Source of the DNA: an uncultured Sulfitobacter sp.
GTDB taxonomy: Bacteria > Pseudomonadota > Alphaproteobacteria > Rhodobacterales > Rhodobacteraceae
Assembly (NCBI GenBank): GCA_905182645.1
Contig: CAJJCJ010000005.1
Coordinates: forward strand, 1-64,000
Direction: 5' to 3'
Length of the DNA stretch: 64,000 nucleotides
Shown here: positions 1 to 64,000 of the stretch, in pieces
Position numbering within the stretch: the stretch's first letter is position 1
Layout of the letters: each line of letters opens with the position of its first letter
Made by a program: the position numbers and the translations under genes
The notes under the pieces: model-generated
The model's database searches: none
What the model was told of the DNA's origin: nothing
What the model saw: the letters and a program-made list of their open reading frames with translations, nothing else

Positions 1-22
1 GCAGCGGACATACGAACAAAAT

Positions 23-44
23 GGCCCGCCATTTCTGACGGGCC
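23..44 (-). terminator. rho-independent terminator of the purine operon
   Basis: On the minus strand a 9-bp stem (one G-T wobble) with a GAAA tetraloop is followed by ATTTTGTT. It lies 24 bases beyond the stop codon of the BMP-family binding protein gene and would close the xdh/purine-transport operon. The T-tract is interrupted but the stem is strong. Confidence 0.85.
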
Positions 45-68
45 TTTGTCGTATCAAGTGTATCGAAG

Positions 69-1145
69 TTACTGTGGAACGTCGCCTGTGATGCCTTCTA
101 CGTAGAAGTTCATGCCAGCCAATGTGCCATCGTCAGCAGTTTCGCCTGCAGCCAGCCAAGCGGAGCCGTCTTGCTTATTCACGGGACCTGTGAAGGCGTG
201 GTATGAACCGTCTGCAAGGCTATCGCGCAGGGCTTCTGCGGATGCTTTGATTTCAGCTGGAACTGCAGATGAGATTTCACCGATGCCGACCATGCCAGCG
301 CCAATGCCATCCCATGTGTCTGTGCTTGTCCATGTGCCATCCATGACCGCTTTGGTCCGTGCGATGTAATATGGTGCCCAGTCATCAATGATGGATGAAA
401 CGCGTGGGAATGGACCAAATTCAGCCATGTCGGATGCCTGACCAAATGTCACAACGTTGCCAGCGGATTGTGCTGCTGCCTGTGGTGCTGTCGAATCTGT
501 GTGCTGCAGGATCACGTCAGCGCCTTGTTCGATCAGCACGGAAGCCGCTTCTGCTTCTTTTGCAGGGTCGAACCATGTGTAAGCCCAAACGATTTTGAAT
601 TCGACGTCAGGGTTAACTGTCTTGGCGTGGATGTACGCGGAGTTGATGCCGCGCACAACTTCTGGGATCGGGAAAGAGCCGATGTAGCCGATGATGTTGG
701 ACGTGGTCATTTGACCAGCAATGTGGCCCTGAACGGCGCGCCCTTCGTAGAAACGTGCGGAGTATGTCGACACGTTGTCGGATCGCTTAAAACCAGTTGC
801 GTGTTCGAATTTCACGTCAGGGAATTTCGCCGCAACGTTTATCGTTGGGTCCATGTAACCGAATGATGTTGTGAAGATCAGGTCAGCGCCGCCAAGTGCC
901 ATCTGGGACATCACGCGTTCTGCGTCTGGTCCTTCTGGTACGCTTTCAACGAAAACGGTTTCAACCGCGTCGCCAAATTCAGCTTCAACAGCAAGGCGGG
1001 CTTGGTTGTGCTCATATGTCCAGCCGCCGTCGCCAACTGGCCCGACGTAGACAAAGCCAACCTTTGTCTGATGTGCATCGGCAAATGCGCCGGATGCGAA
1101 GCCAAGTGCGAGTGTCGCCCCAGCAAGCAGTGTTTTCATAGTCAT
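69..1145 (-). CDS. BMP-family ABC transporter substrate-binding protein (purine/nucleoside)
   Basis: Periplasmic lipoprotein-like or secreted binding protein of the BMP (basic membrane protein/PnrA) family, 358 aa. It has an N-terminal signal peptide (about residues 1-22, ending SGAFA|DA) and the family motif VGFVYVGPVGDGGWTYEH near residues 29-46. BMP proteins bind purine nucleosides or nucleobases for import. It is the last gene of an operon with two permeases, a double-domain ATPase and xanthine dehydrogenase, so a purine such as xanthine, hypoxanthine or a nucleoside is the likely ligand. The start could be ATG 1145 or ATG 1139; a GGGAG-type ribosome binding site precedes both. The exact ligand cannot be told from sequence. 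Confidence 0.93.
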   Translation of the reverse strand: MTMKTLLAGATLALGFASGAFADAHQTKVGFVYVGPVGDGGWTYEHNQARLAVEAEFGDAVETVFVESVPEGPDAERVMSQMALGGADLIFTTSFGYMDPTINVAAKFPDVKFEHATGFKRSDNVSTYSARFYEGRAVQGHIAGQMTTSNIIGYIGSFPIPEVVRGINSAYIHAKTVNPDVEFKIVWAYTWFDPAKEAEAASVLIEQGADVILQHTDSTAPQAAAQSAGNVVTFGQASDMAEFGPFPRVSSIIDDWAPYYIARTKAVMDGTWTSTDTWDGIGAGMVGIGEISSAVPAEIKASAEALRDSLADGSYHAFTGPVNKQDGSAWLAAGETADDGTLAGMNFYVEGITGDVPQ

Positions 1146-1180
1146 AGTTTTCTCCCTAAAAGTGGACTGTGGTGGTGCCT

Positions 1181-2095
1181 TTAACGTGAGGCGTGAAAGA
1201 TTCGGCCAAGTGACCTAGGTGCCCGTCCTGCCGACATAATAACCAATACGACGATGGTGGCTATATATGGCGACATAGAAAGGTATTCGACCGGAATGGC
1301 GAGCCCTGCGGCTTGAAGGTTCAGCTGCAAAACAGTCATGCCGCCGAAAAGGTAGGCACCTAGCAAAAGCCGCCATGGTTTCCAGCCTGCAAAGACCACA
1401 ATCGCAAGTGCGATCCAGCCTGCGCCGGCGGTCATGCCTTCGGTCCATTGTGGGACGCGAACGAGCGATAGGTATGCGCCGCCAAGCCCTGCGCAGGCAC
1501 CACCGAACATGATCGCCAGTATCCGAATGCGGGTGACTTTGTACCCCAATGCGTGGGCTGCATCGTGGTTTTCGCCGACCGCCCGCAGGACGAGCCCGCC
1601 TTGGGTTTTGTGCAAGAACCACCATGTTGCCGCCACAAGGATCAGCCCGACATAGACCATCGGATCATGTTGGAACACGATCGGTCCGATGATCGGAATG
1701 TCCCCCAACAACGGGATGTGCCAATCGGGGAAAGACGGTGCTTTGATCCCGATGTACCCTTGTCCGATAAGCGCGGACAGTCCAAGCCCGAATAGTGTCA
1801 GCGCGAGGCCTGTCGCCACTTGGTTTGATAACAGATATTGCGTCAGGATGCCGAACAGCAGGGCAAGGAATGCTCCACCAACAGCGGCCCCGATGAACCC
1901 GAGCCAAGGTGACCCTGTGCTGACAGCCACGACGAACCCACAGACGGCCCCCGTGATCATCATGCCCTCAACCCCGAGGTTCAGGACGCCTGCGCGTTCC
2001 ACAATCAGTTCGCCGATTGCGGCCAGCAGGATCGGGGTTGCAGCGACCATAAGCGAGGCCAGCAGCAGGATTGGATTGATTGATGACAGGTCCAT
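1181..2095 (-). CDS. ABC transporter permease (BMP-type purine importer), second permease
   Basis: Inner-membrane permease of 304 aa, related to the YufQ/NupQ-type branched permeases that work with BMP-family binding proteins. It is highly hydrophobic throughout and carries the family motif GVLNLGVEGMM near residues 36-46. Its ATG overlaps the TGA of the preceding permease gene by one base (TGATG), which points to translational coupling. Together with the other permease it would form the transmembrane heterodimer of a purine/nucleoside importer. Confidence 0.93.
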   Translation of the reverse strand: MDLSSINPILLLASLMVAATPILLAAIGELIVERAGVLNLGVEGMMITGAVCGFVVAVSTGSPWLGFIGAAVGGAFLALLFGILTQYLLSNQVATGLALTLFGLGLSALIGQGYIGIKAPSFPDWHIPLLGDIPIIGPIVFQHDPMVYVGLILVAATWWFLHKTQGGLVLRAVGENHDAAHALGYKVTRIRILAIMFGGACAGLGGAYLSLVRVPQWTEGMTAGAGWIALAIVVFAGWKPWRLLLGAYLFGGMTVLQLNLQAAGLAIPVEYLSMSPYIATIVVLVIMSAGRAPRSLGRIFHASR

Positions 2096-3183
2096 CAGAC
2101 GGTCCCTCCTTTGCCAAATTTGATCCGATAATTGGTCAGCATGTCCACTGCGAGCAGGAAGAATAACAGCATCCCTTGCAGCAATTGGATCGCGGCGCCG
2201 GGCAGTCCCAGATTGGATTGCGCGATTTCGCCGCCGATGTAGGTCAGCGCCATTAAGCCGCCTGCAAGTAGTATGCCGATTGGGTGCAGCCGTCCTAGGA
2301 ACGCCACGATGATTGCGGTGAACCCGTAGCCAACATTGAAATCGATGCTGATCTGACCTGCAGGGCCAGCGACCTCAAAAAGGCCGGCCAACCCGGCAAG
2401 CGCGCCCGAAATGCCAAGGCAGATCAGGATCATGCCAGCCGGGTTTACACCTGCGAAGTTGGCCGCACGGGGGCTTTGCCCTGCAAGCCGGACTTGGAAC
2501 CCAAAAATGTGTCGCGAAAGCGTGACATAGGCAAAGATGACCGCGATGAGTGCCGCGACGACGCCCCAGTGCATGCCGGAATCTTTGATCAGTTCAAGGT
2601 TGGCGGCGGATGGGTATTGCGCCAAGTTCCGGCTGCCCGGAAATCCCATGCCTTCGGGGTTGCGCATTGCTCCCAGCGCCATAGACGCCAGCAATTGTTC
2701 GGCCACATAGACCAACATGAGCGATACCAAAATCTCGTTGGTGCCAAATTTGACCCGTAAAACGCCCGGGATCATGGCCCACGCCCAGCCGCCGAATGCG
2801 CCAGCCAAAACCATCAGTGGAAAGATCAGGCGCGATTCCATTGGATGGAATGCGAGGCCCACGGCGGCCCCACAAATGGCCCCCATGATGTATTGGCCCT
2901 CGGCGCCGATATTCCAGACACCTGCGCGGAAACCAAAGCTAAGTCCGATTGCAATTAGCACCAAAGGCGCGCCTTTGATCAGCAGTTGTGGGCGGTAAAA
3001 CCAAGCGAATTCTGAAAACAGCGGATCGAGGAAAATTGTGCGGATCGTCTCGAACGGGTTTTTCCCCAAGGCGGCAAATAGGATGCCACCGACGATCATG
3101 GTTAACGCAACCGCCACTAAAGGCGTCACCAAAGCCCAAGCCTTGGATGGCCCTGCACGTTTCTCTAACGTGATCATGCGCAC
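2095..3183 (-). CDS. ABC transporter permease (BMP-type purine importer), first permease
   Basis: Inner-membrane permease of 362 aa with multiple hydrophobic segments and the motif GVWNIGAEGQYIMGA near residues 88-102, which is typical of the YufP/NupP-type permeases of BMP-dependent importers. It is about 60 aa longer than its partner because of an extended N-terminal part. It sits 45 bases downstream of the ATPase gene and overlaps the next permease by one base. It is the partner of the 1181-2095 permease in the same importer. Confidence 0.93.
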   Translation of the reverse strand: MRMITLEKRAGPSKAWALVTPLVAVALTMIVGGILFAALGKNPFETIRTIFLDPLFSEFAWFYRPQLLIKGAPLVLIAIGLSFGFRAGVWNIGAEGQYIMGAICGAAVGLAFHPMESRLIFPLMVLAGAFGGWAWAMIPGVLRVKFGTNEILVSLMLVYVAEQLLASMALGAMRNPEGMGFPGSRNLAQYPSAANLELIKDSGMHWGVVAALIAVIFAYVTLSRHIFGFQVRLAGQSPRAANFAGVNPAGMILICLGISGALAGLAGLFEVAGPAGQISIDFNVGYGFTAIIVAFLGRLHPIGILLAGGLMALTYIGGEIAQSNLGLPGAAIQLLQGMLLFFLLAVDMLTNYRIKFGKGGTV

Positions 3184-3228
3184 CCCCCTTGTTTTTTCTG
3201 AGTAAAAATATGTCCGCCGGAGGCAGCA

Positions 3229-4746
3229 CTACGCATCAACATGTGAAACCTCCATATCGTGTGAACCGCCCAACATCAGGCCTATTTCGTCAATCGTTAG
3301 GCCCTTAGCGGGGCGTGGATCAGACATTCGCCCTTCGTTTAAGGCTGAAAATTGGTCTGCGATTTCCATCAGTTCATCCAAGTCTTGGCTAATCAAGATG
3401 ACGGCTGCGCCGGCGACGGCTAGGTCCAAGATCGCTTGTCTAATTGACGCCGCTGCGGACGCATCAACGCCCCATGTGGGTTGGTTGATGATCAGCACAT
3501 CGGGGTCTTGCAAAATCTCACGACCGATGACGAATTTTTGCAAGTTGCCACCAGATAGCGACCGTGCAGTGCTGCCCGCGCTGGGCGTGCGCACGTCAAA
3601 TTTCTCGATAATCTCTGCTGCAAAATCGCGCGCGCGATCCCATTTTAGGAAACCACGTGATGACAGTTCTTTGCGGACATTGCCCGTCAGTAGCGCATTT
3701 TCAATCAGCGTCATGTCAGGGGCGGCGGCGTGGCCGTTGCGTTCTTCGGGGGCCGCACATAGGCCCAATGCGCGCCGTGCATTTGGTGGCATATGGCCAA
3801 TATCATCGTCGCCCATGCGCACCATACCCGAGCTAACGCGCATTTCGCCAGACAAGGCCGCGACCAGTTCGTCTTGCCCGTTTCCGGCAACGCCGCCAAC
3901 GCCCAAGACCTCTCCGCGGCGCACGGTCAGGGAAATATCGCGCAATGCGGTGCCAAATTCATGTGGTGCAGGGGCAGACAGTCCGGTCAGAGTTAAAGCC
4001 ACGTTGCCGGCTGGCTTGTCGGGTTTTTCGGGCACTTGCAGCACTGCGCCGACCATTAGTTCCGCCATTTCGCGCGCGGATGTCTGACTCGGATCACATT
4101 CGCCCACGACGTGGCCCATACGCAACACGGTGGCATGGTCGCACAAGGCCCGAATTTCTTCGAGCTTGTGTGAGATATACAAAATTGATGTCCCCTCAGA
4201 CGCCAATTTGCGCAGGGTTTCGAACAAAATCGTGACTTCTTGTGGTGTCAGGACCGATGTTGGTTCGTCCATGATCAGCAACTTGGGATCTTGAAGCAGG
4301 CAGCGGATAATCTCGACCCGTTGCCGTTCACCCGCAGATAAATCCCCGACCACGCGCGATGGATCAAGCGGAAGTCCGTATTGGTCTGACACTTCCCGTA
4401 CCTGTTCAGCCACGTCTTGTAACGGTGGCGGGTTTTCCATGCCAAGTGCGATGTTTTCGGCCACGTTTAGCGCGTCAAACAGTGAAAAGTGTTGAAATAC
4501 CATCGCCACACCGGCCTTACGTGCGGCCCGTGGTTCTGGCGGTGCAAATGCTGCCCCTTCAAGCAACATGCTGCCTGCATCGGGGTTTACCAATCCGTAG
4601 ATTGTTTTGACAAGCGTGGATTTCCCAGCCCCGTTTTCGCCCAAAAGCGCATGGATTTCGCCGCGCCCAATTTCGAACGACACGTTGTCGTTGGCGACAA
4701 CGCCAGGGTAGGCCTTTGTCAGTCCTTGAAGAGATAATAGGGTCAT
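3229..4746 (-). CDS. ABC transporter ATP-binding protein, two fused nucleotide-binding domains
   Basis: Cytoplasmic ATPase of 505 aa with two tandem ABC domains, the layout seen in BMP-type nucleoside and sugar importers (NupO/YufO, MglA). Domain 1 has a full Walker A (GENGAGKST, about residues 36-44) and signature LSAGERQ. Domain 2 has a degenerate Walker A (VAGNGQDEL) and signature LSGGNLQKF; the asymmetry is normal for this family. Its ATG overlaps the stop of xdhC by four bases (ATGA), so purine oxidation and purine uptake are translationally linked. Confidence 0.94.
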   Translation of the reverse strand: MTLLSLQGLTKAYPGVVANDNVSFEIGRGEIHALLGENGAGKSTLVKTIYGLVNPDAGSMLLEGAAFAPPEPRAARKAGVAMVFQHFSLFDALNVAENIALGMENPPPLQDVAEQVREVSDQYGLPLDPSRVVGDLSAGERQRVEIIRCLLQDPKLLIMDEPTSVLTPQEVTILFETLRKLASEGTSILYISHKLEEIRALCDHATVLRMGHVVGECDPSQTSAREMAELMVGAVLQVPEKPDKPAGNVALTLTGLSAPAPHEFGTALRDISLTVRRGEVLGVGGVAGNGQDELVAALSGEMRVSSGMVRMGDDDIGHMPPNARRALGLCAAPEERNGHAAAPDMTLIENALLTGNVRKELSSRGFLKWDRARDFAAEIIEKFDVRTPSAGSTARSLSGGNLQKFVIGREILQDPDVLIINQPTWGVDASAAASIRQAILDLAVAGAAVILISQDLDELMEIADQFSALNEGRMSDPRPAKGLTIDEIGLMLGGSHDMEVSHVDA

Positions 4747-5489
4747 GCGGTTTGATCCTTTTTCGCAGTTTGGCGCGGTGTAATCATCGCAGCAGCGACG
4801 CCGATTGCAATTGCCTGTGGGTGCTTTCCGAGTGACGGGTCGCCGATAGGGCAGGCAATGCGAGAAATTTGTGCGGGGATATGTCCCAATGCGCCGAGGC
4901 GCGACTTAAATCGTGCCCATTTGGTGGCTGATCCGATCAGGCCGACGCTGTCAAAACTGCGCCCAAGCAGCGCGTGGCATATCGCCAGATCAACGTCGTG
5001 AGCGTAGGTCAGGATCAGGTGTTCGGCGTCGTCGGGGGCGTGAATAACGGCGCAGGCGGGGTCTTTGGCGACAAACATTTGCACATTTTCGGGCATTGTG
5101 TCGGGAAACCGGTTCGCGTCAGTGTCAACCCATGTGATCTGAACGTTTGGCAAGCCCGCCATAACGGACGTCAACGCGCGCCCGACATGTCCGGCGCCGT
5201 AGATCCAAACGTTCCGGTGTTCAGTTGTGTCGATCTTTTTGCCCAGCGCGTAATCCAAGGTGACCGATCCGCCGCAACATTGGCCCAATGCAGGTCCGAG
5301 CGGGATGGTTTGTCGGGCTGTCAGGGTCCCTGCGCGCAGCATTTGGCGTGCATGTGACATGGCTTCCCATTCAAGGGCTCCGCCGCCGATAGTGCCCTCG
5401 ATGCGGTCCGCGAAGACGCACATTTGTGTACCTGCTTCGCGCGGAACTGACCCTGCCGAGGACGCGACGCTGATCCGTATCCAGTTCAT
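4743..5489 (-). CDS. xdhC: xanthine dehydrogenase accessory protein XdhC
   Basis: Chaperone that brings sulfurated molybdenum cofactor to the XdhB subunit. Key features are SAGSVPREAGTQM near the N-terminus, the GQCCGGSV cysteine motif in the middle and a Rossmann-type GAGHVGRAL motif before a C-terminal XdhC_C domain. I place the start at 5489, giving 248 aa, because this ATG overlaps the xdhB stop (ATGA). A longer reading frame upstream would run far into xdhB and shows no homology. The N-terminus is somewhat shorter than in many XdhC proteins. Confidence 0.9.
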   Translation of the reverse strand: MNWIRISVASSAGSVPREAGTQMCVFADRIEGTIGGGALEWEAMSHARQMLRAGTLTARQTIPLGPALGQCCGGSVTLDYALGKKIDTTEHRNVWIYGAGHVGRALTSVMAGLPNVQITWVDTDANRFPDTMPENVQMFVAKDPACAVIHAPDDAEHLILTYAHDVDLAICHALLGRSFDSVGLIGSATKWARFKSRLGALGHIPAQISRIACPIGDPSLGKHPQAIAIGVAAAMITPRQTAKKDQTA

Positions 5490-7792
5490 GTGCGCACACG
5501 GTCGACGGCGGCCAAGATACGTTCTGGTGTGGCGGGTGCGTCGAGTGCCGGATAGGCGTCGCCGCATGCCGCAACAGCATCCGAAAGCGCCATTAGCGCG
5601 GAAATTCCGAGCATAAACGGCGGCTCGCCGACAGCTTTGGAGCGGTACACAGTTTGGGCCGGATTTGGCGCATCCCACAAGGACACATTAAACACATCGG
5701 GCCGATCCGAGGTGGCTGGGATTTTATAGGTCGATGGCGCGTGGGTGCGCAGCCGTCCTTTGCCGTCCCAGATAAGTTCTTCGGTGGTGAGCCAGCCTGC
5801 GCCTTGCACATAGCCGCCTTCAACCTGACCGACATCTAGCGCGGGGTTCAGCGATGCGCCTGCGTCATGGATAACGTCGGCCCGCAAAACCCGGTTTTCG
5901 CCAGTGAGCGTGTCGATCACAACTTCGGTCAAGGCGATGCCTTGGGCAAAATAGTAAAACGGACGGCCTTGGCCTTTGATCCGGTCCCAGCTGAGGTCGG
6001 GGGTTTTGTAGAACCCGGTGGCCGACAGGCTGACGCGGTTGGTATAGGCGAGCATTGCCGCCTCGGCGAATGTCATCGACACGTCACCTGCGATGACTTG
6101 ACCGTTTTCAAACTGGACATCGCCGCCGTGGTGTTCGCTTACGCAGGCCGCAATCCGGTCGCGGATTTTGTCGCAGGCGATTTGCACCGCCATGCCGTTC
6201 AAATCGGTGCCAGATGATGCGGCGGTGGCCGACGTATTGGGGACCTTGGCCGTGTCCGTTGCCGTGATTTTGATCACTGACACATCGACGCCAAAGCGGC
6301 TGGCCGCGACTTGCGCTATCTTTTGGAATAGCCCCTGTCCCATCTCTGTGCCGCCGTGGTTCAGGTGGATCGACCCGTCTTGATAGACGTGCACCAGCGC
6401 GCCTGCTTGGTTCAGGTGGGTTAGCGTAAAGGAAATTCCAAATTTCACCGGACTGATCCCAAGCCCGCGTTTTAGCACTGGATTGGCCGCGTTGAATGCA
6501 GCGACGGCTGCCTTGCGGTCGGTATATTTGGCATCTGACAACAACCGTTCGGTCATCTCGTGCAAAATGAAATCTGTGATTTCCATCCCGTAAGGCGTGG
6601 TGTTTGGTTTGACTTGGTCTGAGACGCCTGTCGTGGTTGGCGTGCCATCAATCGGGGCATAATAGTTTGCTTGCCGCACGGCCACTGGGTCAAGGCCCAA
6701 GTCGGCCGCGATGTGGTCCATCACGCGCTCAATGCCCAACACGCCTTGGGGCCCACCAAAGCCGCGATAGGCGGTGGCGCTTTGCGTGTTGGTTTTCAAA
6801 CGGTGCGATGTGATCCGCGCTGTTGGTAGCAGGTACGCGTTATCGGCGTGCAGCATGGCCCGATCGGCGACGGGGATCGATAGATCGAGCGCCCAACCGC
6901 AGCGGGTCAATTGCATGAAGTCAACGCCGGTCAGCCGACCGTCGTCATCAAACCCGATGTCATAGGAAATGCGGAAATCGTGCCGCTTGCCAGTGATCAT
7001 CATGTCGTCGTCGCGGTCATAGCGCATTTTGCAGGGCTGGCCCGTGGCGCGGGCCGCCACAGCACAGCCGACAGCAAGCGCGTTGCCTTGGCTTTCCTTG
7101 CCGCCAAAACCACCACCCATACGGCGTACCTCGCAGCGGACTGCGTGCATTGGAACGCCCAATGCTTCGGCGACTTTATGTTGGATTTCGGTTGGGTGCT
7201 GGGTCGATGAATGCACGATCATGTCGCCGCCTTCTTGTGGCAGTGCGAGGGCTGCTTGACCTTCGAGGTAGAAATGCTCTTGGCCGCCCATCTCAATTGT
7301 GCCGGACAGGCGGCGCGGGGCGTCTTTGAGTGCTGCGTCGACGTCGCCTTTTGACCAAATACGCGGGCCGTCTTCAAATCGGCTGTCTGCCGTGAGGGCC
7401 TCATCGATGGTCAGGATTGGCGTGATTTCATCAACGTCGATTTTGCCCAAACGCGCTGCTTTGCGGGCCGCGAAGTGGCTGGTGGCAACGACCATAAACA
7501 GTGGCTGTCCGAGGTAATGGATCGTTCCGGTGGCAAGCAGTGGTTCGTCATGCGCCGACGGCGAGACGTCATTGGCAAACGGCAGATCGTCCGCAATGAA
7601 CACCAAAACTACGCCGTCCGCAGCCCGCACCGCATCCAAATTCATGGATGTGATCGTGCCTGCCGCGCAGTCGGACATGCCAAATGCAAGGTGAAGCGTG
7701 TTTGCAGGCGATGGAATGTCATCGATGTAGCGCGCAGTGCCAGAGACATGCAGGGTGCCTGCGTCATGGGGCAGGGATTTTCCAACGCTCAT
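5486..7792 (-). CDS. xdhB: xanthine dehydrogenase molybdopterin-binding subunit XdhB
   Basis: Large molybdenum-cofactor subunit, 768 aa, about the usual bacterial length. It oxidises hypoxanthine to xanthine and xanthine to urate in the cytoplasm with XdhA. Visible motifs are [13 protein letters not shown] and [12 protein letters not shown] (Moco binding), [10 protein letters not shown], and a C-terminal VGEPPFMLG segment containing the expected catalytic glutamate. It overlaps xdhA upstream and xdhC downstream by four bases each (ATGA), so the three proteins are probably made in coupled amounts. Confidence 0.95.
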
Positions 7793-9144
7793 GGCTGTAC
7801 TTCCAGCACGCTGACGGGGTTGCCCGCGAGGTCGGCAAAATAGCGGAGCAGCATGTTTTGCGCGATTTTCATGCGGTAGTCAGCAGAGGCCCGCATGTCG
7901 GACATCGGCGTGTAGTCATCTGCGAAGAGCGGCATCGCTGCTTTTACTGTCGCTTCGGACCACGGTTGTCCAACCAATGCGGCTTCGACCCGGCCGGCGC
8001 GTTGTGGGGTGCCTGCCATGCCGCCAAATGCGATGATTGCTTCGGTCACTTTGCCATCCGACAGGGTAATGTTGAATGCACCGCAGACAGCGGAGATGTC
8101 TTGGTCAAACCGTTTGGATAATTTGTAGACACGCAGGTTGGGCGCGGATTTCGGGATCGTGACCCCAGTGACCAGTTCACCGGGCGCACGGTCTTGTTTG
8201 CCGTAAGCGACGAAGAAATCTTGCAGCGTGATGTCGCGTGTTGCGTCGCCGTGGCGCAAGTGCAGTGTTGCCCCAAGTGCGATCAAGGCTGGCGGGTTGT
8301 CCCCGATAGGGGAGCCGTTGGCGATGTTTCCGCCGATTGTCGCTGCAGAGCGGACTTGTTCAGATCCATAGCGACGTACCATTTCCGCGTATGACGGGTG
8401 GTGGTCGCGCAGTACATTATGCACGTCGACCATGGTCACGCCTGCGCCGAAGGTGATTGTATCGTCGGTCACCGTGATCTGTTGCAAGTCGCGGCAGCGG
8501 TTTAGGAACACAACGTTGTCTAAGGCGCGAAGCTGTTTGGTGACCCATAGCCCAACATCCGTGGCCCCAGCGATTACGGTTGCATCAGGGTTGGCGGCGT
8601 ACCATGCGGCCAGTACATCAAGCGTGTCTGGTGCAAAGGGCGCGGGGCCCGTCGGCAGTGCTGGTTCTTTCATCCAAACGGGGACGGGCATTTGCGCGGC
8701 GGCTTCGGCGGCGCGAATGATTGGCGCGTATCCGGTGCAGCGGCAAAGGTTGCCTGCCAGCACATTATCGTGGTCGGTGCGCCCGTCTGCATGCCCTGCG
8801 GCCATCGATGCGATGAACCCCGGCGTGCAGAAACCGCATTGCGATCCGTGGTGATCGACCATGGCTTGTTGGACTGGATGGAGCGTGCCGTCTGGCGCGC
8901 TGATGCCTTCAACGGTGCGCACTGCTTTACCGTGGAGTTGCGGCATGAACAGGATGCAGGCGTTGAGCGCGCGCTTGGAATCCCTGTCTGTCACAACAAC
9001 GGAACAAGCCCCGCAGTCGCCTTCATTGCAGCCTTCTTTGGTGCCTGTGAGGCCGCATTCAACCCGAAGCCAATCCAGCAGAGTTTGCGTGGCAGGTGTG
9101 TCCACCTCCACGGTTTCCCCGTTGAGAAGAAACGTCACTTTCAT
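7789..9144 (-). CDS. xdhA: xanthine dehydrogenase small subunit XdhA (2Fe-2S and FAD)
   Basis: Electron-transfer subunit, 451 aa. The N-terminal plant-type ferredoxin cluster is seen as [10 protein letters not shown] (about residues 38-47). The second 2Fe-2S domain has CGFC and CRCTG. The C-terminal half is a FAD-binding molybdopterin-dehydrogenase domain with the segment [15 protein letters not shown]. It is the first gene of the xdhABC-transporter operon. About 125 bases without a gene separate it from the ArsR-like regulator upstream and probably hold the promoter. Confidence 0.94.
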
Positions 9145-9270
9145 ACGTGTAGACCTGCCGCGTTACCAATTGCGTATGGGGTGTGTTGCGATCAGTCGAT
9201 GCGACGTAAACTGATGGCCCCCAGAACTTGCGACTATGAAAGCGGTGAGCGCATAAAATAGCAAGATATT

Positions 9271-9615
9271 TTATTGTAGGGTGTCCGTGGGCACCAACCG
9301 CATTGCAAGTTGATCGCGTGTATCTTGTTGTTTTTCAATGACAACACGTTGCCATTCCATCCAGCCTTGCACCTCGAGTAATGGGGCGGATTCAATGAAA
9401 CATGTGCGCACGCGTCCGGTTTTTTCCGACCGCATTAGCCCACAGGATTCGAGGACTGAAAGGTGCCGCAGGAATGTCGGCAAGGCCATCGCGTGCGGCG
9501 CGTGCAGGGCTGAAACGGTTGCTGGCGCGTGCGCCAATGCCTCAATTACGGCCCTGCGCGTTGGGTCCGACATGGCCGAAAAGCAGGCGTTTAGCTGGGA
9601 TGTCATTTCGCGCAT
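9271..9615 (-). CDS. ArsR-family winged-helix transcriptional regulator
   Basis: Small DNA-binding protein of 114 aa from the chosen start, with the ArsR/SmtB-type core AMSDPTRRAVIEAL followed by a helix-turn-helix and a wing region (HLSVLESCGLMRSEKTGRVR). There are no paired cysteines or histidines of the metal-binding kind, so it resembles the non-metal ArsR subgroup. It points the same way as the xdhABC-purine transport operon and lies 126 bases before xdhA, so it could regulate that operon, but this is inference from position. The start is uncertain: TTG 9651, ATG 9615 and ATG 9606 are all possible. Confidence 0.72.
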   Translation of the reverse strand: MREMTSQLNACFSAMSDPTRRAVIEALAHAPATVSALHAPHAMALPTFLRHLSVLESCGLMRSEKTGRVRTCFIESAPLLEVQGWMEWQRVVIEKQQDTRDQLAMRLVPTDTLQ

Positions 9616-9698
9616 ACTAAGTGTTATGGGTAACCGTTGGGTTCTGGTCAATCCGTCAAAGATGCTTGCTCCTGCGCACGCAGCAGGTAGGTTAAGCC

Positions 9699-12600
9699 AT
9701 GTCCAATGATCCCCGATTCATCCACCTGCGTGTGCACACCGAATATTCGCTGTTGCAAGGCGCTGTTCATGTCAAAAAGCTGCCTGAAATGGCGGCGAAA
9801 ATGGGCATGCCTGCTGTTGCCGTGACAGATGCGAACAACATGTTCTGTGCGCTGGAATTTTCCGAGACCGCCGCAAAGCATGGCATTCAGCCGATCGTCG
9901 GCTGTCAGGTTGATCTAGGGTATACCACCCCCGATCCTGGCAAACGCCCCGAAGATCCCGCGCCCATTGTTCTGCTCGCGCAGTCTGAGGCGGGGTATAT
10001 GAACCTGATGAAGCTGAACTCTTGTCTGTATCTTGATCAGGGTGGGCAGCTGCCGCAGGTCACGTTGGCCGATTTGGTCACGCATTCTGAGGGGCTGATT
10101 TGTTTGTCGGGTGGCCCTGATGGTCCGGTGGGTCGGTTGCTGCGTCAAGGCCAGCGTCCCAAGGCTGAGGCATTGATGGACGCTTTGGCGGCGGCGTTCC
10201 CTGATCGACTATATGTAGAGATGCAGCGCCACCCTGATGGTGCTGGTCTGCCCGCGGCTGAGAAATTGTCTGAACGTGGCTTCATTGAGATGGCCTATGC
10301 CAAGGACCTGCCTTTGGTTGCCACCAACGATGTGTATTTCCCAAAGATTGGATTGTACGAGGCGCATGATGCGTTGATTTGCATTTCCGAGGGCGCGTAT
10401 GTTGATCAACAAGAACCGCGTCGCCGTTTGACGCCGCAGCATTATTTTAAGTCGCCACAAGAAATGATCGCGTTGTTTGCTGATTTACCAGAGGCGATAG
10501 AAAATACGGTTGAGATTGCCAAGCGCTGTGGGTTCAAGACCTATAAGCGCGACCCGATCCTGCCCAAGTTTGCTGATGACGAGATTGTCGAATTGCGCAG
10601 GCAGGCGAATGAAGGATTGCAGAACCGTCTGGCCGTGATCCCGCATGCGGTGACGCTGGATGAATATCAGGCGCGGCTGGATTTCGAGCTGGATATCATT
10701 GAGGGCATGGGCTTCCCCGGGTATTTCCTGATCGTTGCTGATTTCATTAAATACGCCAAAGACGAGCGTATTCCAGTTGGGCCCGGTCGTGGGTCTGGTG
10801 CGGGGTCGCTGGTGGCCTATGCGCTGCTGATCACCGATCTTGACCCGTTGCGGTATTCGTTGCTGTTCGAGCGGTTCTTGAACCCTGAGCGTGTGTCGAT
10901 GCCCGATTTCGATATCGATTTTTGCATGGATCGCCGCGAAGAGGTGATCCGTTATGTGCAAGACAAATATGGTCGCGACAGGGTGGGGCAGATTATTACC
11001 TTCGGTGCGCTGTTGTCCAAGGCTGCTGTGCGCGATGTCGGTCGTGTTTTGCAGATGCCTTATGGGCAGGTGGATCGTATTTCCAAGATGATCCCTGTTG
11101 AGGGCGTAAAGCCTGTGTCGATTGAAAAGGCGTTGGCGGATGAACCCCGCTTGCGTGAAGAGGCCAAAAACGAAGAGGTTGTTGACCGCCTGCTGACCTA
11201 CGCCCAACAGGTTGAAGGCTTGCTGCGCAACGCGTCGACCCATGCCGCTGGTGTTGTGATCAGCGACCGTCCGTTGGATGAGCTGGTGCCGCTGTATCAA
11301 GACCCCCGTTCGGATATGCCTGCGACCCAGTTTAACATGAAATGGGTGGAACAGGCAGGGCTGGTCAAGTTTGACTTTTTGGGTCTGAAAACCCTAACTG
11401 TGATCCAGAACGCTGTCGATCTGGTCGTCAAATCCGGCCGGTCTTTGCATGTGGATGCCGCTGGTAACACGCTGTTTGATCCGCCTGCCGCCTTGCATAA
11501 CGATATTGGTACGATCCCGTTGGATGATGAGGCGTCGTATAAGCTTTATGCCAGCGCTAAAACCATCGCCGTGTTCCAAGTGGAATCCAGCGGTATGATG
11601 GACGCACTAAAGCGCATGAAGCCGAACTGTATCGAGGATATCGTGGCGCTTGTGGCGCTGTACCGCCCCGGTCCGATGGAAAACATTCCGACCTATTGCG
11701 AGGTCAAAAATGGCCTGAAAGAAATCGAGCCTGTTCATCCTTCGATTGACCATCTGCTGTCAGAAACCCAAGGCATTATTGTTTACCAAGAACAGGTTAT
11801 GCAGATCGCGCAGGTCATGGCTGGGTATAGCCTTGGTGGGGCTGATCTGTTGCGTCGTGCGATGGGTAAAAAGATCGCCGAGGAAATGGCCAAGGAGCGT
11901 CCTAAGTTCGAAAAAGGCGCGATGGAAAATGGCGTTGATAAGAAAAAGGCGTCGGAGGTTTTTGACCTTCTCGAGAAATTCGCGAACTACGGATTTAACA
12001 AATCGCACGCCGCTGCCTATGCGGTTGTTAGTTACCAAACGGCTTGGCTAAAGGCGAACCATCCGGTTGAGTTTATGGCTGGTGTGATGAACTGTGATAT
12101 TCATCTGACCGATAAGCTGGGCACGTATTTTCAAGAGGTGAAAAAGGGGCTGGGGATCGCGTATACCCCGCCTTGTGTGAACAGATCGCAGGCGACGTTT
12201 GATGTAAAAGATCAGAAACTGGTCTATGCGCTGGGCGCGCTCAAAAACGTCGGTGTTGAGGCGATGAAGCTGATCGTTGATGGTCGCGACGAGCGTGAAT
12301 TTGTGAACCTGTTCGATTTTGCCCGCCGCGTGGATATTAAGCGTGTCGGCAAGCGTCCATTGGAAATGCTCGCCCGCGCTGGCGCGTTTGACGTGCTGGA
12401 CCCGAACCGCCGCCGCGTGCTGCTATCGCTTGATGCCTTGGTGAATTATTCCGCTGCGATCCACGATCAGAAGTCATCAAATCAGGTGTCCCTGTTTGGT
12501 GAGGCTGGCGATGATCTGCCTGAACCGCGCCTTGCTGGCGGTGATGATTTCTTGCCCGCAGAACGGCTGGCCGAGGAATTTAAGGCGATTGGGTTTTACC

Positions 12601-13199
12601 TGTCTGGCCATCCGCTGGATGATTATATGGCTGCGCTGAAGCGCAAGCAGGTGCTGACGCTGGACGAGGTGATTGCACGGGCCGAACGTGGTGCGTGTGT
12701 CGTGAAAATGGCGGGCACTGTGAGCGGGCGGCAAGAACGTAAATCTGCGCGTGGGAACCGGTTTGCCTTTGCCCAATTGTCCGATCCGACAGGCCAATAC
12801 GAGGTCACGATATTTTCGGATACGCTTGAGGCTGCGCGCGATCATCTGGAAACTGGCAGTCAGGTTGTGTTGACCTGCGAGGCGACGATGGAGGCCGATC
12901 AGCTAAAGCTGTTGGCCCGCTCTGTTGCCCCGATTGATACGGCTGTTGCTGATGCTGGGTCGTCGGGTTTGCGTGTATTCTTGGATGCACCCGATGCGAT
13001 TTTGTCGGTTCAGACGATCTTGGAAAATGCCGCCCGCGATAAGGTCCGTGGTGGCCGTGGACCGGTGTATTTCTGCCTGATGGACCCTGCCTTGCCAGGC
13101 GAAGTTGAAATTGATTTGGGCCAAGATTTCCCCGTCAATCCGCAGATCAAGGGCGCGCTACGGTCCCTTGAAGGGGTCATGGAAGTCGAAGAGGTTTGA
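9699..13199 (+). CDS. dnaE: DNA polymerase III subunit alpha
   Basis: Replicative polymerase catalytic subunit, 1166 aa, the normal DnaE1 length. Order of domains: N-terminal PHP domain (HLRVHTEYSLL near residue 8), polymerase palm with the metal-binding PDFDIDF motif near residues 401-407, thumb/fingers, helix-hairpin-helix region and a C-terminal OB-fold (about residues 985-1070). An AGGTAGG ribosome binding site precedes ATG 9699. It is divergent from the ArsR-like gene and ends one base before slyX, which is transcribed towards it. Confidence 0.97.
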   Translation: MSNDPRFIHLRVHTEYSLLQGAVHVKKLPEMAAKMGMPAVAVTDANNMFCALEFSETAAKHGIQPIVGCQVDLGYTTPDPGKRPEDPAPIVLLAQSEAGYMNLMKLNSCLYLDQGGQLPQVTLADLVTHSEGLICLSGGPDGPVGRLLRQGQRPKAEALMDALAAAFPDRLYVEMQRHPDGAGLPAAEKLSERGFIEMAYAKDLPLVATNDVYFPKIGLYEAHDALICISEGAYVDQQEPRRRLTPQHYFKSPQEMIALFADLPEAIENTVEIAKRCGFKTYKRDPILPKFADDEIVELRRQANEGLQNRLAVIPHAVTLDEYQARLDFELDIIEGMGFPGYFLIVADFIKYAKDERIPVGPGRGSGAGSLVAYALLITDLDPLRYSLLFERFLNPERVSMPDFDIDFCMDRREEVIRYVQDKYGRDRVGQIITFGALLSKAAVRDVGRVLQMPYGQVDRISKMIPVEGVKPVSIEKALADEPRLREEAKNEEVVDRLLTYAQQVEGLLRNASTHAAGVVISDRPLDELVPLYQDPRSDMPATQFNMKWVEQAGLVKFDFLGLKTLTVIQNAVDLVVKSGRSLHVDAAGNTLFDPPAALHNDIGTIPLDDEASYKLYASAKTIAVFQVESSGMMDALKRMKPNCIEDIVALVALYRPGPMENIPTYCEVKNGLKEIEPVHPSIDHLLSETQGIIVYQEQVMQIAQVMAGYSLGGADLLRRAMGKKIAEEMAKERPKFEKGAMENGVDKKKASEVFDLLEKFANYGFNKSHAAAYAVVSYQTAWLKANHPVEFMAGVMNCDIHLTDKLGTYFQEVKKGLGIAYTPPCVNRSQATFDVKDQKLVYALGALKNVGVEAMKLIVDGRDEREFVNLFDFARRVDIKRVGKRPLEMLARAGAFDVLDPNRRRVLLSLDALVNYSAAIHDQKSSNQVSLFGEAGDDLPEPRLAGGDDFLPAERLAEEFKAIGFYLSGHPLDDYMAALKRKQVLTLDEVIARAERGACVVKMAGTVSGRQERKSARGNRFAFAQLSDPTGQYEVTIFSDTLEAARDHLETGSQVVLTCEATMEADQLKLLARSVAPIDTAVADAGSSGLRVFLDAPDAILSVQTILENAARDKVRGGRGPVYFCLMDPALPGEVEIDLGQDFPVNPQIKGALRSLEGVMEVEEV

Positions 13200-13200
13200 C

Positions 13201-13404
13201 TTAATAATGCGGTGGGCGTTGATCGGCCAGCGGGACTGATCCACCTGCGTCCATTTCGCGCCCTGCTTCACGTTCCATCAGCATTGCCAGACGACGTGTC
13301 GCCACGGCCAATTCGTTTTCCTGACGGGTCACAATGTCGGACAGGTCGTCGACCGTGCGCGTCAAATGGGCGATTTGTTCTTCAAGATGGGTGATATCTG
13401 TCAT
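13201..13404 (-). CDS. slyX: SlyX family protein
   Basis: Small protein of 67 aa, predicted to be largely coiled-coil: heptad-like spacing in [20 protein letters not shown] and a C-terminal PPHY, which is the hallmark ending of SlyX proteins. Function is unknown across the family. I start it at ATG 13404 because the longer frame upstream overlaps hisS upstream sequence and does not look like SlyX. It converges with dnaE, with only one base between the two stops. Confidence 0.85.
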
Positions 13405-13510
13405 GTGCCTGACATACCCGTCCGCTATGCCCCCTGCAACTGCGCATTGCCCCGCAAGCCTCGGCTTGGTAAAGGCGGGCTTGAAGTACCTGACCAGACA
13501 CGAGGCGATG

Positions 13511-15004
13511 ATGGCCAAAGTTAAAAAGCAACCCCGTCCCAAGGCGCAAACGCCCAAGGGTTTCCGTGATTATTTCGGCGCAGAGGTGGTGCAACGCACT
13601 GCCATGTTGTCCAAGATTGCCGAAGTTTATCATCGCTATGGGTTTGACGCGCTTGAAAGCCCTGCTGTGGAAACAGTCGAGGCGCTGGGCAAGTTTTTGC
13701 CAGATGTTGACCGCCCCAATGAAGGCGTGTTCGCGTGGGAAGAAGACGCTGATTGGCTGGCTTTGCGCTATGACCTGACGGCGCCATTGGCCCGCGTTTA
13801 TGCCCAGCACCGCAATGATTTGCCAAATCCGTATCGCCGCTATGCGATGGGTCCTGTTTGGCGCAATGAAAAACCTGGCCCCGGAAGGTTCCGTCAGTTT
13901 TATCAATGCGATGCGGATACGGTTGGCACGTCGTCTGTCGCTGCTGACGCTGAGATTTGCGCGATGCTGGCTGACACGCTTGAGGCCGTGGGGATTGAGC
14001 GCGGCGACTATGTTGTGCGAGTGAATAACCGCAAGGTTTTGAACGGTGTGATGGAAGTCGCAGGCGTGCTGGACCCGTCTGATCCTGATAAGTTTGCGGC
14101 TGAGCGTGGCATCGTTTTGCGTGCCATTGATAAGCTGGACCGCCTTGGTATGGGCGGCGTTCGTGAATTGTTGGGCGAGGGCCGCAAGGACGGTAGCGGC
14201 GACTTTACCAAGGGTGCTGGGCTGTCGGATGAACAAGTACAGATTGTCATGGGTTTCATGGAAGCCAAGCGCGATACCGGCCCTGCGACGGTGGCCCGTT
14301 TGATGGAGCTGGTTCAGGGGTCTGAGACCGGTGTGACTGGCGTGAACGAGTTGGAAACCATGGCGATGCTGCTGGATGCCCAAGGTTACGCATCCGACCG
14401 GATCGAGATTGACCCGTCCGTTGTGCGCGGGCTTGGCTATTATACGGGTCCAGTGTTCGAGGCTGAACTGACGTTTGAAGTGACTGATGAAAAGGGGCGT
14501 CCTCGCAACTTTGGTTCTGTTGCTGGTGGTGGGCGTTATGACGATTTGGTCAAGCGGTTTACGGGACAAGAGGTGCCTGCGACGGGTGTGTCGATTGGCG
14601 TGGACCGTTTGTTGGCAGCGCTGCATGCCAAGGGCCGTTTGGATACCAAAGCCGTTGGTCCTGTGATAGTGACCGTGATGGACCGCGATCAGATGGCGTA
14701 TTACCAGACGTTGGTGGCCGAGCTGCGCAATGCGGGCATCCGTGCCGAAGTGTATTTGGGTAACCCCAAGAACTTTGGCAATCAGCTGAAATATGCGGAT
14801 AATCGCGACAGTCCCGTGGCGGTGATCGCCGGATCGGACGAAATGGCAAATGGTGTGGTGCAGATCAAGGATTTGATCCTTGGTGCGCAGATCGCCCAGA
14901 ATGCCACGGTTGAAGAATGGAAAGACCGCCCGAGCCAGTATGAAGTGCCGCGCGCTGAACTGGTTGCAAAAGTCCGCGAGATTTTGGCGGGGCAGGGCGT
15001 ATGA
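13511..15004 (+). CDS. hisS: histidyl-tRNA synthetase
   Basis: Class II aminoacyl-tRNA synthetase charging tRNA-His, 497 aa. It opens with a lysine-rich stretch and PKGFRDYFG (the motif 1 region). Motif 2 is [11 protein letters not shown], the histidine-binding loop is [11 protein letters not shown] and AGGGRYDDL follows, with a C-terminal anticodon-binding domain. ATG 13511 has a GAGG ribosome binding site five bases upstream; ATG 13508 is the alternative. The stop overlaps the hisZ start (ATGA), giving a hisS-hisZ-hisG operon. Confidence 0.95.
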
Positions 15005-16080
15005 CACGCCGCGTTGCGACCGAAGCTGCGCGTTTGACGGCGTTGTTTGAAGGCCAAGGTGCACGTCATGTGGACGCCGATATTTTGCTGTCTGCGGAGA
15101 CGTTGTTGGATTTGTATGGCGAAGATATTCGGGGGCGCGCATATCTGACGACCGATCCGTTTGGCGGCGAAATGGTGCTGCGCCCAGATTTTACCGTGCC
15201 AGTTGTGCAGATGCATATGAACAGTGAAGCCGATCCGGCGCGCTATACTTATGCGGGCCGTGTGTTTCGCAAGCAAGAAACTGATCCGAGCCGTCCGCGC
15301 GAAGCGGTGCAGGTGGGTTTTGAAGTATTTGACGGCTCTGATCCGGCAGGCGCAGACGCGACCGTGTTTGCCGCTGTTGCAGATGCGCTGGCTGGATTGC
15401 CTGTGCGTGCCGCGACCGGCGATATCGGGATTTTGATGGCTGCGGTGGCGGGGTTGAAAACATCGGACACCCGCAAGGCTGCGTTGATGCGTCACCTGTG
15501 GCGGCCGCGTAAATTTCGGGCATTGCTTGACCGGTTTGGCGGGCGCGTGCCGCCTGCGCCAAGCCGTGTGGCGTTGTTGGCGCAAGCCGATCCTTTGGCT
15601 GATGCTGCCCCGTCAATTGGCCTGCGATCCCGCGGCGAGGTGCAGGCGCGCATTGACGCGTTGCGCGCAGATGCAGCGACTGCGCCGATAAGTGGCGACG
15701 AGATGGCCTTGATCGACGCGATTTTGTCGCTGGATGATAGCTGCCCGCATGTGCTGTCCAGTTTGCGCGATATTGCTGTGGATTTGCCTGCGATTGACGG
15801 CGCGGTACGTGCGTTTGCGGCGCGTTTGGACGCGTTGTCGGGTAAGGGCGTGAACGTGGATGCGCTGGCGTTTGAAGGCAGCTATGGCCGCACGTCGCTG
15901 GAATATTACGACGGTTTCGTGTTTGGATTTTACGCCGCCGCCGACTACCTGATGCCGCCAGTGGCGACCGGCGGACGGTATGATGCGTTGACTGCGCGGT
16001 TGGGTGCTGGACGTGCTGTGCCTGCGGTGGGCGGCGTTGTGCGCCCCGATTTGGTGGTTGCACTGCGGGGAGATGTTTGA
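15001..16080 (+). CDS. hisZ: ATP phosphoribosyltransferase regulatory subunit HisZ
   Basis: Paralogue of histidyl-tRNA synthetase lacking the charging activity, 359 aa. It forms a complex with short-form HisG and makes it sensitive to histidine. Class II synthetase-like signatures are present ([29 protein letters not shown]), but the HisS motif YYTG is replaced by EYYDGFVFG and the anticodon domain is missing. Its ATG overlaps hisS by four bases and its TGA overlaps hisG by one base. Confidence 0.93.
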
Positions 16081-16769
16081 TGCTGAAGCTTGGTGTGCCG
16101 TCAAAGGGCCGGTTGATGGATAAGACGTTTGCATGGTTTGGGGATCGCGGCGTGAGCCTGCGTAAATCTGGGTCAGAACGCGAATACTCGGGGGCCGTTG
16201 ATGGGATCGGCGGTGTTGAATTGGTGCTGTTGTCGGCGGGGGAAATTCCGCGCGAATTGGTGGCGGGGCGCATTCATCTGGGTGTGACCGGATCGGATTT
16301 GATCCGCGAAAAGCTGGCTGCGTGGGAAACCCGTGTGCATGCGATTGCGCCGATGGGATTTGGTGGGGCCGATTTGATAATCGCAGTGCCGCAGGCTTGG
16401 GTTGATGTGGAAACGCTTGATGATTTGGACGCCGCCGCTGCCGCGTTTCGCGCTACGCACGGGTTTCGGATGCGGATTGCGACGAAGTATCACCGCCAAG
16501 TGCGTGAGTTTTTGCGTGATAATGGCGTGGCGGATTATCAGCTGATTGATAGTCAGGGCGCGACGGAAGGCACCGTTAAGAACGAGACCGCAGAAGCCAT
16601 TGCCGACATCACGTCGACGGGTGAAACGCTGCGTGCCAACGGGCTGAAGATTTTGGGTGATGGGTTGATCCATGCGTCGCAGGCGACACTGTTTCGTGGT
16701 CGCCGTGATGGCTGGACTGATGCGCAGCGCGTGACCCTCAAAGAGCTAGAATCGCTGCTCGGCGTTTGA
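16080..16769 (+). CDS. hisG: ATP phosphoribosyltransferase catalytic subunit, short form
   Basis: First enzyme of histidine synthesis: ATP plus PRPP to phosphoribosyl-ATP. At 229 aa it is the short form that lacks the C-terminal regulatory domain and needs HisZ, which is encoded just upstream. It begins KLGVPSKGRL and carries the PRPP-binding segment DITSTGETLRANGL. ATG 16080 is preferred over the TTG three bases earlier because it overlaps the hisZ stop as TGATG. Confidence 0.95.
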   Translation: MLKLGVPSKGRLMDKTFAWFGDRGVSLRKSGSEREYSGAVDGIGGVELVLLSAGEIPRELVAGRIHLGVTGSDLIREKLAAWETRVHAIAPMGFGGADLIIAVPQAWVDVETLDDLDAAAAAFRATHGFRMRIATKYHRQVREFLRDNGVADYQLIDSQGATEGTVKNETAEAIADITSTGETLRANGLKILGDGLIHASQATLFRGRRDGWTDAQRVTLKELESLLGV

Positions 16770-16778
16770 CCTGATGGA

Positions 16779-16793
16779 CACGCCGTTGGCGTG
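16779..16793. terminator. possible terminator after hisSZG
   Basis: A 6-bp perfect stem CACGCC/GGCGTG with a 3-base loop lies ten bases after the hisG stop and is followed by ACTGGTTTTGTT. The stem is short and the T-tract is not adjacent, so it is only a moderate terminator candidate. It sits between convergent hisG and the DUF1489 gene. Confidence 0.45.
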
Positions 16794-16806
16794 ATGACTG
16801 GTTTTG

Positions 16807-17238
16807 TTAACGGACGCCGATTGCCGCGAGAGCTTTGCTAAGTTCGGGCGGGAGTGGTTCTTCGGCCTGTGCGCCGTCGGTCAGATCGGCGGGCGCGTCG
16901 CTGGGCTGAAAGTAGCGCCACCCTTGGAATGCCCGTTTGGGGGTGGCTGCGACGCGGACCAGTTGTGGGTCACTGACAATCGCGCAGCGCCGGATGCCGT
17001 CAGCTCCGATTTTTTCGTCGAGCCGCAGGATTTTCTGTCGGCAAAGGATGACGCCTTTGATCACCCAGTAGATTGAGCCGCCGTTGAGGACTTCGTCGGC
17101 TCGTTTTGGCCACATGCGGGTGACGTGCTGCGGCATTCCGTCTAGGGCCTGAGCACGTTTGGTCATCTGCCACGCTGCAAGGCCTGCGACATCGTCAGTT
17201 CCGACGGATAATTTTACTATATTTATGTGGCTAGACAC
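16807..17238 (-). CDS. DUF1489 family protein
   Basis: Uncharacterised alphaproteobacterial protein of 143 aa, recognised as DUF1489 from features such as HINIVKLSVG at the start, HVTRMWPKR, and GSIYWVIKGVILCRQ in the middle. It has no signal peptide or membrane segment, so it is probably cytosolic. It starts with GTG at 17238; the ATG two bases upstream is out of frame. It is divergent from nrdJ. No function can be stated. Confidence 0.8.
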   Translation of the reverse strand: MSSHINIVKLSVGTDDVAGLAAWQMTKRAQALDGMPQHVTRMWPKRADEVLNGGSIYWVIKGVILCRQKILRLDEKIGADGIRRCAIVSDPQLVRVAATPKRAFQGWRYFQPSDAPADLTDGAQAEEPLPPELSKALAAIGVR

Positions 17239-17244
17239 ATTTGA

Positions 17245-17260
17245 CCCCTATATGTGGTGT
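17245..17260 (+). promoter_or_regulatory. candidate NrdR box upstream of nrdJ
   Basis: The 16-mer CCCCTATATGTGGTGT matches the known NrdR operator pattern acaCwAtATaTwGtgt at most positions. It lies 139 bases upstream of the ribonucleotide reductase gene. NrdR normally uses two such boxes; no convincing second one was found, although a TATCA-N5-TGATA inverted repeat follows about 15 bases downstream. Confidence 0.4.
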
Positions 17261-17398
17261 TTGTACTTGGTTTATCAGTTTATGATATGTTAAGAAAGAT
17301 CGAACGCACAGCGCAGTTTTGAAATTGACCCGCCCGATGCGCGGGCCTATCTATCAACATCTCGCATCTATCATCAGAATCACTTTAAAGGATCGCCC

Positions 17399-19684
17399 AT
17401 GTCCCGCTTTGCTGCCCCGATCGCCGAACAAATTTGGGATATGAAATATCGTTTTAAACACGCTGATGGCACGCCGATTGATGCTGATGTGACCCAAACA
17501 TGGCACCGGATTGCCAACGCGCTTGCATCTGTTGAGGCTGATCCAGCCGCTTGGGCGCCAAGGTTTTATGACGCGTTGGAAGATTTCAAATACCTCCCAG
17601 CAGGCCGCATTACAGCGGGCGCGGGCACGGCCAGATCTGTGACGTTGTTCAACTGTTTTGTCATGGGCACGGTCCCTGACAGCATGGGCGGCATTTTTGA
17701 TATGCTCAAAGAAGCCGCGCTGACAATGCAGCAGGGTGGCGGCATCGGCTATGATTTCAGTACGGTTCGCCCAAAGGGCGCCGCTGTCAAAGGCGTTGCT
17801 GCTGATGCGTCTGGCCCGCTGTCGTTCATGGATGTGTGGGACGCGATGTGCCGCACGATCATGTCTGCAGGATCGCGTCGTGGCGCGATGATGGCGACGA
17901 TGCGCTGCGACCACCCAGATGTGTTTGATTTCATCACTGCCAAATCTGACGCGGCCCGTCTGCGCATGTTTAACATGTCGGTGCTGATCACTGATCCGTT
18001 CATGGATGCAGTGAAAGCCGACAATCCGTGGGATTTGGTGTTCAAAGGTGAGGTCTATAAGACCGTGCAGGCCCGTGATTTGTGGGACGCGATTATGCAG
18101 TCCACGTATGATTATGCCGAACCGGGTGTGATTTTTATCGACCGGATCAACAAGGCCAACAACCTGTCGTATTGCGAGACAATTGCGGCGACGAACCCGT
18201 GTGGTGAGCAGCCGTTGCCACCTTACGGCGCGTGCTTGCTTGGGTCGATCAACATGGCGCGGCTTGTTGCCGATCCGTTTGGCGATGTGGCAAGATTTGA
18301 CACCCAGAAGATGACCGATTTGGTCGCCACGGCTGTGCGCATGATGGACAACGTGGTTGATGCGTCCCAGTTTCCCCTGCCAGAACAGGAAGCAGAAGCG
18401 AAGGCGAAGCGCCGGATCGGCCTTGGGGTCACTGGGCTGGCCGATGCATTGCTGATGGTTGGTTTGCGCTATGGTTCTGAAGAGGCGGCGCGTCAGACGG
18501 ATGTCTGGATGCACGCGATCGCACGCGCCGCATATCTGGCGTCAGTGGACTTAGCCAAGGAAAAGGGCGCTTTCCCGTTGTTTGACGCTGAGAAATATTT
18601 GGCGTCGGGTACGATGCAGACGATGGATGCGGATGTTTGTGACGCGATCCGAAAGCACGGTATCCGTAATTCGTTGCTGACGTCGATTGCGCCAACGGGC
18701 ACGATTTCTTTGTATGCTGGGAATGTATCGTCTGGCATCGAGCCAGTGTTCGCATATGCCTACACCCGCAAGGTTCTGCAAAAGGATGGCACGCGATCTG
18801 AGGAAGAGGTCGTTGATTACGCCGTGCAAATGTGGCGTGACCTAAAGGGCGACGCACCGCTGCCGGATTATTTTGTGAACGCGCAGACGCTGGCGCCGCT
18901 GGACCATGTGCGCATGCAAGCCGCCGCACAGAAATGGATCGACAGCTCGATTTCCAAGACAATCAATTGCCCTGAGAACATTAGTTTTGGCGACTTCAAA
19001 GAGGTCTATATGGCCGCTTGGGATCAAGGCTGTAAGGGCTGCACAACATACCGTCCCAACGATGTGACAGGCTCTGTTTTGTCGGTGTCTGAGGAAAAGC
19101 CGGCGCTTGTCGTGGCTGAAGATGCACCTGTTGGCAGTGCCAGCGAAGGCGAAGTCATTTATATGTCAGAGCCGTTGGACCGCCCGACCGAGCTGGAAGG
19201 CGCTACTTATAAGCTTAAGTGGCCCGATTCCGAACATGCGATTTACATCACGGTGAATGATCTTGTGGTCGCAGGGCATCGCCGTCCGTTTGAGGTGTTC
19301 ATAAACTCTAAGAACATGGAACATTTTGCGTGGACGGTTGCGCTGACGCGGATGATTTCTGCGGTGTTCCGGCGTGGTGGCGATGTGTCATTTGTTGTCG
19401 AAGAACTTAAGGCCGTGTTTGACCCACGTGGCGGTGCATGGATGCAGGGCAAATACGTGCCGTCCATTCTGGCTGCAATCGGTGGGGTTATGGAAAAGCA
19501 CATGATCGCAACGGGGTTCTTGGCGGGCGAAGGCATGGGGTTGAAGTCTGACCCACAAGCCGACGTGGTTGCAATTGGCGCTAAGCCAAAGGGCAAGGCG
19601 TGCCCATCGTGTGGTACGTATGGGCTGCGCATGGTCGAAGGTTGCATGACTTGTGGATCTTGTGGTCATTCGAAGTGCGGCTAA
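17399..19684 (+). CDS. nrdJ: vitamin B12-dependent (class II) ribonucleotide reductase
   Basis: Adenosylcobalamin-dependent enzyme reducing ribonucleotides to deoxyribonucleotides, 761 aa. The catalytic-barrel motifs are FNCFVMG, NPCGEQPLPPYGAC (the radical-site cysteine region) and a PTGTISL phosphate-binding segment. The C-terminus has a cysteine-rich tail, CPSCGTYGL then CMTCGSCGHSKCG, which supplies the shuttle thiols. It is monocistronic, and the coding sequence stops only 26 bases before an IS6-family remnant, which marks the left edge of the accessory island. Confidence 0.94.
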   Translation: MSRFAAPIAEQIWDMKYRFKHADGTPIDADVTQTWHRIANALASVEADPAAWAPRFYDALEDFKYLPAGRITAGAGTARSVTLFNCFVMGTVPDSMGGIFDMLKEAALTMQQGGGIGYDFSTVRPKGAAVKGVAADASGPLSFMDVWDAMCRTIMSAGSRRGAMMATMRCDHPDVFDFITAKSDAARLRMFNMSVLITDPFMDAVKADNPWDLVFKGEVYKTVQARDLWDAIMQSTYDYAEPGVIFIDRINKANNLSYCETIAATNPCGEQPLPPYGACLLGSINMARLVADPFGDVARFDTQKMTDLVATAVRMMDNVVDASQFPLPEQEAEAKAKRRIGLGVTGLADALLMVGLRYGSEEAARQTDVWMHAIARAAYLASVDLAKEKGAFPLFDAEKYLASGTMQTMDADVCDAIRKHGIRNSLLTSIAPTGTISLYAGNVSSGIEPVFAYAYTRKVLQKDGTRSEEEVVDYAVQMWRDLKGDAPLPDYFVNAQTLAPLDHVRMQAAAQKWIDSSISKTINCPENISFGDFKEVYMAAWDQGCKGCTTYRPNDVTGSVLSVSEEKPALVVAEDAPVGSASEGEVIYMSEPLDRPTELEGATYKLKWPDSEHAIYITVNDLVVAGHRRPFEVFINSKNMEHFAWTVALTRMISAVFRRGGDVSFVVEELKAVFDPRGGAWMQGKYVPSILAAIGGVMEKHMIATGFLAGEGMGLKSDPQADVVAIGAKPKGKACPSCGTYGLRMVEGCMTCGSCGHSKCG

Positions 19685-19710
19685 ATTGATGTTTACGCTT
19701 CTTGTTGTGT

Positions 19711-20341
19711 GATATCAGCCATGAAACTGTCCGTTTCTGGTGGAACAGATTTGGCCCGCTGTTTGCCGCTGAGATCCGAAAGAAACGGATTCAACAACTT
19801 CGTGCTCATTCGAACTGGCAATGGCATCTGGACGAGGTATTTGTGAAAATCAATGGCGAGACCCATTACTTATGGCGGGCCGTAGATCACGAAGGTGAGG
19901 TGCTTGAAAGTTATGTCACCAAGCGCCGCGACCGCAAAGCAGCATTGAAATTCCTCAGAAAAACAATGAAGCGCTTTGGTCCGCCACATGTCATCGTGAC
20001 CGATCTACTGCGGTCTTACGGCGCCGCGATGAAGGTCATTGGCAACGCAGACAAACAGGAAACGGGGCGCTGGCTCAACAACCGGGCCGAGAATTCACAC
20101 CTGCCGTTTCGACGAAGAGAGCGGGCGATGCTGCGCTTCCGCCGAACGCGAAGTTTGCAAAAGTTCGTCGCCGTCACGCCTCAGTTCACAACCATTTCAA
20201 CCAGGAAAGACACCTCTATAGCCGATCAAATTTCAAGCTCAACCGAACCGCCGCTCTTGCTGAGTGGCGTCAACTCGGTGTGGCATAAAGGGCGGCTTCA
20301 TTGTCCTTGCAGAGACTGGTTCGCATTCGTCTGACAGCACC
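19711..20341 (+). pseudogene. IS6-family transposase remnant, copy 1 (5' truncated, frameshifted)
   Basis: Reads as an IS6-family DDE transposase from ISHETVRFWWNRF onwards, including the DEVFVKINGETHYLWRAVDHEG catalytic region and VTDLLRSYGAA. The N-terminal DNA-binding part is missing. Compared with copy 2, one C is lost near 20170 (GCCGTCACG versus GCCGTCCACG), shifting the frame so the final 40 or so codons are wrong. The right terminal repeat is intact, ending at about 20341 (minus-strand reading GGTGCTGTCAGACGAATGCG). The element cannot make an active transposase. Confidence 0.85.
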
Positions 20342-20692
20342 CTGGTCGCTGCAGTTGGAGACCAGTCCTGCTTTAAGAATGGGCGCCAGTTCGCGGCATG
20401 GCTGGGACTGGTTCCCAAACAAAGATCAAGCGGGGGCAAGTCTCGGTTGTTTGGGATCAGCAAGCGCGGTGATCGGTACTTGCGTACGCTTTTGATCCAC
20501 GGAGCCAGAGCTGTTCTTGGAAAGGCTGGTGGAAAACAGGACGCCAGAAGCGTCTGGATCAACCGAATGCGTGAGTGGCGGCATCCAAATGTGGTTGCAG
20601 TGGCCCTTGCCAACAAAAATGCCCGAATTGTGTGGTCTATCTTGTCCAAGAACGAGGACTACCGGGGACCCAAAATGCCGCAAGCCGTCTGA
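20342..20692 (+). pseudogene. IS110-family transposase C-terminal fragment
   Basis: About 115 codons matching the C-terminal (transposase_20-type) domain of IS110/IS1111 transposases, starting at LVAAVGDQSCFKNGRQFAAWLGLVP and ending with NKNARIVWSILSKNEDY. The N-terminal DEDD catalytic domain is absent. The fragment is fused directly to the right end of the IS6 remnant, which suggests that the IS6 insertion or recombination removed the rest. Confidence 0.8.
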
Positions 20693-21017
20693 AAAGAGCT
20701 CAGAACAAAACGAATATAGTAGGATAACATTCCCGACAAAATTGCAGCAACTTGGCAAGAGATGGTGAGACGAACACGTACCGTAGCTTCTTAAACCTGA
20801 TGTGTGGATCGGCAAGGCGAAAGCCGATGCCTTGGAGCCAATGAGGAAGAAGCGCGCGGAAATCCATCGGGGCTCGCGGCGACGATATTTCGTGCCGCAT
20901 TCAGAAGCCGGATATACGTCAGCAAACGTGAAACCTATCCAGCTCAAACTAAGGCGTTGCAAAAGGGCGGGGTCCATATACATCCACACATGACAGCACC
21001 CATACTAGGACTTCGTG
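20693..21017. other. non-coding stretch after the IS110 fragment
   Basis: No credible gene is seen in these 325 bases. The left part probably belongs to the 3' non-coding end of the truncated IS110/IS1111 element. It includes a hairpin with a 6-bp stem ATCGGC/GCCGAT at 20808-20828. In IS1111-type elements this region encodes the guide (seek/bridge) RNA, so a relic of that RNA is possible. Confidence 0.4.
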
Positions 21018-21995
21018 TCAAACTTGGTGCATGCGACGGCGGCGTTCCTTAATCCGCTCATCCGAAGCATCTGTTCCGTCATGAAACGATCCGAACCATT
21101 TGTCCCATGGCATCTCCAAAGTTCCATAATTGCACTCAAAAAAACGGTGATGCAGCTGGTGATGAAAATCTCCGGCATTTATCCCGTTTTCGTCTTTCAG
21201 CAGAACCTTTTCAAACCCGGCGTGTGAAAAGCTCGGACCGATGGCCTTGGTATAAACATGCCACAAGAAAAAGATTGGATGCGTTGGGATCACGAAATGC
21301 AGCAGCAACGCTGACATATATCCAAAGCTTTCGACCGGGTGCATAGACATGCCTGACCATGGGCCAATGTTCAAATTGCGATGGTGTAACGCATGCACGC
21401 GCCGATACAGTGGTTGCCAATGCAAGAGCCGGTGAATCCAGTAAAAATGCATGGACGACAAAATCGGAATCCAGACCAACGCGGACACGGTTAAGATCGG
21501 GTTTTCACGAAATGACAAAACCGGCGCATATCCGTTTGCAGCCGCCCAGAAAAACAGAACCTCGAAAAAGGTCCAGGCCGTCACACCACTGGCGAGGCTC
21601 CAGAACATATTGTCGTGCACTTGGTTTTTGAATGTAAATGTGCGGTTGTTTTTGATCATGTCTCGCGCGTCGAATTTAAGCTTTTTACCCTGTAACCCGA
21701 TGGTCACGAGGTGAAAATGCAGCGCGCCCGTTATGGCGATCATTAGAACAAGGTTCCGAACATAAATCTGCGCGACCCAATCAAGCGAGAGGGTTTTCAT
21801 GGCGGTCATTTCCGGCTGCGCAAAGAAATACACAGCCAGCGCACATGCTGCAAAAACCACGTATGAAGAGATGTTCACCCATCTGCGCACGACCCACCAG
21901 ATTGCGGCAGGCGGGTTTGGGGGCCATTCAAATAGCGGCGAATTTATAAGGGGCGCGCTTGGGCGATAGTTCCATTTTGAGCGTGTTTTTCCCAT
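21018..21995 (-). CDS. membrane fatty-acid hydroxylase / sterol desaturase family protein
   Basis: Integral-membrane di-iron oxygenase homologue of 325 aa. It has several hydrophobic segments and the three histidine clusters expected for iron binding: HFYWIHRLLHW, HALHHR and HHQLHHRFFECNYG. The family hydroxylates or desaturates lipid chains, sterols or carotenoids; the substrate here is not known. I prefer ATG 21995 (MGKTRSKW) to the upstream in-frame start at 22070. It is the first intact gene inside the island, just after the IS debris. Confidence 0.85.
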   Translation of the reverse strand: MGKTRSKWNYRPSAPLINSPLFEWPPNPPAAIWWVVRRWVNISSYVVFAACALAVYFFAQPEMTAMKTLSLDWVAQIYVRNLVLMIAITGALHFHLVTIGLQGKKLKFDARDMIKNNRTFTFKNQVHDNMFWSLASGVTAWTFFEVLFFWAAANGYAPVLSFRENPILTVSALVWIPILSSMHFYWIHRLLHWQPLYRRVHALHHRNLNIGPWSGMSMHPVESFGYMSALLLHFVIPTHPIFFLWHVYTKAIGPSFSHAGFEKVLLKDENGINAGDFHHQLHHRFFECNYGTLEMPWDKWFGSFHDGTDASDERIKERRRRMHQV

Positions 21996-22169
21996 GTCCA
22001 ACCCGTCCGATCTATGAATGATAGTAGCGCTAGTAAATCGCCGAATGCGGCGGGTCGTCAAGTCATTCACATGTATTGATCGTCAAAAAGTGGTTTTTGA
22101 AACCGTTGCCACGGGCCAACCGCGTGCCTAGGATACCGCCATCACACTGCGTAAATTGGGGTAAAATCT

Positions 22170-23168
22170 ATGGCCACAAACCTTCCGATTGGAATTACAG
22201 AAGGCGGCGTTATGCACACCGACGCCGAAGAACCGTTCGACCTTGACACCAAATTTAAGATGGTTAAGGACGCCGGTGTTTTCGACTATATCGAAAAAAC
22301 CCCGCCAGCAGAGCTTGAGGGCGACTACGCCAGATGCAGCGAAAAACATGACCTGCCAATTCGTGCAGGCGGGTGGTTTTATGCATTGGGGCGCGACGAA
22401 AATCTGCTGGAAGAAAACTTGAAGCTTGGCGGAAGGCTTGGCAGCGTCGTTCATAATGTACAGATCCTAGCGCAACATGCTGAGGGCCGCCCAGTAACAA
22501 ACGAAGAGGTGGCCGAGATTTACCTGCGAGCGTTTGATTGGGGCGCGCGCGCAGGGTGCGTTCCGACATTTGAGGTTCACGTCAACATGTGGTCCGAGGA
22601 TTTTCGCCGGATCAGCGAAGTTGGTGATCTTGTCGAGGCACGGGGCGTTCCGTTTCGCATGACGCTCGACCATTCACACGTCATCTTCAAGATTGATAAT
22701 CCAAAGGAACAGGACTTCTTTGGCATTCGCGAGGATGTCGAAACTGGTGCTTTGATCCTTGATCCGTATGATCCTGAAAACGTGTGTTTTGAATGGATCC
22801 GGCGCGGTTTCGTTTGCCATGCGCACGCGCGGGCAGCGGTTCCTAACAACCCGATCAACGTTTGGGCCAAACATGACGACGGGTCGGTTGGTCGTGGTAT
22901 CCAGTATCCGTTCATCCAACCAAGTCCGGGGCAGTGGCACGGCGACTGGGCCCAAGATCGCCTTGATCCCTGGAAAGAAGTCATACGTCAATTGATGCGG
23001 CACCACGCGGGCGACGACGCCGGCAATCTTCGCCAAATTTCAACCGAATTTATTCCCTTCCCGGACTACGGCGGCGGGGCCAAATATTCGATCTTTGAAC
23101 ACTCTGTTGCCTGCGCGCACTGGCTGCGTGAAACTTGGGCCGAAACGCTTGCGGGTCGGCAACCTTAG
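22170..23168 (+). CDS. sugar phosphate isomerase/epimerase-like TIM-barrel protein
   Basis: Cytosolic 332-aa protein resembling the xylose-isomerase-like TIM-barrel (AP endonuclease 2) superfamily. Conserved metal-site features are FEVHVNMWSEDF, RMTLDHSHVIF and VCHAHARAAVPNN. Members are isomerases, epimerases or dehydratases of sugars and polyols. It lies 91 bases before an SDR gene on the same strand, suggesting a small operon in a catabolic locus. No exact substrate can be given. Confidence 0.75.
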   Translation: MATNLPIGITEGGVMHTDAEEPFDLDTKFKMVKDAGVFDYIEKTPPAELEGDYARCSEKHDLPIRAGGWFYALGRDENLLEENLKLGGRLGSVVHNVQILAQHAEGRPVTNEEVAEIYLRAFDWGARAGCVPTFEVHVNMWSEDFRRISEVGDLVEARGVPFRMTLDHSHVIFKIDNPKEQDFFGIREDVETGALILDPYDPENVCFEWIRRGFVCHAHARAAVPNNPINVWAKHDDGSVGRGIQYPFIQPSPGQWHGDWAQDRLDPWKEVIRQLMRHHAGDDAGNLRQISTEFIPFPDYGGGAKYSIFEHSVACAHWLRETWAETLAGRQP

Positions 23169-23259
23169 GTGACGAAGTCGCAGTGAAACCGGGCCGCGTC
23201 AGTATCATTGCCGCTCGGCGAGATGTCAGTTGATAACCAAATTGAATGTGGAGATTTAG

Positions 23260-24033
23260 ATGACAAACACGGATCGGTTTAGCGGCAAGATCGCATTTGT
23301 CACCGGCGGTGCGCGTGGCATCGGGCAGGCGGTCTGTCGCCGGCTGACGGATGAGGGCGCGTTGGTCGTGATAATGGACCTGCCCGCCACCATAGACGCG
23401 TTGGGCGAAAACGGCGGCCTGCAATGCGTCGGTTTCGATCTGGCGGACCGCGACACGATCCGACGTGCCTTCGTACAGGCAATCGATCTGGTCGGGCCCC
23501 CGGACATTTTTGTCGCCTGCGCAGGGAAAAAATATGGGTCCGGAAGTTTTGAAACCGTAACGGACGAAAATTGGGATCAATATATTGCGGTTAATCTGAC
23601 GGGTACATTTACAAGTTGCCAAGAGGCAGCCCGCGCGATGATCAAAGCGCAAAAGTCAGGACGCATAATTACCGTTGGATCGGTCAACAGTTTTATGAGC
23701 GAACCGTATGTCGCGCCTTATGCCAGTTCCAAGGGCGGTATCGCTATGCTGACCCGCTCAATGGCTGTTGATCTTGCGAAATACAAAATAACCGCGAACA
23801 TGATCGCGCCGGGCCCCATCGCGGTGCTGGACGACCTGTCGGATTTTGCGAAGGAACCGACTGTGTCTGAGATACGGAAGAACGTGGCCCTGATGCGGCC
23901 GGGCAAGCCGGAAGAATGCGCGGGCGCGGTGGCCTATCTGGCGTCAGACGACGCCAGTTTCACAACTGGGACCACCATTATGATAGATGGTGGAGCGTCG
24001 GCGATGACATTCGGCGGTACACGAGATTTTTGA
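23260..24033 (+). CDS. SDR family NAD(P)-dependent oxidoreductase
   Basis: Classical short-chain dehydrogenase, 257 aa. The cofactor-binding motif TGGARGIGQ is at residues 15-23 and the catalytic residues S141, Y154 and K158 show the normal spacing. The C-terminal DGGASAM segment is also typical. It probably oxidises or reduces a hydroxyl group of the substrate handled by this locus. It is likely co-transcribed with the TIM-barrel gene and converges with the MBL-fold gene, 11 bases away. Confidence 0.88.
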   Translation: MTNTDRFSGKIAFVTGGARGIGQAVCRRLTDEGALVVIMDLPATIDALGENGGLQCVGFDLADRDTIRRAFVQAIDLVGPPDIFVACAGKKYGSGSFETVTDENWDQYIAVNLTGTFTSCQEAARAMIKAQKSGRIITVGSVNSFMSEPYVAPYASSKGGIAMLTRSMAVDLAKYKITANMIAPGPIAVLDDLSDFAKEPTVSEIRKNVALMRPGKPEECAGAVAYLASDDASFTTGTTIMIDGGASAMTFGGTRDF

Positions 24034-24044
24034 GGGTGGCCGCC

Positions 24045-24806
24045 TCAGAATGCAGAGGGCGGACACTGGAACTGCCGCACGTAGGTCATCGCCGTTTCTG
24101 CGTGACGGGTTCCATTGCGCAAACTGAAATTGAAATGACCCGGTAAGAAAACTTCGTATCCAAGCGGCGCCGCCAGTTTTCGGATCGAGGCACAAATGTC
24201 CCCGATATTGCAGTCGGGAATGTCCTGAATGACGACTTTTCCACCGCAAAACAATGCATCGCCCACAATCAAGATGGTGCGGCCCTGAATATCGGCTAAG
24301 TCGGGGGTCTTGACCAGGTAAGACACATGGTCGAAGGAATGTCCTGGCGTACAGATCATTTGAATGCAGACGTCATTGATTGTGATCACTTCGTATTCGG
24401 CGACGCGCCGATCAACAGCTGCGGCGCGAAATCGATAGTCGCTTGGGTAGATCCCGGCATCACGTGCACGGGCCAACCCGTTCTTAACATCATCGCCGGC
24501 TTCAAGCATATCGGCGGTTTGGTCGCCTGCGTAAATCTGCACCCCAAAACGGTCTTTCAAGACAGCAGCGCCGCCTGCATGGTCAGCGTGTGCATGGGTC
24601 AGAAATAAGTGGCGAAGGTTTCTAGCAGGGATTCCGGTCTTTTCAAAAGCTGCAAACATCTCGTCGTCGTCAATGCCCGCACCGCTGTCGAAAATGATCC
24701 AGTCCTCGCCTGCGCGAAGCATGAAAACGTTGCAATCGAACGGGTTGGTTAGATCGAACCCCATTGCGCCACTGAGTACTAGGTGAATGTCATCGTCGAT
24801 AAGCAT
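24045..24806 (-). CDS. MBL-fold metallo-hydrolase
   Basis: 253-aa metallo-beta-lactamase-fold hydrolase with the zinc motif HAHADHAGG near residues 70-78 and further ligands in CTPGHSFDHVSY and VGDALF. Substrates in this superfamily range from thioesters to lactones and cannot be assigned here. It is divergent from the ABC transporter genes and shares a 254-base regulatory region with them. Confidence 0.85.
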   Translation of the reverse strand: MLIDDDIHLVLSGAMGFDLTNPFDCNVFMLRAGEDWIIFDSGAGIDDDEMFAAFEKTGIPARNLRHLFLTHAHADHAGGAAVLKDRFGVQIYAGDQTADMLEAGDDVKNGLARARDAGIYPSDYRFRAAAVDRRVAEYEVITINDVCIQMICTPGHSFDHVSYLVKTPDLADIQGRTILIVGDALFCGGKVVIQDIPDCNIGDICASIRKLAAPLGYEVFLPGHFNFSLRNGTRHAETAMTYVRQFQCPPSAF

Positions 24807-24878
24807 AACCGGTATCCGTTGTTGGTGATGTATCCGGGTCGCCGTAATAGGGCCGGGGAATGTATGCCAACTTGCCCT

Positions 24879-24905
24879 AAACTATGGGCCACTTCGCCCT
24901 AGTTT
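24879..24905. promoter_or_regulatory. inverted repeat, candidate operator between divergent genes
   Basis: AAACTATGGGC and GCCCTAGTTT form an imperfect inverted repeat separated by six bases. It lies in the region between the MBL hydrolase gene and the ABC binding-protein gene, just upstream of a candidate promoter. The nearby IclR-type regulator is a plausible binder, but that is inference. Confidence 0.4.
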
Positions 24906-24920
24906 GCGACAAAATTATTA

Positions 24921-24948
24921 TTGACTCGTTACCCCAATACGGTAGATT
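24921..24948 (+). promoter_or_regulatory. candidate sigma-70 promoter of the ABC/catabolic operon
   Basis: TTGACT (24921-24926), a 16-base spacer and TAGATT (24943-24948) resemble -35 and -10 boxes, about 110 bases upstream of the binding-protein start. The candidate operator ends 15 bases before the -35 box. Confidence 0.4.
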
Positions 24949-25060
24949 TGCATTATTATGATGTCAATGCCATAGTAATGGAATTGACGGCCAGATTTTG
25001 GCCGCTGGTGGTGACCGACCCATCGGACGCAATTTGAAGCGACAACAAGGGGAATGAAAA

Positions 25061-26389
25061 ATGAAACTCATAAAATCAACTGCCTTAATGGCATCAGCGA
25101 TAACCATATCTGCATCGATGGCATTCGCAGAAATCACTATTCTGGCTTGGCCGGGCGGTGAACCGGAAGAATCTCTGCGCCAAATCGTCAAGTCATACAA
25201 CGAGACGGCGGGCGCCGAAATTGGAAGCACTGCAGAATTGCTCTATTTCAGCCGCGACAACTTTTTTGACAAAATGCTGGCCGACTCAGCCGCGGGTTCG
25301 AAAGAATTCGATATTATGCTGACCGCGACCTACAACGTGGGTAAGTATGCCCCGTTCATGGAACCGATTAATGATCTGATCGACGATGATTTGATGTCTG
25401 TATTTCCGCAAAGCGCCATCGACTCGCAGAGTTTCGAAGGCAATTTCTACGGAATTCCGACCGATCTTGGCGTGCATTTCCTTTACTACCGTACAGACCT
25501 GATGGACGAATTGATGTCGAATGCGGACTGGCAGGCCAAATACGCCGCGATCAGCATGGAATACATGGGCACAGCGATGCAACCAAAAGCCCCGGATGAT
25601 TGGACATGGGATGACTACATGGCTTCGGCCCTGTTCTTTACCAAGTCGATTAACTCGGACAGCCCCGTGCGCTATGGCACCGTTCTCCAGCTGAAGAACC
25701 TGCTGTTCAATGTGATGATTTGGCAAGGTATTGCTGCCAGCTATGGCGGTGATTGGATGGACAGCGACGGAAATATCACTGTAGATTCTGCAGGATATCG
25801 CCGCGCGCTTGAGCTTTACAAAAAGCTGGTGGAATTGGAAGCAACGCCTGCGGATAGCCTTTCGTATGAATATGCCGAAGCTAATGGTGCTTTCGGAACA
25901 GGCCGCGTCGCTTTTTACACGCAGTGGTCAGCCGCATATGCTTCGTTGGTGAATGCAGACGAATTCCCGGCAATTGCTGGAAAATTCGACATCACGCATC
26001 AACCAGCGGGTAGCGTCGGAATTAAGACCCACTTCCATGCATTGGGTCTTGGCATCAACGCAGCCTCTGAAAACAAGGACGAGGCCCGCGCCTTTTTGCG
26101 GTACCTTGGCACTGAGAATGCGATGAAAATGTACATCAAAGGCGGCGGACAACCCCCTGTTGTCGGACGGATCGTATCCGAAGTTGCAGCCGATCGTCCC
26201 GATATGGTGATGATGTCTTCCCATGCTGGCGATTATGGTAAGGTCATGGCAGGCGGAACCAGTTCAAGTGCCCTTGATATCTACACCAATCAGGCCGAGA
26301 ACTTTACCGGGTATTGGGGCGGACAATTGGACATCGACACGGCGATTGCCAATGTTGAAGAGTTCATGGCCAATGAGTTCGCAAATTAA
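25061..26389 (+). CDS. ABC transporter extracellular solute-binding protein (family 1)
   Basis: Secreted binding protein of 442 aa with an N-terminal signal peptide (MKLIKSTALMASAITISA, cleavage near MAFA|EI). The rest resembles family 1 (carbohydrate-type) binding proteins, with segments such as GIPTDLGVHFLYYRTDLMDEL and DDWTWDDYMASALFF. A GGGGAATG-like ribosome binding site precedes the start. It heads a transporter operon with two permeases and, further on, a UgpC/MalK-type ATPase. The ligand is unknown; neighbouring amino-acid-type enzymes make a plain sugar uncertain. Confidence 0.9.
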   Translation: MKLIKSTALMASAITISASMAFAEITILAWPGGEPEESLRQIVKSYNETAGAEIGSTAELLYFSRDNFFDKMLADSAAGSKEFDIMLTATYNVGKYAPFMEPINDLIDDDLMSVFPQSAIDSQSFEGNFYGIPTDLGVHFLYYRTDLMDELMSNADWQAKYAAISMEYMGTAMQPKAPDDWTWDDYMASALFFTKSINSDSPVRYGTVLQLKNLLFNVMIWQGIAASYGGDWMDSDGNITVDSAGYRRALELYKKLVELEATPADSLSYEYAEANGAFGTGRVAFYTQWSAAYASLVNADEFPAIAGKFDITHQPAGSVGIKTHFHALGLGINAASENKDEARAFLRYLGTENAMKMYIKGGGQPPVVGRIVSEVAADRPDMVMMSSHAGDYGKVMAGGTSSSALDIYTNQAENFTGYWGGQLDIDTAIANVEEFMANEFAN

Positions 26390-26398
26390 GAACTGCTA

Positions 26399-26423
26399 TA
26401 GGGGCCGTGCTGTGCGGCCCCTA
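26399..26423 (+). terminator. intercistronic hairpin after the binding-protein gene
   Basis: A perfect 9-bp stem TAGGGGCCG/CGGCCCCTA with a 7-base loop begins ten bases after the stop codon of the binding-protein gene. There is no T-tract. Such structures commonly protect the upstream message from 3' decay so that more binding protein than permease is made. Confidence 0.7.
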
Positions 26424-26450
26424 AAACCGCAGGACTGGTGTGATCGTCTG

Positions 26451-27323
26451 ATGAATCTTCGAGAACAGGAACGAAAGTCGGCGCGAATTTTTCTTGTCGG
26501 GATGTGTGCATTTTTAGCATTGATCCTCGGGTTTCCGACAATTGCGAACATCTGGTTCAGCTTCAACGACGTCACATTTCACAATCTGACCGGAGAGGGA
26601 TACAGTGGGCTTGCGAATTACCGCGAAGCGCTGTCCAATCCCAAACTATGGGAGGCGCTTGGTTATTCGCTGAAATTCGGTGTGATATGTACCGTGTTCG
26701 AAGTTGGCTTCGCCCTCTTGTTGGTCTTCATATTGCACCCACTTTTGCTGCGCCGCCCATGGCTGACCGCGATCATTATGATGCCAATGATGGTTTCTCC
26801 CGCGCTGATGGGGGTCATGTATCGTCTGGTTCTCAATGAATTCGTCGGGATCGTGCCTGGATATTTGGACATGATCGGCGTGACGATGAATTTTCTAAGT
26901 CTGAAACATATCCAGTTCACCGTCATCGCGATCGAAGTTCTGCAATGGACGCCCTTTGCCTTTTTGATATTGCTCACGGCACGTCAATCTTTGCCCTATG
27001 ATCTGGAAGAGGCCGCAGCTGTCGACGGCGCCACCGGAATGCGGCTCAATATCATGGTTGTGCTGCCGTTGATCACGCCTGCAATCATTATCGTGTCGTT
27101 CATCAGGTTTATCGACAGCTTTCGGGTATTTGACCATATCTTTGTACTTACAGGTGGCGGGCCAGGCAACAGCACCACGTCGCTCAGCATCTACATTTAC
27201 AAGCTGTTCTTTAAGCAGAACGACTTAGGCCCGGCGGTTGCGTTGTCGATGACCTTATTAATAGCGTCGCTCGCCCTTTTGTATTTCGGGCTCAAACTCG
27301 CTGTGCGAAGGAATGACCGATGA
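26451..27323 (+). CDS. ABC transporter permease (MalF/UgpA type)
   Basis: Inner-membrane permease of 290 aa with about six hydrophobic segments and the EAA loop DLEEAAAVDGATGMRLNIMV, which contacts the ATPase. I start it at ATG 26451 (MNLREQERK); the open frame continues upstream but overlaps the binding-protein gene and is not permease-like. It overlaps the next permease gene by four bases (ATGA). Confidence 0.9.
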   Translation: MNLREQERKSARIFLVGMCAFLALILGFPTIANIWFSFNDVTFHNLTGEGYSGLANYREALSNPKLWEALGYSLKFGVICTVFEVGFALLLVFILHPLLLRRPWLTAIIMMPMMVSPALMGVMYRLVLNEFVGIVPGYLDMIGVTMNFLSLKHIQFTVIAIEVLQWTPFAFLILLTARQSLPYDLEEAAAVDGATGMRLNIMVVLPLITPAIIIVSFIRFIDSFRVFDHIFVLTGGGPGNSTTSLSIYIYKLFFKQNDLGPAVALSMTLLIASLALLYFGLKLAVRRNDR

Positions 27324-28166
27324 TCGTCACTGAAAGAAAGCCATTTGACAAGATTGTCTCGGTTTCGCGCTGGCTAATTTTTGGCGTCGTCGCGCTTGTG
27401 ATCAACCTACCGATCTTGTCCACGGTGATGACATCGTTCAAGAAAACCGGTGACATCAACACCAGTCCGCCGGTCTTTTTGTTCGAACCCACACTGAAAC
27501 ACTACGCCGAGGTCCTAGGGTCTGGACGGACAGATTTCCCAAGCTACATACTTAATTCGCTGGTCATCGGGACCGGTGGATCGCTTATTGCCATTCTCGT
27601 GTCATTTCCTGCGGCCTACGCGATTGTTCGGCATGGTGTTGGTCGCAGTTGGCTTTTGCCGTTGGTGACAAATATTCGCACGCTTCCGCTGATAATCTAT
27701 GCGATCCCGATCTATCTGATGTATCAACTTGTCGGGCTTCTGGATTCCTTGGACTGGCATGATCCTAATCTCGGCGACGATCAGCATACCGGTCGCGCTG
27801 GTCTTTTTTGTTGGCTTCATGCAGGATCTTCCGCTTGATCTGGATGAGGCCGGCAAGCTTGACGGGGCCAGCCAAAGCGACATTTTGTGGAAGATCATTT
27901 TCCCGCTGTCGCGCCCAATTCTTGTCGCTGTTTTGTTCCTAAGCTTTATTACGAGCTGGAATGAATTCCTGTTCGGCCTGATCCTGACAACGAAAGTGGC
28001 GGTGCCAGTTACGGTGGGCGCGACCTTCTTTGTGACGTCGTATGGAATCAAATGGGGCGCGACAGCTGCTGCGATGACATTGGGTATCTTGCCGCCTTTG
28101 GTTCTGGGCATGTTCGCCTATCCGTATATTGGCAAATCAATGCTTTCGGGCGCCGTGAAAGGGTAG
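27320..28166 (+). pseudogene. ABC transporter permease (MalG/UgpE type), frameshifted
   Basis: Two overlapping frames together spell one carbohydrate ABC permease of about 280 aa. The N-terminal part reads normally up to YQLVGLLDS and the C-terminal part resumes at WTGMILISATISIPVALVFF, with an intact EAA loop DLDEAGKLDGASQSDIL. An extra T in CCTTGG at 27749-27750 explains the shift: removing one T restores the open frame. Either the transporter is inactive in this strain or this is a sequencing error. All surrounding genes are intact. Confidence 0.85.
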
Positions 28167-28167
28167 C

Positions 28168-29112
28168 GTGGGTATGGACGATAACCTTTCACTTGATTTC
28201 ATCCGACAGGCTGCAAATCGGATCACGGCCCACATCCGGCGCACGCCGTTGATCCCGGCTGCCCCGTCCTGCGATATCCCCAACCTTTGGTTCAAACCCG
28301 AATGTTTGCAGGTTTCTGGTTCATTCAAGGCCCGCGGTGCCTTCAATTCTGCGCTTTCTCTAAATCAAGAGGCTGCAAAACGTGGTTTGGCGACTGCCTC
28401 GGGCGGAAACTTTGGTGCAGCGATTGCTTACGTCGGCCAACAACTGGGACTTCATGCACATGTGGTCGCGATGGAACAATCAACGCAGACCGTTCGGGAC
28501 AGGATAACCAGTTTCGGCGCAACATTGGATGTCGCCGGATTTCATTGGGATCAAAGTTGGGAACACGCCAACGCGCTAGCGAAAACCCACGGATACACAT
28601 TGCTGCATCCATTTGCGACGCCAGATGTGATTGCTGGGCAGGGTACAATCGGTCTGGAGATACTTGAGGACATGCCCGATGTGGGCACCGTGTTCGTGGC
28701 CATTGGCGGTGGTGGCCTGATCGGCGGGACTGCTGCGGCCATTAAATTGCAAAATCCAGATATTCGTGTCGTGGGCGTCGAAACCGTGGGATGCCCGACG
28801 TTGACGGCTGCGCTTGCGGCCGGAGAACCGGTTACATTCGAGACTGTCGATACCAATGTGCCCATTCTCGGCGCGCGCACCACGCAAAATATCAATCTCG
28901 CCCTGGTCCAAAGATATGTGGACCAAATTGTTTTGGTCGAAGAGGACCGACCCAAAGAGGCGGCACGTTGGATGTGGAAACACACAGGCCTTGCGGTCGA
29001 ACTTGGGGCGGCAACCGTTGCAAGCGCTGTCCTGGACCGGTTGATCGATTTGAACCCGAACGAGAAAACTGTCGCAGTGCTGTGTGGGTCCGGCGATGAC
29101 GGAATGACGTGA
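28168..29112 (+). CDS. serine/threonine dehydratase-family PLP enzyme
   Basis: Fold-type II PLP enzyme, 314 aa. The PLP lysine is K54 in SGSFKARGA, the substrate loop is TASGGNFGAA and the phosphate-binding glycine loop is IGGGGLIGG. The family eliminates water or ammonia from hydroxy-amino acids or racemises amino acids. It starts at GTG 28168 or ATG 28174, directly after the permease stop. RidA encoded next would hydrolyse the reactive enamine/imine such an enzyme releases, which supports a dehydratase role. Confidence 0.85.
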   Translation: MGMDDNLSLDFIRQAANRITAHIRRTPLIPAAPSCDIPNLWFKPECLQVSGSFKARGAFNSALSLNQEAAKRGLATASGGNFGAAIAYVGQQLGLHAHVVAMEQSTQTVRDRITSFGATLDVAGFHWDQSWEHANALAKTHGYTLLHPFATPDVIAGQGTIGLEILEDMPDVGTVFVAIGGGGLIGGTAAAIKLQNPDIRVVGVETVGCPTLTAALAAGEPVTFETVDTNVPILGARTTQNINLALVQRYVDQIVLVEEDRPKEAARWMWKHTGLAVELGAATVASAVLDRLIDLNPNEKTVAVLCGSGDDGMT

Positions 29113-29125
29113 CTGAATATCCTTG

Positions 29126-29563
29126 ATGGAAAGCGAGCGTGACATGGAGACTGGGCGTAACATGACCAAAAAGACCGAAGCAAAAACTGCCCCAGAAAGT
29201 CGGCAGCATGTGACGGCTGGGCCCTATTCACCGGTGCTAGAGATCAAACCTGGATCCACGCTTGTCGTCATATCAGGTCAGGCTGCACTGGATTTTGATG
29301 GCAATGTCGTTTCGGATGATTTTGAAGAACAGTCCCGCGTGACCCTGGACAATTGTTTGACCCAGCTCAACGCCGCGAACTGTACGTTTGCGCATGTCTT
29401 CAAGGTCAATGTATATTTGACCCACCTGGAAGATTGGCCCATGTTCAATACGATTTACCAGAAAGTGATGCCTGAACCGCTTCCAGTGCGCACAGCGGTT
29501 CAAACCGGCCTGTTATCAAACTTCTTAGTTGAGATTGAGATGTGGGCCGCGAAAATTGAGTGA
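29126..29563 (+). CDS. RidA family protein (enamine/imine deaminase)
   Basis: Member of the RidA/YjgF family, 145 aa from ATG 29126; later ATGs at 29144 and 29162 are also possible, since the first residues are not conserved. RidA proteins hydrolyse enamine/imine intermediates made by PLP dehydratases. The conserved arginine lies in LPVRTAVQTG, and the segments GPYSP and VVISGQAALD are typical. Its position right after a PLP dehydratase gene fits this role well. Confidence 0.87.
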   Translation: MESERDMETGRNMTKKTEAKTAPESRQHVTAGPYSPVLEIKPGSTLVVISGQAALDFDGNVVSDDFEEQSRVTLDNCLTQLNAANCTFAHVFKVNVYLTHLEDWPMFNTIYQKVMPEPLPVRTAVQTGLLSNFLVEIEMWAAKIE

Positions 29564-29612
29564 GCGGAATAGCGCGGTTTGGGCATGATCATGGCGCAGG
29601 GGTAGGCCAAGA

Positions 29613-30803
29613 ATGACTGCAGAAAAGATAGAGATGCCGGAAGCCGCGACGCGATCCCTACTTGCGAAGTCGGCATTTGCGGGATTGGACGGGATTTCTC
29701 ACCTATGTGCGGGTGGTGAGACACCGGTCCTGATGTCACATTCGGATGCGGTTGCCGGATTTTTCGTCGACAAAGCCGATGGAATGATTGGTCGGGAGCG
29801 AATGATGCAATTGCATGGCCAAGTCAAAAAACGGCTTGGTACATTGCTTGACCTTCCGGCGGGCGACATAGCATTTTTCCTCAACAGTTCGGACGGTGTT
29901 GCAACGGCTTTGTCGGCCCTTGACCTGAGATCGGGCGACAACATCGTCGTTGCGCGTGGCGACTTCAATTCATTGGCCCTCAATGCATCATTAGCGGCGC
30001 AAGTTAGTGGTGCTGAGCTGCGTTTCGCCGGCGACAAGATGGTTTTTAACGAAGACGAGATCGCGGCTGAAGTGGATCGAAACACGGCGGCAATCTTGGT
30101 CAGCCATGTCAGCCACTTGACCGGGAGGCGCTGTGAATTGAGCCGATTGCGCGGAATTGCCGATGCCTGCGGCGCGCGTCTGATCGTTGATGTTTCGCAT
30201 TCTCTCGGGGCGATGCCGATTGCGGGCGATCTCTGCGATGTTGTGATCTCTTGCGCCTACAAGTGGCAACTGGGCGTCCACGGATGCGCGGTCTTTGCTG
30301 TCAACAGTGCTAGATGGCCGGACTTAATCGCCCGGACCGTCGGCTGGCATGCCATTGAAGATACGAACGACTGGCGTAACGCGGATGGATTTTGCGCAAG
30401 GGTTGACGCAACGCGGTTCGAGGCTGGCAACCCACCTTTTATGGCGCTTTATGTCTTGGACAACGGCCTTGCGACGCTTATGGCGCATGAAGCGGCTGCG
30501 CGTGAAATGCACATTCTGGGTCTTACGGCGCAAATCAAGTCAGTTTTAAATGATCACGGTGTTCCTGTGTTGACGCCAGCCAGCCCTGAAGAAAGAGCCG
30601 GAAATGTTGCGTTCGCTGCAGAGGACCCCATGTCGATCGTTGAAGCCTTGCGGCGACGGAACGTTTTTGTTTGGGGTGGGGAAAACCGAGTCCGAATTTC
30701 GGCCCACATTTACAACGATACAGATGACGTTACCGCGTTTGCTGCGGCGCTCGGTGAGATTGATCAGGGGTTGCTGCCGCATCCCAAGCGTGAGCCACGG
30801 TGA
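29613..30803 (+). CDS. aminotransferase class V-fold PLP enzyme
   Basis: 396-aa fold-type I PLP enzyme of the class V group (cysteine desulfurase/isopenicillin epimerase-like). The cofactor aspartate is D193 in DVSHSLGAMP and the Schiff-base lysine is K217 in CAYKWQLG. There is no obvious desulfurase cysteine loop, so aminotransferase, lyase or epimerase activity is more likely. It follows RidA by 49 bases in the same direction. Substrate unknown. Confidence 0.82.
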   Translation: MTAEKIEMPEAATRSLLAKSAFAGLDGISHLCAGGETPVLMSHSDAVAGFFVDKADGMIGRERMMQLHGQVKKRLGTLLDLPAGDIAFFLNSSDGVATALSALDLRSGDNIVVARGDFNSLALNASLAAQVSGAELRFAGDKMVFNEDEIAAEVDRNTAAILVSHVSHLTGRRCELSRLRGIADACGARLIVDVSHSLGAMPIAGDLCDVVISCAYKWQLGVHGCAVFAVNSARWPDLIARTVGWHAIEDTNDWRNADGFCARVDATRFEAGNPPFMALYVLDNGLATLMAHEAAAREMHILGLTAQIKSVLNDHGVPVLTPASPEERAGNVAFAAEDPMSIVEALRRRNVFVWGGENRVRISAHIYNDTDDVTAFAAALGEIDQGLLPHPKREPR

Positions 30804-30948
30804 TTTTCGGCGAGCACATGTCCGAGCAAGAACAAGCGATTGATCCGACGTGTTCTCGGGTTTATTTCATAATTATGATATTGCGTCCGTTATTAGGAAA
30901 TACTACATTCGAACCGCATTCCATGCCCTTAAACCTACAGGAAAATTG

Positions 30949-32025
30949 ATGGCCGACGTACAGATATCCGCGCTCACCAAATCGTTTGGCAATCAGGAAA
31001 TTCTGCACGGCCTGGATATCGACATCAAGGATGGCGAGTTCGTTGCACTTGTGGGTCCGTCCGGTTGCGGTAAATCCACACTTTTGCGCATGGTCGCAGG
31101 CCTAGAGGATGTGACCTCGGGAACGATTTCCATCGACGGCGTGGTCGTCAATCTTATCCCCCCAAAGAAGCGTGATATCGCGATGGTTTTTCAAAACTAC
31201 GCGCTCTATCCCCATCTTTCGGTGGCTCAGAATATGGGTTTCAGTTTGCGTCTTTCGGGGGTGCCAAAGGCCGAGATCGACCGGCAAGTCCGCGAAGCCG
31301 CCGCTATCCTGGGGCTTGAGCCGTTGCTGGATCGCAAGCCCGGCCAGCTTTCCGGCGGTCAACGTCAACGTGTGGCGATGGGGCGCGCAATTGTGCGCCA
31401 GCCAAAAGTTTTTCTGTTTGATGAGCCCCTTTCGAACTTGGACGCGAAGCTGCGGGTCAAAGTGCGTGGCGAGATCAAAGAATTGCACCAGCGCCTTGGG
31501 ACGACAACGATCTATGTGACCCACGATCAGATCGAAGCGATGACCATGGCGGACAAGATTGTGATCATGCGAGACGGAATTATTGAACAGGTAGGCACGC
31601 CGGACGACCTTTATAATCGACCCGCGAGCACATTTGTCGCTGGCTTCATTGGCTCACCGCCAATGAATTTAATCGAAGGCGTGGTTGAGAACGACACATT
31701 CCGCAGTTCGGCCGGGGACATCGAGCTTCGAAATACGCCGTGGGAAGGGGCCACATTGGGACCAGCGATCTTAGGCGTCCGGCCAGAAAACCTAGTCGTA
31801 AATACAGGCCCCGACCCTGTGCCTGGTTCGTTGAAGATCACGGTTCGCATGGTCGAACCGACAGGCCCCGAAGATTTTCTGGTCGCAAACTTGCCGGAAG
31901 GCGACATATTCGTCTCAATCCGGGGGGAACACACCATCAAGGCAGGCAACGTTGTCCACTTGTCACCAACGCCCGACAGTTTGCACCTATTTGCCCCCCA
32001 GACCGGTATCCGCATCGCGAAGTAG
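30949..32025 (+). CDS. ABC transporter ATP-binding protein (MalK/UgpC type)
   Basis: 358-aa ATPase of the carbohydrate-uptake class. It has Walker A GPSGCGKST near residues 37-45, signature LSGGQRQRV, Walker B VFLFDEP and a C-terminal MOBE/TOBE regulatory domain (from about residue 240). I use ATG 30949 (MADVQISALTK) and not the in-frame start 99 bases upstream, which adds unrelated residues. It would power the binding protein and permeases at 25-28 kb; it is separated from them by the three PLP/RidA genes. Confidence 0.92.
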   Translation: MADVQISALTKSFGNQEILHGLDIDIKDGEFVALVGPSGCGKSTLLRMVAGLEDVTSGTISIDGVVVNLIPPKKRDIAMVFQNYALYPHLSVAQNMGFSLRLSGVPKAEIDRQVREAAAILGLEPLLDRKPGQLSGGQRQRVAMGRAIVRQPKVFLFDEPLSNLDAKLRVKVRGEIKELHQRLGTTTIYVTHDQIEAMTMADKIVIMRDGIIEQVGTPDDLYNRPASTFVAGFIGSPPMNLIEGVVENDTFRSSAGDIELRNTPWEGATLGPAILGVRPENLVVNTGPDPVPGSLKITVRMVEPTGPEDFLVANLPEGDIFVSIRGEHTIKAGNVVHLSPTPDSLHLFAPQTGIRIAK

Positions 32026-32093
32026 AAACCCCAGATCAGTTTCTAATTTCCAACGACCAGATTATTCTCAAATGCCGCTGTTGCGCATATAGT

Positions 32094-32107
32094 TCTATAA
32101 TAATAGA
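32094..32107. promoter_or_regulatory. candidate IclR operator (inverted repeat)
   Basis: TCTAT-AATA-ATAGA is a perfect short inverted repeat 48 bases upstream of the IclR gene. IclR proteins bind short AT-rich palindromes and often regulate themselves. No copy was seen upstream of the ABC operon, so the assignment is weak. Confidence 0.35.
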
Positions 32108-32155
32108 GCAAACGGAACACAAGAAAACCTGCCCGTCCAAATAGAGTGATAACCG

Positions 32156-32950
32156 ATGAACAAAGAAATTACAGTTCCTGTAGAACCTGCCCGAAAATCT
32201 AGGGTCAGCAGTTTGAACAGGATTGGTCAGATTCTGGATTTCCTCACCAAAAGCAATGAACCGCTTAGTCCTCATGCGATTGCCAAAGGAACCCGCGCAC
32301 CAGTTTCGACAATTTACGTCACGATCGAAGAAATGGTGAACGCGCGGTTCTTGTCGCGCAATCCAGATGGCACTGTTTGGGTCGGGGACCGTTTGTATTT
32401 TTATGGGCTCGCGTATTCGTCCAAACTTGAACTGTTTGAGGAAGCCAGACGGGAAATGTTTGCGCTGCGCGACACGGTCAAAGAGACCGTTCAGATTTGT
32501 GTTCGCGACGAAACATGGCTGGTTGTTCAACAGATGGCAAAGGGGCCGGGACAATTCCGTGTGGCTTCGGACATCGGGTCACGGTTGCCTCTAAATTGGA
32601 CCGCATCGGGCTTGCTTTTGGTCGGCTATTTGCCGGAAGTGGAAAGCGTTAAACTGTTAAGTGAATGCGCGGTTCAATCCCCGACCGGGCGCGCGGAAAC
32701 CGATCCCCTGAAATTGGCGCAAGGCGCGCGCAAGGATTTTGACAATCGATTGTCTTTGCAAATTGGTCGTGCAGACGAGTTGGTCAGTTGCGTCGCATCC
32801 CCTATCTGCAACGAAAATGGCGCGTGTGTCGCAACCATCTCGATCGTATTGGCAAACTCTAAGGTCAAGAAAAGTCGCGAATTCTACACTGAACAGGTCA
32901 TGCGAGCCTCAGAAAGCCTTGAGAAGCGAATGGGATGGCGTAATCCCTGA
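32156..32950 (+). CDS. IclR family transcriptional regulator
   Basis: 264-aa regulator with an N-terminal winged helix-turn-helix (SSLNRIGQILDFL-like start, residues about 16-75) and a C-terminal effector-binding domain (VASDIGSRLPLNWTASGLLL, and CVASPICNENGACVATISIV). IclR proteins typically sense the catabolic substrate of adjacent genes. It sits in the middle of the locus between the ATPase and the RraA-like gene, so it is the most likely local regulator. Confidence 0.9.
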   Translation: MNKEITVPVEPARKSRVSSLNRIGQILDFLTKSNEPLSPHAIAKGTRAPVSTIYVTIEEMVNARFLSRNPDGTVWVGDRLYFYGLAYSSKLELFEEARREMFALRDTVKETVQICVRDETWLVVQQMAKGPGQFRVASDIGSRLPLNWTASGLLLVGYLPEVESVKLLSECAVQSPTGRAETDPLKLAQGARKDFDNRLSLQIGRADELVSCVASPICNENGACVATISIVLANSKVKKSREFYTEQVMRASESLEKRMGWRNP

Positions 32951-33064
32951 TTTCCGTTACTGTGGAGTTGATTTCCCTTTAAAAGAATATAAACTTTCCC
33001 CAAAGTCGACGCTCGGTGACGCTCTGTCGGCTTATGATCGTAGGAAGTAAGTGGGACCCAGATC

Positions 33065-33757
33065 GTGCTCGATTGGAATTCAGACACAGATTTATTTGAG
33101 TTGATGCGAACCGAACTCTTTTCGGCCGTCATCGGCGACGCAATGGACAAGATTGGTTTGCAGCAGCAGTTCCTTCCCGCTTACCTAAATGTCCTTGATC
33201 GCAAAATGATCATTGCCGGACGCGCGCGGACCGTTCTTGAGGCCGATGTCTTTGAACAGGTGGTGGAAGGCAGCGCCAACCCTTTGTCTTCGAAACCTTT
33301 TGGTCTGATGTTTGAGGCGCTCGACAGTCTGACGGAGGATGACGTTTATATCTGTACTGGGGCATCGCCGGATTTCGCGCTTTGGGGTGGTTTAATGTCC
33401 ACAAGGGCGCTGTATCTGGGCGCCGCCGGCGTTGTCCTTGATGGGTATCTTCGCGACAGTAACGAGGTTCTTGAGCTTGGCCTGCCAATCGCATCGCGGG
33501 GCTGTTATGCCCAAGATCAGGGGCCGCGCGGCAAAGTAATTAACTATGACGTGCCCCTTAAGATCGGTCAGGTTCATATCCGAAAGGGCGACATCATCTT
33601 TGGCGATTGCGATGGTGTCCTTTGTATTCCACGAGAGTATGAGGCCGAAGTGATCGCCGCCGCGCTGGAGAAAGTTAGAGGTGAAGGCGCCGTTCGAGAG
33701 GCGCTTCAAGGCGGTATGAGCACCGTCGAAGCTTTCAAAAAGTTTGGCATCATGTGA
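33065..33757 (+). CDS. RraA-family protein (HMG/CHA aldolase-like)
   Basis: 230-aa member of the RraA superfamily, with the signature GGLMSTRALYLGAAGVVLDGYLRD and the metal-proximal GDCDGVLCIP. Members are either RNase E inhibitors or, more often in catabolic loci, class II pyruvate aldolases/oxaloacetate decarboxylases. In this setting an aldolase or decarboxylase acting on a 2-oxo acid is more likely. It starts with GTG 33065. Confidence 0.83.
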   Translation: MLDWNSDTDLFELMRTELFSAVIGDAMDKIGLQQQFLPAYLNVLDRKMIIAGRARTVLEADVFEQVVEGSANPLSSKPFGLMFEALDSLTEDDVYICTGASPDFALWGGLMSTRALYLGAAGVVLDGYLRDSNEVLELGLPIASRGCYAQDQGPRGKVINYDVPLKIGQVHIRKGDIIFGDCDGVLCIPREYEAEVIAAALEKVRGEGAVREALQGGMSTVEAFKKFGIM

Positions 33758-33840
33758 TTTTGTCAATTATTCGCAAGCCGCAACGGCTAAAGAAATGCCT
33801 TAGGCACCGGGCCATACTATCCACTTGAAAGGAGCGGCAT

Positions 33841-34845
33841 TTGCACACCGGAGCACACTGCGACATCGATTTTGATCTTGAGGGAAAGCAAGTTGGGCAT
33901 GTTAGCCTGCCTTATTCCGTTGATCGATCTCCGTTTTTCCAGATCAAGCTACCAATTTGCCAGATCCGAAACGGTGACGGCCCGTCTATTCTTCTTATGG
34001 CGGGGGTTCATGGGGATGAATACGAGGGAAAATATGCGCTAAATCGCGCGATCAGTACGATCCAAACGAGCGATATTCGAGGAAGACTGACGATATTTCC
34101 AATGTCAAATGGCCCTGCGGTTCTGGCCGGACGTCGATGTTCACCTTTTGACGGTGGTAATCTCAACCGGGCATTTCCCGGCGACGCGACCGGCGGTCCC
34201 ACGTTGCGTATCGCGCACTTTATCGAGAATACTCTGATGCCGGGCCACGACATCATCTTTGATCTGCATTCGGGTGGGACGTCGATGGAATTTATCCAGT
34301 GCGGGCTTTGCGAAGTGAACTCAGATGCAAAGCGGGTCCAGAAGGCCATGGATCTTCTGAAGATGATCGGCTTGGATTACAGCCTTCTGGCAGATAACGG
34401 TGTAGCCTCGCCAACGTCACTGGCCGCGGCTTATCGTGCCGGTGCCGTTGGGATCAGCGCAGAATTGGGCGGTGGGGCCACGGTTACGCCGTCAACCATG
34501 AATGCTACAATGATGGCGCTCGATCGTCTTCTGACCGGATGCGGAATGACGATGAAGTCGCTGCTAGGCAATCAACAGGAAACCAGTCGCGAAACCCAGT
34601 TTGTACGGCAAGCTGGCCAAGATCACTTTGTATTCGCGCCTCGGCGTGGCTGGTATGAGCCCGCGGTCAGTCTTGGCGAAACTGTCGAGGATGGGCAATT
34701 GGTTGGCTGGCTTCACGATCTGGAATCGCCTGAAGTAAAACCCGTAGAGCTTTTCTCATCCGGGGCTGGGATCGTAGCGGCAAGAAGACTTCACGCCCAT
34801 GTCGAAGGCGGTGACAGCCTGTTTACACTATTTGAGGTGGACTGA
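33841..34845 (+). CDS. succinylglutamate desuccinylase/aspartoacylase-family deacylase (DoeB-like)
   Basis: 334-aa zinc amidohydrolase. The motifs GVHGDEYEGK (zinc His and Glu), GGNLNRAFPG and DLHSGG (zinc His) are those of the AstE/AspA family. The protein most resembles DoeB/EutE enzymes, which remove an acyl group from an N-acyl diamino acid. It starts with TTG 33841, strongly supported by AAGGAG six bases upstream. It is the last gene of the catabolic locus before the IS-rich stretch. Confidence 0.85.
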   Translation: MHTGAHCDIDFDLEGKQVGHVSLPYSVDRSPFFQIKLPICQIRNGDGPSILLMAGVHGDEYEGKYALNRAISTIQTSDIRGRLTIFPMSNGPAVLAGRRCSPFDGGNLNRAFPGDATGGPTLRIAHFIENTLMPGHDIIFDLHSGGTSMEFIQCGLCEVNSDAKRVQKAMDLLKMIGLDYSLLADNGVASPTSLAAAYRAGAVGISAELGGGATVTPSTMNATMMALDRLLTGCGMTMKSLLGNQQETSRETQFVRQAGQDHFVFAPRRGWYEPAVSLGETVEDGQLVGWLHDLESPEVKPVELFSSGAGIVAARRLHAHVEGGDSLFTLFEVD

Positions 34846-34958
34846 CATGCTGCCTTTCGGACCTTGATACGAGGCCGGACGGCACTGATCGCCATTATTC
34901 TGGCATATAGATCCTTGGGTTTTTCGATGTGAGCGGCCCAAAGCCGACTGAGCTACTC

Positions 34959-35276
34959 GGCACTGTCAGAAGAAACTTGGTTGAAGTGTGTAAGTGGCAC
35001 ACCTAGCGTCGCCGGATGACAAAACGCGACCCATTCAAGTACTTCAAGACGAGCCCGCAGATCATCCGCCTGGCGGTTATGATGTATGTGCGTTATCCAC
35101 TTTCGCTTCGAAATGTGGAAGACCTGCCGCACGAACGCGGCATTGATATCAGCCTCGAGACGGTTCGATTTTGGTGGAACCGCTTTAGTCCGTTGTTTGC
35201 CGCTGGAATCCGTAGGAGACGAGTGGACCGAATGCGTGCGGGACACATTGGCAATGGCACCTTGAAGTGGTCCTGC
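34959..35276 (+). pseudogene. IS6-family element remnant, copy 3 (5' part only)
   Basis: The left terminal repeat GGCACTGTCAGA begins at 34959. The N-terminal transposase part starts at ATG 35016 with MTKRDPFKYFK, continues through the helix-turn-helix region (RNVEDLPHERGIDISLETVRFWWNRF) and slips frame near HIGNG before stopping at a TAG near 35285. It is clearly more diverged than copies 1 and 2, so it is probably a different IS6 subtype and not the missing half of copy 2. Confidence 0.8.
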
Positions 35277-35732
35277 TTTCCTAGATAGGTTCGCGGCCCA
35301 GCTAGGATGTAATCTGGTTCGTTTCATGCCGCTTGGTTCTGACCTGAGCCCCAAGTCTCCTCCAGCTTTGCGCGGAGTCCTTGGGGTTACATCTTTGACC
35401 TCAAGCGGCCATCTTGTCCATGATCCTTCTCTGCAAGAATTCCATCGGTGTCAGGTTTCCCAATGCTGAGTGTGGTCTGCGCCAGTTGTAGTCCTCCTGC
35501 CATTCTTCCAGCGTATGACGGGCGTCGGCCAGCGTGCCGAAGAGCGTTTCATTGAGGCATTCATCTCGCAGCTTGCCGTTAAAGCTTTCAATGAAGCCGT
35601 TCTGTTGGGGTTTTCCCGGTGCGATATAGTGCCAATCAACGTCAGTCTCCTGAACCCATTTAAGGATCGCACGACTGGTGAACTCGGTTCCGTAACACCT
35701 TCGGAATGATGCTGATCAAAAGGCTAGGATCG

Positions 35733-35809
35733 CCTGCGCAGCCCTCATATAGCGCAGCAGGTGGTCATAGCCGGGTCTCAGGTCTCTACAGTGGTTTTGC
35801 ACAAACCAC
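35733..35809 (+). ncRNA. candidate bridge (guide) RNA region of the IS110 element
   Basis: The left non-coding end holds two hairpin-forming segments: CCTGCGC (35733-35739) paired with GCGCAGCAGG (35752-35761), and a perfect 7-bp stem GTGGTTT/AAACCAC (35791-35809) just before the transposase ribosome binding site. IS110 elements encode a structured guide RNA in a non-coding end. The longer right end is an alternative location. No loop complementary to the target was identified by eye. Confidence 0.3.
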
Positions 35810-35828
35810 ACCGCAAAGGAGACCGACT

Positions 35829-37061
35829 ATGACCATGATTGCAATTACACAGAACACACCTGTTTTGGTGGCTATCGACATCGCCAAAGCGCGGCATGAA
35901 GTTTTGATAGCTGTTCCGGGCAAGAAGCGCCGCCGTCGCTTAACTGTTTTAAACGAACTTGCTGATTTCACCCGCCTCATCACCGCGTTAAAGGACTACG
36001 GTCGCCCAGTGCGCGCAGCTTTTGAAGCAACTGGGAACTACCACCGCGCCTTGGCTTATCATCTGGCGACCGCAGGTTTTGAAGTGAAGCTGGTATCGTC
36101 AGTTGCTTTGGCGCGCACGCGGGAAGCTCTCCACAATAGTTGGGACAAAAACGATCCCAAGGACGCTCAGGTCATCCTCCACATGATGGAGATTGGGAAT
36201 GAGCAGTTTTACCATGACCCGCTGGTGCGTGGGACAAATGACATTCAGGAATTATCCAAGACCCACGATATCGTTTCCAAATCAAAGACCGAGTTGTGGC
36301 ATCGGATTCTGACCCATTATCTGCCGCTGTATTTTCCAGAAGCGGATCGTTTCCATCGCAGTTCACGCAGCGACTGGTTCTTTGCTTTCCTTGAACGCTA
36401 TCCGTCACCACACTTTATCTCAGCCATGAGCAAGGACGCATTTACCGCTGACGCTTGGGACGTTGTGGGCCGAAAGGTCGCAAAAGAACGTTTGCTTGCA
36501 GATATTTATGAGACCTCCAAAGTATCAGTGGGGTTACCAGTTGCCCTAGATTCTGACGCTATCAGTATGTTCCGCTTGGTTCTTGGAGAAGGCCGCAGTC
36601 TCATTGCGCAACGCAATCAAATCGAAGCTCGCGCCGTCGCGCTTCTCAAAGATTTGCCTGACTATCAGTTGCTGACATCAATACCTGGGATAGGCCCGAT
36701 CAACGCCCTGACCATCCTCGCAGAAGCTGGCGACTTGCGCCGCTTTGGACACCACCGGCAATTTCTGAAGTTCTGCGGTATGGACCTGGCGACCATCCAG
36801 TCCGGCACATTCCGTGGCCAAACCAAGTTGTCAAAATACGGGAACGCCCGCTTGCGCCGCACCCTGTGGATGGCCGGTCAGGTTGCCATTCTCCAACGTA
36901 CCAACAGCTTCCGGGATAAGTTCGAGCGCTATATCTCCAAGGACCGACAAAACACCCATTTGCGCCGAAAGGCATATACCGCAATAGCCGCCAAAATGGC
37001 CCGTACTGTTCACGGGATCATCAAAAACGGCGAACCCTATCGCCCCTTCTTTGAGGGGTGA
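35829..37061 (+). CDS. IS110-family transposase
   Basis: Intact 410-aa transposase. The N-terminal DEDD RuvC-like domain shows VAIDIAKARHEVLI (Asp), FEATGNYHRAL (Glu) and DKNDPKDAQVI (Asp-Asp). The C-terminal transposase_20 domain shows IPGIGPINALTILAEAGD and the serine-containing QSGTFRGQTKLSKYGN. ATG 35829 follows AAAGGAGA at good spacing; a longer frame upstream is non-coding element DNA. It is the only complete transposase gene in the window. Confidence 0.93.
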   Translation: MTMIAITQNTPVLVAIDIAKARHEVLIAVPGKKRRRRLTVLNELADFTRLITALKDYGRPVRAAFEATGNYHRALAYHLATAGFEVKLVSSVALARTREALHNSWDKNDPKDAQVILHMMEIGNEQFYHDPLVRGTNDIQELSKTHDIVSKSKTELWHRILTHYLPLYFPEADRFHRSSRSDWFFAFLERYPSPHFISAMSKDAFTADAWDVVGRKVAKERLLADIYETSKVSVGLPVALDSDAISMFRLVLGEGRSLIAQRNQIEARAVALLKDLPDYQLLTSIPGIGPINALTILAEAGDLRRFGHHRQFLKFCGMDLATIQSGTFRGQTKLSKYGNARLRRTLWMAGQVAILQRTNSFRDKFERYISKDRQNTHLRRKAYTAIAAKMARTVHGIIKNGEPYRPFFEG

Positions 37062-37322
37062 TCGATCGCAGAAGGACCTTTCTCTGTAAGGGCCGTGGAG
37101 GCAGGCAACTGACCTCGTAGATAATGTTTAGGCCTTCTGTGTTAGCGACCCGATGATCTCGTCTTAAGGACGGTGAGAGCCGCAAAAGCGTACTCTGTGT
37201 TTGTTATGGGAGAGACTGTCGTTGACCAAAACGCCGAACTGAACCATGCTTTTAACGTGTCGAGATACCTCGAGACGACAATGACCTGATGCCAAATCAG
37301 CCAATTTATTCCGCGCATAGGA
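37062..37322 (+). other. right non-coding end of the IS110 element
   Basis: 261 bases between the transposase stop and the junction with IS3 ORFB. No gene is seen. A small hairpin with stem TCGAG/CTCGA and loop ATAC lies at 37260-37273. In the IS1111 subgroup this end carries the guide RNA, so this is the second candidate region for it. Confidence 0.4.
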
Positions 37323-37865
37323 CGTTGTCTGAAACTATTGTCTTTGGCATGCCTCGTTCAGCGATTACCTTGTCCAGCTCACGCGCAACCCGCTGACCGG
37401 ACAACGATGTGTCCGCAACAAGAACTAAGTTCTCGCGACTGAAGTCATCAACGACTGCCAAAATGCGGAACCTGCGACCGTCTGTCAGGGCGTCAGATAC
37501 AAAATCCAAGCTCCAGCGTTGGTTCGGGCCGTCAGGCAGCACCATTGGCTTTCGCGTGCCCAAAGCACGTTTCCTGCCACCTCTGCGGCGTACCTGCAGC
37601 TTCTCTTCACGGTAGATACGCCTTACCTTCTTGTGGTTCACCTCGAAGCCCTCTCGCGCAATCATCACGTGTATGCGGCGACAACCAAACCGACGCCGTT
37701 CTCTGGACACCCGCTTGATCGCATCGCGTAGATCAGTGTCATCGCCACGACGCGACAGATACCGCACCGTTGATCGATCAATCTGCAGTACATCACACGC
37801 CCGCCGCTGGCTCACACCGTGCGTCTCACACAGGTGAACCACAGCATTCCGCTTTGCCACGGGCG

Positions 37866-38129
37866 TCACCACTTTTTTGAATTGATGTCTCGCAACATCG
37901 CATTGTCCAACATCTGTTCGGCCAGCAACTTCTTCAACTTGCCATTCTCATCCTCCAAAGCGCGCAATCGCTTCGCGTCAGAAGGTTCCATTCCGCCATA
38001 CTTCGATTTGTATTTGTAGAACGTCGCAGAACTGATCCCGTGCCGCCGACAAACGTCAGCGGTCTTCTCACCAGATTCCTGTTCCTTGATAATTGCTATG
38101 ATCTGTTCGTCCGTAAATCGTGCCTTCAT
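37866..38129 (-). CDS. IS3-family transposase ORFA
   Basis: 87-aa DNA-binding protein of the IS3 family, with the helix-turn-helix segment EKTADVCRRHGISSATFYKYKSKYGG and a leucine-rich tail (LRALEDENGKLKKLLAEQML) typical of OrfA. It overlaps the start of ORFB by seven bases in another frame, as needed for the programmed frameshift that makes OrfAB. It is intact, but its partner ORFB is destroyed. Confidence 0.9.
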   Translation of the reverse strand: MKARFTDEQIIAIIKEQESGEKTADVCRRHGISSATFYKYKSKYGGMEPSDAKRLRALEDENGKLKKLLAEQMLDNAMLRDINSKKW

Positions 38130-38192
38130 TTGTCCGTCCTTTTGTTGGGCGGACTCTACACAAATTTGGAGGAGTTTTAGGGGCGCAGGTCA

Positions 38193-38458
38193 CGCTTTGC
38201 GGATAGGCCCGACGCATGATCAGCAGCGAGCTGCAACACGTCACCACGCGCGATGCCTGCGGAAACTTGCGGGAAGTTCCCGAGTTTGATCCGAACGGTC
38301 TTACCGCGCACTTCGCGCTGATAGTAAAATGTCTTCGTCGTTTTGCCCGTGAACAAGCCGAAACCTTTAATCTCGGTGTCCCACAGCTTGCTGTTGGGCG
38401 GTGTCTTTTCGCAGGCTGCTTGTGTGATTTTAAGTCGTTGCGTCGCCATCTTCATCAT
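38193..38458 (-). pseudogene. tyrosine-type integrase N-terminal fragment (DUF4102 arm-binding domain)
   Basis: About 88 codons resembling the start of phage/genomic-island integrases: KITQAACEKTPPNSKLWDTEIKGFGLFTG, then TKTFYYQREVRGKTVRIKLGNFP. Everything after GLSAKR is cut off by the IS3 right end at 38192, so the catalytic domain is absent. The start is ATG 38458 or 38449. It hints that an integrative element once occupied this place. Confidence 0.75.
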
Positions 38459-38601
38459 CCTTTTTGTACGGGAATTGCACGGTCTTGAGTGCAATCAACT
38501 ACAATTCACTAGTACAGAGAAAACGCTATGAACACCGTTTTATGTAATGAAATCAGGTAGTTTAGTACACGTTGCAACTGGCTGTGACTGAAACTGACAG
38601 T

Positions 38602-39115
38602 TGGACGAGGTATTTGTGAAAATCAATGGCGAGACCCATTACTTATGGCGGGCCGTAGATCACGAAGGTGAGGTGCTTGAAAGTTATGTTATCAAGCGCC
38701 GCGACCGCAAAGCAGCATTGAAATTCCTCAGAAAAACAATGAAGCGCTTTGGTCCGCCACATGTCATCGTGACCGATCTACTGCGGTCTTACGGCGCCGC
38801 GATGAAGGTCATTGGCAACGCAGACAAACAGGAAACGGGGCGCTGGCTCAACAACCGGGTCGAGAATTCACACCTGCCGTTTCGACGAAGAGAACGGGCC
38901 ATGCTTCGGTTCCGGCGCATACGAAGTTTGCAAAGGTTCGTCGCCGTCCACGCCTCAGTTCACAACCATTTCAACCAGGAAAGACACCTCTATAGCCGAT
39001 CAAATTTCAAGCTCAACCGAACCGCTGCTCTTGCTGAGTGGCGTCAACTCGGTGTGGCATAAAGGGCGGCTTCATTGTCCTTTCAGAGATTGGTTCGCAT
39101 TCGTCTGACAGAACC
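38602..39115 (+). pseudogene. IS6-family transposase remnant, copy 2 (5' truncated)
   Basis: Begins at TGGACGAGG (LDEVFVKINGE) and continues in frame to the normal end AALAEWRQLGVA at 39061, followed by the right terminal repeat (minus strand GGTTCTGTCAGACGAATGCG) ending at 39115. The sequence is nearly identical to copy 1 over about 510 bases and lies in the same direction. The first half of the gene is missing. It ends 17 bases before the xylA stop codon and marks the right edge of the island. Confidence 0.87.
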
Positions 39116-39132
39116 TACTTACGGGTTAAAAA

Positions 39133-40434
39133 TTATTGGTAACGATTGATCAAATTCTCCAAACGCTCTTGGCGGCCTGATTTCGGGGAAGGGTTTATGT
39201 TTTCACTCTGAACACGGGCTGCGATCGAAGTAAGGTCAGAAGTCATAAGCGACAAACCTTGTGGTGCATCCCATCCCGCATAGCGCGCGTCGCGCGCCGC
39301 TTCTAACTTTCCGTCTTCCAGCATAGCCACCGCGGCCTTAAGTCCAGCAGCGCAGGCGTCCATCCCACCAACATGCGCAAGAATGAGGTCCTCTGGATCA
39401 AGCGACTGGCGGCGCAACTTCGCATCGAAATTAGTTCCGCCCGTTTTGAAGCCACCCGCACGCAGGACTTCGTAAAATGCCAAAGTCATTTCAGGAACGT
39501 TGTTTGGGAACTGATCCGTATCCCAACCGGACTGATAGTCGTTACGGTTCATATCAATCGATCCAAAAATGCCTAATTCGCGCGCAAGCGCAAGCTCATG
39601 TTCGAATGAGTGCCCAGCCAAAATCGCGTGGCCCTGTTCAATATTGACCTGCACCTCACCCTCAAGACCAAAGTCTTTAAGGAAACCGTAAACCGTGGCC
39701 ACATCGTAGTCATACTGGTGTTTGGTCGGCTCTTGCGGCTTGGGTTCAATCAGAATTCCGCCCTTGAAGCCGATCTTGTGTTTATAATCAACGACCATCT
39801 GCAGCATCCGCCCAGCCTGTGCACGCTCACGGCCCATGTCCGTGTTAAGCAACGTCTCATAACCTTCGCGCCCACCCCAAAGTACGTAGTTCTCACCACC
39901 CAGTTTGACTGTTGCATCCATGCAGGTTTTTATAGTCGCGGCAGAAAACGCAAAGACATCTGGATCAGGGTTTGTGGCAGCACCAGACATGAACCTGCGG
40001 TGCGAGAACAGATTGGCAGTGCCCCATAGGAGTTTGACGCCCGTCTCGTCCATCTTGCCTGCAAAGTAATCCACTATCTCTTCTAAGTTACGCGTGTTGG
40101 TCGCAAAGTCATTCCCCTCTGGGCGGACGTCCGCATCATGGAAACAAAAATAGGGCACGTTCAGGATTTGAAACATCTCGAAGGCGACGTCGGCTTTCAG
40201 CTTGGCGGCTTCCATCGAATCTCCAAACCAAGGCCGGTCCAAGGTACGCCCACCGAACGGGTCGCCGCCTTCCCAAGCAAACGAATGCCAATAGGCGGCA
40301 GCGAAACGCAAGTGATCCTTCATCGGTTTGCCCATAACGATTTCGTCAGGGTTATAATGTCGAAAGGCAAAGTCATTGTCGGACGCCGGACCTTCATACT
40401 TGATTTGCTGTATGCCTTTGAAAAAACCTGTCAT
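39133..40434 (-). CDS. xylA: xylose isomerase
   Basis: Converts D-xylose to D-xylulose in the cytosol, 433 aa, normal length for the long bacterial type. Metal and substrate motifs are [30 protein letters not shown] and [14 protein letters not shown] (metal-binding Glu and Lys). It is the last gene of the xylFHGBA operon and its ATG overlaps the xylB stop (ATGA). Its 3' end sits beside the IS6 remnant; no terminator remains between them. Confidence 0.96.
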
Positions 40435-41870
40435 GTCAGTCCTTTGAGCGCGCTATAGCTGGCGCGGTAACGTGAATGAGCGTCCAAAAACGCTGATGTC
40501 TGGGATGTGTCGGGTTCAATCACCTTTGCGATTTTGGGGCGTGTTGCTATCTCAGCGCCTGCACCGGTTGCTGCCATCATCCCCAAACGGGCCGCCCCAA
40601 ATGCACCGCCAAAGTCACCCACAACAGGAATTTCGATGGGCATATCCAACGCAGTCGAAATGGCTTGAACCCAGTAGTTTGATTTCGTGCCACCACCGAC
40701 ACCGATCAGGCGATTGATCTGCGTGCCTGTCGCGGTCAATGCATGAAAGTTGTCAACGAAAGCATGTGTCACACCTTCAAGAACGGCGCGTGTTAATGCG
40801 ACCGTATCATCGCCATGATCGAGGTGCAGGAATGCACTGCGAATATCGGCATCATTATGCGGTGTCCGCTCCCCTCCCAAATAGGGCAGAAACAATGCAC
40901 GTGACGGGGCCTGAACAGGACCAAGGGATGCGGTCAGTGTCGCAACATCCTGACCGATCCGCGCGGCATACCAATTTAGCGCGTCGCCGGCGGCCAAGAT
41001 GACACCCATATGGTGCCATGTGTCTGGCAAAGCATGGCAAAAACTATGCACCGCGCTGGCCGCATCTGGTTGATAGGCATCCGAGGCGGCAAAAAGGACG
41101 CCAGAGGTGCCCAAAGACACAAAGGCATCGCCGCTCTTCACCACGCCAACACCCACGGCGCTGGAAGCGTTATCCCCACCACCACCGGCAACGACCACAC
41201 CCTTGGGCAGGCCCCAGCGTGCAGCGAGGCTGTCGCGCAGGGTCGCAGATGGCTCTGAGCCTTCGACCAATCGCGGCATATGGCTGCGGGTCAATCCTGT
41301 CTTCTCAAGAAGTTCATCTGACCAATCACGCTTGCCCGTATCCAGCCAACTGGTGCCTGCAGCATCCGACATCTCGGACACCGCCTCACCCGTAAGCCAC
41401 AGACGCAAATAATCTTTTGGAAGCAGGACCTTGTCTACTTTGGCAAAGAGCGCTGGCTGTTGGCTGGCGAACCAAGCTACTTTTGGCGCGGTGAAACCAG
41501 CGAATACGATATTCCCCGTTACCTCGCGGAACATCGGATCGGCATCCATTGCGGCGGCTTGTTGAGATGCGCGGGTGTCGTTCCAAAGCATACAAGGCGC
41601 CAAGGGATCGCCAGCCGCATCAATCATCGTGGCTCCGTGCATTTGCCCAGACAGGCCAATTCCGCGCACTCCGTCCAATGCGGTTTTTGCGGACAAGGCT
41701 GACATGACGTTTTCAGCCGCTGTGACCCAATCGGCAGGGTCCTGCTCGGACCAACCTACCTGGGGGCGAGTGCTCGTTAAGGAGTCATGCGCCTCTGCCA
41801 TTATGCTTTGTTGATCATCAATCAAGACGGCCTTCAGGCCCGAAGTTCCAAGATCTAAGCCAATATAAAT
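40431..41870 (-). CDS. xylB: xylulokinase with an apparent ATT start codon
   Basis: Phosphorylates D-xylulose, 479 aa. FGGY-kinase motifs are [12 protein letters not shown] at the very N-terminus, GLSGQMHG near residue 75 and a C-terminal [11 protein letters not shown]. The first usable ATG (41825) would remove the nucleotide-binding YIGLDLGTS segment. In-frame codons before it read GTA ATT TAT ATT GGC, with no ATG, GTG or TTG. The ATT at 41870-41868 overlaps the stop of xylG (TA-ATT) exactly where a TAATG coupling would be expected, with AAAGGCGGG upstream. Confidence 0.88.
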
Positions 41871-42634
41871 TACGTGCCCGCCTTTGGGTTTTTGCCCATG
41901 ATGATCATCGAAAGGATGTCATCCTCAGTCACGTCTTCAACACGCTCATTACCGATCAATTTGCCGTTTTTCATCACGGCAACACGGTCACAAAGGTCCA
42001 TCATTTCGCGGGTGTCATGACTGATGAGAAAAATGCCAAGACCTTGATTTTTGAGCTCCTTAATCAGCGATGCAACCATTTCGGTTTCATGCACACCCAA
42101 TGCGGCAGTCGGTTCATCCATGATCAAGATGCGCGCGTTAAAATATACAGCTCGTGCAATAGCCACTGATTGACGTTGACCGCCCGACAGAGCCGACACC
42201 GGCTCTTTGAACTTTTTGAAGTTCGGGTTCAGCCGCGCCATGATTTTGCGCGTCTCTGCTTCCATCTGACCATCGTCCAGAAAGCCAAGCTTGGTTGTGA
42301 TTTCGCGTCCCAAAAACAGGTTACTGGCTGCATCCAGATTGTCGGCCAACGCCAGCGTTTGGTAGATCGTCTCAATATTAAGATCACGGCTGTCACGCGG
42401 GCTGTTGATCGCGGCCTTTTGACCATCAACATAAAAGTCACCACTGTCAGCCTGATAAGCCCCCGACAAACATTTGATCAGAGTCGATTTCCCCGCGCCG
42501 TTATGCCCCAAAAGACCAACAACTTCACCCGGGTACAAATCAAGCGAAACGCTGTCAACGGCGCGAATACCACCAAACGAAATCGAGATATCGCGCATTT
42601 CAACAAGCGGGGTTCCTGTACGTTCATTAGACAT
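41870..42634 (-). CDS. xylG: D-xylose ABC transporter ATP-binding protein (single-domain)
   Basis: 254-aa ATPase with Walker A GHNGAGKST, signature LSGGQRQSV and Walker B ILIMDEPTAAL. Unlike the two-domain E. coli XylG it has only one ABC domain and would act as a dimer, as in many alphaproteobacterial sugar importers. It sits between the permease (10-base gap) and xylB, whose start overlaps its stop codon. Confidence 0.9.
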   Translation of the reverse strand: MSNERTGTPLVEMRDISISFGGIRAVDSVSLDLYPGEVVGLLGHNGAGKSTLIKCLSGAYQADSGDFYVDGQKAAINSPRDSRDLNIETIYQTLALADNLDAASNLFLGREITTKLGFLDDGQMEAETRKIMARLNPNFKKFKEPVSALSGGQRQSVAIARAVYFNARILIMDEPTAALGVHETEMVASLIKELKNQGLGIFLISHDTREMMDLCDRVAVMKNGKLIGNERVEDVTEDDILSMIIMGKNPKAGT

Positions 42635-42644
42635 TGTTCAGCCC

Positions 42645-43955
42645 CTATTTCGCGTTTTTACGGTAAAGATTGTCGAGATAAACAGCAAAGACCAGAACAG
42701 ATCCCACCACGATTTGTTGGATAGACGTATCAAAGCCGATGAGGACCATGCCCGACTGCAACGACTGCATGACCAAGGCACCAAGAATTGCGCCATAGAT
42801 CGTACCAATACCACCAGCCAATGATGTCCCGCCGATCACGGCCGCTGCAATCACGTACAGTTCGTCGAGAAGCCCAAGCGCGTTGGTCGCAGAATTCAGA
42901 CGCGCCGATGCCACAACGCCAGCCAGACCTGCAAGCGCACCCATCAGCGCAAAAATCTTAAGCGTCATCCATTTGACGTTGATGCCCGCAAGCTCTGCAG
43001 CCTCGGGGTTGCCACCGATGGCAAACACATTTCGGCCAAAACGGGTGCGGTTCACAAGAACCGTCATCAAAATACCAACTGTCACTAAAATCAACACAGG
43101 GATTGCAAAACCGTGGCTGATAAAAATACCCTCGGCTGGTACAATAATGTCATTAGCGGCAGCGTATTGTTTGACGATGCCCTTGGGCCATGGATATGAA
43201 TTTACCAGCAACACGGAGCCAAGGACCATCGAACATGATAACCCACCAACCGTCACCTCACCCCACATTGGGCGCGTTGGAAAGCCATGCGCGATCCGCT
43301 TGCCACGTCCATTGATCAACATATAGACGATAACGATACAGGCAAGAACTCCAACAATCCAGCTGCCTGTGGCGCCGATTGTCCCATAGGGACCACCGCC
43401 CAGCAGCTTAAAGTTATCATCAAGTGGGGAAATCGTTTTGCCGTTGTTGGCCAAAAAAGCTGTCCCACGCCAGACCAGCAAACCACCCAGGGTCACGATA
43501 AATGCAGGGATACCACGATAAGCAATCAACCAGCCATGAAACATACCAATGCCTGTACCGATTAAGATCCCACAGATCGCGGTGACAACCCACATCATCG
43601 GATGTCCAAGTCCAAGGTATTGCGGGAAGATATCAACCTGCAAAATCCCCATCGTCATGCCGGTCACACCCACAAGCGCGCCAACTGACAAATCAATATT
43701 TCGACTCACAATAACCAACACCATGCCTGTTGCCATGATACCGATCGACGATGTCTGCACCGAAAGGTTCCAAAGGTTTCGGGGCGTCAACATCGCGCCA
43801 AACCCTTTAAAAATCAGCCCGTAGAAGTGAAAACCAAGCCAAATCAGCGCAAGTGCGCCGAACATGCCCAGAAGACGCGAGTCAATTTCGGTCCCGTTCA
43901 AAAACTTGCGGAACAAGTTCGGAGTGTCAGGCTTCGTTTCGGGTGAATCTGTCAT
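42645..43955 (-). CDS. xylH: D-xylose ABC transporter permease
   Basis: Inner-membrane permease of 436 aa with about ten hydrophobic segments. Family landmarks are RNIDLSVGALVGVTGM and NPEAAELAGINVKWMTL, and the C-terminal GGTSLAGGIGTIYGAILGAL. The length, greater than typical RbsC-type permeases, matches XylH. It is encoded between the binding protein and the ATPase. Confidence 0.93.
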   Translation of the reverse strand: MTDSPETKPDTPNLFRKFLNGTEIDSRLLGMFGALALIWLGFHFYGLIFKGFGAMLTPRNLWNLSVQTSSIGIMATGMVLVIVSRNIDLSVGALVGVTGMTMGILQVDIFPQYLGLGHPMMWVVTAICGILIGTGIGMFHGWLIAYRGIPAFIVTLGGLLVWRGTAFLANNGKTISPLDDNFKLLGGGPYGTIGATGSWIVGVLACIVIVYMLINGRGKRIAHGFPTRPMWGEVTVGGLSCSMVLGSVLLVNSYPWPKGIVKQYAAANDIIVPAEGIFISHGFAIPVLILVTVGILMTVLVNRTRFGRNVFAIGGNPEAAELAGINVKWMTLKIFALMGALAGLAGVVASARLNSATNALGLLDELYVIAAAVIGGTSLAGGIGTIYGAILGALVMQSLQSGMVLIGFDTSIQQIVVGSVLVFAVYLDNLYRKNAK

Positions 43956-44065
43956 TGATATTTTTATCCCTGGATCCAGCGAAGGCTACAGTGCCTCAAC
44001 GCTTGGGTGGCCTTTGTTGAAGGTCCGCTGTGGACATGCCGCTTATTGTTCATAAATAATGGAGT

Positions 44066-44093
44066 GTGCCGCGACCAATGAGGACCGCGGCAC
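44066..44093 (-). terminator. intercistronic hairpin after xylF
   Basis: A perfect 8-bp stem GTGCCGCG/CGCGGCAC with a 12-base loop lies 11 bases beyond the xylF stop and well before xylH. There is no T-tract, so an mRNA-stabilising or attenuating role is more likely than full termination. Confidence 0.65.
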
Positions 44094-44104
44094 CGTTATT
44101 TGGC

Positions 44105-45130
44105 TTACATGCAGCCGTCAACACCGTCCATTGCGCCTTCACAGGCTTGCTCTTTGGAGATGTGACCCGCATCGATCGCAACGCTCAGGTTGGCAATTGT
44201 CAGCGGTGTTGGGTCCAGCAGGATGGAAGGCACAGCTGTGCCCTTTTCGCCACCAGTGAACATGCTTGCACCTTCAATGTCAGCCATTGCTGTGCCAGCT
44301 GCCAATGCAGATGCGATTTCGCCAGCTGCAGTGCCAAGGTTTGTTGCGTTTTTCCAAACGGATACTGTCTGCGAACCACGTGCAACGCGGTTAATCGCAG
44401 CCAAGTCACCATCTTGACCACCAACCGGGATCACAAGACCCTGAGCGGACAATGCAGCAACAACGCCACCAGCCATGCCGTCGTTCTGGGACAGAACAGC
44501 ATCAATGTTGTTGTCGTTAGCAGTCAGGATTTGCTCCATGTTCTTCTGCGCATTCTCTGGCTTCCAGCTGTCAGAGAAGTTTTCGCCAGCAATCACGATG
44601 TCGCCGGAATCAACTGCGCCACCAATTACTTCCATCATACCTTGCAGCAAGAAACCTGCATTCGGATCGCCTGGGTCACCTTTGATGATCGCGTAGTTGC
44701 CTGTTGGCTGAACAGCCAGAACTGATTGTGCGATGATGCGGCCCACGCCAACATTGTCGAATGTCAGATAGAACGTGCGGTCATCTTCGATCAGACGGTC
44801 ATAGCCAATCATTGGGATGCCTTCATTGGCGGCTGCGTCGACGGCAGGCCCAATAGCGTCCTTGTCCCAAGCATTGATGATCAGCGCATCAACGCCTTGG
44901 GTCATCAGAGCCTCAATGTCGGTCAGTTGCTTGGCAGAAGACGACTGCGCATCGGCGGACACATATGTGTTGCCGTTTGCTTCAATGGCCGCAACTATCG
45001 CTGCTTCATCAGTTTTCCAACGCTCTTCCTGAAAGCTGGCCCAAGATACGCCGATAAGCAGACCTTCGGCATATGCTGCTGAACTAAAGCCAACTGTTGC
45101 GACAATAGCCGCTGTCAAAATATTTTTCAT
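44105..45130 (-). CDS. xylF: D-xylose ABC transporter substrate-binding protein
   Basis: Periplasmic type I binding protein, 341 aa. The signal peptide is MKNILTAAIVATVGFSSAAYA|EG, followed by IGVSWASFQEERWKTDEAA and a typical ribose/xylose-binding fold, with AIGPAVDAAANEGIPMIGYDR in the hinge region. I start at ATG 45130, which has GGAGGAC upstream; the longer frame to 45169 runs through this ribosome binding site. It is the first gene of the xyl operon and divergent from the ROK regulator. Confidence 0.93.
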   Translation of the reverse strand: MKNILTAAIVATVGFSSAAYAEGLLIGVSWASFQEERWKTDEAAIVAAIEANGNTYVSADAQSSSAKQLTDIEALMTQGVDALIINAWDKDAIGPAVDAAANEGIPMIGYDRLIEDDRTFYLTFDNVGVGRIIAQSVLAVQPTGNYAIIKGDPGDPNAGFLLQGMMEVIGGAVDSGDIVIAGENFSDSWKPENAQKNMEQILTANDNNIDAVLSQNDGMAGGVVAALSAQGLVIPVGGQDGDLAAINRVARGSQTVSVWKNATNLGTAAGEIASALAAGTAMADIEGASMFTGGEKGTAVPSILLDPTPLTIANLSVAIDAGHISKEQACEGAMDGVDGCM

Positions 45131-45224
45131 GTTGTCCTCCCAGACAATTTTAGAGCGACATTCTCTCATGCCGCCGTTCTTAGAGCCTTAATACAAATAG
45201 AAACTGGTTGAGATGTCAAAATAA

Positions 45225-45244
45225 ATTTACTGTCTGAAGTAAAT
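45225..45244. promoter_or_regulatory. candidate operator of the xylose ROK regulator
   Basis: A perfect inverted repeat ATTTAC-N8-GTAAAT lies midway between the divergent xylF and regulator genes. ROK-family xylose repressors bind AT-rich palindromes in such intergenic regions, so this is the best candidate for the shared operator. Confidence 0.6.
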
Positions 45245-45345
45245 AATATTGTAAAAGGCCAGTAATCTGTGGTTGAGTACATAAAAATCCGCCTAGAGGC
45301 CTTTGTTTGGCGCGAATTTCTCCGATTAACTTTAGCGAGTGAAGT

Positions 45346-46605
45346 ATGTCCGAATCAAAATCGACTTTATACGATGTGGGCGACGGCATGGCTGGATGCG
45401 GACCGATCTTTCCAGAAGGCGGTTTTGAAAAAAATTCCCTGAGAAAACAAGTTTTTGAGCACGTGCGTGGAAACGGAAGCGTCGCGCGCAGTGACATTGC
45501 GCGTGCGCTGTCAATTAGCGCCGGATCGGTTACAGGAATAGCAGCCGAGCTGATTGCCGCAGGCCTTATTCAAGAAATTGAGGACCCAGATCGGGAAATT
45601 ACGGTCCGAGGCCGCCCGCCTGTCGCCCTTGCGATCGTGCCAGACAGTTTTCATGTAATTGGCATCCACCTTGCGAACGAACGGCATTCCGCAATCCTCA
45701 CTGATTCTATCGGGACTGTTCTGGCTGAAACAACCCACAGCGCCTGCGCTCCCAAACGCCCCGTGTCAGACCTTATCGACGAAATCATACTTTTGGTTAC
45801 CGACCTGTTAAAAATTGCGGGAATGGCTTTAAACCAAATTTCAGCGATCGGGATCGGCATTGCTGGCCTGGTCGACCACACGACCGGCACAGTGGCTTGG
45901 TCGCCGCTTTTGTCCGAGGCAAACGTTAAGCTAGCGGGCACCATTGAGGCGCGAACGGGGACGCCTGTGTTCATCGACAATGACGCCAATATCGTCACCT
46001 TGGCTGAACTTTGGTTTGGCGGCGGGCGCACAAATTCCAATTTTGCAGTAATGACTGTCGAACATGGGGTGGGGATGGGGCTCGTTCTGAACAATCGCCT
46101 GTTTCGGGGGGCACGCGGCATGGGGCTCGAGCTTGGTCATACCAAAGTGCAAATTGGTGGCGCACTCTGCCGCTGTGGCCAGCGTGGTTGTCTCGAAGCT
46201 TATCTCGCCGACTATGCGCTTATCAAAGAAGCAGCGTCTGCCCTTGATCTAACCGCCATTGGAACGGAAAAAAACACAATGGAACGCCTGTCGGCAGCAT
46301 CAAAATCCGGTGATCCGGCCGCTCAGGCCATATTCGAAAATGCAGCAAAATATCTGATTTTAGGGCTCGCAAATATTGTACAGCTTTTTGACCCCGGCCT
46401 GATCATCGTGTCAGGAGGGCATATACGCTATGATAACCTCGATAATATTGATCTGGGCGCCGAGGCGCACAAGCTGACCTTGAACAGCAACATTAATGCT
46501 TGCGAGGTTGCGTTGCATGCTTGGGATGGATTGGTCTGGGCCCGCGGCGCAAGTGCACTAGCGTTAAGTGCTGCTACAGATTATTTCACCCGAGAAAGCC
46601 GATAA
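45346..46605 (+). CDS. xylR: ROK family transcriptional regulator (xylose repressor type)
   Basis: 419-aa regulator. An N-terminal helix-turn-helix (SDIARALSISAGSVTGIAAELIAAGLI) is followed by a ROK sugar-binding domain with IGIGIAGLVDH, the DNDAN motif and the zinc-type motif CRCGQRGCLEAYL. It is divergent from xylF, so it most likely represses the xyl operon and is relieved by xylose. Its stop overlaps the start of the next gene (TAATG), an odd coupling with an unrelated secreted protein. Confidence 0.9.
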   Translation: MSESKSTLYDVGDGMAGCGPIFPEGGFEKNSLRKQVFEHVRGNGSVARSDIARALSISAGSVTGIAAELIAAGLIQEIEDPDREITVRGRPPVALAIVPDSFHVIGIHLANERHSAILTDSIGTVLAETTHSACAPKRPVSDLIDEIILLVTDLLKIAGMALNQISAIGIGIAGLVDHTTGTVAWSPLLSEANVKLAGTIEARTGTPVFIDNDANIVTLAELWFGGGRTNSNFAVMTVEHGVGMGLVLNNRLFRGARGMGLELGHTKVQIGGALCRCGQRGCLEAYLADYALIKEAASALDLTAIGTEKNTMERLSAASKSGDPAAQAIFENAAKYLILGLANIVQLFDPGLIIVSGGHIRYDNLDNIDLGAEAHKLTLNSNINACEVALHAWDGLVWARGASALALSAATDYFTRESR

Positions 46606-48086
46606 TGAAAACCAAGATTAAAACCATCATGCTCAGTGTGCTCTGTTTTGTTGGCACTGCTGCTTTTGCGGATATAAAATTCGTCGATCGGGCAAATGGT
46701 TTGCCCATGCACGTCTATGATGGTGGATGGGAACATTTTGTGGGCGGCGGCGTTGCGGTATTTGATTGTAACAATGATCAGCAGCCCGACATATTTGCGG
46801 CCGGTGGCGAAAACCCTGCCGTCTTGCTGGAAAATCAAGGTGGTTTTGCCTTCGCCAAAACGCCACTTATTCCGATGCTTGGCACTACTGGTGCCTATCC
46901 GATGGACATCGATGGCGATGGTTGGACAGATTTGTACGTCATGCGTGTGGGGCCAGACATTGCTCTCAAGGGTGGTCCTAATTGCACGTTCACAAACGCA
47001 ACAAACCAATGGGGCATTGCGCAAACCGACCAGTGGACCACAGCGTTGACGGCATGGTGGGAAGATGACGCGCGCCCAGTCATCGCGCTTGGGCATTACG
47101 TGGACCGCAAGGACAAGAGCGGACCATTTGGGGCATGTGATACCAACACCATTTTGCGCCCCACCCAAACCGGCTACGCGGGGGAAACCCTTGCGCCTGG
47201 CCATTGTGCGCTGTCGATGCTTGCGGGGCCAAATGCAAGCGGGCGCAACACCCTGCGCATTTCAAATGACAGGCACTATTATCTCAGAGATGGCCAAGAA
47301 CAGCTGTGGGACATCAAAGAGCGGCGGTTCTTGGGCGAAGCAGACGGTTGGCCAAAGCTGATGCTTTGGGGAATGGGCATCGCGAGCGCTGATCTGACAG
47401 GAGATGGGCGCGACGAGGTGATGTTGACCTCCATGGGAGACCAGCTCTTACAAATTGCTAATGCCGACGGAAGCTATTCTGCCGCATCCTTTAACATCGG
47501 CACCTATGCACATCGGCCGCACTTGGGCGACGACGGGCGACCATCCACAGGCTGGCACGCGGAGTTTGGGGATGTGAACAACGATGGCTTGCTCGACCTG
47601 TTCATCGCAAAAGGCAATGTTGATCAGATGTCGAGTAATGCGATGCAAGATCCAAACAATCTTTTGATACAGAATAATGTGGGTTCGTTTGACGAGGTCT
47701 CGGTCTCTGCTGGTATTGCGGACATGGCGCGATCTCGCGGCGCAGCCTTCGCTGACTTTAATGGCGACGGACGGTTAGACTTGGTGGTTGTGAACCGCCG
47801 CGCACCGCTGCGCGTTTATCAAAATACCAGCATAACGGACAATTGGATCAGCGTGACACTTTCGCAAGACGAAGGCAATCGTGCGGCGATCGGAGCGACA
47901 GTCAAGGTGAATGGTCAAACGCAGCACAGGCGCATCGGTGGCGGACATGCCGGCGGCAGTCTTGTGCCACTACATTTCGGTTTAGGTGGCGAAAAGGAGG
48001 CTAGCATCATGGTTACATGGCCCGATGGCACAACCCAGAAAGCCAATGTAGATGTTAACCAGATCGTGACTATACGGAAAAACTAG
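46605..48086 (+). CDS. secreted FG-GAP/ASPIC-UnbV (CRTAC1-type) protein
   Basis: 493-aa exported protein with a signal peptide (cleavage after AAFA near residue 19). It has beta-propeller FG-GAP/VCBS repeats marked by calcium-binding DxDxDG-like loops (MDIDGDGWTDLY, GDVNNDGLLDLF, ADFNGDGRLDLVVV). A C-terminal ASPIC/UnbV domain covers roughly the last 90 residues (IGATVKVNG, MVTWPDGTTQ). Function unknown. Its start overlaps the xylR stop, and its last four bases overlap the convergent di-heme enzyme gene. Confidence 0.87.
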   Translation: MKTKIKTIMLSVLCFVGTAAFADIKFVDRANGLPMHVYDGGWEHFVGGGVAVFDCNNDQQPDIFAAGGENPAVLLENQGGFAFAKTPLIPMLGTTGAYPMDIDGDGWTDLYVMRVGPDIALKGGPNCTFTNATNQWGIAQTDQWTTALTAWWEDDARPVIALGHYVDRKDKSGPFGACDTNTILRPTQTGYAGETLAPGHCALSMLAGPNASGRNTLRISNDRHYYLRDGQEQLWDIKERRFLGEADGWPKLMLWGMGIASADLTGDGRDEVMLTSMGDQLLQIANADGSYSAASFNIGTYAHRPHLGDDGRPSTGWHAEFGDVNNDGLLDLFIAKGNVDQMSSNAMQDPNNLLIQNNVGSFDEVSVSAGIADMARSRGAAFADFNGDGRLDLVVVNRRAPLRVYQNTSITDNWISVTLSQDEGNRAAIGATVKVNGQTQHRRIGGGHAGGSLVPLHFGLGGEKEASIMVTWPDGTTQKANVDVNQIVTIRKN

Positions 48087-49399
48087 CGCTGCACCAAAAG
48101 ACCGCTTGGGACAGACGCCGGCACGCCCAAACGACCGGCCATGGCGGCCGTATCGGTTAAACTGTCCAGAAACGCCAAGAGTGTTGCAATCTGTGCCTCG
48201 TCCAACGCAATTGGTGGCGTGTAAACCGCCGCTGCTATCGCCGCCAGGTCCGCTTCATCGGCCATCGCGCGAAGATCATCGACATCAAATTTGGGTAGCA
48301 CCACTTGGGTCACATCATACGTTCCAAGTGCGGCCACTGGATCAAGGTGGCTACGGACAAACGCCTCTAACGTGGCAAATGTCCCCGCATGGCCATAGGG
48401 GGCGCTCATTGCCACATTTCGCAAAGATGGTGTCCGAAATTTATAAGCATCGATTGGGTTGCCTGTGACACGAAACCGCCCTTCGTCACGTGCATGGCTT
48501 TCAAACCGCGCCGCTTTGCCCGGCCCAATCTGCGGCGTGGCCATGGCGTGAAAGTCATGATCCGTTTGGAATGGTCCACTGTGGCATCCCGAGCACCCTG
48601 CTTCACCGTAAAATAGCTCAGCACCTAAGGTTGCTGTTTCTGAGAGGACGGTTTCGCCGCGCAGAAAACTGTCAAACGGTGCGGTGTCAGACCTCCACTC
48701 AAACTCCATGAATGCAGCGACAGCATTTGAGATATCCGTGAAGCTAATTTGGTTTGCACGGTCAACATGCGGATAGATCGCCGTGAAACTATCCACGTAA
48801 GCTTCAATGCCTGCAACACGACGCGCAAGAATGTCCCAAGCGCCGCTTTCTCCGGTGATCAAGCCTTGTCTGACGGCCTTTGAGACGTCGTTTTCACTGT
48901 AGTGGCCCGCCATTTCATCAGGGCTTAGTACTGGAAACATGGTTTGCGCCGACAAGAGGGATGCGAACCCTGCGGTCATGTCGTCATCAAGTGGCGTCCT
49001 CAGCCCACTTGGACGTGTGGGATCAATACCAATGCGCCCATCATGAAAAAGAACCGTAAATTCGCGCGCACCAAGATTGAACAATGCGGGAGAGTTTCGA
49101 GGAACGCGTTGTTCTGGCATGTTATCTGGATCGGTTGTACGCTTGGGGCCCAAGCCAACCCCACCGTCTCCAAGTCCAAGCGACAATCCATCAGACGTCC
49201 CATGGCGCGGGTGGTGGCAAGTGGCGCAGGCGACTTCTTTATTCCCTGACAGCAAAGGGTCATAAAACAACAACTGGCCCAGTGCAGCCTCGGCAAAATC
49301 TACGTGGCGATAGTCTGCATCAACCACAGGGGCGGGCAATTCATTCGCCATAGCGAAGCAAGGCATAATTGCCATCAAATAGATAATGAAACGATACAT
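48083..49399 (-). CDS. MauG/cytochrome c peroxidase-like di-heme protein
   Basis: 438-aa periplasmic protein with a signal peptide (MYRFIIYLMAIMPCFAMA) and two c-type heme motifs, CATCH (about residue 58) and CSGCH (about residue 273). The surrounding features LLFYDPLLSGN, RNSPALFN and RTPSLRNVAMSAPYGHAG are those of the bacterial peroxidase/MauG family. Members either reduce peroxide or oxidise a partner protein's residues. The convergent, end-overlapping CRTAC1-type gene is a possible partner. Confidence 0.9.
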   Translation of the reverse strand: MYRFIIYLMAIMPCFAMANELPAPVVDADYRHVDFAEAALGQLLFYDPLLSGNKEVACATCHHPRHGTSDGLSLGLGDGGVGLGPKRTTDPDNMPEQRVPRNSPALFNLGAREFTVLFHDGRIGIDPTRPSGLRTPLDDDMTAGFASLLSAQTMFPVLSPDEMAGHYSENDVSKAVRQGLITGESGAWDILARRVAGIEAYVDSFTAIYPHVDRANQISFTDISNAVAAFMEFEWRSDTAPFDSFLRGETVLSETATLGAELFYGEAGCSGCHSGPFQTDHDFHAMATPQIGPGKAARFESHARDEGRFRVTGNPIDAYKFRTPSLRNVAMSAPYGHAGTFATLEAFVRSHLDPVAALGTYDVTQVVLPKFDVDDLRAMADEADLAAIAAAVYTPPIALDEAQIATLLAFLDSLTDTAAMAGRLGVPASVPSGLLVQR

Positions 49400-49751
49400 G
49401 AAACCCCCAACTCATAGAGAGCCTGACGGTTAAACTCGCTATGGTCAAGCAAAGTTGCTTCCCACATCGGGGCCTAAGGTTGCACCTTGCTTTGTTGGTA
49501 TTGAAGCACGTGGCACTGGCAGGAAATTTGGTAGCGGACATGAATTTACAGCCTGGCTTGGGCTGACACTATTTAATTTTTCCAGCGGCGGTCAAGGGCG
49601 ATTGGGATGAGTATGACGTCCGTGAATTCTGACGTTTGATCAAAACAGGAAGAATACCTCATATAAAGCGGTGCGATACCAGTTGCTTTATGCTTTCACA
49701 AAGTCACCAGACGCATTAAACAGTCCTATCTTCGCTTTTCAGGGACAAATC
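49400..49751 (+). other. intergenic stretch with a tiny IS110-family remnant
   Basis: No complete gene is seen. At 49524-49568 the plus strand reads KFGSGHEFTAWLGLT, which matches the conserved start of the IS110-family C-terminal domain (compare FKNGRQFAAWLGLVP in the other fragment). Similarity disappears on either side. The rest, including about 100 bases upstream of yaeQ, presumably holds that gene's promoter. Confidence 0.45.
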
Positions 49752-50297
49752 ATGGCACAAAAGGCCACCATCTATAAAGTTGAACTGTCCGTTTCAGATA
49801 TGGATCGTCACTATTATGAGACCCATAATCTGACCGTTGCCAAACATCCGTCAGAGACGGATGAACGGCTCATGGTGCGTATTCTTGCTTTTGCACTGAA
49901 TGCCCATGAGCAATTAGAGATGACGCGGGGCATTTCAACGGATGACGAGCCAGACATTTGGCAGAAAAGCCTGAGTGGCGAGCTTGAGTTGTGGGTGGCG
50001 TTGGGACTTCCAGGCGAGAAGGTTGTGCGGCAATCGAGTGGCAAATCCGACGAGGTGATTGTCTATTGTTACGGCGGCAGAACGGCCGAGATGTGGTGGG
50101 AGAAAATCAAAAACAAGACCACCCGATTTGATAACCTTAAAGTAATCAATTTTTCAGAAGACGACACCAGCGCACTGGCCAAGCTGGCAAGTCGGTCGAT
50201 GAGGTTGCAGGTTAATATTCAAGACGGCGATGTGATGGTCAGTGTTGATGGCAGCATCGTTTACGTTACCCCGGTTAAATGGAAAGATGCTGAATAG
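49752..50297 (+). CDS. yaeQ: YaeQ family protein
   Basis: 181-aa protein of the YaeQ family, which has a PD-(D/E)XK nuclease-like fold. Landmarks are ATIYKVELSVSDMDRHYYETHNLTVAKHPSETDERLMVR at the start and EVIVYCYGGRTAEMWW in the middle. The cellular role is not established. ATG 49752 (MAQKATIYK) is chosen; the open frame upstream is not conserved. It is probably a single-gene transcript. Confidence 0.9.
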   Translation: MAQKATIYKVELSVSDMDRHYYETHNLTVAKHPSETDERLMVRILAFALNAHEQLEMTRGISTDDEPDIWQKSLSGELELWVALGLPGEKVVRQSSGKSDEVIVYCYGGRTAEMWWEKIKNKTTRFDNLKVINFSEDDTSALAKLASRSMRLQVNIQDGDVMVSVDGSIVYVTPVKWKDAE

Positions 50298-50373
50298 GGA
50301 TGGCTTGTTGGGCATCTGCTTTAACTTTCCACGATCAGTTGCGCGCATCCTATTGATTTTGGTCCCCGCACTT

Positions 50374-50562
50374 TCACGCGAGCTGTGGGCAAACGTGTCA
50401 TATATGGATCATGCAACATCGTGTCAGTTGGGTCATCTTGAGGAAGGGAATCCTGATGAATTGGCGGGCCAATACGTTGATATTCGGGCCGCCAACCTGG
50501 AAATGAATGTCGTTGGTGGGTGTTGCGGCACGGATTATGTTCAGGTTGAGAAAATTGGATGA
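50374..50562 (+). pseudogene. homocysteine S-methyltransferase family remnant (C-terminal end)
   Basis: About 62 codons that read LWANVSYMDHA, then LEEGNPDELAGQYVDIRAANLEMNVVGGCCGTDY, ending VEKIG and a stop. This is the C-terminal end of a zinc-dependent homocysteine methyltransferase, including the GGCCGT zinc-ligand cysteines. Nothing upstream encodes the rest of the barrel, so it is a decayed fragment. Confidence 0.75.
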
Positions 50563-50583
50563 GCGCTGCTGGCAGCTGGCGGA

Positions 50584-51606
50584 TCAGATTTTGGCGCAAG
50601 AACCGCGTATAATCAACTCTGGTTCGCAATGTGTGCCAGTTACAATTTCGTCCGGCTTCACGATTGCATTGGCCAGCGCGATCGCCGCATTTTGACCAAT
50701 GCGTTTGGCAGGTAGGCGTACCGTTGTCAGTGCAGGTTCAATGTCAGACGACCCCTTAAAGTCGCCGATCCCAGCAATCGAAATATCGTTGGGAACCGAT
50801 AGCCCTGCGGCGGTGGCACCATAAAGCGCGCCTGTCGCAAGGATGTCGTTCCCGCATATTATGGCAGTCGGTTTTTGCGCTGCTTTGAGTAGATCTTGAG
50901 TGTCCCGTTTGGATGTCGAAATACTATAGACCGTTGTAAGCTGCCAATGCTCTGGGACTATGACCCCAGCAGCGTTCAGCGTTTTGATGACCGATGATCG
51001 TCTTCCCTCAGCGCGATCATTGCCAGTCGTTGGTGGAAACATATACGCGATATCACGGTGCCCCAATGACAGAATGTGTTCTGCGATCAGCTTGCCAGCC
51101 AATGCGTTGTCGGCCCCTATGCTGGGATACCGAGATGTTTCAGCATAATTCCACATCAGAACCGACGGGATGTTTTGGCTATCGATAAGCTGAAAAATGG
51201 CTTCATCATGTTCAAGTCCGGTAAGAACAACGCCGTCAACGCGATGTTCCAATAACTTTCGCAGGTTCGCATATTCGCGTTTCTGATCGTAGCCATAAGA
51301 CGCCAACAGGATCGTGAATCCGTGTTCGGCAACGGTGTCAGAAAACGCTTGTACGACTTCGGCAAATATTGCGTGATCCAAAGTTGGGACCAAAACGCCG
51401 ATGGTGCCGCTGCGAATTCCGTGGATGGTTTGGGCGGCCCTATTGCGGATGTACCCTTGATTGCGCACGGCGGACTCAATCTTGCGACGGGTCGCAAGTT
51501 TCACCAAATTGGGGTGATTAAAGTAACGCGACACTGTTGATGCAGATACCTTTACGGCCTTTGCAACACTGACTATATCCACTTTTTTCTGTTTTTTACC
51601 AGACAT
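50584..51606 (-). CDS. LacI family transcriptional regulator
   Basis: 340-aa repressor with an N-terminal LacI helix-turn-helix (VSVAKAVKVSASTVSRYFNHPNLV) and a periplasmic-binding-protein-like effector domain (TIGVLVPTLDHAIFAEVVQA, and AIICGNDILATGALYGA). It is divergent from the TctA gene by 100 bases and is the obvious regulator of the transporter-sauST operon. Known sulfoacetate operons use other regulator families, so this is a different control arrangement. Confidence 0.92.
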   Translation of the reverse strand: MSGKKQKKVDIVSVAKAVKVSASTVSRYFNHPNLVKLATRRKIESAVRNQGYIRNRAAQTIHGIRSGTIGVLVPTLDHAIFAEVVQAFSDTVAEHGFTILLASYGYDQKREYANLRKLLEHRVDGVVLTGLEHDEAIFQLIDSQNIPSVLMWNYAETSRYPSIGADNALAGKLIAEHILSLGHRDIAYMFPPTTGNDRAEGRRSSVIKTLNAAGVIVPEHWQLTTVYSISTSKRDTQDLLKAAQKPTAIICGNDILATGALYGATAAGLSVPNDISIAGIGDFKGSSDIEPALTTVRLPAKRIGQNAAIALANAIVKPDEIVTGTHCEPELIIRGSCAKI

Positions 51607-51631
51607 TTATCACCAAAAATACATGAATTTA

Positions 51632-51657
51632 TGAAAACATTTGCAAAACTATTTTCA
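51632..51657. promoter_or_regulatory. candidate LacI-family operator
   Basis: The 8-base palindrome TTTGCAAA (51640-51647) lies between TGAAAA (51632-51637) and TTTTCA (51652-51657), giving a nested, nearly symmetric site in the 100-base region shared by the LacI-type gene and the TctA gene. LacI-family operators usually have a central CG or GC step, as here. Confidence 0.5.
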
Positions 51658-51706
51658 TTGTTTAGCTTAATATGTCAACCGCACCAATACTGGGAGGCAA
51701 CGGCGC

Positions 51707-53218
51707 GTGGAATTTCTGTTCTATATGGATGAAGTGTTTGCCCCGATGAATTTCGGCCTTTTGCTGTTGGGTACAATTGGTGGGCTGATCCTTGGGGCGA
51801 CGCCCGGATTGTCACCCACGATGGCGGTCGCATTGTTGATCCCGTTCACGTTTAAGCTTGAACCACAGCAAGGCCTGATCTTGCTTGGTGCCGCCTATAC
51901 GTCGACGGTCGCGGGGGGTGCTGTCAGCGCGATCCTTTTGAAAATTCCGGGTGCGCCTGCCAATATCGCGACCACACTTGATGGGCACGCAATGGCGCTT
52001 AAGGGCGAGGGTGCAAAGGCGCTCCAACTGTCGTTTATTTCCTCGGCGATTGGTGGAGTGTTCGGTGTTCTTCTGCTCATCTTTTTAACACCTGTGCTGG
52101 CGCAATGGGCGCTGTCATTTGGTCCGTCGCATTTGTTTTGGCTGGCGATCCTTGGCGTGACCGTGATCGGCACGCTGGATTCCAGTTCTGTTGTAAAGGG
52201 CTTGCTGTCGGGCTGTATCGGGCTTTGGCTTGCGACGATTGGCTTTGACGACATCATGGGTGCGCAGCGGTTTATTTTTCATTCATCTGTCAGCGGCGGG
52301 ATCAATGTGATCCCTGCGTTGATTGGCCTATTCGCGATCCCGCAAGTGATCGCGATGTTTGCCAAGGGGCGGCAGTCAAATGATGCAGAGGTAATCGTCG
52401 TTCAAAAGCATGCTGTCAGCGAAGCATTCCGTGAAGTGATCAAGCGCAAAAAAGCGCTAACAATTGGCACGCTGATCGGGTCCATCATCGGGCTAATCCC
52501 CGGTGTTGGTGGTCAAATCGCAGGGCTGGTCGCCTATGATCAATCCAAGAAATTCAGTTCTGAAAGCGAAAAGTTCGGCACGGGCCACAGCGAAGGCGTG
52601 ATTGCCGCAGAAGCCGCCAATAACGCGATGGTTGGACCGTCATTGGTGCCACTGCTCACCCTGTCAATTCCTGGGTCACCGACGGCTGCGGTGTTGCTCG
52701 GCGGGTTGTTGATCCACGGTATTTTCCCCGGACCGGACCTGTTCATCAATTACCCAAAGGTCGCTTGGACGTTCATCGATTCCATGCTGATTGGTCAGAT
52801 TTTGATGTGCGTCTTTGGATTGTATGTGGCTGGGTTAGCCGCAAGCGTTGCACGCGTTCCGCAATCCGTTATGGCGGCAGTCGTGTTGGGACTGGCTGTG
52901 TTCGGCAGCTATTCAGTCCAAAACACAATGGGCGACGTTTACGTAATGGGCGCGCTTGGCCTGTCGATGTATTTCCTCGAACGGTTCGGGTTTTCCGCTG
53001 CACCTTTGGTCCTTGGATTGATCCTTGGTCCAATCGCGGAAGCGAATTTCATCCAAGGGTCGATGATCGCAAATGCGACCGTTGGAACCGGCACCTATTT
53101 CTTCACAGGTTGGCTCAATTGGTTGTTGATCGTGATCGTCGTGGCATCGGTCGGCTATTCGGTTTGGATGGAAGTCCGCAATCGTCGCTACACCTCTAAA
53201 GAGGAGATTTTGTCATGA
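51707..53218 (+). CDS. tctA: tripartite tricarboxylate transporter large permease TctA
   Basis: 503-aa inner-membrane protein of the TTT family with about ten or more hydrophobic segments. It has the family signatures GLILGATPGLSPTMAVALLIPFTF near residues 25-50 and GLIPGVGGQIAGLVAYDQSKKFS near residues 264-286. It starts at GTG 51707 after a GGGAGG site. With TctB and TctC it imports organic anions using an ion gradient. Linkage to sauST-like genes suggests the cargo is sulfoacetate or a related acid. Confidence 0.93.
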   Translation: MEFLFYMDEVFAPMNFGLLLLGTIGGLILGATPGLSPTMAVALLIPFTFKLEPQQGLILLGAAYTSTVAGGAVSAILLKIPGAPANIATTLDGHAMALKGEGAKALQLSFISSAIGGVFGVLLLIFLTPVLAQWALSFGPSHLFWLAILGVTVIGTLDSSSVVKGLLSGCIGLWLATIGFDDIMGAQRFIFHSSVSGGINVIPALIGLFAIPQVIAMFAKGRQSNDAEVIVVQKHAVSEAFREVIKRKKALTIGTLIGSIIGLIPGVGGQIAGLVAYDQSKKFSSESEKFGTGHSEGVIAAEAANNAMVGPSLVPLLTLSIPGSPTAAVLLGGLLIHGIFPGPDLFINYPKVAWTFIDSMLIGQILMCVFGLYVAGLAASVARVPQSVMAAVVLGLAVFGSYSVQNTMGDVYVMGALGLSMYFLERFGFSAAPLVLGLILGPIAEANFIQGSMIANATVGTGTYFFTGWLNWLLIVIVVASVGYSVWMEVRNRRYTSKEEILS

Positions 53219-53679
53219 GCGATCTGCCCCGCAACCAGCACATTATCGCCTCGGGTGTCATTGCGACCATCGGCCTAACGGTGGCCTATATCAGCTTTAC
53301 ACAAGAACCCGCTGCGGCATTCCTGTTCCCGCGCCTGATCTCATCTGTTTTTGCGGTGCTGGCAATCTGGACATTCCTAAAGGCCGTGTTGGGTCGCACC
53401 AAAGTTGGCAATGGGCTGAGTGGCGAGGCGATGAAAAACCTCGCTCCGGGCCTGATTGTCATGGTGATTTACGTCTTTTGGGCGGCCAAGGGCCTTGGGT
53501 TCTATACGGCCACAGCTATCGCTTTTTTCATTCTGTTGTCTCTGTACGATCCCGCCCCACACGGCGAGATCAAAAGCTGGGGCAAGAGGGTGCTGATTAC
53601 CGCCGGATTCATGGTGGTTATTTACGGTCTCTTTGCGCAATTGCTTTACGTATTCACACCGCGAGAGATATTTTTCTGA
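53215..53679 (+). CDS. tctB: tripartite tricarboxylate transporter small permease TctB
   Basis: 154-aa membrane protein with four predicted hydrophobic segments, the standard TctB layout: IIASGVIATIGLTVAYISF, FPRLISSVFAVLAIWTFL, an LAPGLIVMVIYVFWAA segment and a C-terminal VLITAGFMVVIYGLFAQLLYVF. Its ATG overlaps the tctA stop by four bases (ATGA). The partner of TctA in the transport complex. Confidence 0.9.
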   Translation: MSDLPRNQHIIASGVIATIGLTVAYISFTQEPAAAFLFPRLISSVFAVLAIWTFLKAVLGRTKVGNGLSGEAMKNLAPGLIVMVIYVFWAAKGLGFYTATAIAFFILLSLYDPAPHGEIKSWGKRVLITAGFMVVIYGLFAQLLYVFTPREIFF

Positions 53680-53717
53680 ACCGCAGCAGCGGCAGAACCA
53701 ACAAGGGAGAGAGAAAC

Positions 53718-54686
53718 ATGAAGAAATTTATTGCAGGGGCCGCCATCGCGTTGGTCGCAATGACAACAAGTGCCGCAGCGGAAGGACACGGAGATTTTCC
53801 TGAACGTCCGGTTATGCTGATGGTCAGCTACGGCGCTGGTGGTGCGACTGATTTTCAGGCACGTATCGTGACCATGACGGCTGGCAATGACGACGCACTT
53901 GGCATGCCAGTTGCGATTATCAACAAGCCAGGCGCTGGTGGCCGTGTTGGTTGGAACTGGCTTGCAACCCAAGCTGACGCCGATGGCTACACGCTTGGTG
54001 CATATAACGTGCCGCACTTTATCGCACAGTCGATCAAAGGTGGCGTTGAGTATAGCACCGATAGCTTCGAGCCGATCGCAAACTGGGGCGCTGATCCAGC
54101 TGTATTCGTCGTTGGCGCGGACAGTGACTTTAACTCCATGGCGGACGTTATTGCCTATGCAACTGCCAACCCAGGTGGCCTGACGTTCTCTGGCGCCGGT
54201 CTGTTTGTTGGGCACCACATCGCCGCACTTCAGCTTGAAAAAGCTGCCGGTGTTAAGCTGGCGTATATCCCGAATAAATCTGGCGGATCTGGTGCAATGC
54301 GCGCCGTGATCGCAGGTGAAGTTCTGGGCGGCGTGAACAACCTGTCGGATGCGTTCCGCGCACGTGAAGCAGGCACCGTCAAAATCCTTGGTGTGTTCGA
54401 CACTGCGCGCAACAGTTTCATGGAAGATGTGCCAACAATGGCCGAGCAGGGCTATGACATCGACAATGCATCGGTGAACTTTCGTGGCGTGATGGTGCCA
54501 AAAGGCACGCCACAGTCTGTGATTGATCATCTTGCAGCCACAGTGCCTGCGATGTTTGAAAACTCGCGCGTTGCAAGCCGTATGAAAGCGGGTGGCTCGC
54601 CAATGAACATCATGAACCGTGATGAAGTTCTGGAAATGTGGGCTGCGCGTCAGATCACACTAGAAGCGCTTCTTTCAGGCCTCTAA
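53718..54686 (+). CDS. tctC: tripartite tricarboxylate transporter substrate-binding protein TctC
   Basis: 322-aa periplasmic binding protein of the Bug/TctC family. The signal peptide is MKKFIAGAAIALVAMTTSAAA, followed by FPERPVMLMVSYGAGGATD and the beta-clip motifs INKPGAGGRVGWN and TFSGAGLFVGHHIAALQLE. ATG 53718 is preceded by AGGGAGAG; the longer frame upstream overlaps tctB. It determines what the transporter carries, and belongs to the same operon as the dehydrogenase and ligase. Confidence 0.93.
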   Translation: MKKFIAGAAIALVAMTTSAAAEGHGDFPERPVMLMVSYGAGGATDFQARIVTMTAGNDDALGMPVAIINKPGAGGRVGWNWLATQADADGYTLGAYNVPHFIAQSIKGGVEYSTDSFEPIANWGADPAVFVVGADSDFNSMADVIAYATANPGGLTFSGAGLFVGHHIAALQLEKAAGVKLAYIPNKSGGSGAMRAVIAGEVLGGVNNLSDAFRAREAGTVKILGVFDTARNSFMEDVPTMAEQGYDIDNASVNFRGVMVPKGTPQSVIDHLAATVPAMFENSRVASRMKAGGSPMNIMNRDEVLEMWAARQITLEALLSGL

Positions 54687-54695
54687 ACGCGCTAA

Positions 54696-54722
54696 GCGGG
54701 GCGTATCATGTGTGCGCCCCGC
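54696..54722 (+). terminator. intercistronic hairpin after tctC
   Basis: A perfect 8-bp stem GCGGGGCG/CGCCCCGC with an 11-base loop lies nine bases after the tctC stop, before the dehydrogenase gene. No T-tract follows. It probably raises tctC message stability relative to the distal genes. Confidence 0.65.
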
Positions 54723-54746
54723 ACCATCCTACAGAGGAATTTTTTC

Positions 54747-56150
54747 ATGAGCACCGATGATCCCATTGCCGAAGTTGAAGCCACGGTTGCGCGGGCGCGC
54801 GCCGCGCAGCAAGCATTCGAGGCCGGTGGATCACAGCTGCTTTATGACCGTGCCGCGCAGGCAGTGGCTTGGGCCATTATGGAACCGGACCATAACCGTA
54901 TCCTTGCCGAGTTGGCCGTGGAAACGACGGGCCTTGGCAATGTGCCGGACAAAATAACAAAAAATCACCGCAAAACGCTGGGCCTGATGCGCGATATCCA
55001 GCATGTCCCGACTTACGGTGTGATCAAGGACGATGCGGACACTGGTATCACTGAAATTGCCCGCCCAATTGGTGTGATTGGCGCGGTTGTTCCATCAACT
55101 AACCCGGGTGCGACGCCTGCCAACAACATCATCAACGCGCTGAAATGTGGCAACTCCATTGTAGTGTCCCCATCACCCAAAGGTGTGCCGACATGCGAGG
55201 CGCTTTTAGGATACATCTATGCGGAATTCGACAAGCTGGGCATCGACCGTGACCTTGTTCAAATGATCCCAGGGCGTGGGTCCAAGGAAAAGACCCAGCG
55301 ATTGCTTGAGGTGTCTGATCTGATTGTTGTGACTGGCAGCCAGAACAACGTGAAACGTGCGTATACATCTGGCACACCTGCGCTGGCCGTTGGCGCAGGC
55401 AATGTCGCTGTGATCGTTGACGAAACCGCCGATTTGACCGCTGCGGCGCAAAAGATTGCAGCGTCAAAGACATTTGACAATGCGACGTCGTGTTCATCGG
55501 AAAATGCGATTGTTGTGGTCGATGCGATCTACGATGCGTTTGTGGTTGAGATGGCGAAATCTGGCGGCGCGCTGATCACAGATGATCAGCGGATCATCGA
55601 CAAACTTTGGGTAAAAGGGCACCTGAACCCCTGCGCGATTGCCCGCAATGCAGACGAGCTGATTGCCGCCCTAGGCCTGACGGATGACGTCCCTGCTGGC
55701 ACGCAATTTATCGCGGTTGAAACCAAGGGGATTGGGCCAGATTTTCCGCTGTCGGGTGAAAAGTTAAGCCGTGTTCTGACAGTATATCGCGCAAGCAATT
55801 TTGATGATGCCGTCGAGACGACGCGCAAAATTCAACTTCATCAGGGGGCAGGACATTCCGTTGGCATCCACACCGCAGCGCAGGACCGTCCACTGACCTT
55901 GGCAAATGCCATCCCGACCAGCCGCGTGATCGTAAACCAAGCACATACCTTTGCCACTGGGGGCGCGTTCAACAATGGGATGCCGTTTTCGCTGTCGATG
56001 GGCTGCGGGTCATGGGGTGGGAACTCCATTGATGAAAACCTGCATTGGAAGCACTTTTTGCAAACCACCAAAATCGTGCGCGAAATTCCAGCGCGCGAGC
56101 CTGCGCTAAGCGATATATTCGGGGACTATTGGGCAGAGGTCGGTAAATGA
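54747..56150 (+). CDS. sauS: acylating aldehyde dehydrogenase, probable sulfoacetaldehyde dehydrogenase (SauS-like)
   Basis: 467-aa CoA-dependent aldehyde dehydrogenase. The catalytic cysteine is in NATSCSSENA and the fold motifs are VIGAVVPSTNPGATP and VGAGNVAVIVDETAD. It lacks the glutamate-loop layout of ordinary aldehyde dehydrogenases, as expected for the acylating type. SauS reduces sulfoacetyl-CoA to sulfoacetaldehyde. The pairing with an acyl-CoA ligase overlapping its stop, plus an anion transporter, is the reason for that call; a related acyl-CoA substrate cannot be ruled out. ATG 54747 follows AGAGGA. Confidence 0.75.
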   Translation: MSTDDPIAEVEATVARARAAQQAFEAGGSQLLYDRAAQAVAWAIMEPDHNRILAELAVETTGLGNVPDKITKNHRKTLGLMRDIQHVPTYGVIKDDADTGITEIARPIGVIGAVVPSTNPGATPANNIINALKCGNSIVVSPSPKGVPTCEALLGYIYAEFDKLGIDRDLVQMIPGRGSKEKTQRLLEVSDLIVVTGSQNNVKRAYTSGTPALAVGAGNVAVIVDETADLTAAAQKIAASKTFDNATSCSSENAIVVVDAIYDAFVVEMAKSGGALITDDQRIIDKLWVKGHLNPCAIARNADELIAALGLTDDVPAGTQFIAVETKGIGPDFPLSGEKLSRVLTVYRASNFDDAVETTRKIQLHQGAGHSVGIHTAAQDRPLTLANAIPTSRVIVNQAHTFATGGAFNNGMPFSLSMGCGSWGGNSIDENLHWKHFLQTTKIVREIPAREPALSDIFGDYWAEVGK

Positions 56151-57649
56151 TTTTCACCCCCACCGTCGCGCCGCAAGGGACGGTTCGGGATTGGCTCGAT
56201 GCGCGGGCTGAAACGGACGGTATTGCATTCGTTTTCCCAGAAACAGTTGACATGCTTGAGTGGGGTCAGCTGCGAAATGAGGCCCGCCAAATGGCGCAGG
56301 GCTTGGTCGGTCTTGGGATATCCAAGGGCGATAGCGTCGCGATTATTCATCCCAATGGCCGCGATGGTGTTGTGGCGATTTATGCGACGTTCTATGGCGG
56401 GTTTCGCGCAACGATGATCAATCTTGCAGCGGGACCATCCGCGATTGCATATGCGCTTGATCATTGCGGTGCAGATTTTGCCTTTGTGCATGCATCCCAA
56501 TCAGACGCATTTCAGGCAGCTGCGCCAAGCGGGATGAGGGCTATTGTTAGCGGTGATTTGGGAACGCTTGCAGGTTTGCCCACATTGACCCCGCAAGATG
56601 ATGCATTGCTGATGTATACGTCTGGAACAACGGGCAAACCAAAGGGCGTTGTGCATAGCCATTCCAGTCTGTTGGCTGGTGGATGGACCACGGCGGTGGC
56701 GCACGCCTTATCACCCGCTGATCGCGGCATGTGTGTTTTGCCAGTCTACCACATCAATGGGCTTTGCGTTTCAATGATGGGCGCGTTGGTGTCTGGCGGG
56801 TCACTTGGGATGGTCTCGCGGTTTTCAACGAGCAAGTTTTGGGATCAGGCTGAACAGGCCAAAGTCACTTGGTTTTCGGTCGTGCCAACAATCGTCAGCC
56901 ACCTGCTCCATGGTCAAGCCGAGCCAACGACGCAAACGCGCAACCGGCTTCGGTTTGGGCGGTCGGCGTCTTCGGCGCTTGCGGTTGACACGCAAACGGG
57001 GTTCGAGCAACGGTTTGACGTGCCCATTGTGGAAACGATGGGCCTAACGGAAACCGCCGCTCAGATACTGTCAAACCCGCTGCCACCTGGTGTTCGCAAA
57101 ATCGGATCCCCTGGTATCGGGTACGGCAATGAAGTGCGCATTTTGTCTGCGGACCTGACCGAAGCGCCGCGCGGGGTTGAGGGCGAAATTGCGGTGCGTG
57201 GCCCCAATGTTATGCGTGAATACCTGCATAACCCAGATGCCACAGCGGCTACATTCACGGGCGATTGGTTGCGGTCAGGTGATTTGGGCCGAATGGATTT
57301 CGACGGGTATGTGTTTGTGACGGGCCGCCTCAAAGAGCTGATTATCAAGGGTGGAGAAAACATCGCCCCGCGTGAGATTGATGAAGTCCTTTACGGACAT
57401 CCCGACGTGGTCGAGGCCGCTGCGTTTGGGCGCCCATGCGTCAAATACGGTGAGCGGGTTGAAGCGGCTGTAAGTTTGCGGGCGGGGTCAAACGTCGTCG
57501 TGGACGATTTGATCCAGCTTTGCAGGGACCGGCTGGGTGCATTCAAAACCCCTGATAAAATCTATTTCCTGAGCGAACTGCCAAAGGGGCCGTCAGGGAA
57601 AATTCAACGCCTGAAACTAGATGAGCTGCTTTCGGAAAACATCTTGTAG
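56147..57649 (+). CDS. sauT: acyl-CoA ligase, probable sulfoacetate-CoA ligase (SauT-like)
   Basis: 500-aa AMP-forming ligase. The motifs are TSGTTGKPKGVVHSH (P-loop), MGLTETAAQI, SGDLGRMDFDGYVFVTGRLKE, and the C-terminal catalytic lysine in LPKGPSGKIQR. It would activate imported sulfoacetate to sulfoacetyl-CoA for SauS. Its ATG overlaps the dehydrogenase stop (ATGA), so the two enzymes are made together. The substrate is assigned from context only. Confidence 0.75.
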   Translation: MIFTPTVAPQGTVRDWLDARAETDGIAFVFPETVDMLEWGQLRNEARQMAQGLVGLGISKGDSVAIIHPNGRDGVVAIYATFYGGFRATMINLAAGPSAIAYALDHCGADFAFVHASQSDAFQAAAPSGMRAIVSGDLGTLAGLPTLTPQDDALLMYTSGTTGKPKGVVHSHSSLLAGGWTTAVAHALSPADRGMCVLPVYHINGLCVSMMGALVSGGSLGMVSRFSTSKFWDQAEQAKVTWFSVVPTIVSHLLHGQAEPTTQTRNRLRFGRSASSALAVDTQTGFEQRFDVPIVETMGLTETAAQILSNPLPPGVRKIGSPGIGYGNEVRILSADLTEAPRGVEGEIAVRGPNVMREYLHNPDATAATFTGDWLRSGDLGRMDFDGYVFVTGRLKELIIKGGENIAPREIDEVLYGHPDVVEAAAFGRPCVKYGERVEAAVSLRAGSNVVVDDLIQLCRDRLGAFKTPDKIYFLSELPKGPSGKIQRLKLDELLSENIL

Positions 57650-57734
57650 GGCCGTATCGACAATGGCTGCCTTTTCCACTTCAGAAATACTGCCCCGACC
57701 GCAATAACATCAGTTTTGTTTGCGTTAACACCGG

Positions 57735-57915
57735 CGCCTTGGGTCCCCGCCTGGATGCGTATATCAGCGATGCAGACCCAACCGTGCGCCGCGTCCTGCC
57801 AGACCTTGAACCGCTTTTATTTCCGATATGGCTTGTGGCCCACCGCGAGCTGACGACAAGTCGCCGCATACGCGTGGTTTATGATTTTCTGGTGGAAGAA
57901 CTTCGGCGTAGCTGA
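57735..57915 (+). pseudogene. LysR-family regulator remnant (C-terminal end)
   Basis: About 60 codons reading SDADPTVRRVLPDLEPLLFPIWLVAHRELTTSRRIR, then VVYDFLVEELRRS and a stop. This is the typical end of a LysR effector-binding domain (LGDADP...LWLLTHPDLR...FLDFL). The frame stays open upstream to the sauT stop, but that part does not look like a regulator and there is no DNA-binding domain. It is a decayed fragment between the sau and sox clusters. Confidence 0.72.
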
Positions 57916-57928
57916 CGCAATTTGCCAA

Positions 57929-59005
57929 TCAGATGCTTGGATCACTGTCATCTGGGACTGGAATAAAGCCCTCGATAAGTTGTTTCAGGCCGACATAAGC
58001 CCCAGCAAAAATCGCAGCAAGCGTGATTGGTGCGCTATATGCTAGCACCGACATAGCGGATAGCCCTTGGCCAATACTGCAGCCCAACGCGATCACTGCA
58101 CCAGCACCCATCAGGGCCGCACCAACGATCTGGCGTCTTAATTCACGCGGGTCTTCACAGGCTTCCCACTTGAAATGCCCTTTGATCAGGCTGCCGACAA
58201 ATGACCCCAAAAGAACGCCGACAACGGACCCGACGCCAAACGTGATCGCTGTGCCAGAGGCCGTCATCGCATATAGCATCGATGCCCCAATCGGCGCTGA
58301 GAACGTATGCGAAACGATGGGTGTTGCGTCAAATCCGTTGCGCGCAACGAAATCAGTTCCGATCCAGCCGGACACGATGGCAAGGCCAACAATGCCGCCC
58401 CAAAGAACGGCAGGCGCAATGACGCCGTTGCGGCGTGTTGCAAGGCTAAGGATGATGACGCCCAGACCAATAACGATCCCGATAACACTGACGGAGATAC
58501 CTGTTATGGCGTGGATGCCATGTGCGATGCTGGGCACCGACAGAAGATCGGCGCTACGCGGGAAGATGACCGAATTCGCATATCCAAGCGGGCCGCTCAG
58601 AACAAAAAGAGCAGATAGCCCCATCACCAGCACGATCACCAGCGACCGCAGATCACCACCGCCAAGACGGGCAAGCGCGCCGTAGCCGCAATTACCCGCA
58701 AGGGCCATCCCATAACCAAATATCAGGCCACCAATGACACTGGCACCAATGTTCAGTGACTGGGACAGATAATTTGCATCGCTTAATCCAAAGTAACCCA
58801 ACTGGGATGCAAAGAAACTGCCAACGATGGATACGCCAATGGCGACACCCCACATGCGCAGGCGCGTGTCGTTGTCGCCATAAAGGTAGTCCTCGATCGC
58901 ACCAAGCGTGCAAAATCGACCTAACCGCGCAGCGAGGCCAAGCAGGATACCACCAGCACCCGCAATCAACGCGACAAGCATATTATCAGATATTAGATCG
59001 AACAC
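57929..59005 (-). CDS. soxT: YeeE/YedE family sulfur transporter SoxT
   Basis: 358-aa inner-membrane protein with about nine to ten hydrophobic segments and two YeeE/YedE repeats. The repeat signatures are RLGRFCTLGAIEDYL, GNCGYGALARLGGGDLRS and LGCSIGQGLSAMSVLAY, each with the conserved cysteine involved in thiosulfate or sulfur movement in TsuA-like proteins. It starts with GTG 59005 after GGGAGG. Location next to soxR and the sox operon supports the SoxT name. Confidence 0.88.
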   Translation of the reverse strand: MFDLISDNMLVALIAGAGGILLGLAARLGRFCTLGAIEDYLYGDNDTRLRMWGVAIGVSIVGSFFASQLGYFGLSDANYLSQSLNIGASVIGGLIFGYGMALAGNCGYGALARLGGGDLRSLVIVLVMGLSALFVLSGPLGYANSVIFPRSADLLSVPSIAHGIHAITGISVSVIGIVIGLGVIILSLATRRNGVIAPAVLWGGIVGLAIVSGWIGTDFVARNGFDATPIVSHTFSAPIGASMLYAMTASGTAITFGVGSVVGVLLGSFVGSLIKGHFKWEACEDPRELRRQIVGAALMGAGAVIALGCSIGQGLSAMSVLAYSAPITLAAIFAGAYVGLKQLIEGFIPVPDDSDPSI

Positions 59006-59055
59006 TTTGGACCTCCCCGACCCAGAATGTGTTTTAAAAACGAAGCCAGAGGCGG

Positions 59056-59391
59056 CTATTTAGGCGCGCAAAACAGATCGTAGACAACTTCCATGATTTG
59101 CTTAGGACGGTCATCTGTTAAACGATAATAGATAACCTTACCTTCACGGCGCGGGGTCACGAGACCTTCAAGCCTTAGCCGTGACAATTGCTGGGACACG
59201 GCGGCTTGGCGGGCAGACAGCAGCTCTTCGAGCTCGGTGACAGATTTTTCTCCCGTCACAAGATGACAAAGAATCATCAACCGTCCTTCATGGCTAATCG
59301 CCTTAAGGAAGTTGGACGCGCGCTGCGCGTTTTGCATCATCTTATCGAGATCCTCGTCGCAGAGGTTCTCACTAAATACTGGTAGGCCCAT
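59056..59391 (-). CDS. soxR: ArsR-family repressor SoxR of the sox cluster
   Basis: 111-aa winged-helix repressor: FLKAISHEGRLMILCHLV, HTH LLSARQAAVSQQLSRLRLEGLV, wing PRREGKVIYYRL. The two cysteines (in LCHLV and DLFCAPK) match the thiol pair used by SoxR/BigR-type ArsR proteins to sense sulfane sulfur. It would repress the sox genes until thiosulfate is present. It is transcribed with soxT (50-base gap) and shares an upstream region with soxS. Confidence 0.92.
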   Translation of the reverse strand: MGLPVFSENLCDEDLDKMMQNAQRASNFLKAISHEGRLMILCHLVTGEKSVTELEELLSARQAAVSQQLSRLRLEGLVTPRREGKVIYYRLTDDRPKQIMEVVYDLFCAPK

Positions 59392-59497
59392 GAGGTGCCC
59401 TCTTTTTAATAACCGACGACAGTCTTCGGCCGTTCGTATGACATATCTCGTATCACCAATTTACTCAATTTCAATTGGTTCGTCGGACAAATTGTCG

Positions 59498-59875
59498 TTA
59501 TCGATATGAATCTGGTGACTTGGTAGCTTCTTGCAACATTAACCCCAGTAATCCCCAGAAAAAGTCTTCGCCGGGATAGCCTTCAATACGCGAAATTTCG
59601 ACGCCGTCATCTACTAAAATAAATGTCGGTGTGAAGTGGGGTCTGCTTTTGAAGGTCAAATCCTCGGGTACGGGGTCATGCACATCGATCCTGCGCAACG
59701 GGGCTAGTTTGCCCTCGGCGGTTTTTGGGTGAATCGGCGCGATTTCTTCGTTCCAGCGCTCGCACCAGACGCATCCATGCTCTTCGGCCATGATCAATGT
59801 CATTTCCGCGTTAGCTGTAGCCACATGCAAAAGCACTGCCACTGCGGCAAAAACTGGGGCGCGTAAGTTGATCAT
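59498..59875 (-). CDS. soxS: SoxS, periplasmic thioredoxin-like protein
   Basis: 125-aa exported thiol-disulfide protein: signal peptide MINLRAPVFAAVAVLLHVATANA, redox motif CVWC in HGCVWCERW and a cis-proline region FTPTFILVDDG. SoxS reactivates SoxYZ by reducing its carrier cysteine. ATG 59875 has an AGGA site seven bases upstream; the alternative start at 59905 would put extra residues before the signal. It is divergent from soxV. Confidence 0.88.
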   Translation of the reverse strand: MINLRAPVFAAVAVLLHVATANAEMTLIMAEEHGCVWCERWNEEIAPIHPKTAEGKLAPLRRIDVHDPVPEDLTFKSRPHFTPTFILVDDGVEISRIEGYPGEDFFWGLLGLMLQEATKSPDSYR

Positions 59876-59899
59876 CAAGTATCCTGATTGACTATTCGT

Positions 59900-59915
59900 A
59901 TTCATCTTTTGTAAT
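59900..59915. promoter_or_regulatory. candidate SoxR operator, soxS-soxV intergenic
   Basis: ATTCATCTTTTGTAAT has the same ATTC-N8-(G/T)AAT layout as the sites before soxX and soxB. It lies between the divergent soxS and soxV genes, a place where SoxR binding is known in Paracoccus. Confidence 0.5.
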
Positions 59916-59954
59916 GTGTTCCAAGGCCTGAAGCAAGCAATCAACGGAAAACAC

Positions 59955-60695
59955 ATGTTTGATATCACATTATCCGGCGCAGCACTCGCGGGACTTTTGT
60001 CGTTCTTGTCGCCGTGCATTCTGCCGATCGTTCCGTTTTACCTGTCGTATTTAGCGGGTGTCGGCATGAACCAAATCGCCGATGGCGCAGAGATATCCGG
60101 CGCGGTTCGCCGCCGCGCATTTCTGGCGTCGTTGTGTTTCGCGGCGGGTGTCATCACGATTTTTATGGCTTTGGGCGCGACCGCCAGTTTGTTTGGACAG
60201 GTCGTTCGGGAATGGTTTGATGTTTTGCGCTGGGTGGCGGCAGGGATCATTATCGCGATGGGTCTGCATTTTCTAGGTGTGATCCGCATCGGGATCTTAT
60301 ATCGTCAAATGCGGGCGGACACCGGCGATACATCGAACCTCAGTTATGTCGGCGCGTATGTTATCGGGATGGCTTTTGCGTTTGGCTGGACCCCCTGCGT
60401 TGGTCCGGTGTTGGCCGCGATTCTCTTTATGGCAGGCGGCTCAGAAACAACCGTGCAAGGCGCGCTGTTATTGCTGGCCTACGGCGTTGGTATGACGTTG
60501 CCTTTTGTTGTAGCGGCACTGTTCATCGGGCCGTTCATGCGGTGGATGAAATCATTCCGCAAATACCTCGGGCTGATCGAAAAACTGATGGGGGTCTTGC
60601 TGATCATTTTTGGTATTCTGATCGGCACAAACACGATAAATTACATTGCACAATGGATGCTAGAGGTCGCACCTGACCTTTGGTTCCTGCTTTAA
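59955..60695 (+). CDS. soxV: SoxV, CcdA-type thiol electron transporter
   Basis: 246-aa membrane protein with six hydrophobic segments. The paired cysteines of the CcdA family are in SFLSPCILPIVPFYL (near residue 20) and FGWTPCVGPVLAAI. It passes electrons from cytoplasmic thioredoxin across the membrane to periplasmic SoxW or SoxS. ATG 59955 (MFDITLSG) is chosen over the upstream frame, which overlaps the intergenic operator. Confidence 0.93.
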   Translation: MFDITLSGAALAGLLSFLSPCILPIVPFYLSYLAGVGMNQIADGAEISGAVRRRAFLASLCFAAGVITIFMALGATASLFGQVVREWFDVLRWVAAGIIIAMGLHFLGVIRIGILYRQMRADTGDTSNLSYVGAYVIGMAFAFGWTPCVGPVLAAILFMAGGSETTVQGALLLLAYGVGMTLPFVVAALFIGPFMRWMKSFRKYLGLIEKLMGVLLIIFGILIGTNTINYIAQWMLEVAPDLWFLL

Positions 60696-60709
60696 AAAGG
60701 ATCTCGGTT

Positions 60710-61267
60710 ATGAAAAAACTATTTGCAACTTTGATTGCCGTTTTGTTTACGGCGCCGCTGTTTGCCGCCACGCTTGGCGACGACGGTCTGCACAAAACGG
60801 ACTGGATGCGCGAGACGTTCAAAGATTTGGGCGAAGATCTTGCCGAAGCGAATGCAGAAGGCAAACGCTTGATGGTGATCATCGAGCAGCGCGGGTGTAT
60901 CTATTGCAAAAAGATGCACGAGGAAATTTTTGTCGTGCCTAAGATCGATCAATACATTCATGACAACTACTTTGTTGTGCAGATCAATATGTTCGGCGAT
61001 CTCGAGGTGACCGACTTTGACGGCACCACTTTACCTGAAAAAGATATGGTGCGGCATTGGAATGCGCTGTTCACGCCGATGATCCTTTTCTTTTCATCTG
61101 AAGTCGACGCAGGAACCTCGGCCAATCAAGCAGCGGTCGCCACCATGCCGGGCGCGTTTGGAAAGCATACAACGTTCAATATGTTCAATTGGGTTGTTGA
61201 GGAAGGGTACCTTGGGGACGAGAGTTTTCAAAAATACCACGCGCGCAAATTTACAGAGCAGCAATAA
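60710..61267 (+). CDS. soxW: SoxW, periplasmic thioredoxin
   Basis: 185-aa exported thioredoxin-fold protein with signal peptide MKKLFATLIAVLFTAPLFAA, redox motif CIYC in RGCIYCKKMHEE (about residue 66) and FTPMILFF with the cis-proline. It receives electrons from SoxV. It follows soxV by 14 bases. Confidence 0.9.
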   Translation: MKKLFATLIAVLFTAPLFAATLGDDGLHKTDWMRETFKDLGEDLAEANAEGKRLMVIIEQRGCIYCKKMHEEIFVVPKIDQYIHDNYFVVQINMFGDLEVTDFDGTTLPEKDMVRHWNALFTPMILFFSSEVDAGTSANQAAVATMPGAFGKHTTFNMFNWVVEEGYLGDESFQKYHARKFTEQQ

Positions 61268-61297
61268 GAGGCCAAATTGGAGCTGACTTATTATTGA

Positions 61298-61313
61298 ATT
61301 CAATTTTTTGAAT
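61298..61313. promoter_or_regulatory. candidate SoxR operator upstream of soxX
   Basis: ATTCAATTTTTTGAAT is a perfect-armed ATTC-N8-GAAT inverted repeat in the soxW-soxX intergenic region, 72 bases before soxX. SoxR of Paracoccus is known to bind in the equivalent region. Confidence 0.6.
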
Positions 61314-61384
61314 TTATCATTGCAAGAATCCTATTTGGTAGGCTACGGTATACCACAAGTGATAATTGGTCTTTGGGAGGACAC

Positions 61385-61837
61385 ATGAAAAATCAACTAC
61401 TCGCGGCGCTCGTTGTGTGCGTCGGACCGACATTGGTTGCCGCTGAAGACGTCGCTTCAAGTGATGTCGTTTTCGCTGACGGTGCGGTTCTTGCGTCTTT
61501 AACTGGCGTTGCCGGTGACGCCGTTGCAGGGCGTGCTGCATTTATCAATCGTAAGCAGGGCAACTGTCTTGCTTGCCATATGAATTCCGAAATTCCTGAG
61601 CAATCGTTTCACGGCGAAGTAGGCCCACCGCTTGATTACGTCTCAGAGCGATGGACTGCAGAAGAACTGCGCGGGATCGTTTCAAATGCGAAAATGATGT
61701 TCCCTGACACGATCATGCCTGCGTTCTATAATGGGGTTGACGCAGACCGAACATTGAAGAAATTCGCTGGGAAAACAGTACTTTCGGCCCAGCAGGTCGA
61801 AGACATCGTAGCGTACCTACAGACGCTTTCAGAATAA
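61385..61837 (+). CDS. soxX: SoxX, c-type cytochrome of SoxXA
   Basis: 150-aa periplasmic monoheme cytochrome: signal peptide ending near VAA|ED, heme motif CLACH in KQGNCLACHMN and a distal methionine in MMFPDTIMPAFY. With SoxA it oxidatively joins thiosulfate to the SoxY carrier cysteine. A GGGAGGACAC site precedes ATG 61385. Confidence 0.93.
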   Translation: MKNQLLAALVVCVGPTLVAAEDVASSDVVFADGAVLASLTGVAGDAVAGRAAFINRKQGNCLACHMNSEIPEQSFHGEVGPPLDYVSERWTAEELRGIVSNAKMMFPDTIMPAFYNGVDADRTLKKFAGKTVLSAQQVEDIVAYLQTLSE

Positions 61838-61868
61838 AATGAACTCTAACTTTGGAGATGTGAGAAAC

Positions 61869-62291
61869 ATGGCCTTTACACGCCGCAAAATGCTGATCTT
61901 GGGATCAGCTTCATTCGCCACTGCTACACTTGTGGGACTTCCTGCATTCGCAAGCTTAACTGACGACGCAATCATTGCCATTACTGGCGGTGCTGAAACC
62001 AGCGATGCCGGTATCACGCTGACGGCGCCGGAAATTGCAGAGAACGGCAACACCGTTCCAGTTGAGGTTAGCGCCCCTGGTGCCACGTCAATCGCGTTGT
62101 TTGCATCTGGCAACCCGACGCCATCCGTTGCGACATTCAACTTTGGTCCGCTTGCAGGGTCTCAAACTGGTGCGACACGCATCCGCTTGGCCAAGACACA
62201 AGACGTTGTTGCAATTGCGACAATGCCTGATGGGTCGTTCTTGCGTGCATCCGTGACTGTCAAAGTCACCATCGGCGGCTGCGGCGGCTAA
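61869..62291 (+). CDS. soxY: SoxY, sulfur-carrier protein
   Basis: 140-aa carrier protein. The N-terminus has a twin-arginine signal (FTRRKMLILGSASF) and the C-terminus ends IGGCGG, the swinging arm whose cysteine holds the sulfur substrate. It is exported folded, together with SoxZ. ATG 61869 is used; an in-frame upstream start would break the Tat signal. Confidence 0.95.
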   Translation: MAFTRRKMLILGSASFATATLVGLPAFASLTDDAIIAITGGAETSDAGITLTAPEIAENGNTVPVEVSAPGATSIALFASGNPTPSVATFNFGPLAGSQTGATRIRLAKTQDVVAIATMPDGSFLRASVTVKVTIGGCGG

Positions 62292-62314
62292 CGAGTTAAA
62301 AAAGGAATATTAAA

Positions 62315-62644
62315 ATGGCAGAAAATGTACGCCCTCGCGTTCGCGTCCCTAAAACGGCAGCGGCAGGCGAAGTGATTACAATCAAGTCGTTGATCAGCCA
62401 CAAGATGGAATCTGGCCAACGAAAGGACGGGGACGGCAACGTTATCCCGCGTTCAATTATCAATCGGTTCGTCTGCGCGTTTAATGGCGAAACCGTCATT
62501 GATGTGACGCTCGAAGCCGCTGTATCAACAAACCCATTCTTCGAATTTGAAGCAGTGGTGCCAGAAGCAGGTGACTTTAGCTTCACATGGTATGACGACG
62601 ACGGATCGGTCTACGAAGAAACAAAATCGGTCGCGATCGCCTGA
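62315..62644 (+). CDS. soxZ: SoxZ, partner of SoxY
   Basis: 109-aa immunoglobulin-like protein without its own signal peptide, exported as a complex with SoxY. Landmarks are RVRVPKTAAAGEVITIKSLISHKMESGQRKD at the start and FSFTWYDDDGSVYEE near the end. It follows soxY by 23 bases. Confidence 0.95.
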   Translation: MAENVRPRVRVPKTAAAGEVITIKSLISHKMESGQRKDGDGNVIPRSIINRFVCAFNGETVIDVTLEAAVSTNPFFEFEAVVPEAGDFSFTWYDDDGSVYEETKSVAIA

Positions 62645-62671
62645 TTTGAAATGTTTAGGGAGGAACGCCAT

Positions 62672-63511
62672 ATGAAACTGCAAAATGCAATTGCGGCGGC
62701 CGCAATACTGTCATTCGCTGGCACAATGGGCTTTGCCCAAACTGACAACGAACTTACTGTTGAAGGCCAACTAATTTCAACTGAGGCTGCAGCGCCAGCA
62801 CACATGGAAAACGTCGGCACGGTCTATTCAGGCTGGCGTTTCCGGTCTGAAGAAACGCAAGCCATGCAAACGGATGACTTCGATAACTCAGGTTTTGTGT
62901 TTGTCGATGACGGTCTTGCGCTAATGGCGTCTGTGGACGGAAGCGAAGGTAAATCCTGCGCGTCTTGCCATGAAGACGCTGAAGAGTTCGCAGGGCTTAA
63001 GGCGCAAATGCCGCGGGTCAATGACAGCGGTGAGCTTGAGACCTTGGAAGATCTGGTCAACACCTGCCGCACCGAGCGGATGGGTGCAGAACCTTGGAAA
63101 TACAATGGATCCCAGATGGCTGCTGTTACAGCCGTGATTGGTTTGCAGTCTCGCGGAATGCCAGTTGATGTGGCAATCGACGGGGCGGCTGAATCCTTCT
63201 GGGAACGTGGTAAAGATCTGTACTATGCACGTGTTGGTCAGTTGGATCTGTCGTGCGCAAATTGTCATGAAGACAACTACGGCACCATGATCCGCGCCGA
63301 TCACCTAAGTCAGGGCCAGATCAACGGCTTCCCGACTTACCGTTTGAAAAATGCCAAGTTGAACACGGTGCATAGCCGTTTCTCTGGTTGCATGAAGAAC
63401 GTACGTGCGGAACCATATGCTATCGGTTCTGATGAGTTTAAAGCGCTCGAGCTTTATCTCGCATCACGTGGTACTGGGCTTTCTGTCGAAACGCCTTCGA
63501 TCCGTAACTAA
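62672..63511 (+). CDS. soxA: SoxA, di-heme cytochrome of SoxXA
   Basis: 279-aa periplasmic cytochrome with signal peptide (ending MGFA|QT) and two heme motifs, CASCH (about residue 98) and CANCH (about residue 194). The active-site cysteine lies in GCMKNVRAEPYAIGS; it serves as heme ligand and is persulfurated in SoxA proteins. Both CxxCH motifs are present, so this is the di-heme type. ATG 62672 follows GGGAGGAACGCC. Confidence 0.95.
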   Translation: MKLQNAIAAAAILSFAGTMGFAQTDNELTVEGQLISTEAAAPAHMENVGTVYSGWRFRSEETQAMQTDDFDNSGFVFVDDGLALMASVDGSEGKSCASCHEDAEEFAGLKAQMPRVNDSGELETLEDLVNTCRTERMGAEPWKYNGSQMAAVTAVIGLQSRGMPVDVAIDGAAESFWERGKDLYYARVGQLDLSCANCHEDNYGTMIRADHLSQGQINGFPTYRLKNAKLNTVHSRFSGCMKNVRAEPYAIGSDEFKALELYLASRGTGLSVETPSIRN

Positions 63512-63516
63512 AAGAC

Positions 63517-63546
63517 ACGCCCGCGGCACTTTGTGCTTGCGGGCGT
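63517..63546 (+). terminator. intercistronic hairpin between soxA and soxB
   Basis: An 8-bp perfect stem ACGCCCGC/GCGGGCGT encloses an inner GCAC-TTT-GTGC hairpin, starting six bases after the soxA stop. No T-run follows directly. It could attenuate transcription into soxB or stabilise the soxXYZA message. Confidence 0.65.
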
Positions 63547-63561
63547 TGCTGCTTCTAACAT

Positions 63562-63577
63562 ATTCAATAATTAGAAT
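63562..63577. promoter_or_regulatory. candidate SoxR operator upstream of soxB
   Basis: ATTCAATAATTAGAAT is an ATTC-N8-GAAT inverted repeat 26 bases before the soxB start and just after the soxA hairpin. It suggests a separate, SoxR-controlled promoter for soxB. Confidence 0.5.
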
Positions 63578-63603
63578 GTAATACTATTATCTAGGATAGA
63601 CCC

Positions 63604-64000
63604 ATGATCTCTCGTCGTCATTTTGTTCAAGCCGGACTGGCTGCATCCGCCATTTATGGCGCATCTGGTTTTGGAAATTGGGGCCGGCTTTCCGCGCAGC
63701 AGGCGCTTACGCAGAATGACTTGCTTGATTTTAAGACGACCGGAAATGTGACGCTTATACACATCACCGACACCCATGCGCAGCTAAAGCCGGTTTATTT
63801 CCGCGAACCCGAAATCAACATCGGCGTCGGCGGCGTTATCGGCAAACCGCCGCATGTCACAGGCGCTGATTTCCGCAAGCTTTATGGCATTCCTGATGGG
63901 AGCGCGGCTGATTACGCGCTGACCTATGACGACTTTACCTCGCTTGCAGGCACCTACGGGCGCATGGGCGGCATGGACCGTATCTCAACCGTTGTGAATT
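63604..64000 (+). CDS. soxB: SoxB, sulfate thiol esterase (5' part, runs off the window)
   Basis: The first 132 codons of SoxB, the dimanganese hydrolase that releases sulfate from the SoxY-thiosulfonate adduct. The N-terminus has a Tat-like signal (ISRRHFVQAGLAASAIYG) and then the metal motif HITDTHAQLKPVYFREP, GADFRKLYG, and GTYGRMGGMDR. The frame is open to the window edge, so it appears intact as far as visible. Confidence 0.94.
   Translation, partial: MISRRHFVQAGLAASAIYGASGFGNWGRLSAQQALTQNDLLDFKTTGNVTLIHITDTHAQLKPVYFREPEINIGVGGVIGKPPHVTGADFRKLYGIPDGSAADYALTYDDFTSLAGTYGRMGGMDRISTVVN

Follow-up and report, generated by a model that had tools for sequence, protein, structure and literature searches.

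The question raised by positions 50584-57649 of the window (the whole stretch of 64,000 nucleotides that was analysed) is which compound is imported and broken down by the proteins encoded there, and how their genes are controlled. Very probably, the operon imports sulfoacetate and starts its breakdown under control of a LacI-type regulator, with Xsc acting downstream; its host is probably a member of the Rhodobacterales from the sea. The preliminary description had proposed sulfoacetate use via a tripartite (TTT) importer under LacI, and this proposal was supported by a curated SauS model, the SauS tree, the neighbours of SauS relatives, an xsc/pta/soe-type cluster elsewhere in the genome and a shared operator.

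The gene layout given there, a lacI gene divergent from tctABC followed by an acylating dehydrogenase and an AMP-forming ligase, was borne out by a read-through of the window. All six reading frames are intact, in the order tctA-tctB-tctC-sauS-sauT with lacI on the opposite strand, and all reached Pfam cut-offs: a LacI helix-turn-helix with a periplasmic-binding-like domain, TctA, TctB, TctC, Aldedh, and AMP-binding with its C-terminal domain. The overlap of sauS and sauT by ATGA at 56147-56150 is real, and tctA and tctB overlap in the ATGA manner too.

For the dehydrogenase (sauS, plus strand, 54747..56150), the NCBI curated SauS equivalog model NF047625 gave 667 bits at a cut-off of 600, and acetaldehyde dehydrogenase models stayed far under their own cut-offs; the query in the profile and relative searches started one codon 5' of the ATG at 54747. 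Six of the eight relatives scored also passed the SauS model (L035, L045, L063, L064, L066 and L067). The two that failed, from Shinella (L068) and Nocardioides (L070), had neither a sau nor an xsc gene in the annotated stretch. A phylogeny with acetylating and other acyl-CoA relatives, as suggested earlier, placed the window enzyme in a group of 70 rows (support 100/97) together with those rows that have a link to Xsc, SauCD, SauT or Soe, and left EutE, AdhE and SucD outside; the tree carries a warning of long outgroup branches, and the SauS sequence of C. necator is not among its rows. The assignment of the window dehydrogenase as a predicted CoA-acylating sulfoacetaldehyde dehydrogenase, SauS, is thus supported. 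Remoter relatives (37-41% identical) exist as well, one of which (L070) adjoins a phosphosulfolactate synthase gene, and these were counted against the favoured explanation.

The putative AMP-forming sulfoacetate-CoA ligase (sauT, plus strand, 56147..57649) scored 234 bits with AMP-binding and reached no cut-off in the NCBIfam profile search. It is 40% identical to ligases of Caballeronia and Paraburkholderia. In a tree drawn open and with very long outgroup branches, it fell among 26 sauT-type rows (93/95), including Burkholderiales ligases of sauST-MFS clusters, and five further AMP ligases encoded in the genome fell outside this group.

TctA, TctB and TctC are all present, each over its Pfam cut-off, which assigns the importer to the TTT family. 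The large membrane subunit (tctA, plus strand, 51707..53218) has a GTG start and 450 bits, the small membrane subunit (tctB, plus strand, 53215..53679) 51 bits, and the periplasmic binding protein (tctC, plus strand, 53718..54686) 124 bits and a start that we read as signal-peptide-like. To our knowledge, few members of the TTT family have known ligands, and sulfoacetate is the putative ligand of this TctC. Copies of TctC with at least 83% identity were found in 14 of 99 genomes, namely in 14 of the 18 with SauS and in 0 of the 81 without. In a collection of named genomes, the whole six-gene block was found in identical order in 36 of the 41 loci with SauS, in a search biased towards close relatives (dehydrogenase identity 60-86%), and its arrangement is therefore not a matter of chance. 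Among the five remaining loci, L024 and L040 are cut by contig ends, and L035, L045 and L055 differ; in one of the 36 full blocks (L032) the sauT match is split across two frames. Cultured carriers of the block include Roseovarius nubinhibens ISM (L037) and Octadecabacter ascidiaceicola (L022). In the neighbourhoods of SauS relatives, the carrier varies (TTT, MFS or SLC13-like) and so does the activating enzyme (SauT, SauCD or a CoA-transferase), and the neighbours include xsc, sauCD and soeABC-like genes.

Xsc acts on sulfoacetaldehyde, and its gene was said to be missing from the window. It does indeed sit elsewhere in the genome (G000:C4:171812-173545), with 888 bits at a cut-off of 676. 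The search for a sulfite exporter, proposed along with that for xsc, found two TauE/SafE genes beside it. By Pfam and similarity, the same cluster also holds PTA-family, acetate-kinase-family and soeABC-like genes, of which the PTA and acetate kinase fall just under NCBIfam cut-offs. The genome thus combines xsc, a phosphotransacetylase-family gene and genes for a putative sulfite outlet. Within the genus, xsc was detected in 53 of 56 genomes, in 16/16 with SauS and in 37/40 without, and its presence says little because it is common in genomes without SauS; this co-occurrence was rejected as evidence. A MocR-type gene adjoins xsc and scored 344 bits with the NCBIfam model PdxR (cut-off 320), and as that cut-off is passed, a role in sulfonate control is a guess only.

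The preliminary description had also seen a fit in the neighbouring sox genes, as these could oxidise the sulfite released. The genes are there 3' of the operon, with soxX and soxY inside the window and soxC just past its end. SoxY and SoxC queries found no match in 75 other loci, within the flanks fetched, which were of very unequal length, and the sox neighbours are weak evidence because the adjacency is not conserved; they were rejected as functional evidence. A likelier sulfite outlet is offered by the soeABC-like and TauE/SafE genes next to xsc.

The regulator (lacI, minus strand, 50584..51606) has an N-terminal LacI helix-turn-helix (43.6 bits) and a periplasmic-binding-like domain (Peripla_BP_3, 100.7 bits) and thus the make-up of a LacI-family repressor, as which it is proposed here; no cut-off was reached in the NCBIfam profile search. 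At the predicted operon promoter lies a predicted palindromic operator of 28 bp, ATGAAAACATTTGCAAAACTATTTTCAT (plus strand, 51631..51658), with inverted outer arms ATGAAAA/TTTTCAT and an inner half-site TTTGCA. It was present beside the same lacI in 49/49 loci, and 20 of its 28 columns are identical in at least 48 of these. The proposed promoter (plus strand, 51641..51668) has a -35 box TTGCAA inside the operator, a 16-bp spacer and a -10 box TAGCTT; it was assigned by consensus only, and TANNNT is found at the fixed distance in 44/49 loci. With PurR/CcpA-type operators of the LacI family, the site shares a core of 16 bp, ATGAAAACRTTTGCAW, which is pseudo-palindromic with CR at its centre, but it adds a third half-site, TTTTCAT, six columns past TTTGCA, which makes up the conserved block of 28 bp.

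One operator site only was found in the window genome with up to 3 mismatches allowed, and among the 99 genomes the operator occurs in 16 of the 18 with SauS vs 0 of the 81 without. In two related loci (L108 and L110), one operator lies 5' of tctABC-sauS-sauCD-xsc, with a pta-like gene about 2 kb further on, and a second one 5' of a YeiH-like gene; in L111 it lies 5' of sauS-sauCD-xsc-pta. The regulator and the importer are tied to sulfonate breakdown by the two loci in which the operator precedes tctABC-sauS-sauCD-xsc, where, as in L111, the LacI is just 44-47% identical to that of the window and all three loci come from one genus. At the genome's own xsc-soe cluster (L079) the operator was not found, the best site scoring -6.9 vs 51.3 for the window site, and a link to that cluster was dropped. 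A literature search for sulfoacetate and LacI returned no account of the switch in the published text it covered, and such a conserved DNA switch before the operon seems not to have been reported previously. There is good reason to expect that a dedicated LacI-family repressor for sulfoacetate, acting on a 28-bp operator with three half-sites, forms a switch that is widespread and previously undescribed. It would have stayed constant through exchanges of the importer behind it (two TTT clades or MFS) and of the activating enzyme (SauT or SauCD), and in some lineages it would govern every step from uptake to Xsc and the export of sulfite.

Gene families, gene order, the operator and the presence of the downstream genes are read from the sequence, and we infer the following direction of flux. 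TctC would catch sulfoacetate in the periplasm and TctAB would carry out its import. SauT would then convert sulfoacetate with ATP and CoA to sulfoacetyl-CoA, and its reduction by SauS, with NAD(P)H as donor, would yield sulfoacetaldehyde. The next step would fall to Xsc, whose gene lies outside the window: sulfoacetaldehyde would be cleaved to sulfite and acetyl phosphate. A Pta-type enzyme would form acetyl-CoA from acetyl phosphate, and sulfite may be oxidised by the SoeABC-type dehydrogenase or exported via the TauE/SafE proteins. When substrate is lacking, LacI bound to the operator, which overlaps the -35 box, would repress tctABC-sauST and probably also lacI, until a metabolite of the pathway releases it; sulfoacetate and sulfoacetyl-CoA are the probable effectors.

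A non-sulfonated acid of two to four carbons, such as oxalate, malonate or succinate, might be imported, activated with CoA and turned into an aldehyde by equal chemistry. TTT binding proteins commonly take carboxylates, and the best solved-structure matches are oxalate-CoA ligases for SauT and an acylating succinate-semialdehyde dehydrogenase for SauS. This reading is nevertheless very unlikely, as the SauS equivalog cut-off is passed, SauS relatives adjoin soeABC-like genes and xsc, whose product uses sulfoacetaldehyde, in line with the name of the Xsc model, and an xsc-containing operon is preceded by the same operator. Also very unlikely is the uptake of another sulfonate in need of CoA activation, for example 3-sulfopropionate, as relatives of SauS lie next to xsc time and again, and Xsc needs sulfoacetaldehyde. 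In favour of this reading, a parallel HpfX/HpfYZ pair for this compound is described in other bacteria (PMC11489063).

Least probable of all is a reversed operation, in which sulfoacetaldehyde would be oxidised to sulfoacetate with a gain of ATP and the transporter would be an exporter. Binding-protein-dependent TTT systems are importers, an AMP-forming ligase favours activation, and sulfoacetaldehyde could be consumed by the products of the genome's xsc, PTA-family and soeABC-like genes. In sulfoglycolytic anaerobes, the related SqwD/SqwKL pair does work in this way (PMC12890257).

Sulfoacetate import and breakdown would matter in several respects. Sources of the compound are the breakdown of taurine and sulfoquinovose (PMC12625764, PMC12890257), its marine consumers are poorly known, and the operator is a short, specific DNA signature of candidate users. 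TctC offers a testable sulfonate ligand for the TTT family, and a sulfoacetate-responsive LacI switch could double as a biosensor.

The TTT variant of the sau system, put forward earlier as an inference, holds in that sauS, sauT and TTT genes stand together in the window, but it is not new, as the combination is already in print (PMC12625764). There, a hybrid type, sauST clusters with a tripartite tricarboxylate transporter, is described from two symbionts of Arctic sponges, OTU1 and OTU4, the latter of the Rhodobacteraceae (Amylibacter/Halichondribacter), and sulfoacetate use is predicted. These clusters differ from the window in their host, and the main text of that paper has "LacI" 0 times, with no mention of an operator in the passages covered. 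It was the only publication linking sulfoacetate to TTT among the matches listed. Bilophila wadsworthia likewise combines sauS with a putative TTT importer, SauXYZ, but uses the ADP-forming ligase SauCD where the window has SauT, and reduces sulfoacetaldehyde to isethionate without cleavage by Xsc (PMC12625764, PMC12890257). The C. necator cluster shares the SauS/SauT chemistry via sulfoacetyl-CoA, whereas its carrier is the single-gene MFS protein SauU and its regulator SauR, in place of the TTT genes and LacI of the window, which thus does not belong to this cluster type (PMC12625764, PMC7057948, PMC10204090). The C. necator system is sulfoacetate-inducible, and the SauR system was measured with sulfonatoacetate (PMC7057948). 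The likeness to the C. necator and B. wadsworthia systems is drawn from published descriptions. A similar sauST-MFS arrangement, seen in Caballeronia (L064), has an IclR gene.

The six genes at 50584-57649 had been proposed as a sulfoacetate-utilisation operon, and this identification was upheld: it is backed by a curated SauS model, by phylogeny, by a full set of downstream genes and by a conserved operator. The layout claimed in the preliminary description, a divergent LacI regulator and an ATGA overlap between dehydrogenase and ligase, was found intact at the locus. The gene lacI lies on the minus strand and tctA, tctB, tctC, sauS and sauT follow on the plus strand; all six genes are intact, 100 bases separate lacI from tctA, and ATGA overlaps occur twice (tctA/tctB and sauS/sauT).

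The dehydrogenase was classed as SauS. It reached 667 bits with the NCBIfam model NF047625 for acylating sulfoacetaldehyde dehydrogenase (cut-off 600), 332 bits with the AdhE model (cut-off 951) and 262 bits with the EutH_ACDH model (cut-off 620), and among 12 matches in its own genome it alone exceeded the NF047625 cut-off. Six of eight relatives scored also passed this model with 676-813 bits (L035, L045, L063, L064, L066, and L067), and two missed it, Shinella L068 (511 bits) and Nocardioides L070 (542 bits). The latter, a relative of 41% encoded on a plasmid (L070:1528-9323), follows a phosphosulfolactate synthase gene, a hint of a different sulfonate aldehyde or of a coenzyme M context. 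In a tree of 81 dehydrogenases, for which the tree tool's warning flagged long outgroup branches, the window SauS fell within a 70-row group (support 100/97) that includes every row with Xsc, SauCD, Soe, or a SauT match of 40% or more nearby; EutE, AdhE, and SucD remained outside, as did eight rows with a different context. Within the group, Caballeronia and Paraburkholderia rows with a sauST-MFS arrangement were sister to 54 rows including the window (100/99).

For SauT, no curated model was passed, and the best solved-structure matches were oxalate-CoA ligases. In a 33-row ligase tree built from 33 hand-picked loci and showing very long outgroup branches, 26 sauT-type rows including Burkholderiales grouped together (support 93/95), and five other AMP ligases of the own genome fell apart from them. 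In one relative (L032:5543-7043), sauT is matched by two overlapping pieces that lie in different frames, which means either a broken gene or an assembly error at that point.

Relatives were collected as 41 loci from one scan of a named-genome collection with patterns from the window SauS and are thus biased to close relatives. The same six genes in the same order were present in 36 of them, contig ends interrupted the block in two (L024 and L040), and three had divergent layouts. L035 carries soeABC-like genes, a carrier read as SLC13-type, sauST, and GntR, and L055 carries lacI, sauST, and a different clade of the tripartite tricarboxylate transporter (TTT), with TctC identity of about 30% between the two clades. 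L045 (Thalassospiraceae MAG, 2272-10282) contains tctB and tctA, a hydroxyacyl-CoA-dehydrogenase-like gene, sauS (696 bits), a type I CoA-transferase pair, xsc, a gene read as YeiH-type, and a pta-like gene; neither SauT nor SauCD was matched there, and a CoA transfer step may activate the sulfoacetate. Plasmids of Azospirillum and Indioceanicola combine TTT, sauS, sauCD, soeABC-like genes, and xsc; those of Paracoccus pair sauST and this lacI with an MFS carrier and have xsc close by; that of Rhodococcus links sauS to sauCD, xsc, and an MFS carrier; and that of Caballeronia has IclR, sauST, and MFS. Across the relatives' loci, SauS is constant, carrier and activating enzyme vary, and xsc is recurrent. 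On a haloarchaeal Haloterrigena plasmid (L067:4931-10559), TTT genes accompany a SauS that exceeds the NF047625 cut-off with 676 bits. The CoA-transferase found with them resembles formyl-CoA/mesaconate types and reaches none of their cut-offs; archaeal sulfoacetate use is possible. In another locus (L107, G137:C53:71000-90000), SauS adjoins SoeAB-like genes, and SauT, SauCD, and CoA-transferase queries were all without a match near it.

Regulation was analysed in 78 loci (the window, L017-L071, L103-L122, L132, and L133), of which 49 contained a homologue of the window LacI at E <=1e-40. In all 49, a 28-bp element with at most six differences from ATGAAAACATTTGCAAAACTATTTTCAT was found within 200 bases upstream of lacI (51631-51658 in the window), the independence of these loci being overstated by several near-duplicates (e.g., L061, L132, and L133). 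None of 980 mononucleotide shuffles of the lacI upstream regions came closer than 10 differences, and 20 of the 28 columns were identical in at least 48 of the 49 loci. A -10-like TANNNT occurs at a fixed distance from the operator in 44 of the 49 and, therefore, the operator's TTGCAW sits at the -35 position. LacI bound to the operator would block the promoter and lead to repression. The element precedes sauS in five sauST loci with lacI facing sauS (L055, L060, L061, L132, and L133). In three loci from one genus, it stands before tctABC-sauS-sauCD-xsc, which a pta-like gene follows after about 2 kb, and in a second copy before a YeiH-like gene (L108 and L110), or before sauS-sauCD-xsc-pta (L111). 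A scan with the site matrix of 13 of the 29 loci without this LacI homologue, two short contigs included, gave a best score of 11.2 (L116) versus 51.3 in the window.

The operator pattern occurs once in the own genome at up to three mismatches. Among 99 genomes (own and 98 relatives), the site at up to two mismatches was present in 16 of the 18 with SauS over the cut-off, one copy each, and in none of the 81 without SauS. The two SauS genomes without the site are G036 (81% complete, 230 contigs) and G072 (MFS/SauCD/IclR type, L106), and G034 has two SauS copies and a single site. The distance from the site to the SauS match downstream of it is about 3.1 kb in 13 genomes and 64-69 bp in three. 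The TctC of the operon is present at 83% identity or more in 14 of the 99 genomes (15 copies), every one with SauS, the next match being 35%. Fisher tests gave 1.4e-16 for the operator and 8e-14 for TctC, both too strong given the kinship among genomes. SauS is patchy within the genus (16 of 56 members), as expected for an accessory trait, and Xsc, found in 53 of 56, has no discriminating power.

A search for xsc and a sulfite exporter elsewhere in the genome (2.67 Mb, 84% complete) had been suggested; xsc was located at C4:171812-173545 (888 bits, cut-off 676), and two TauE/SafE genes, candidate sulfite exporters, lie in the same cluster (L079:2900-17769). Its order is class III aminotransferase, decarboxylase, MocR-type regulator (exceeding the PdxR cut-off), xsc, TauE/SafE, PTA-family, acetate-kinase-family, second TauE/SafE, and a soeABC-like molybdopterin oxidoreductase with iron-sulfur and DmsC-type subunits, its large subunit 62% identical to the Tritonibacter multivorans one near sauST. 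With these TauE/SafE and oxidoreductase genes, sulfite export or oxidation is therefore plausible without recourse to the sox genes that follow the operon. The cluster may be a taurine/hypotaurine module that also serves sulfoacetate.

According to PMC12625764, clusters in which sauST accompanies a TTT transporter occur in sponge symbionts and were named a hybrid type, the same combination as in the window operon; the paper cites C. necator as the source of SauST/SauU and B. wadsworthia as that of SauSCD and a putative TTT importer, SauXYZ. For the SauR system of C. necator, induction by sulfonatoacetate was measured in PMC7057948. No LacI-type regulator or operator for sulfoacetate genes was among the literature matches listed, which is weak evidence of absence, as the literature covered includes few subscription papers. 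The transporter swap (TTT with sauST) is already known, and the regulator and its operator appear to be the new layer.

Elsewhere in the window, a di-haem MauG-like protein (48083-49399, minus strand) reached 252 bits with a hypothetical family of His-Xaa-Ser systems, below the cut-off of 340, beside a protein read as FG-GAP/VCBS-like (46605-48086). A sugar cluster (39133-45169, minus strand), its names read from translations, comprises isomerase-like and kinase-like proteins, an ABC ATPase, a permease, and a binding protein and is faced by a ROK-type regulator (45346), likewise named from its translation.
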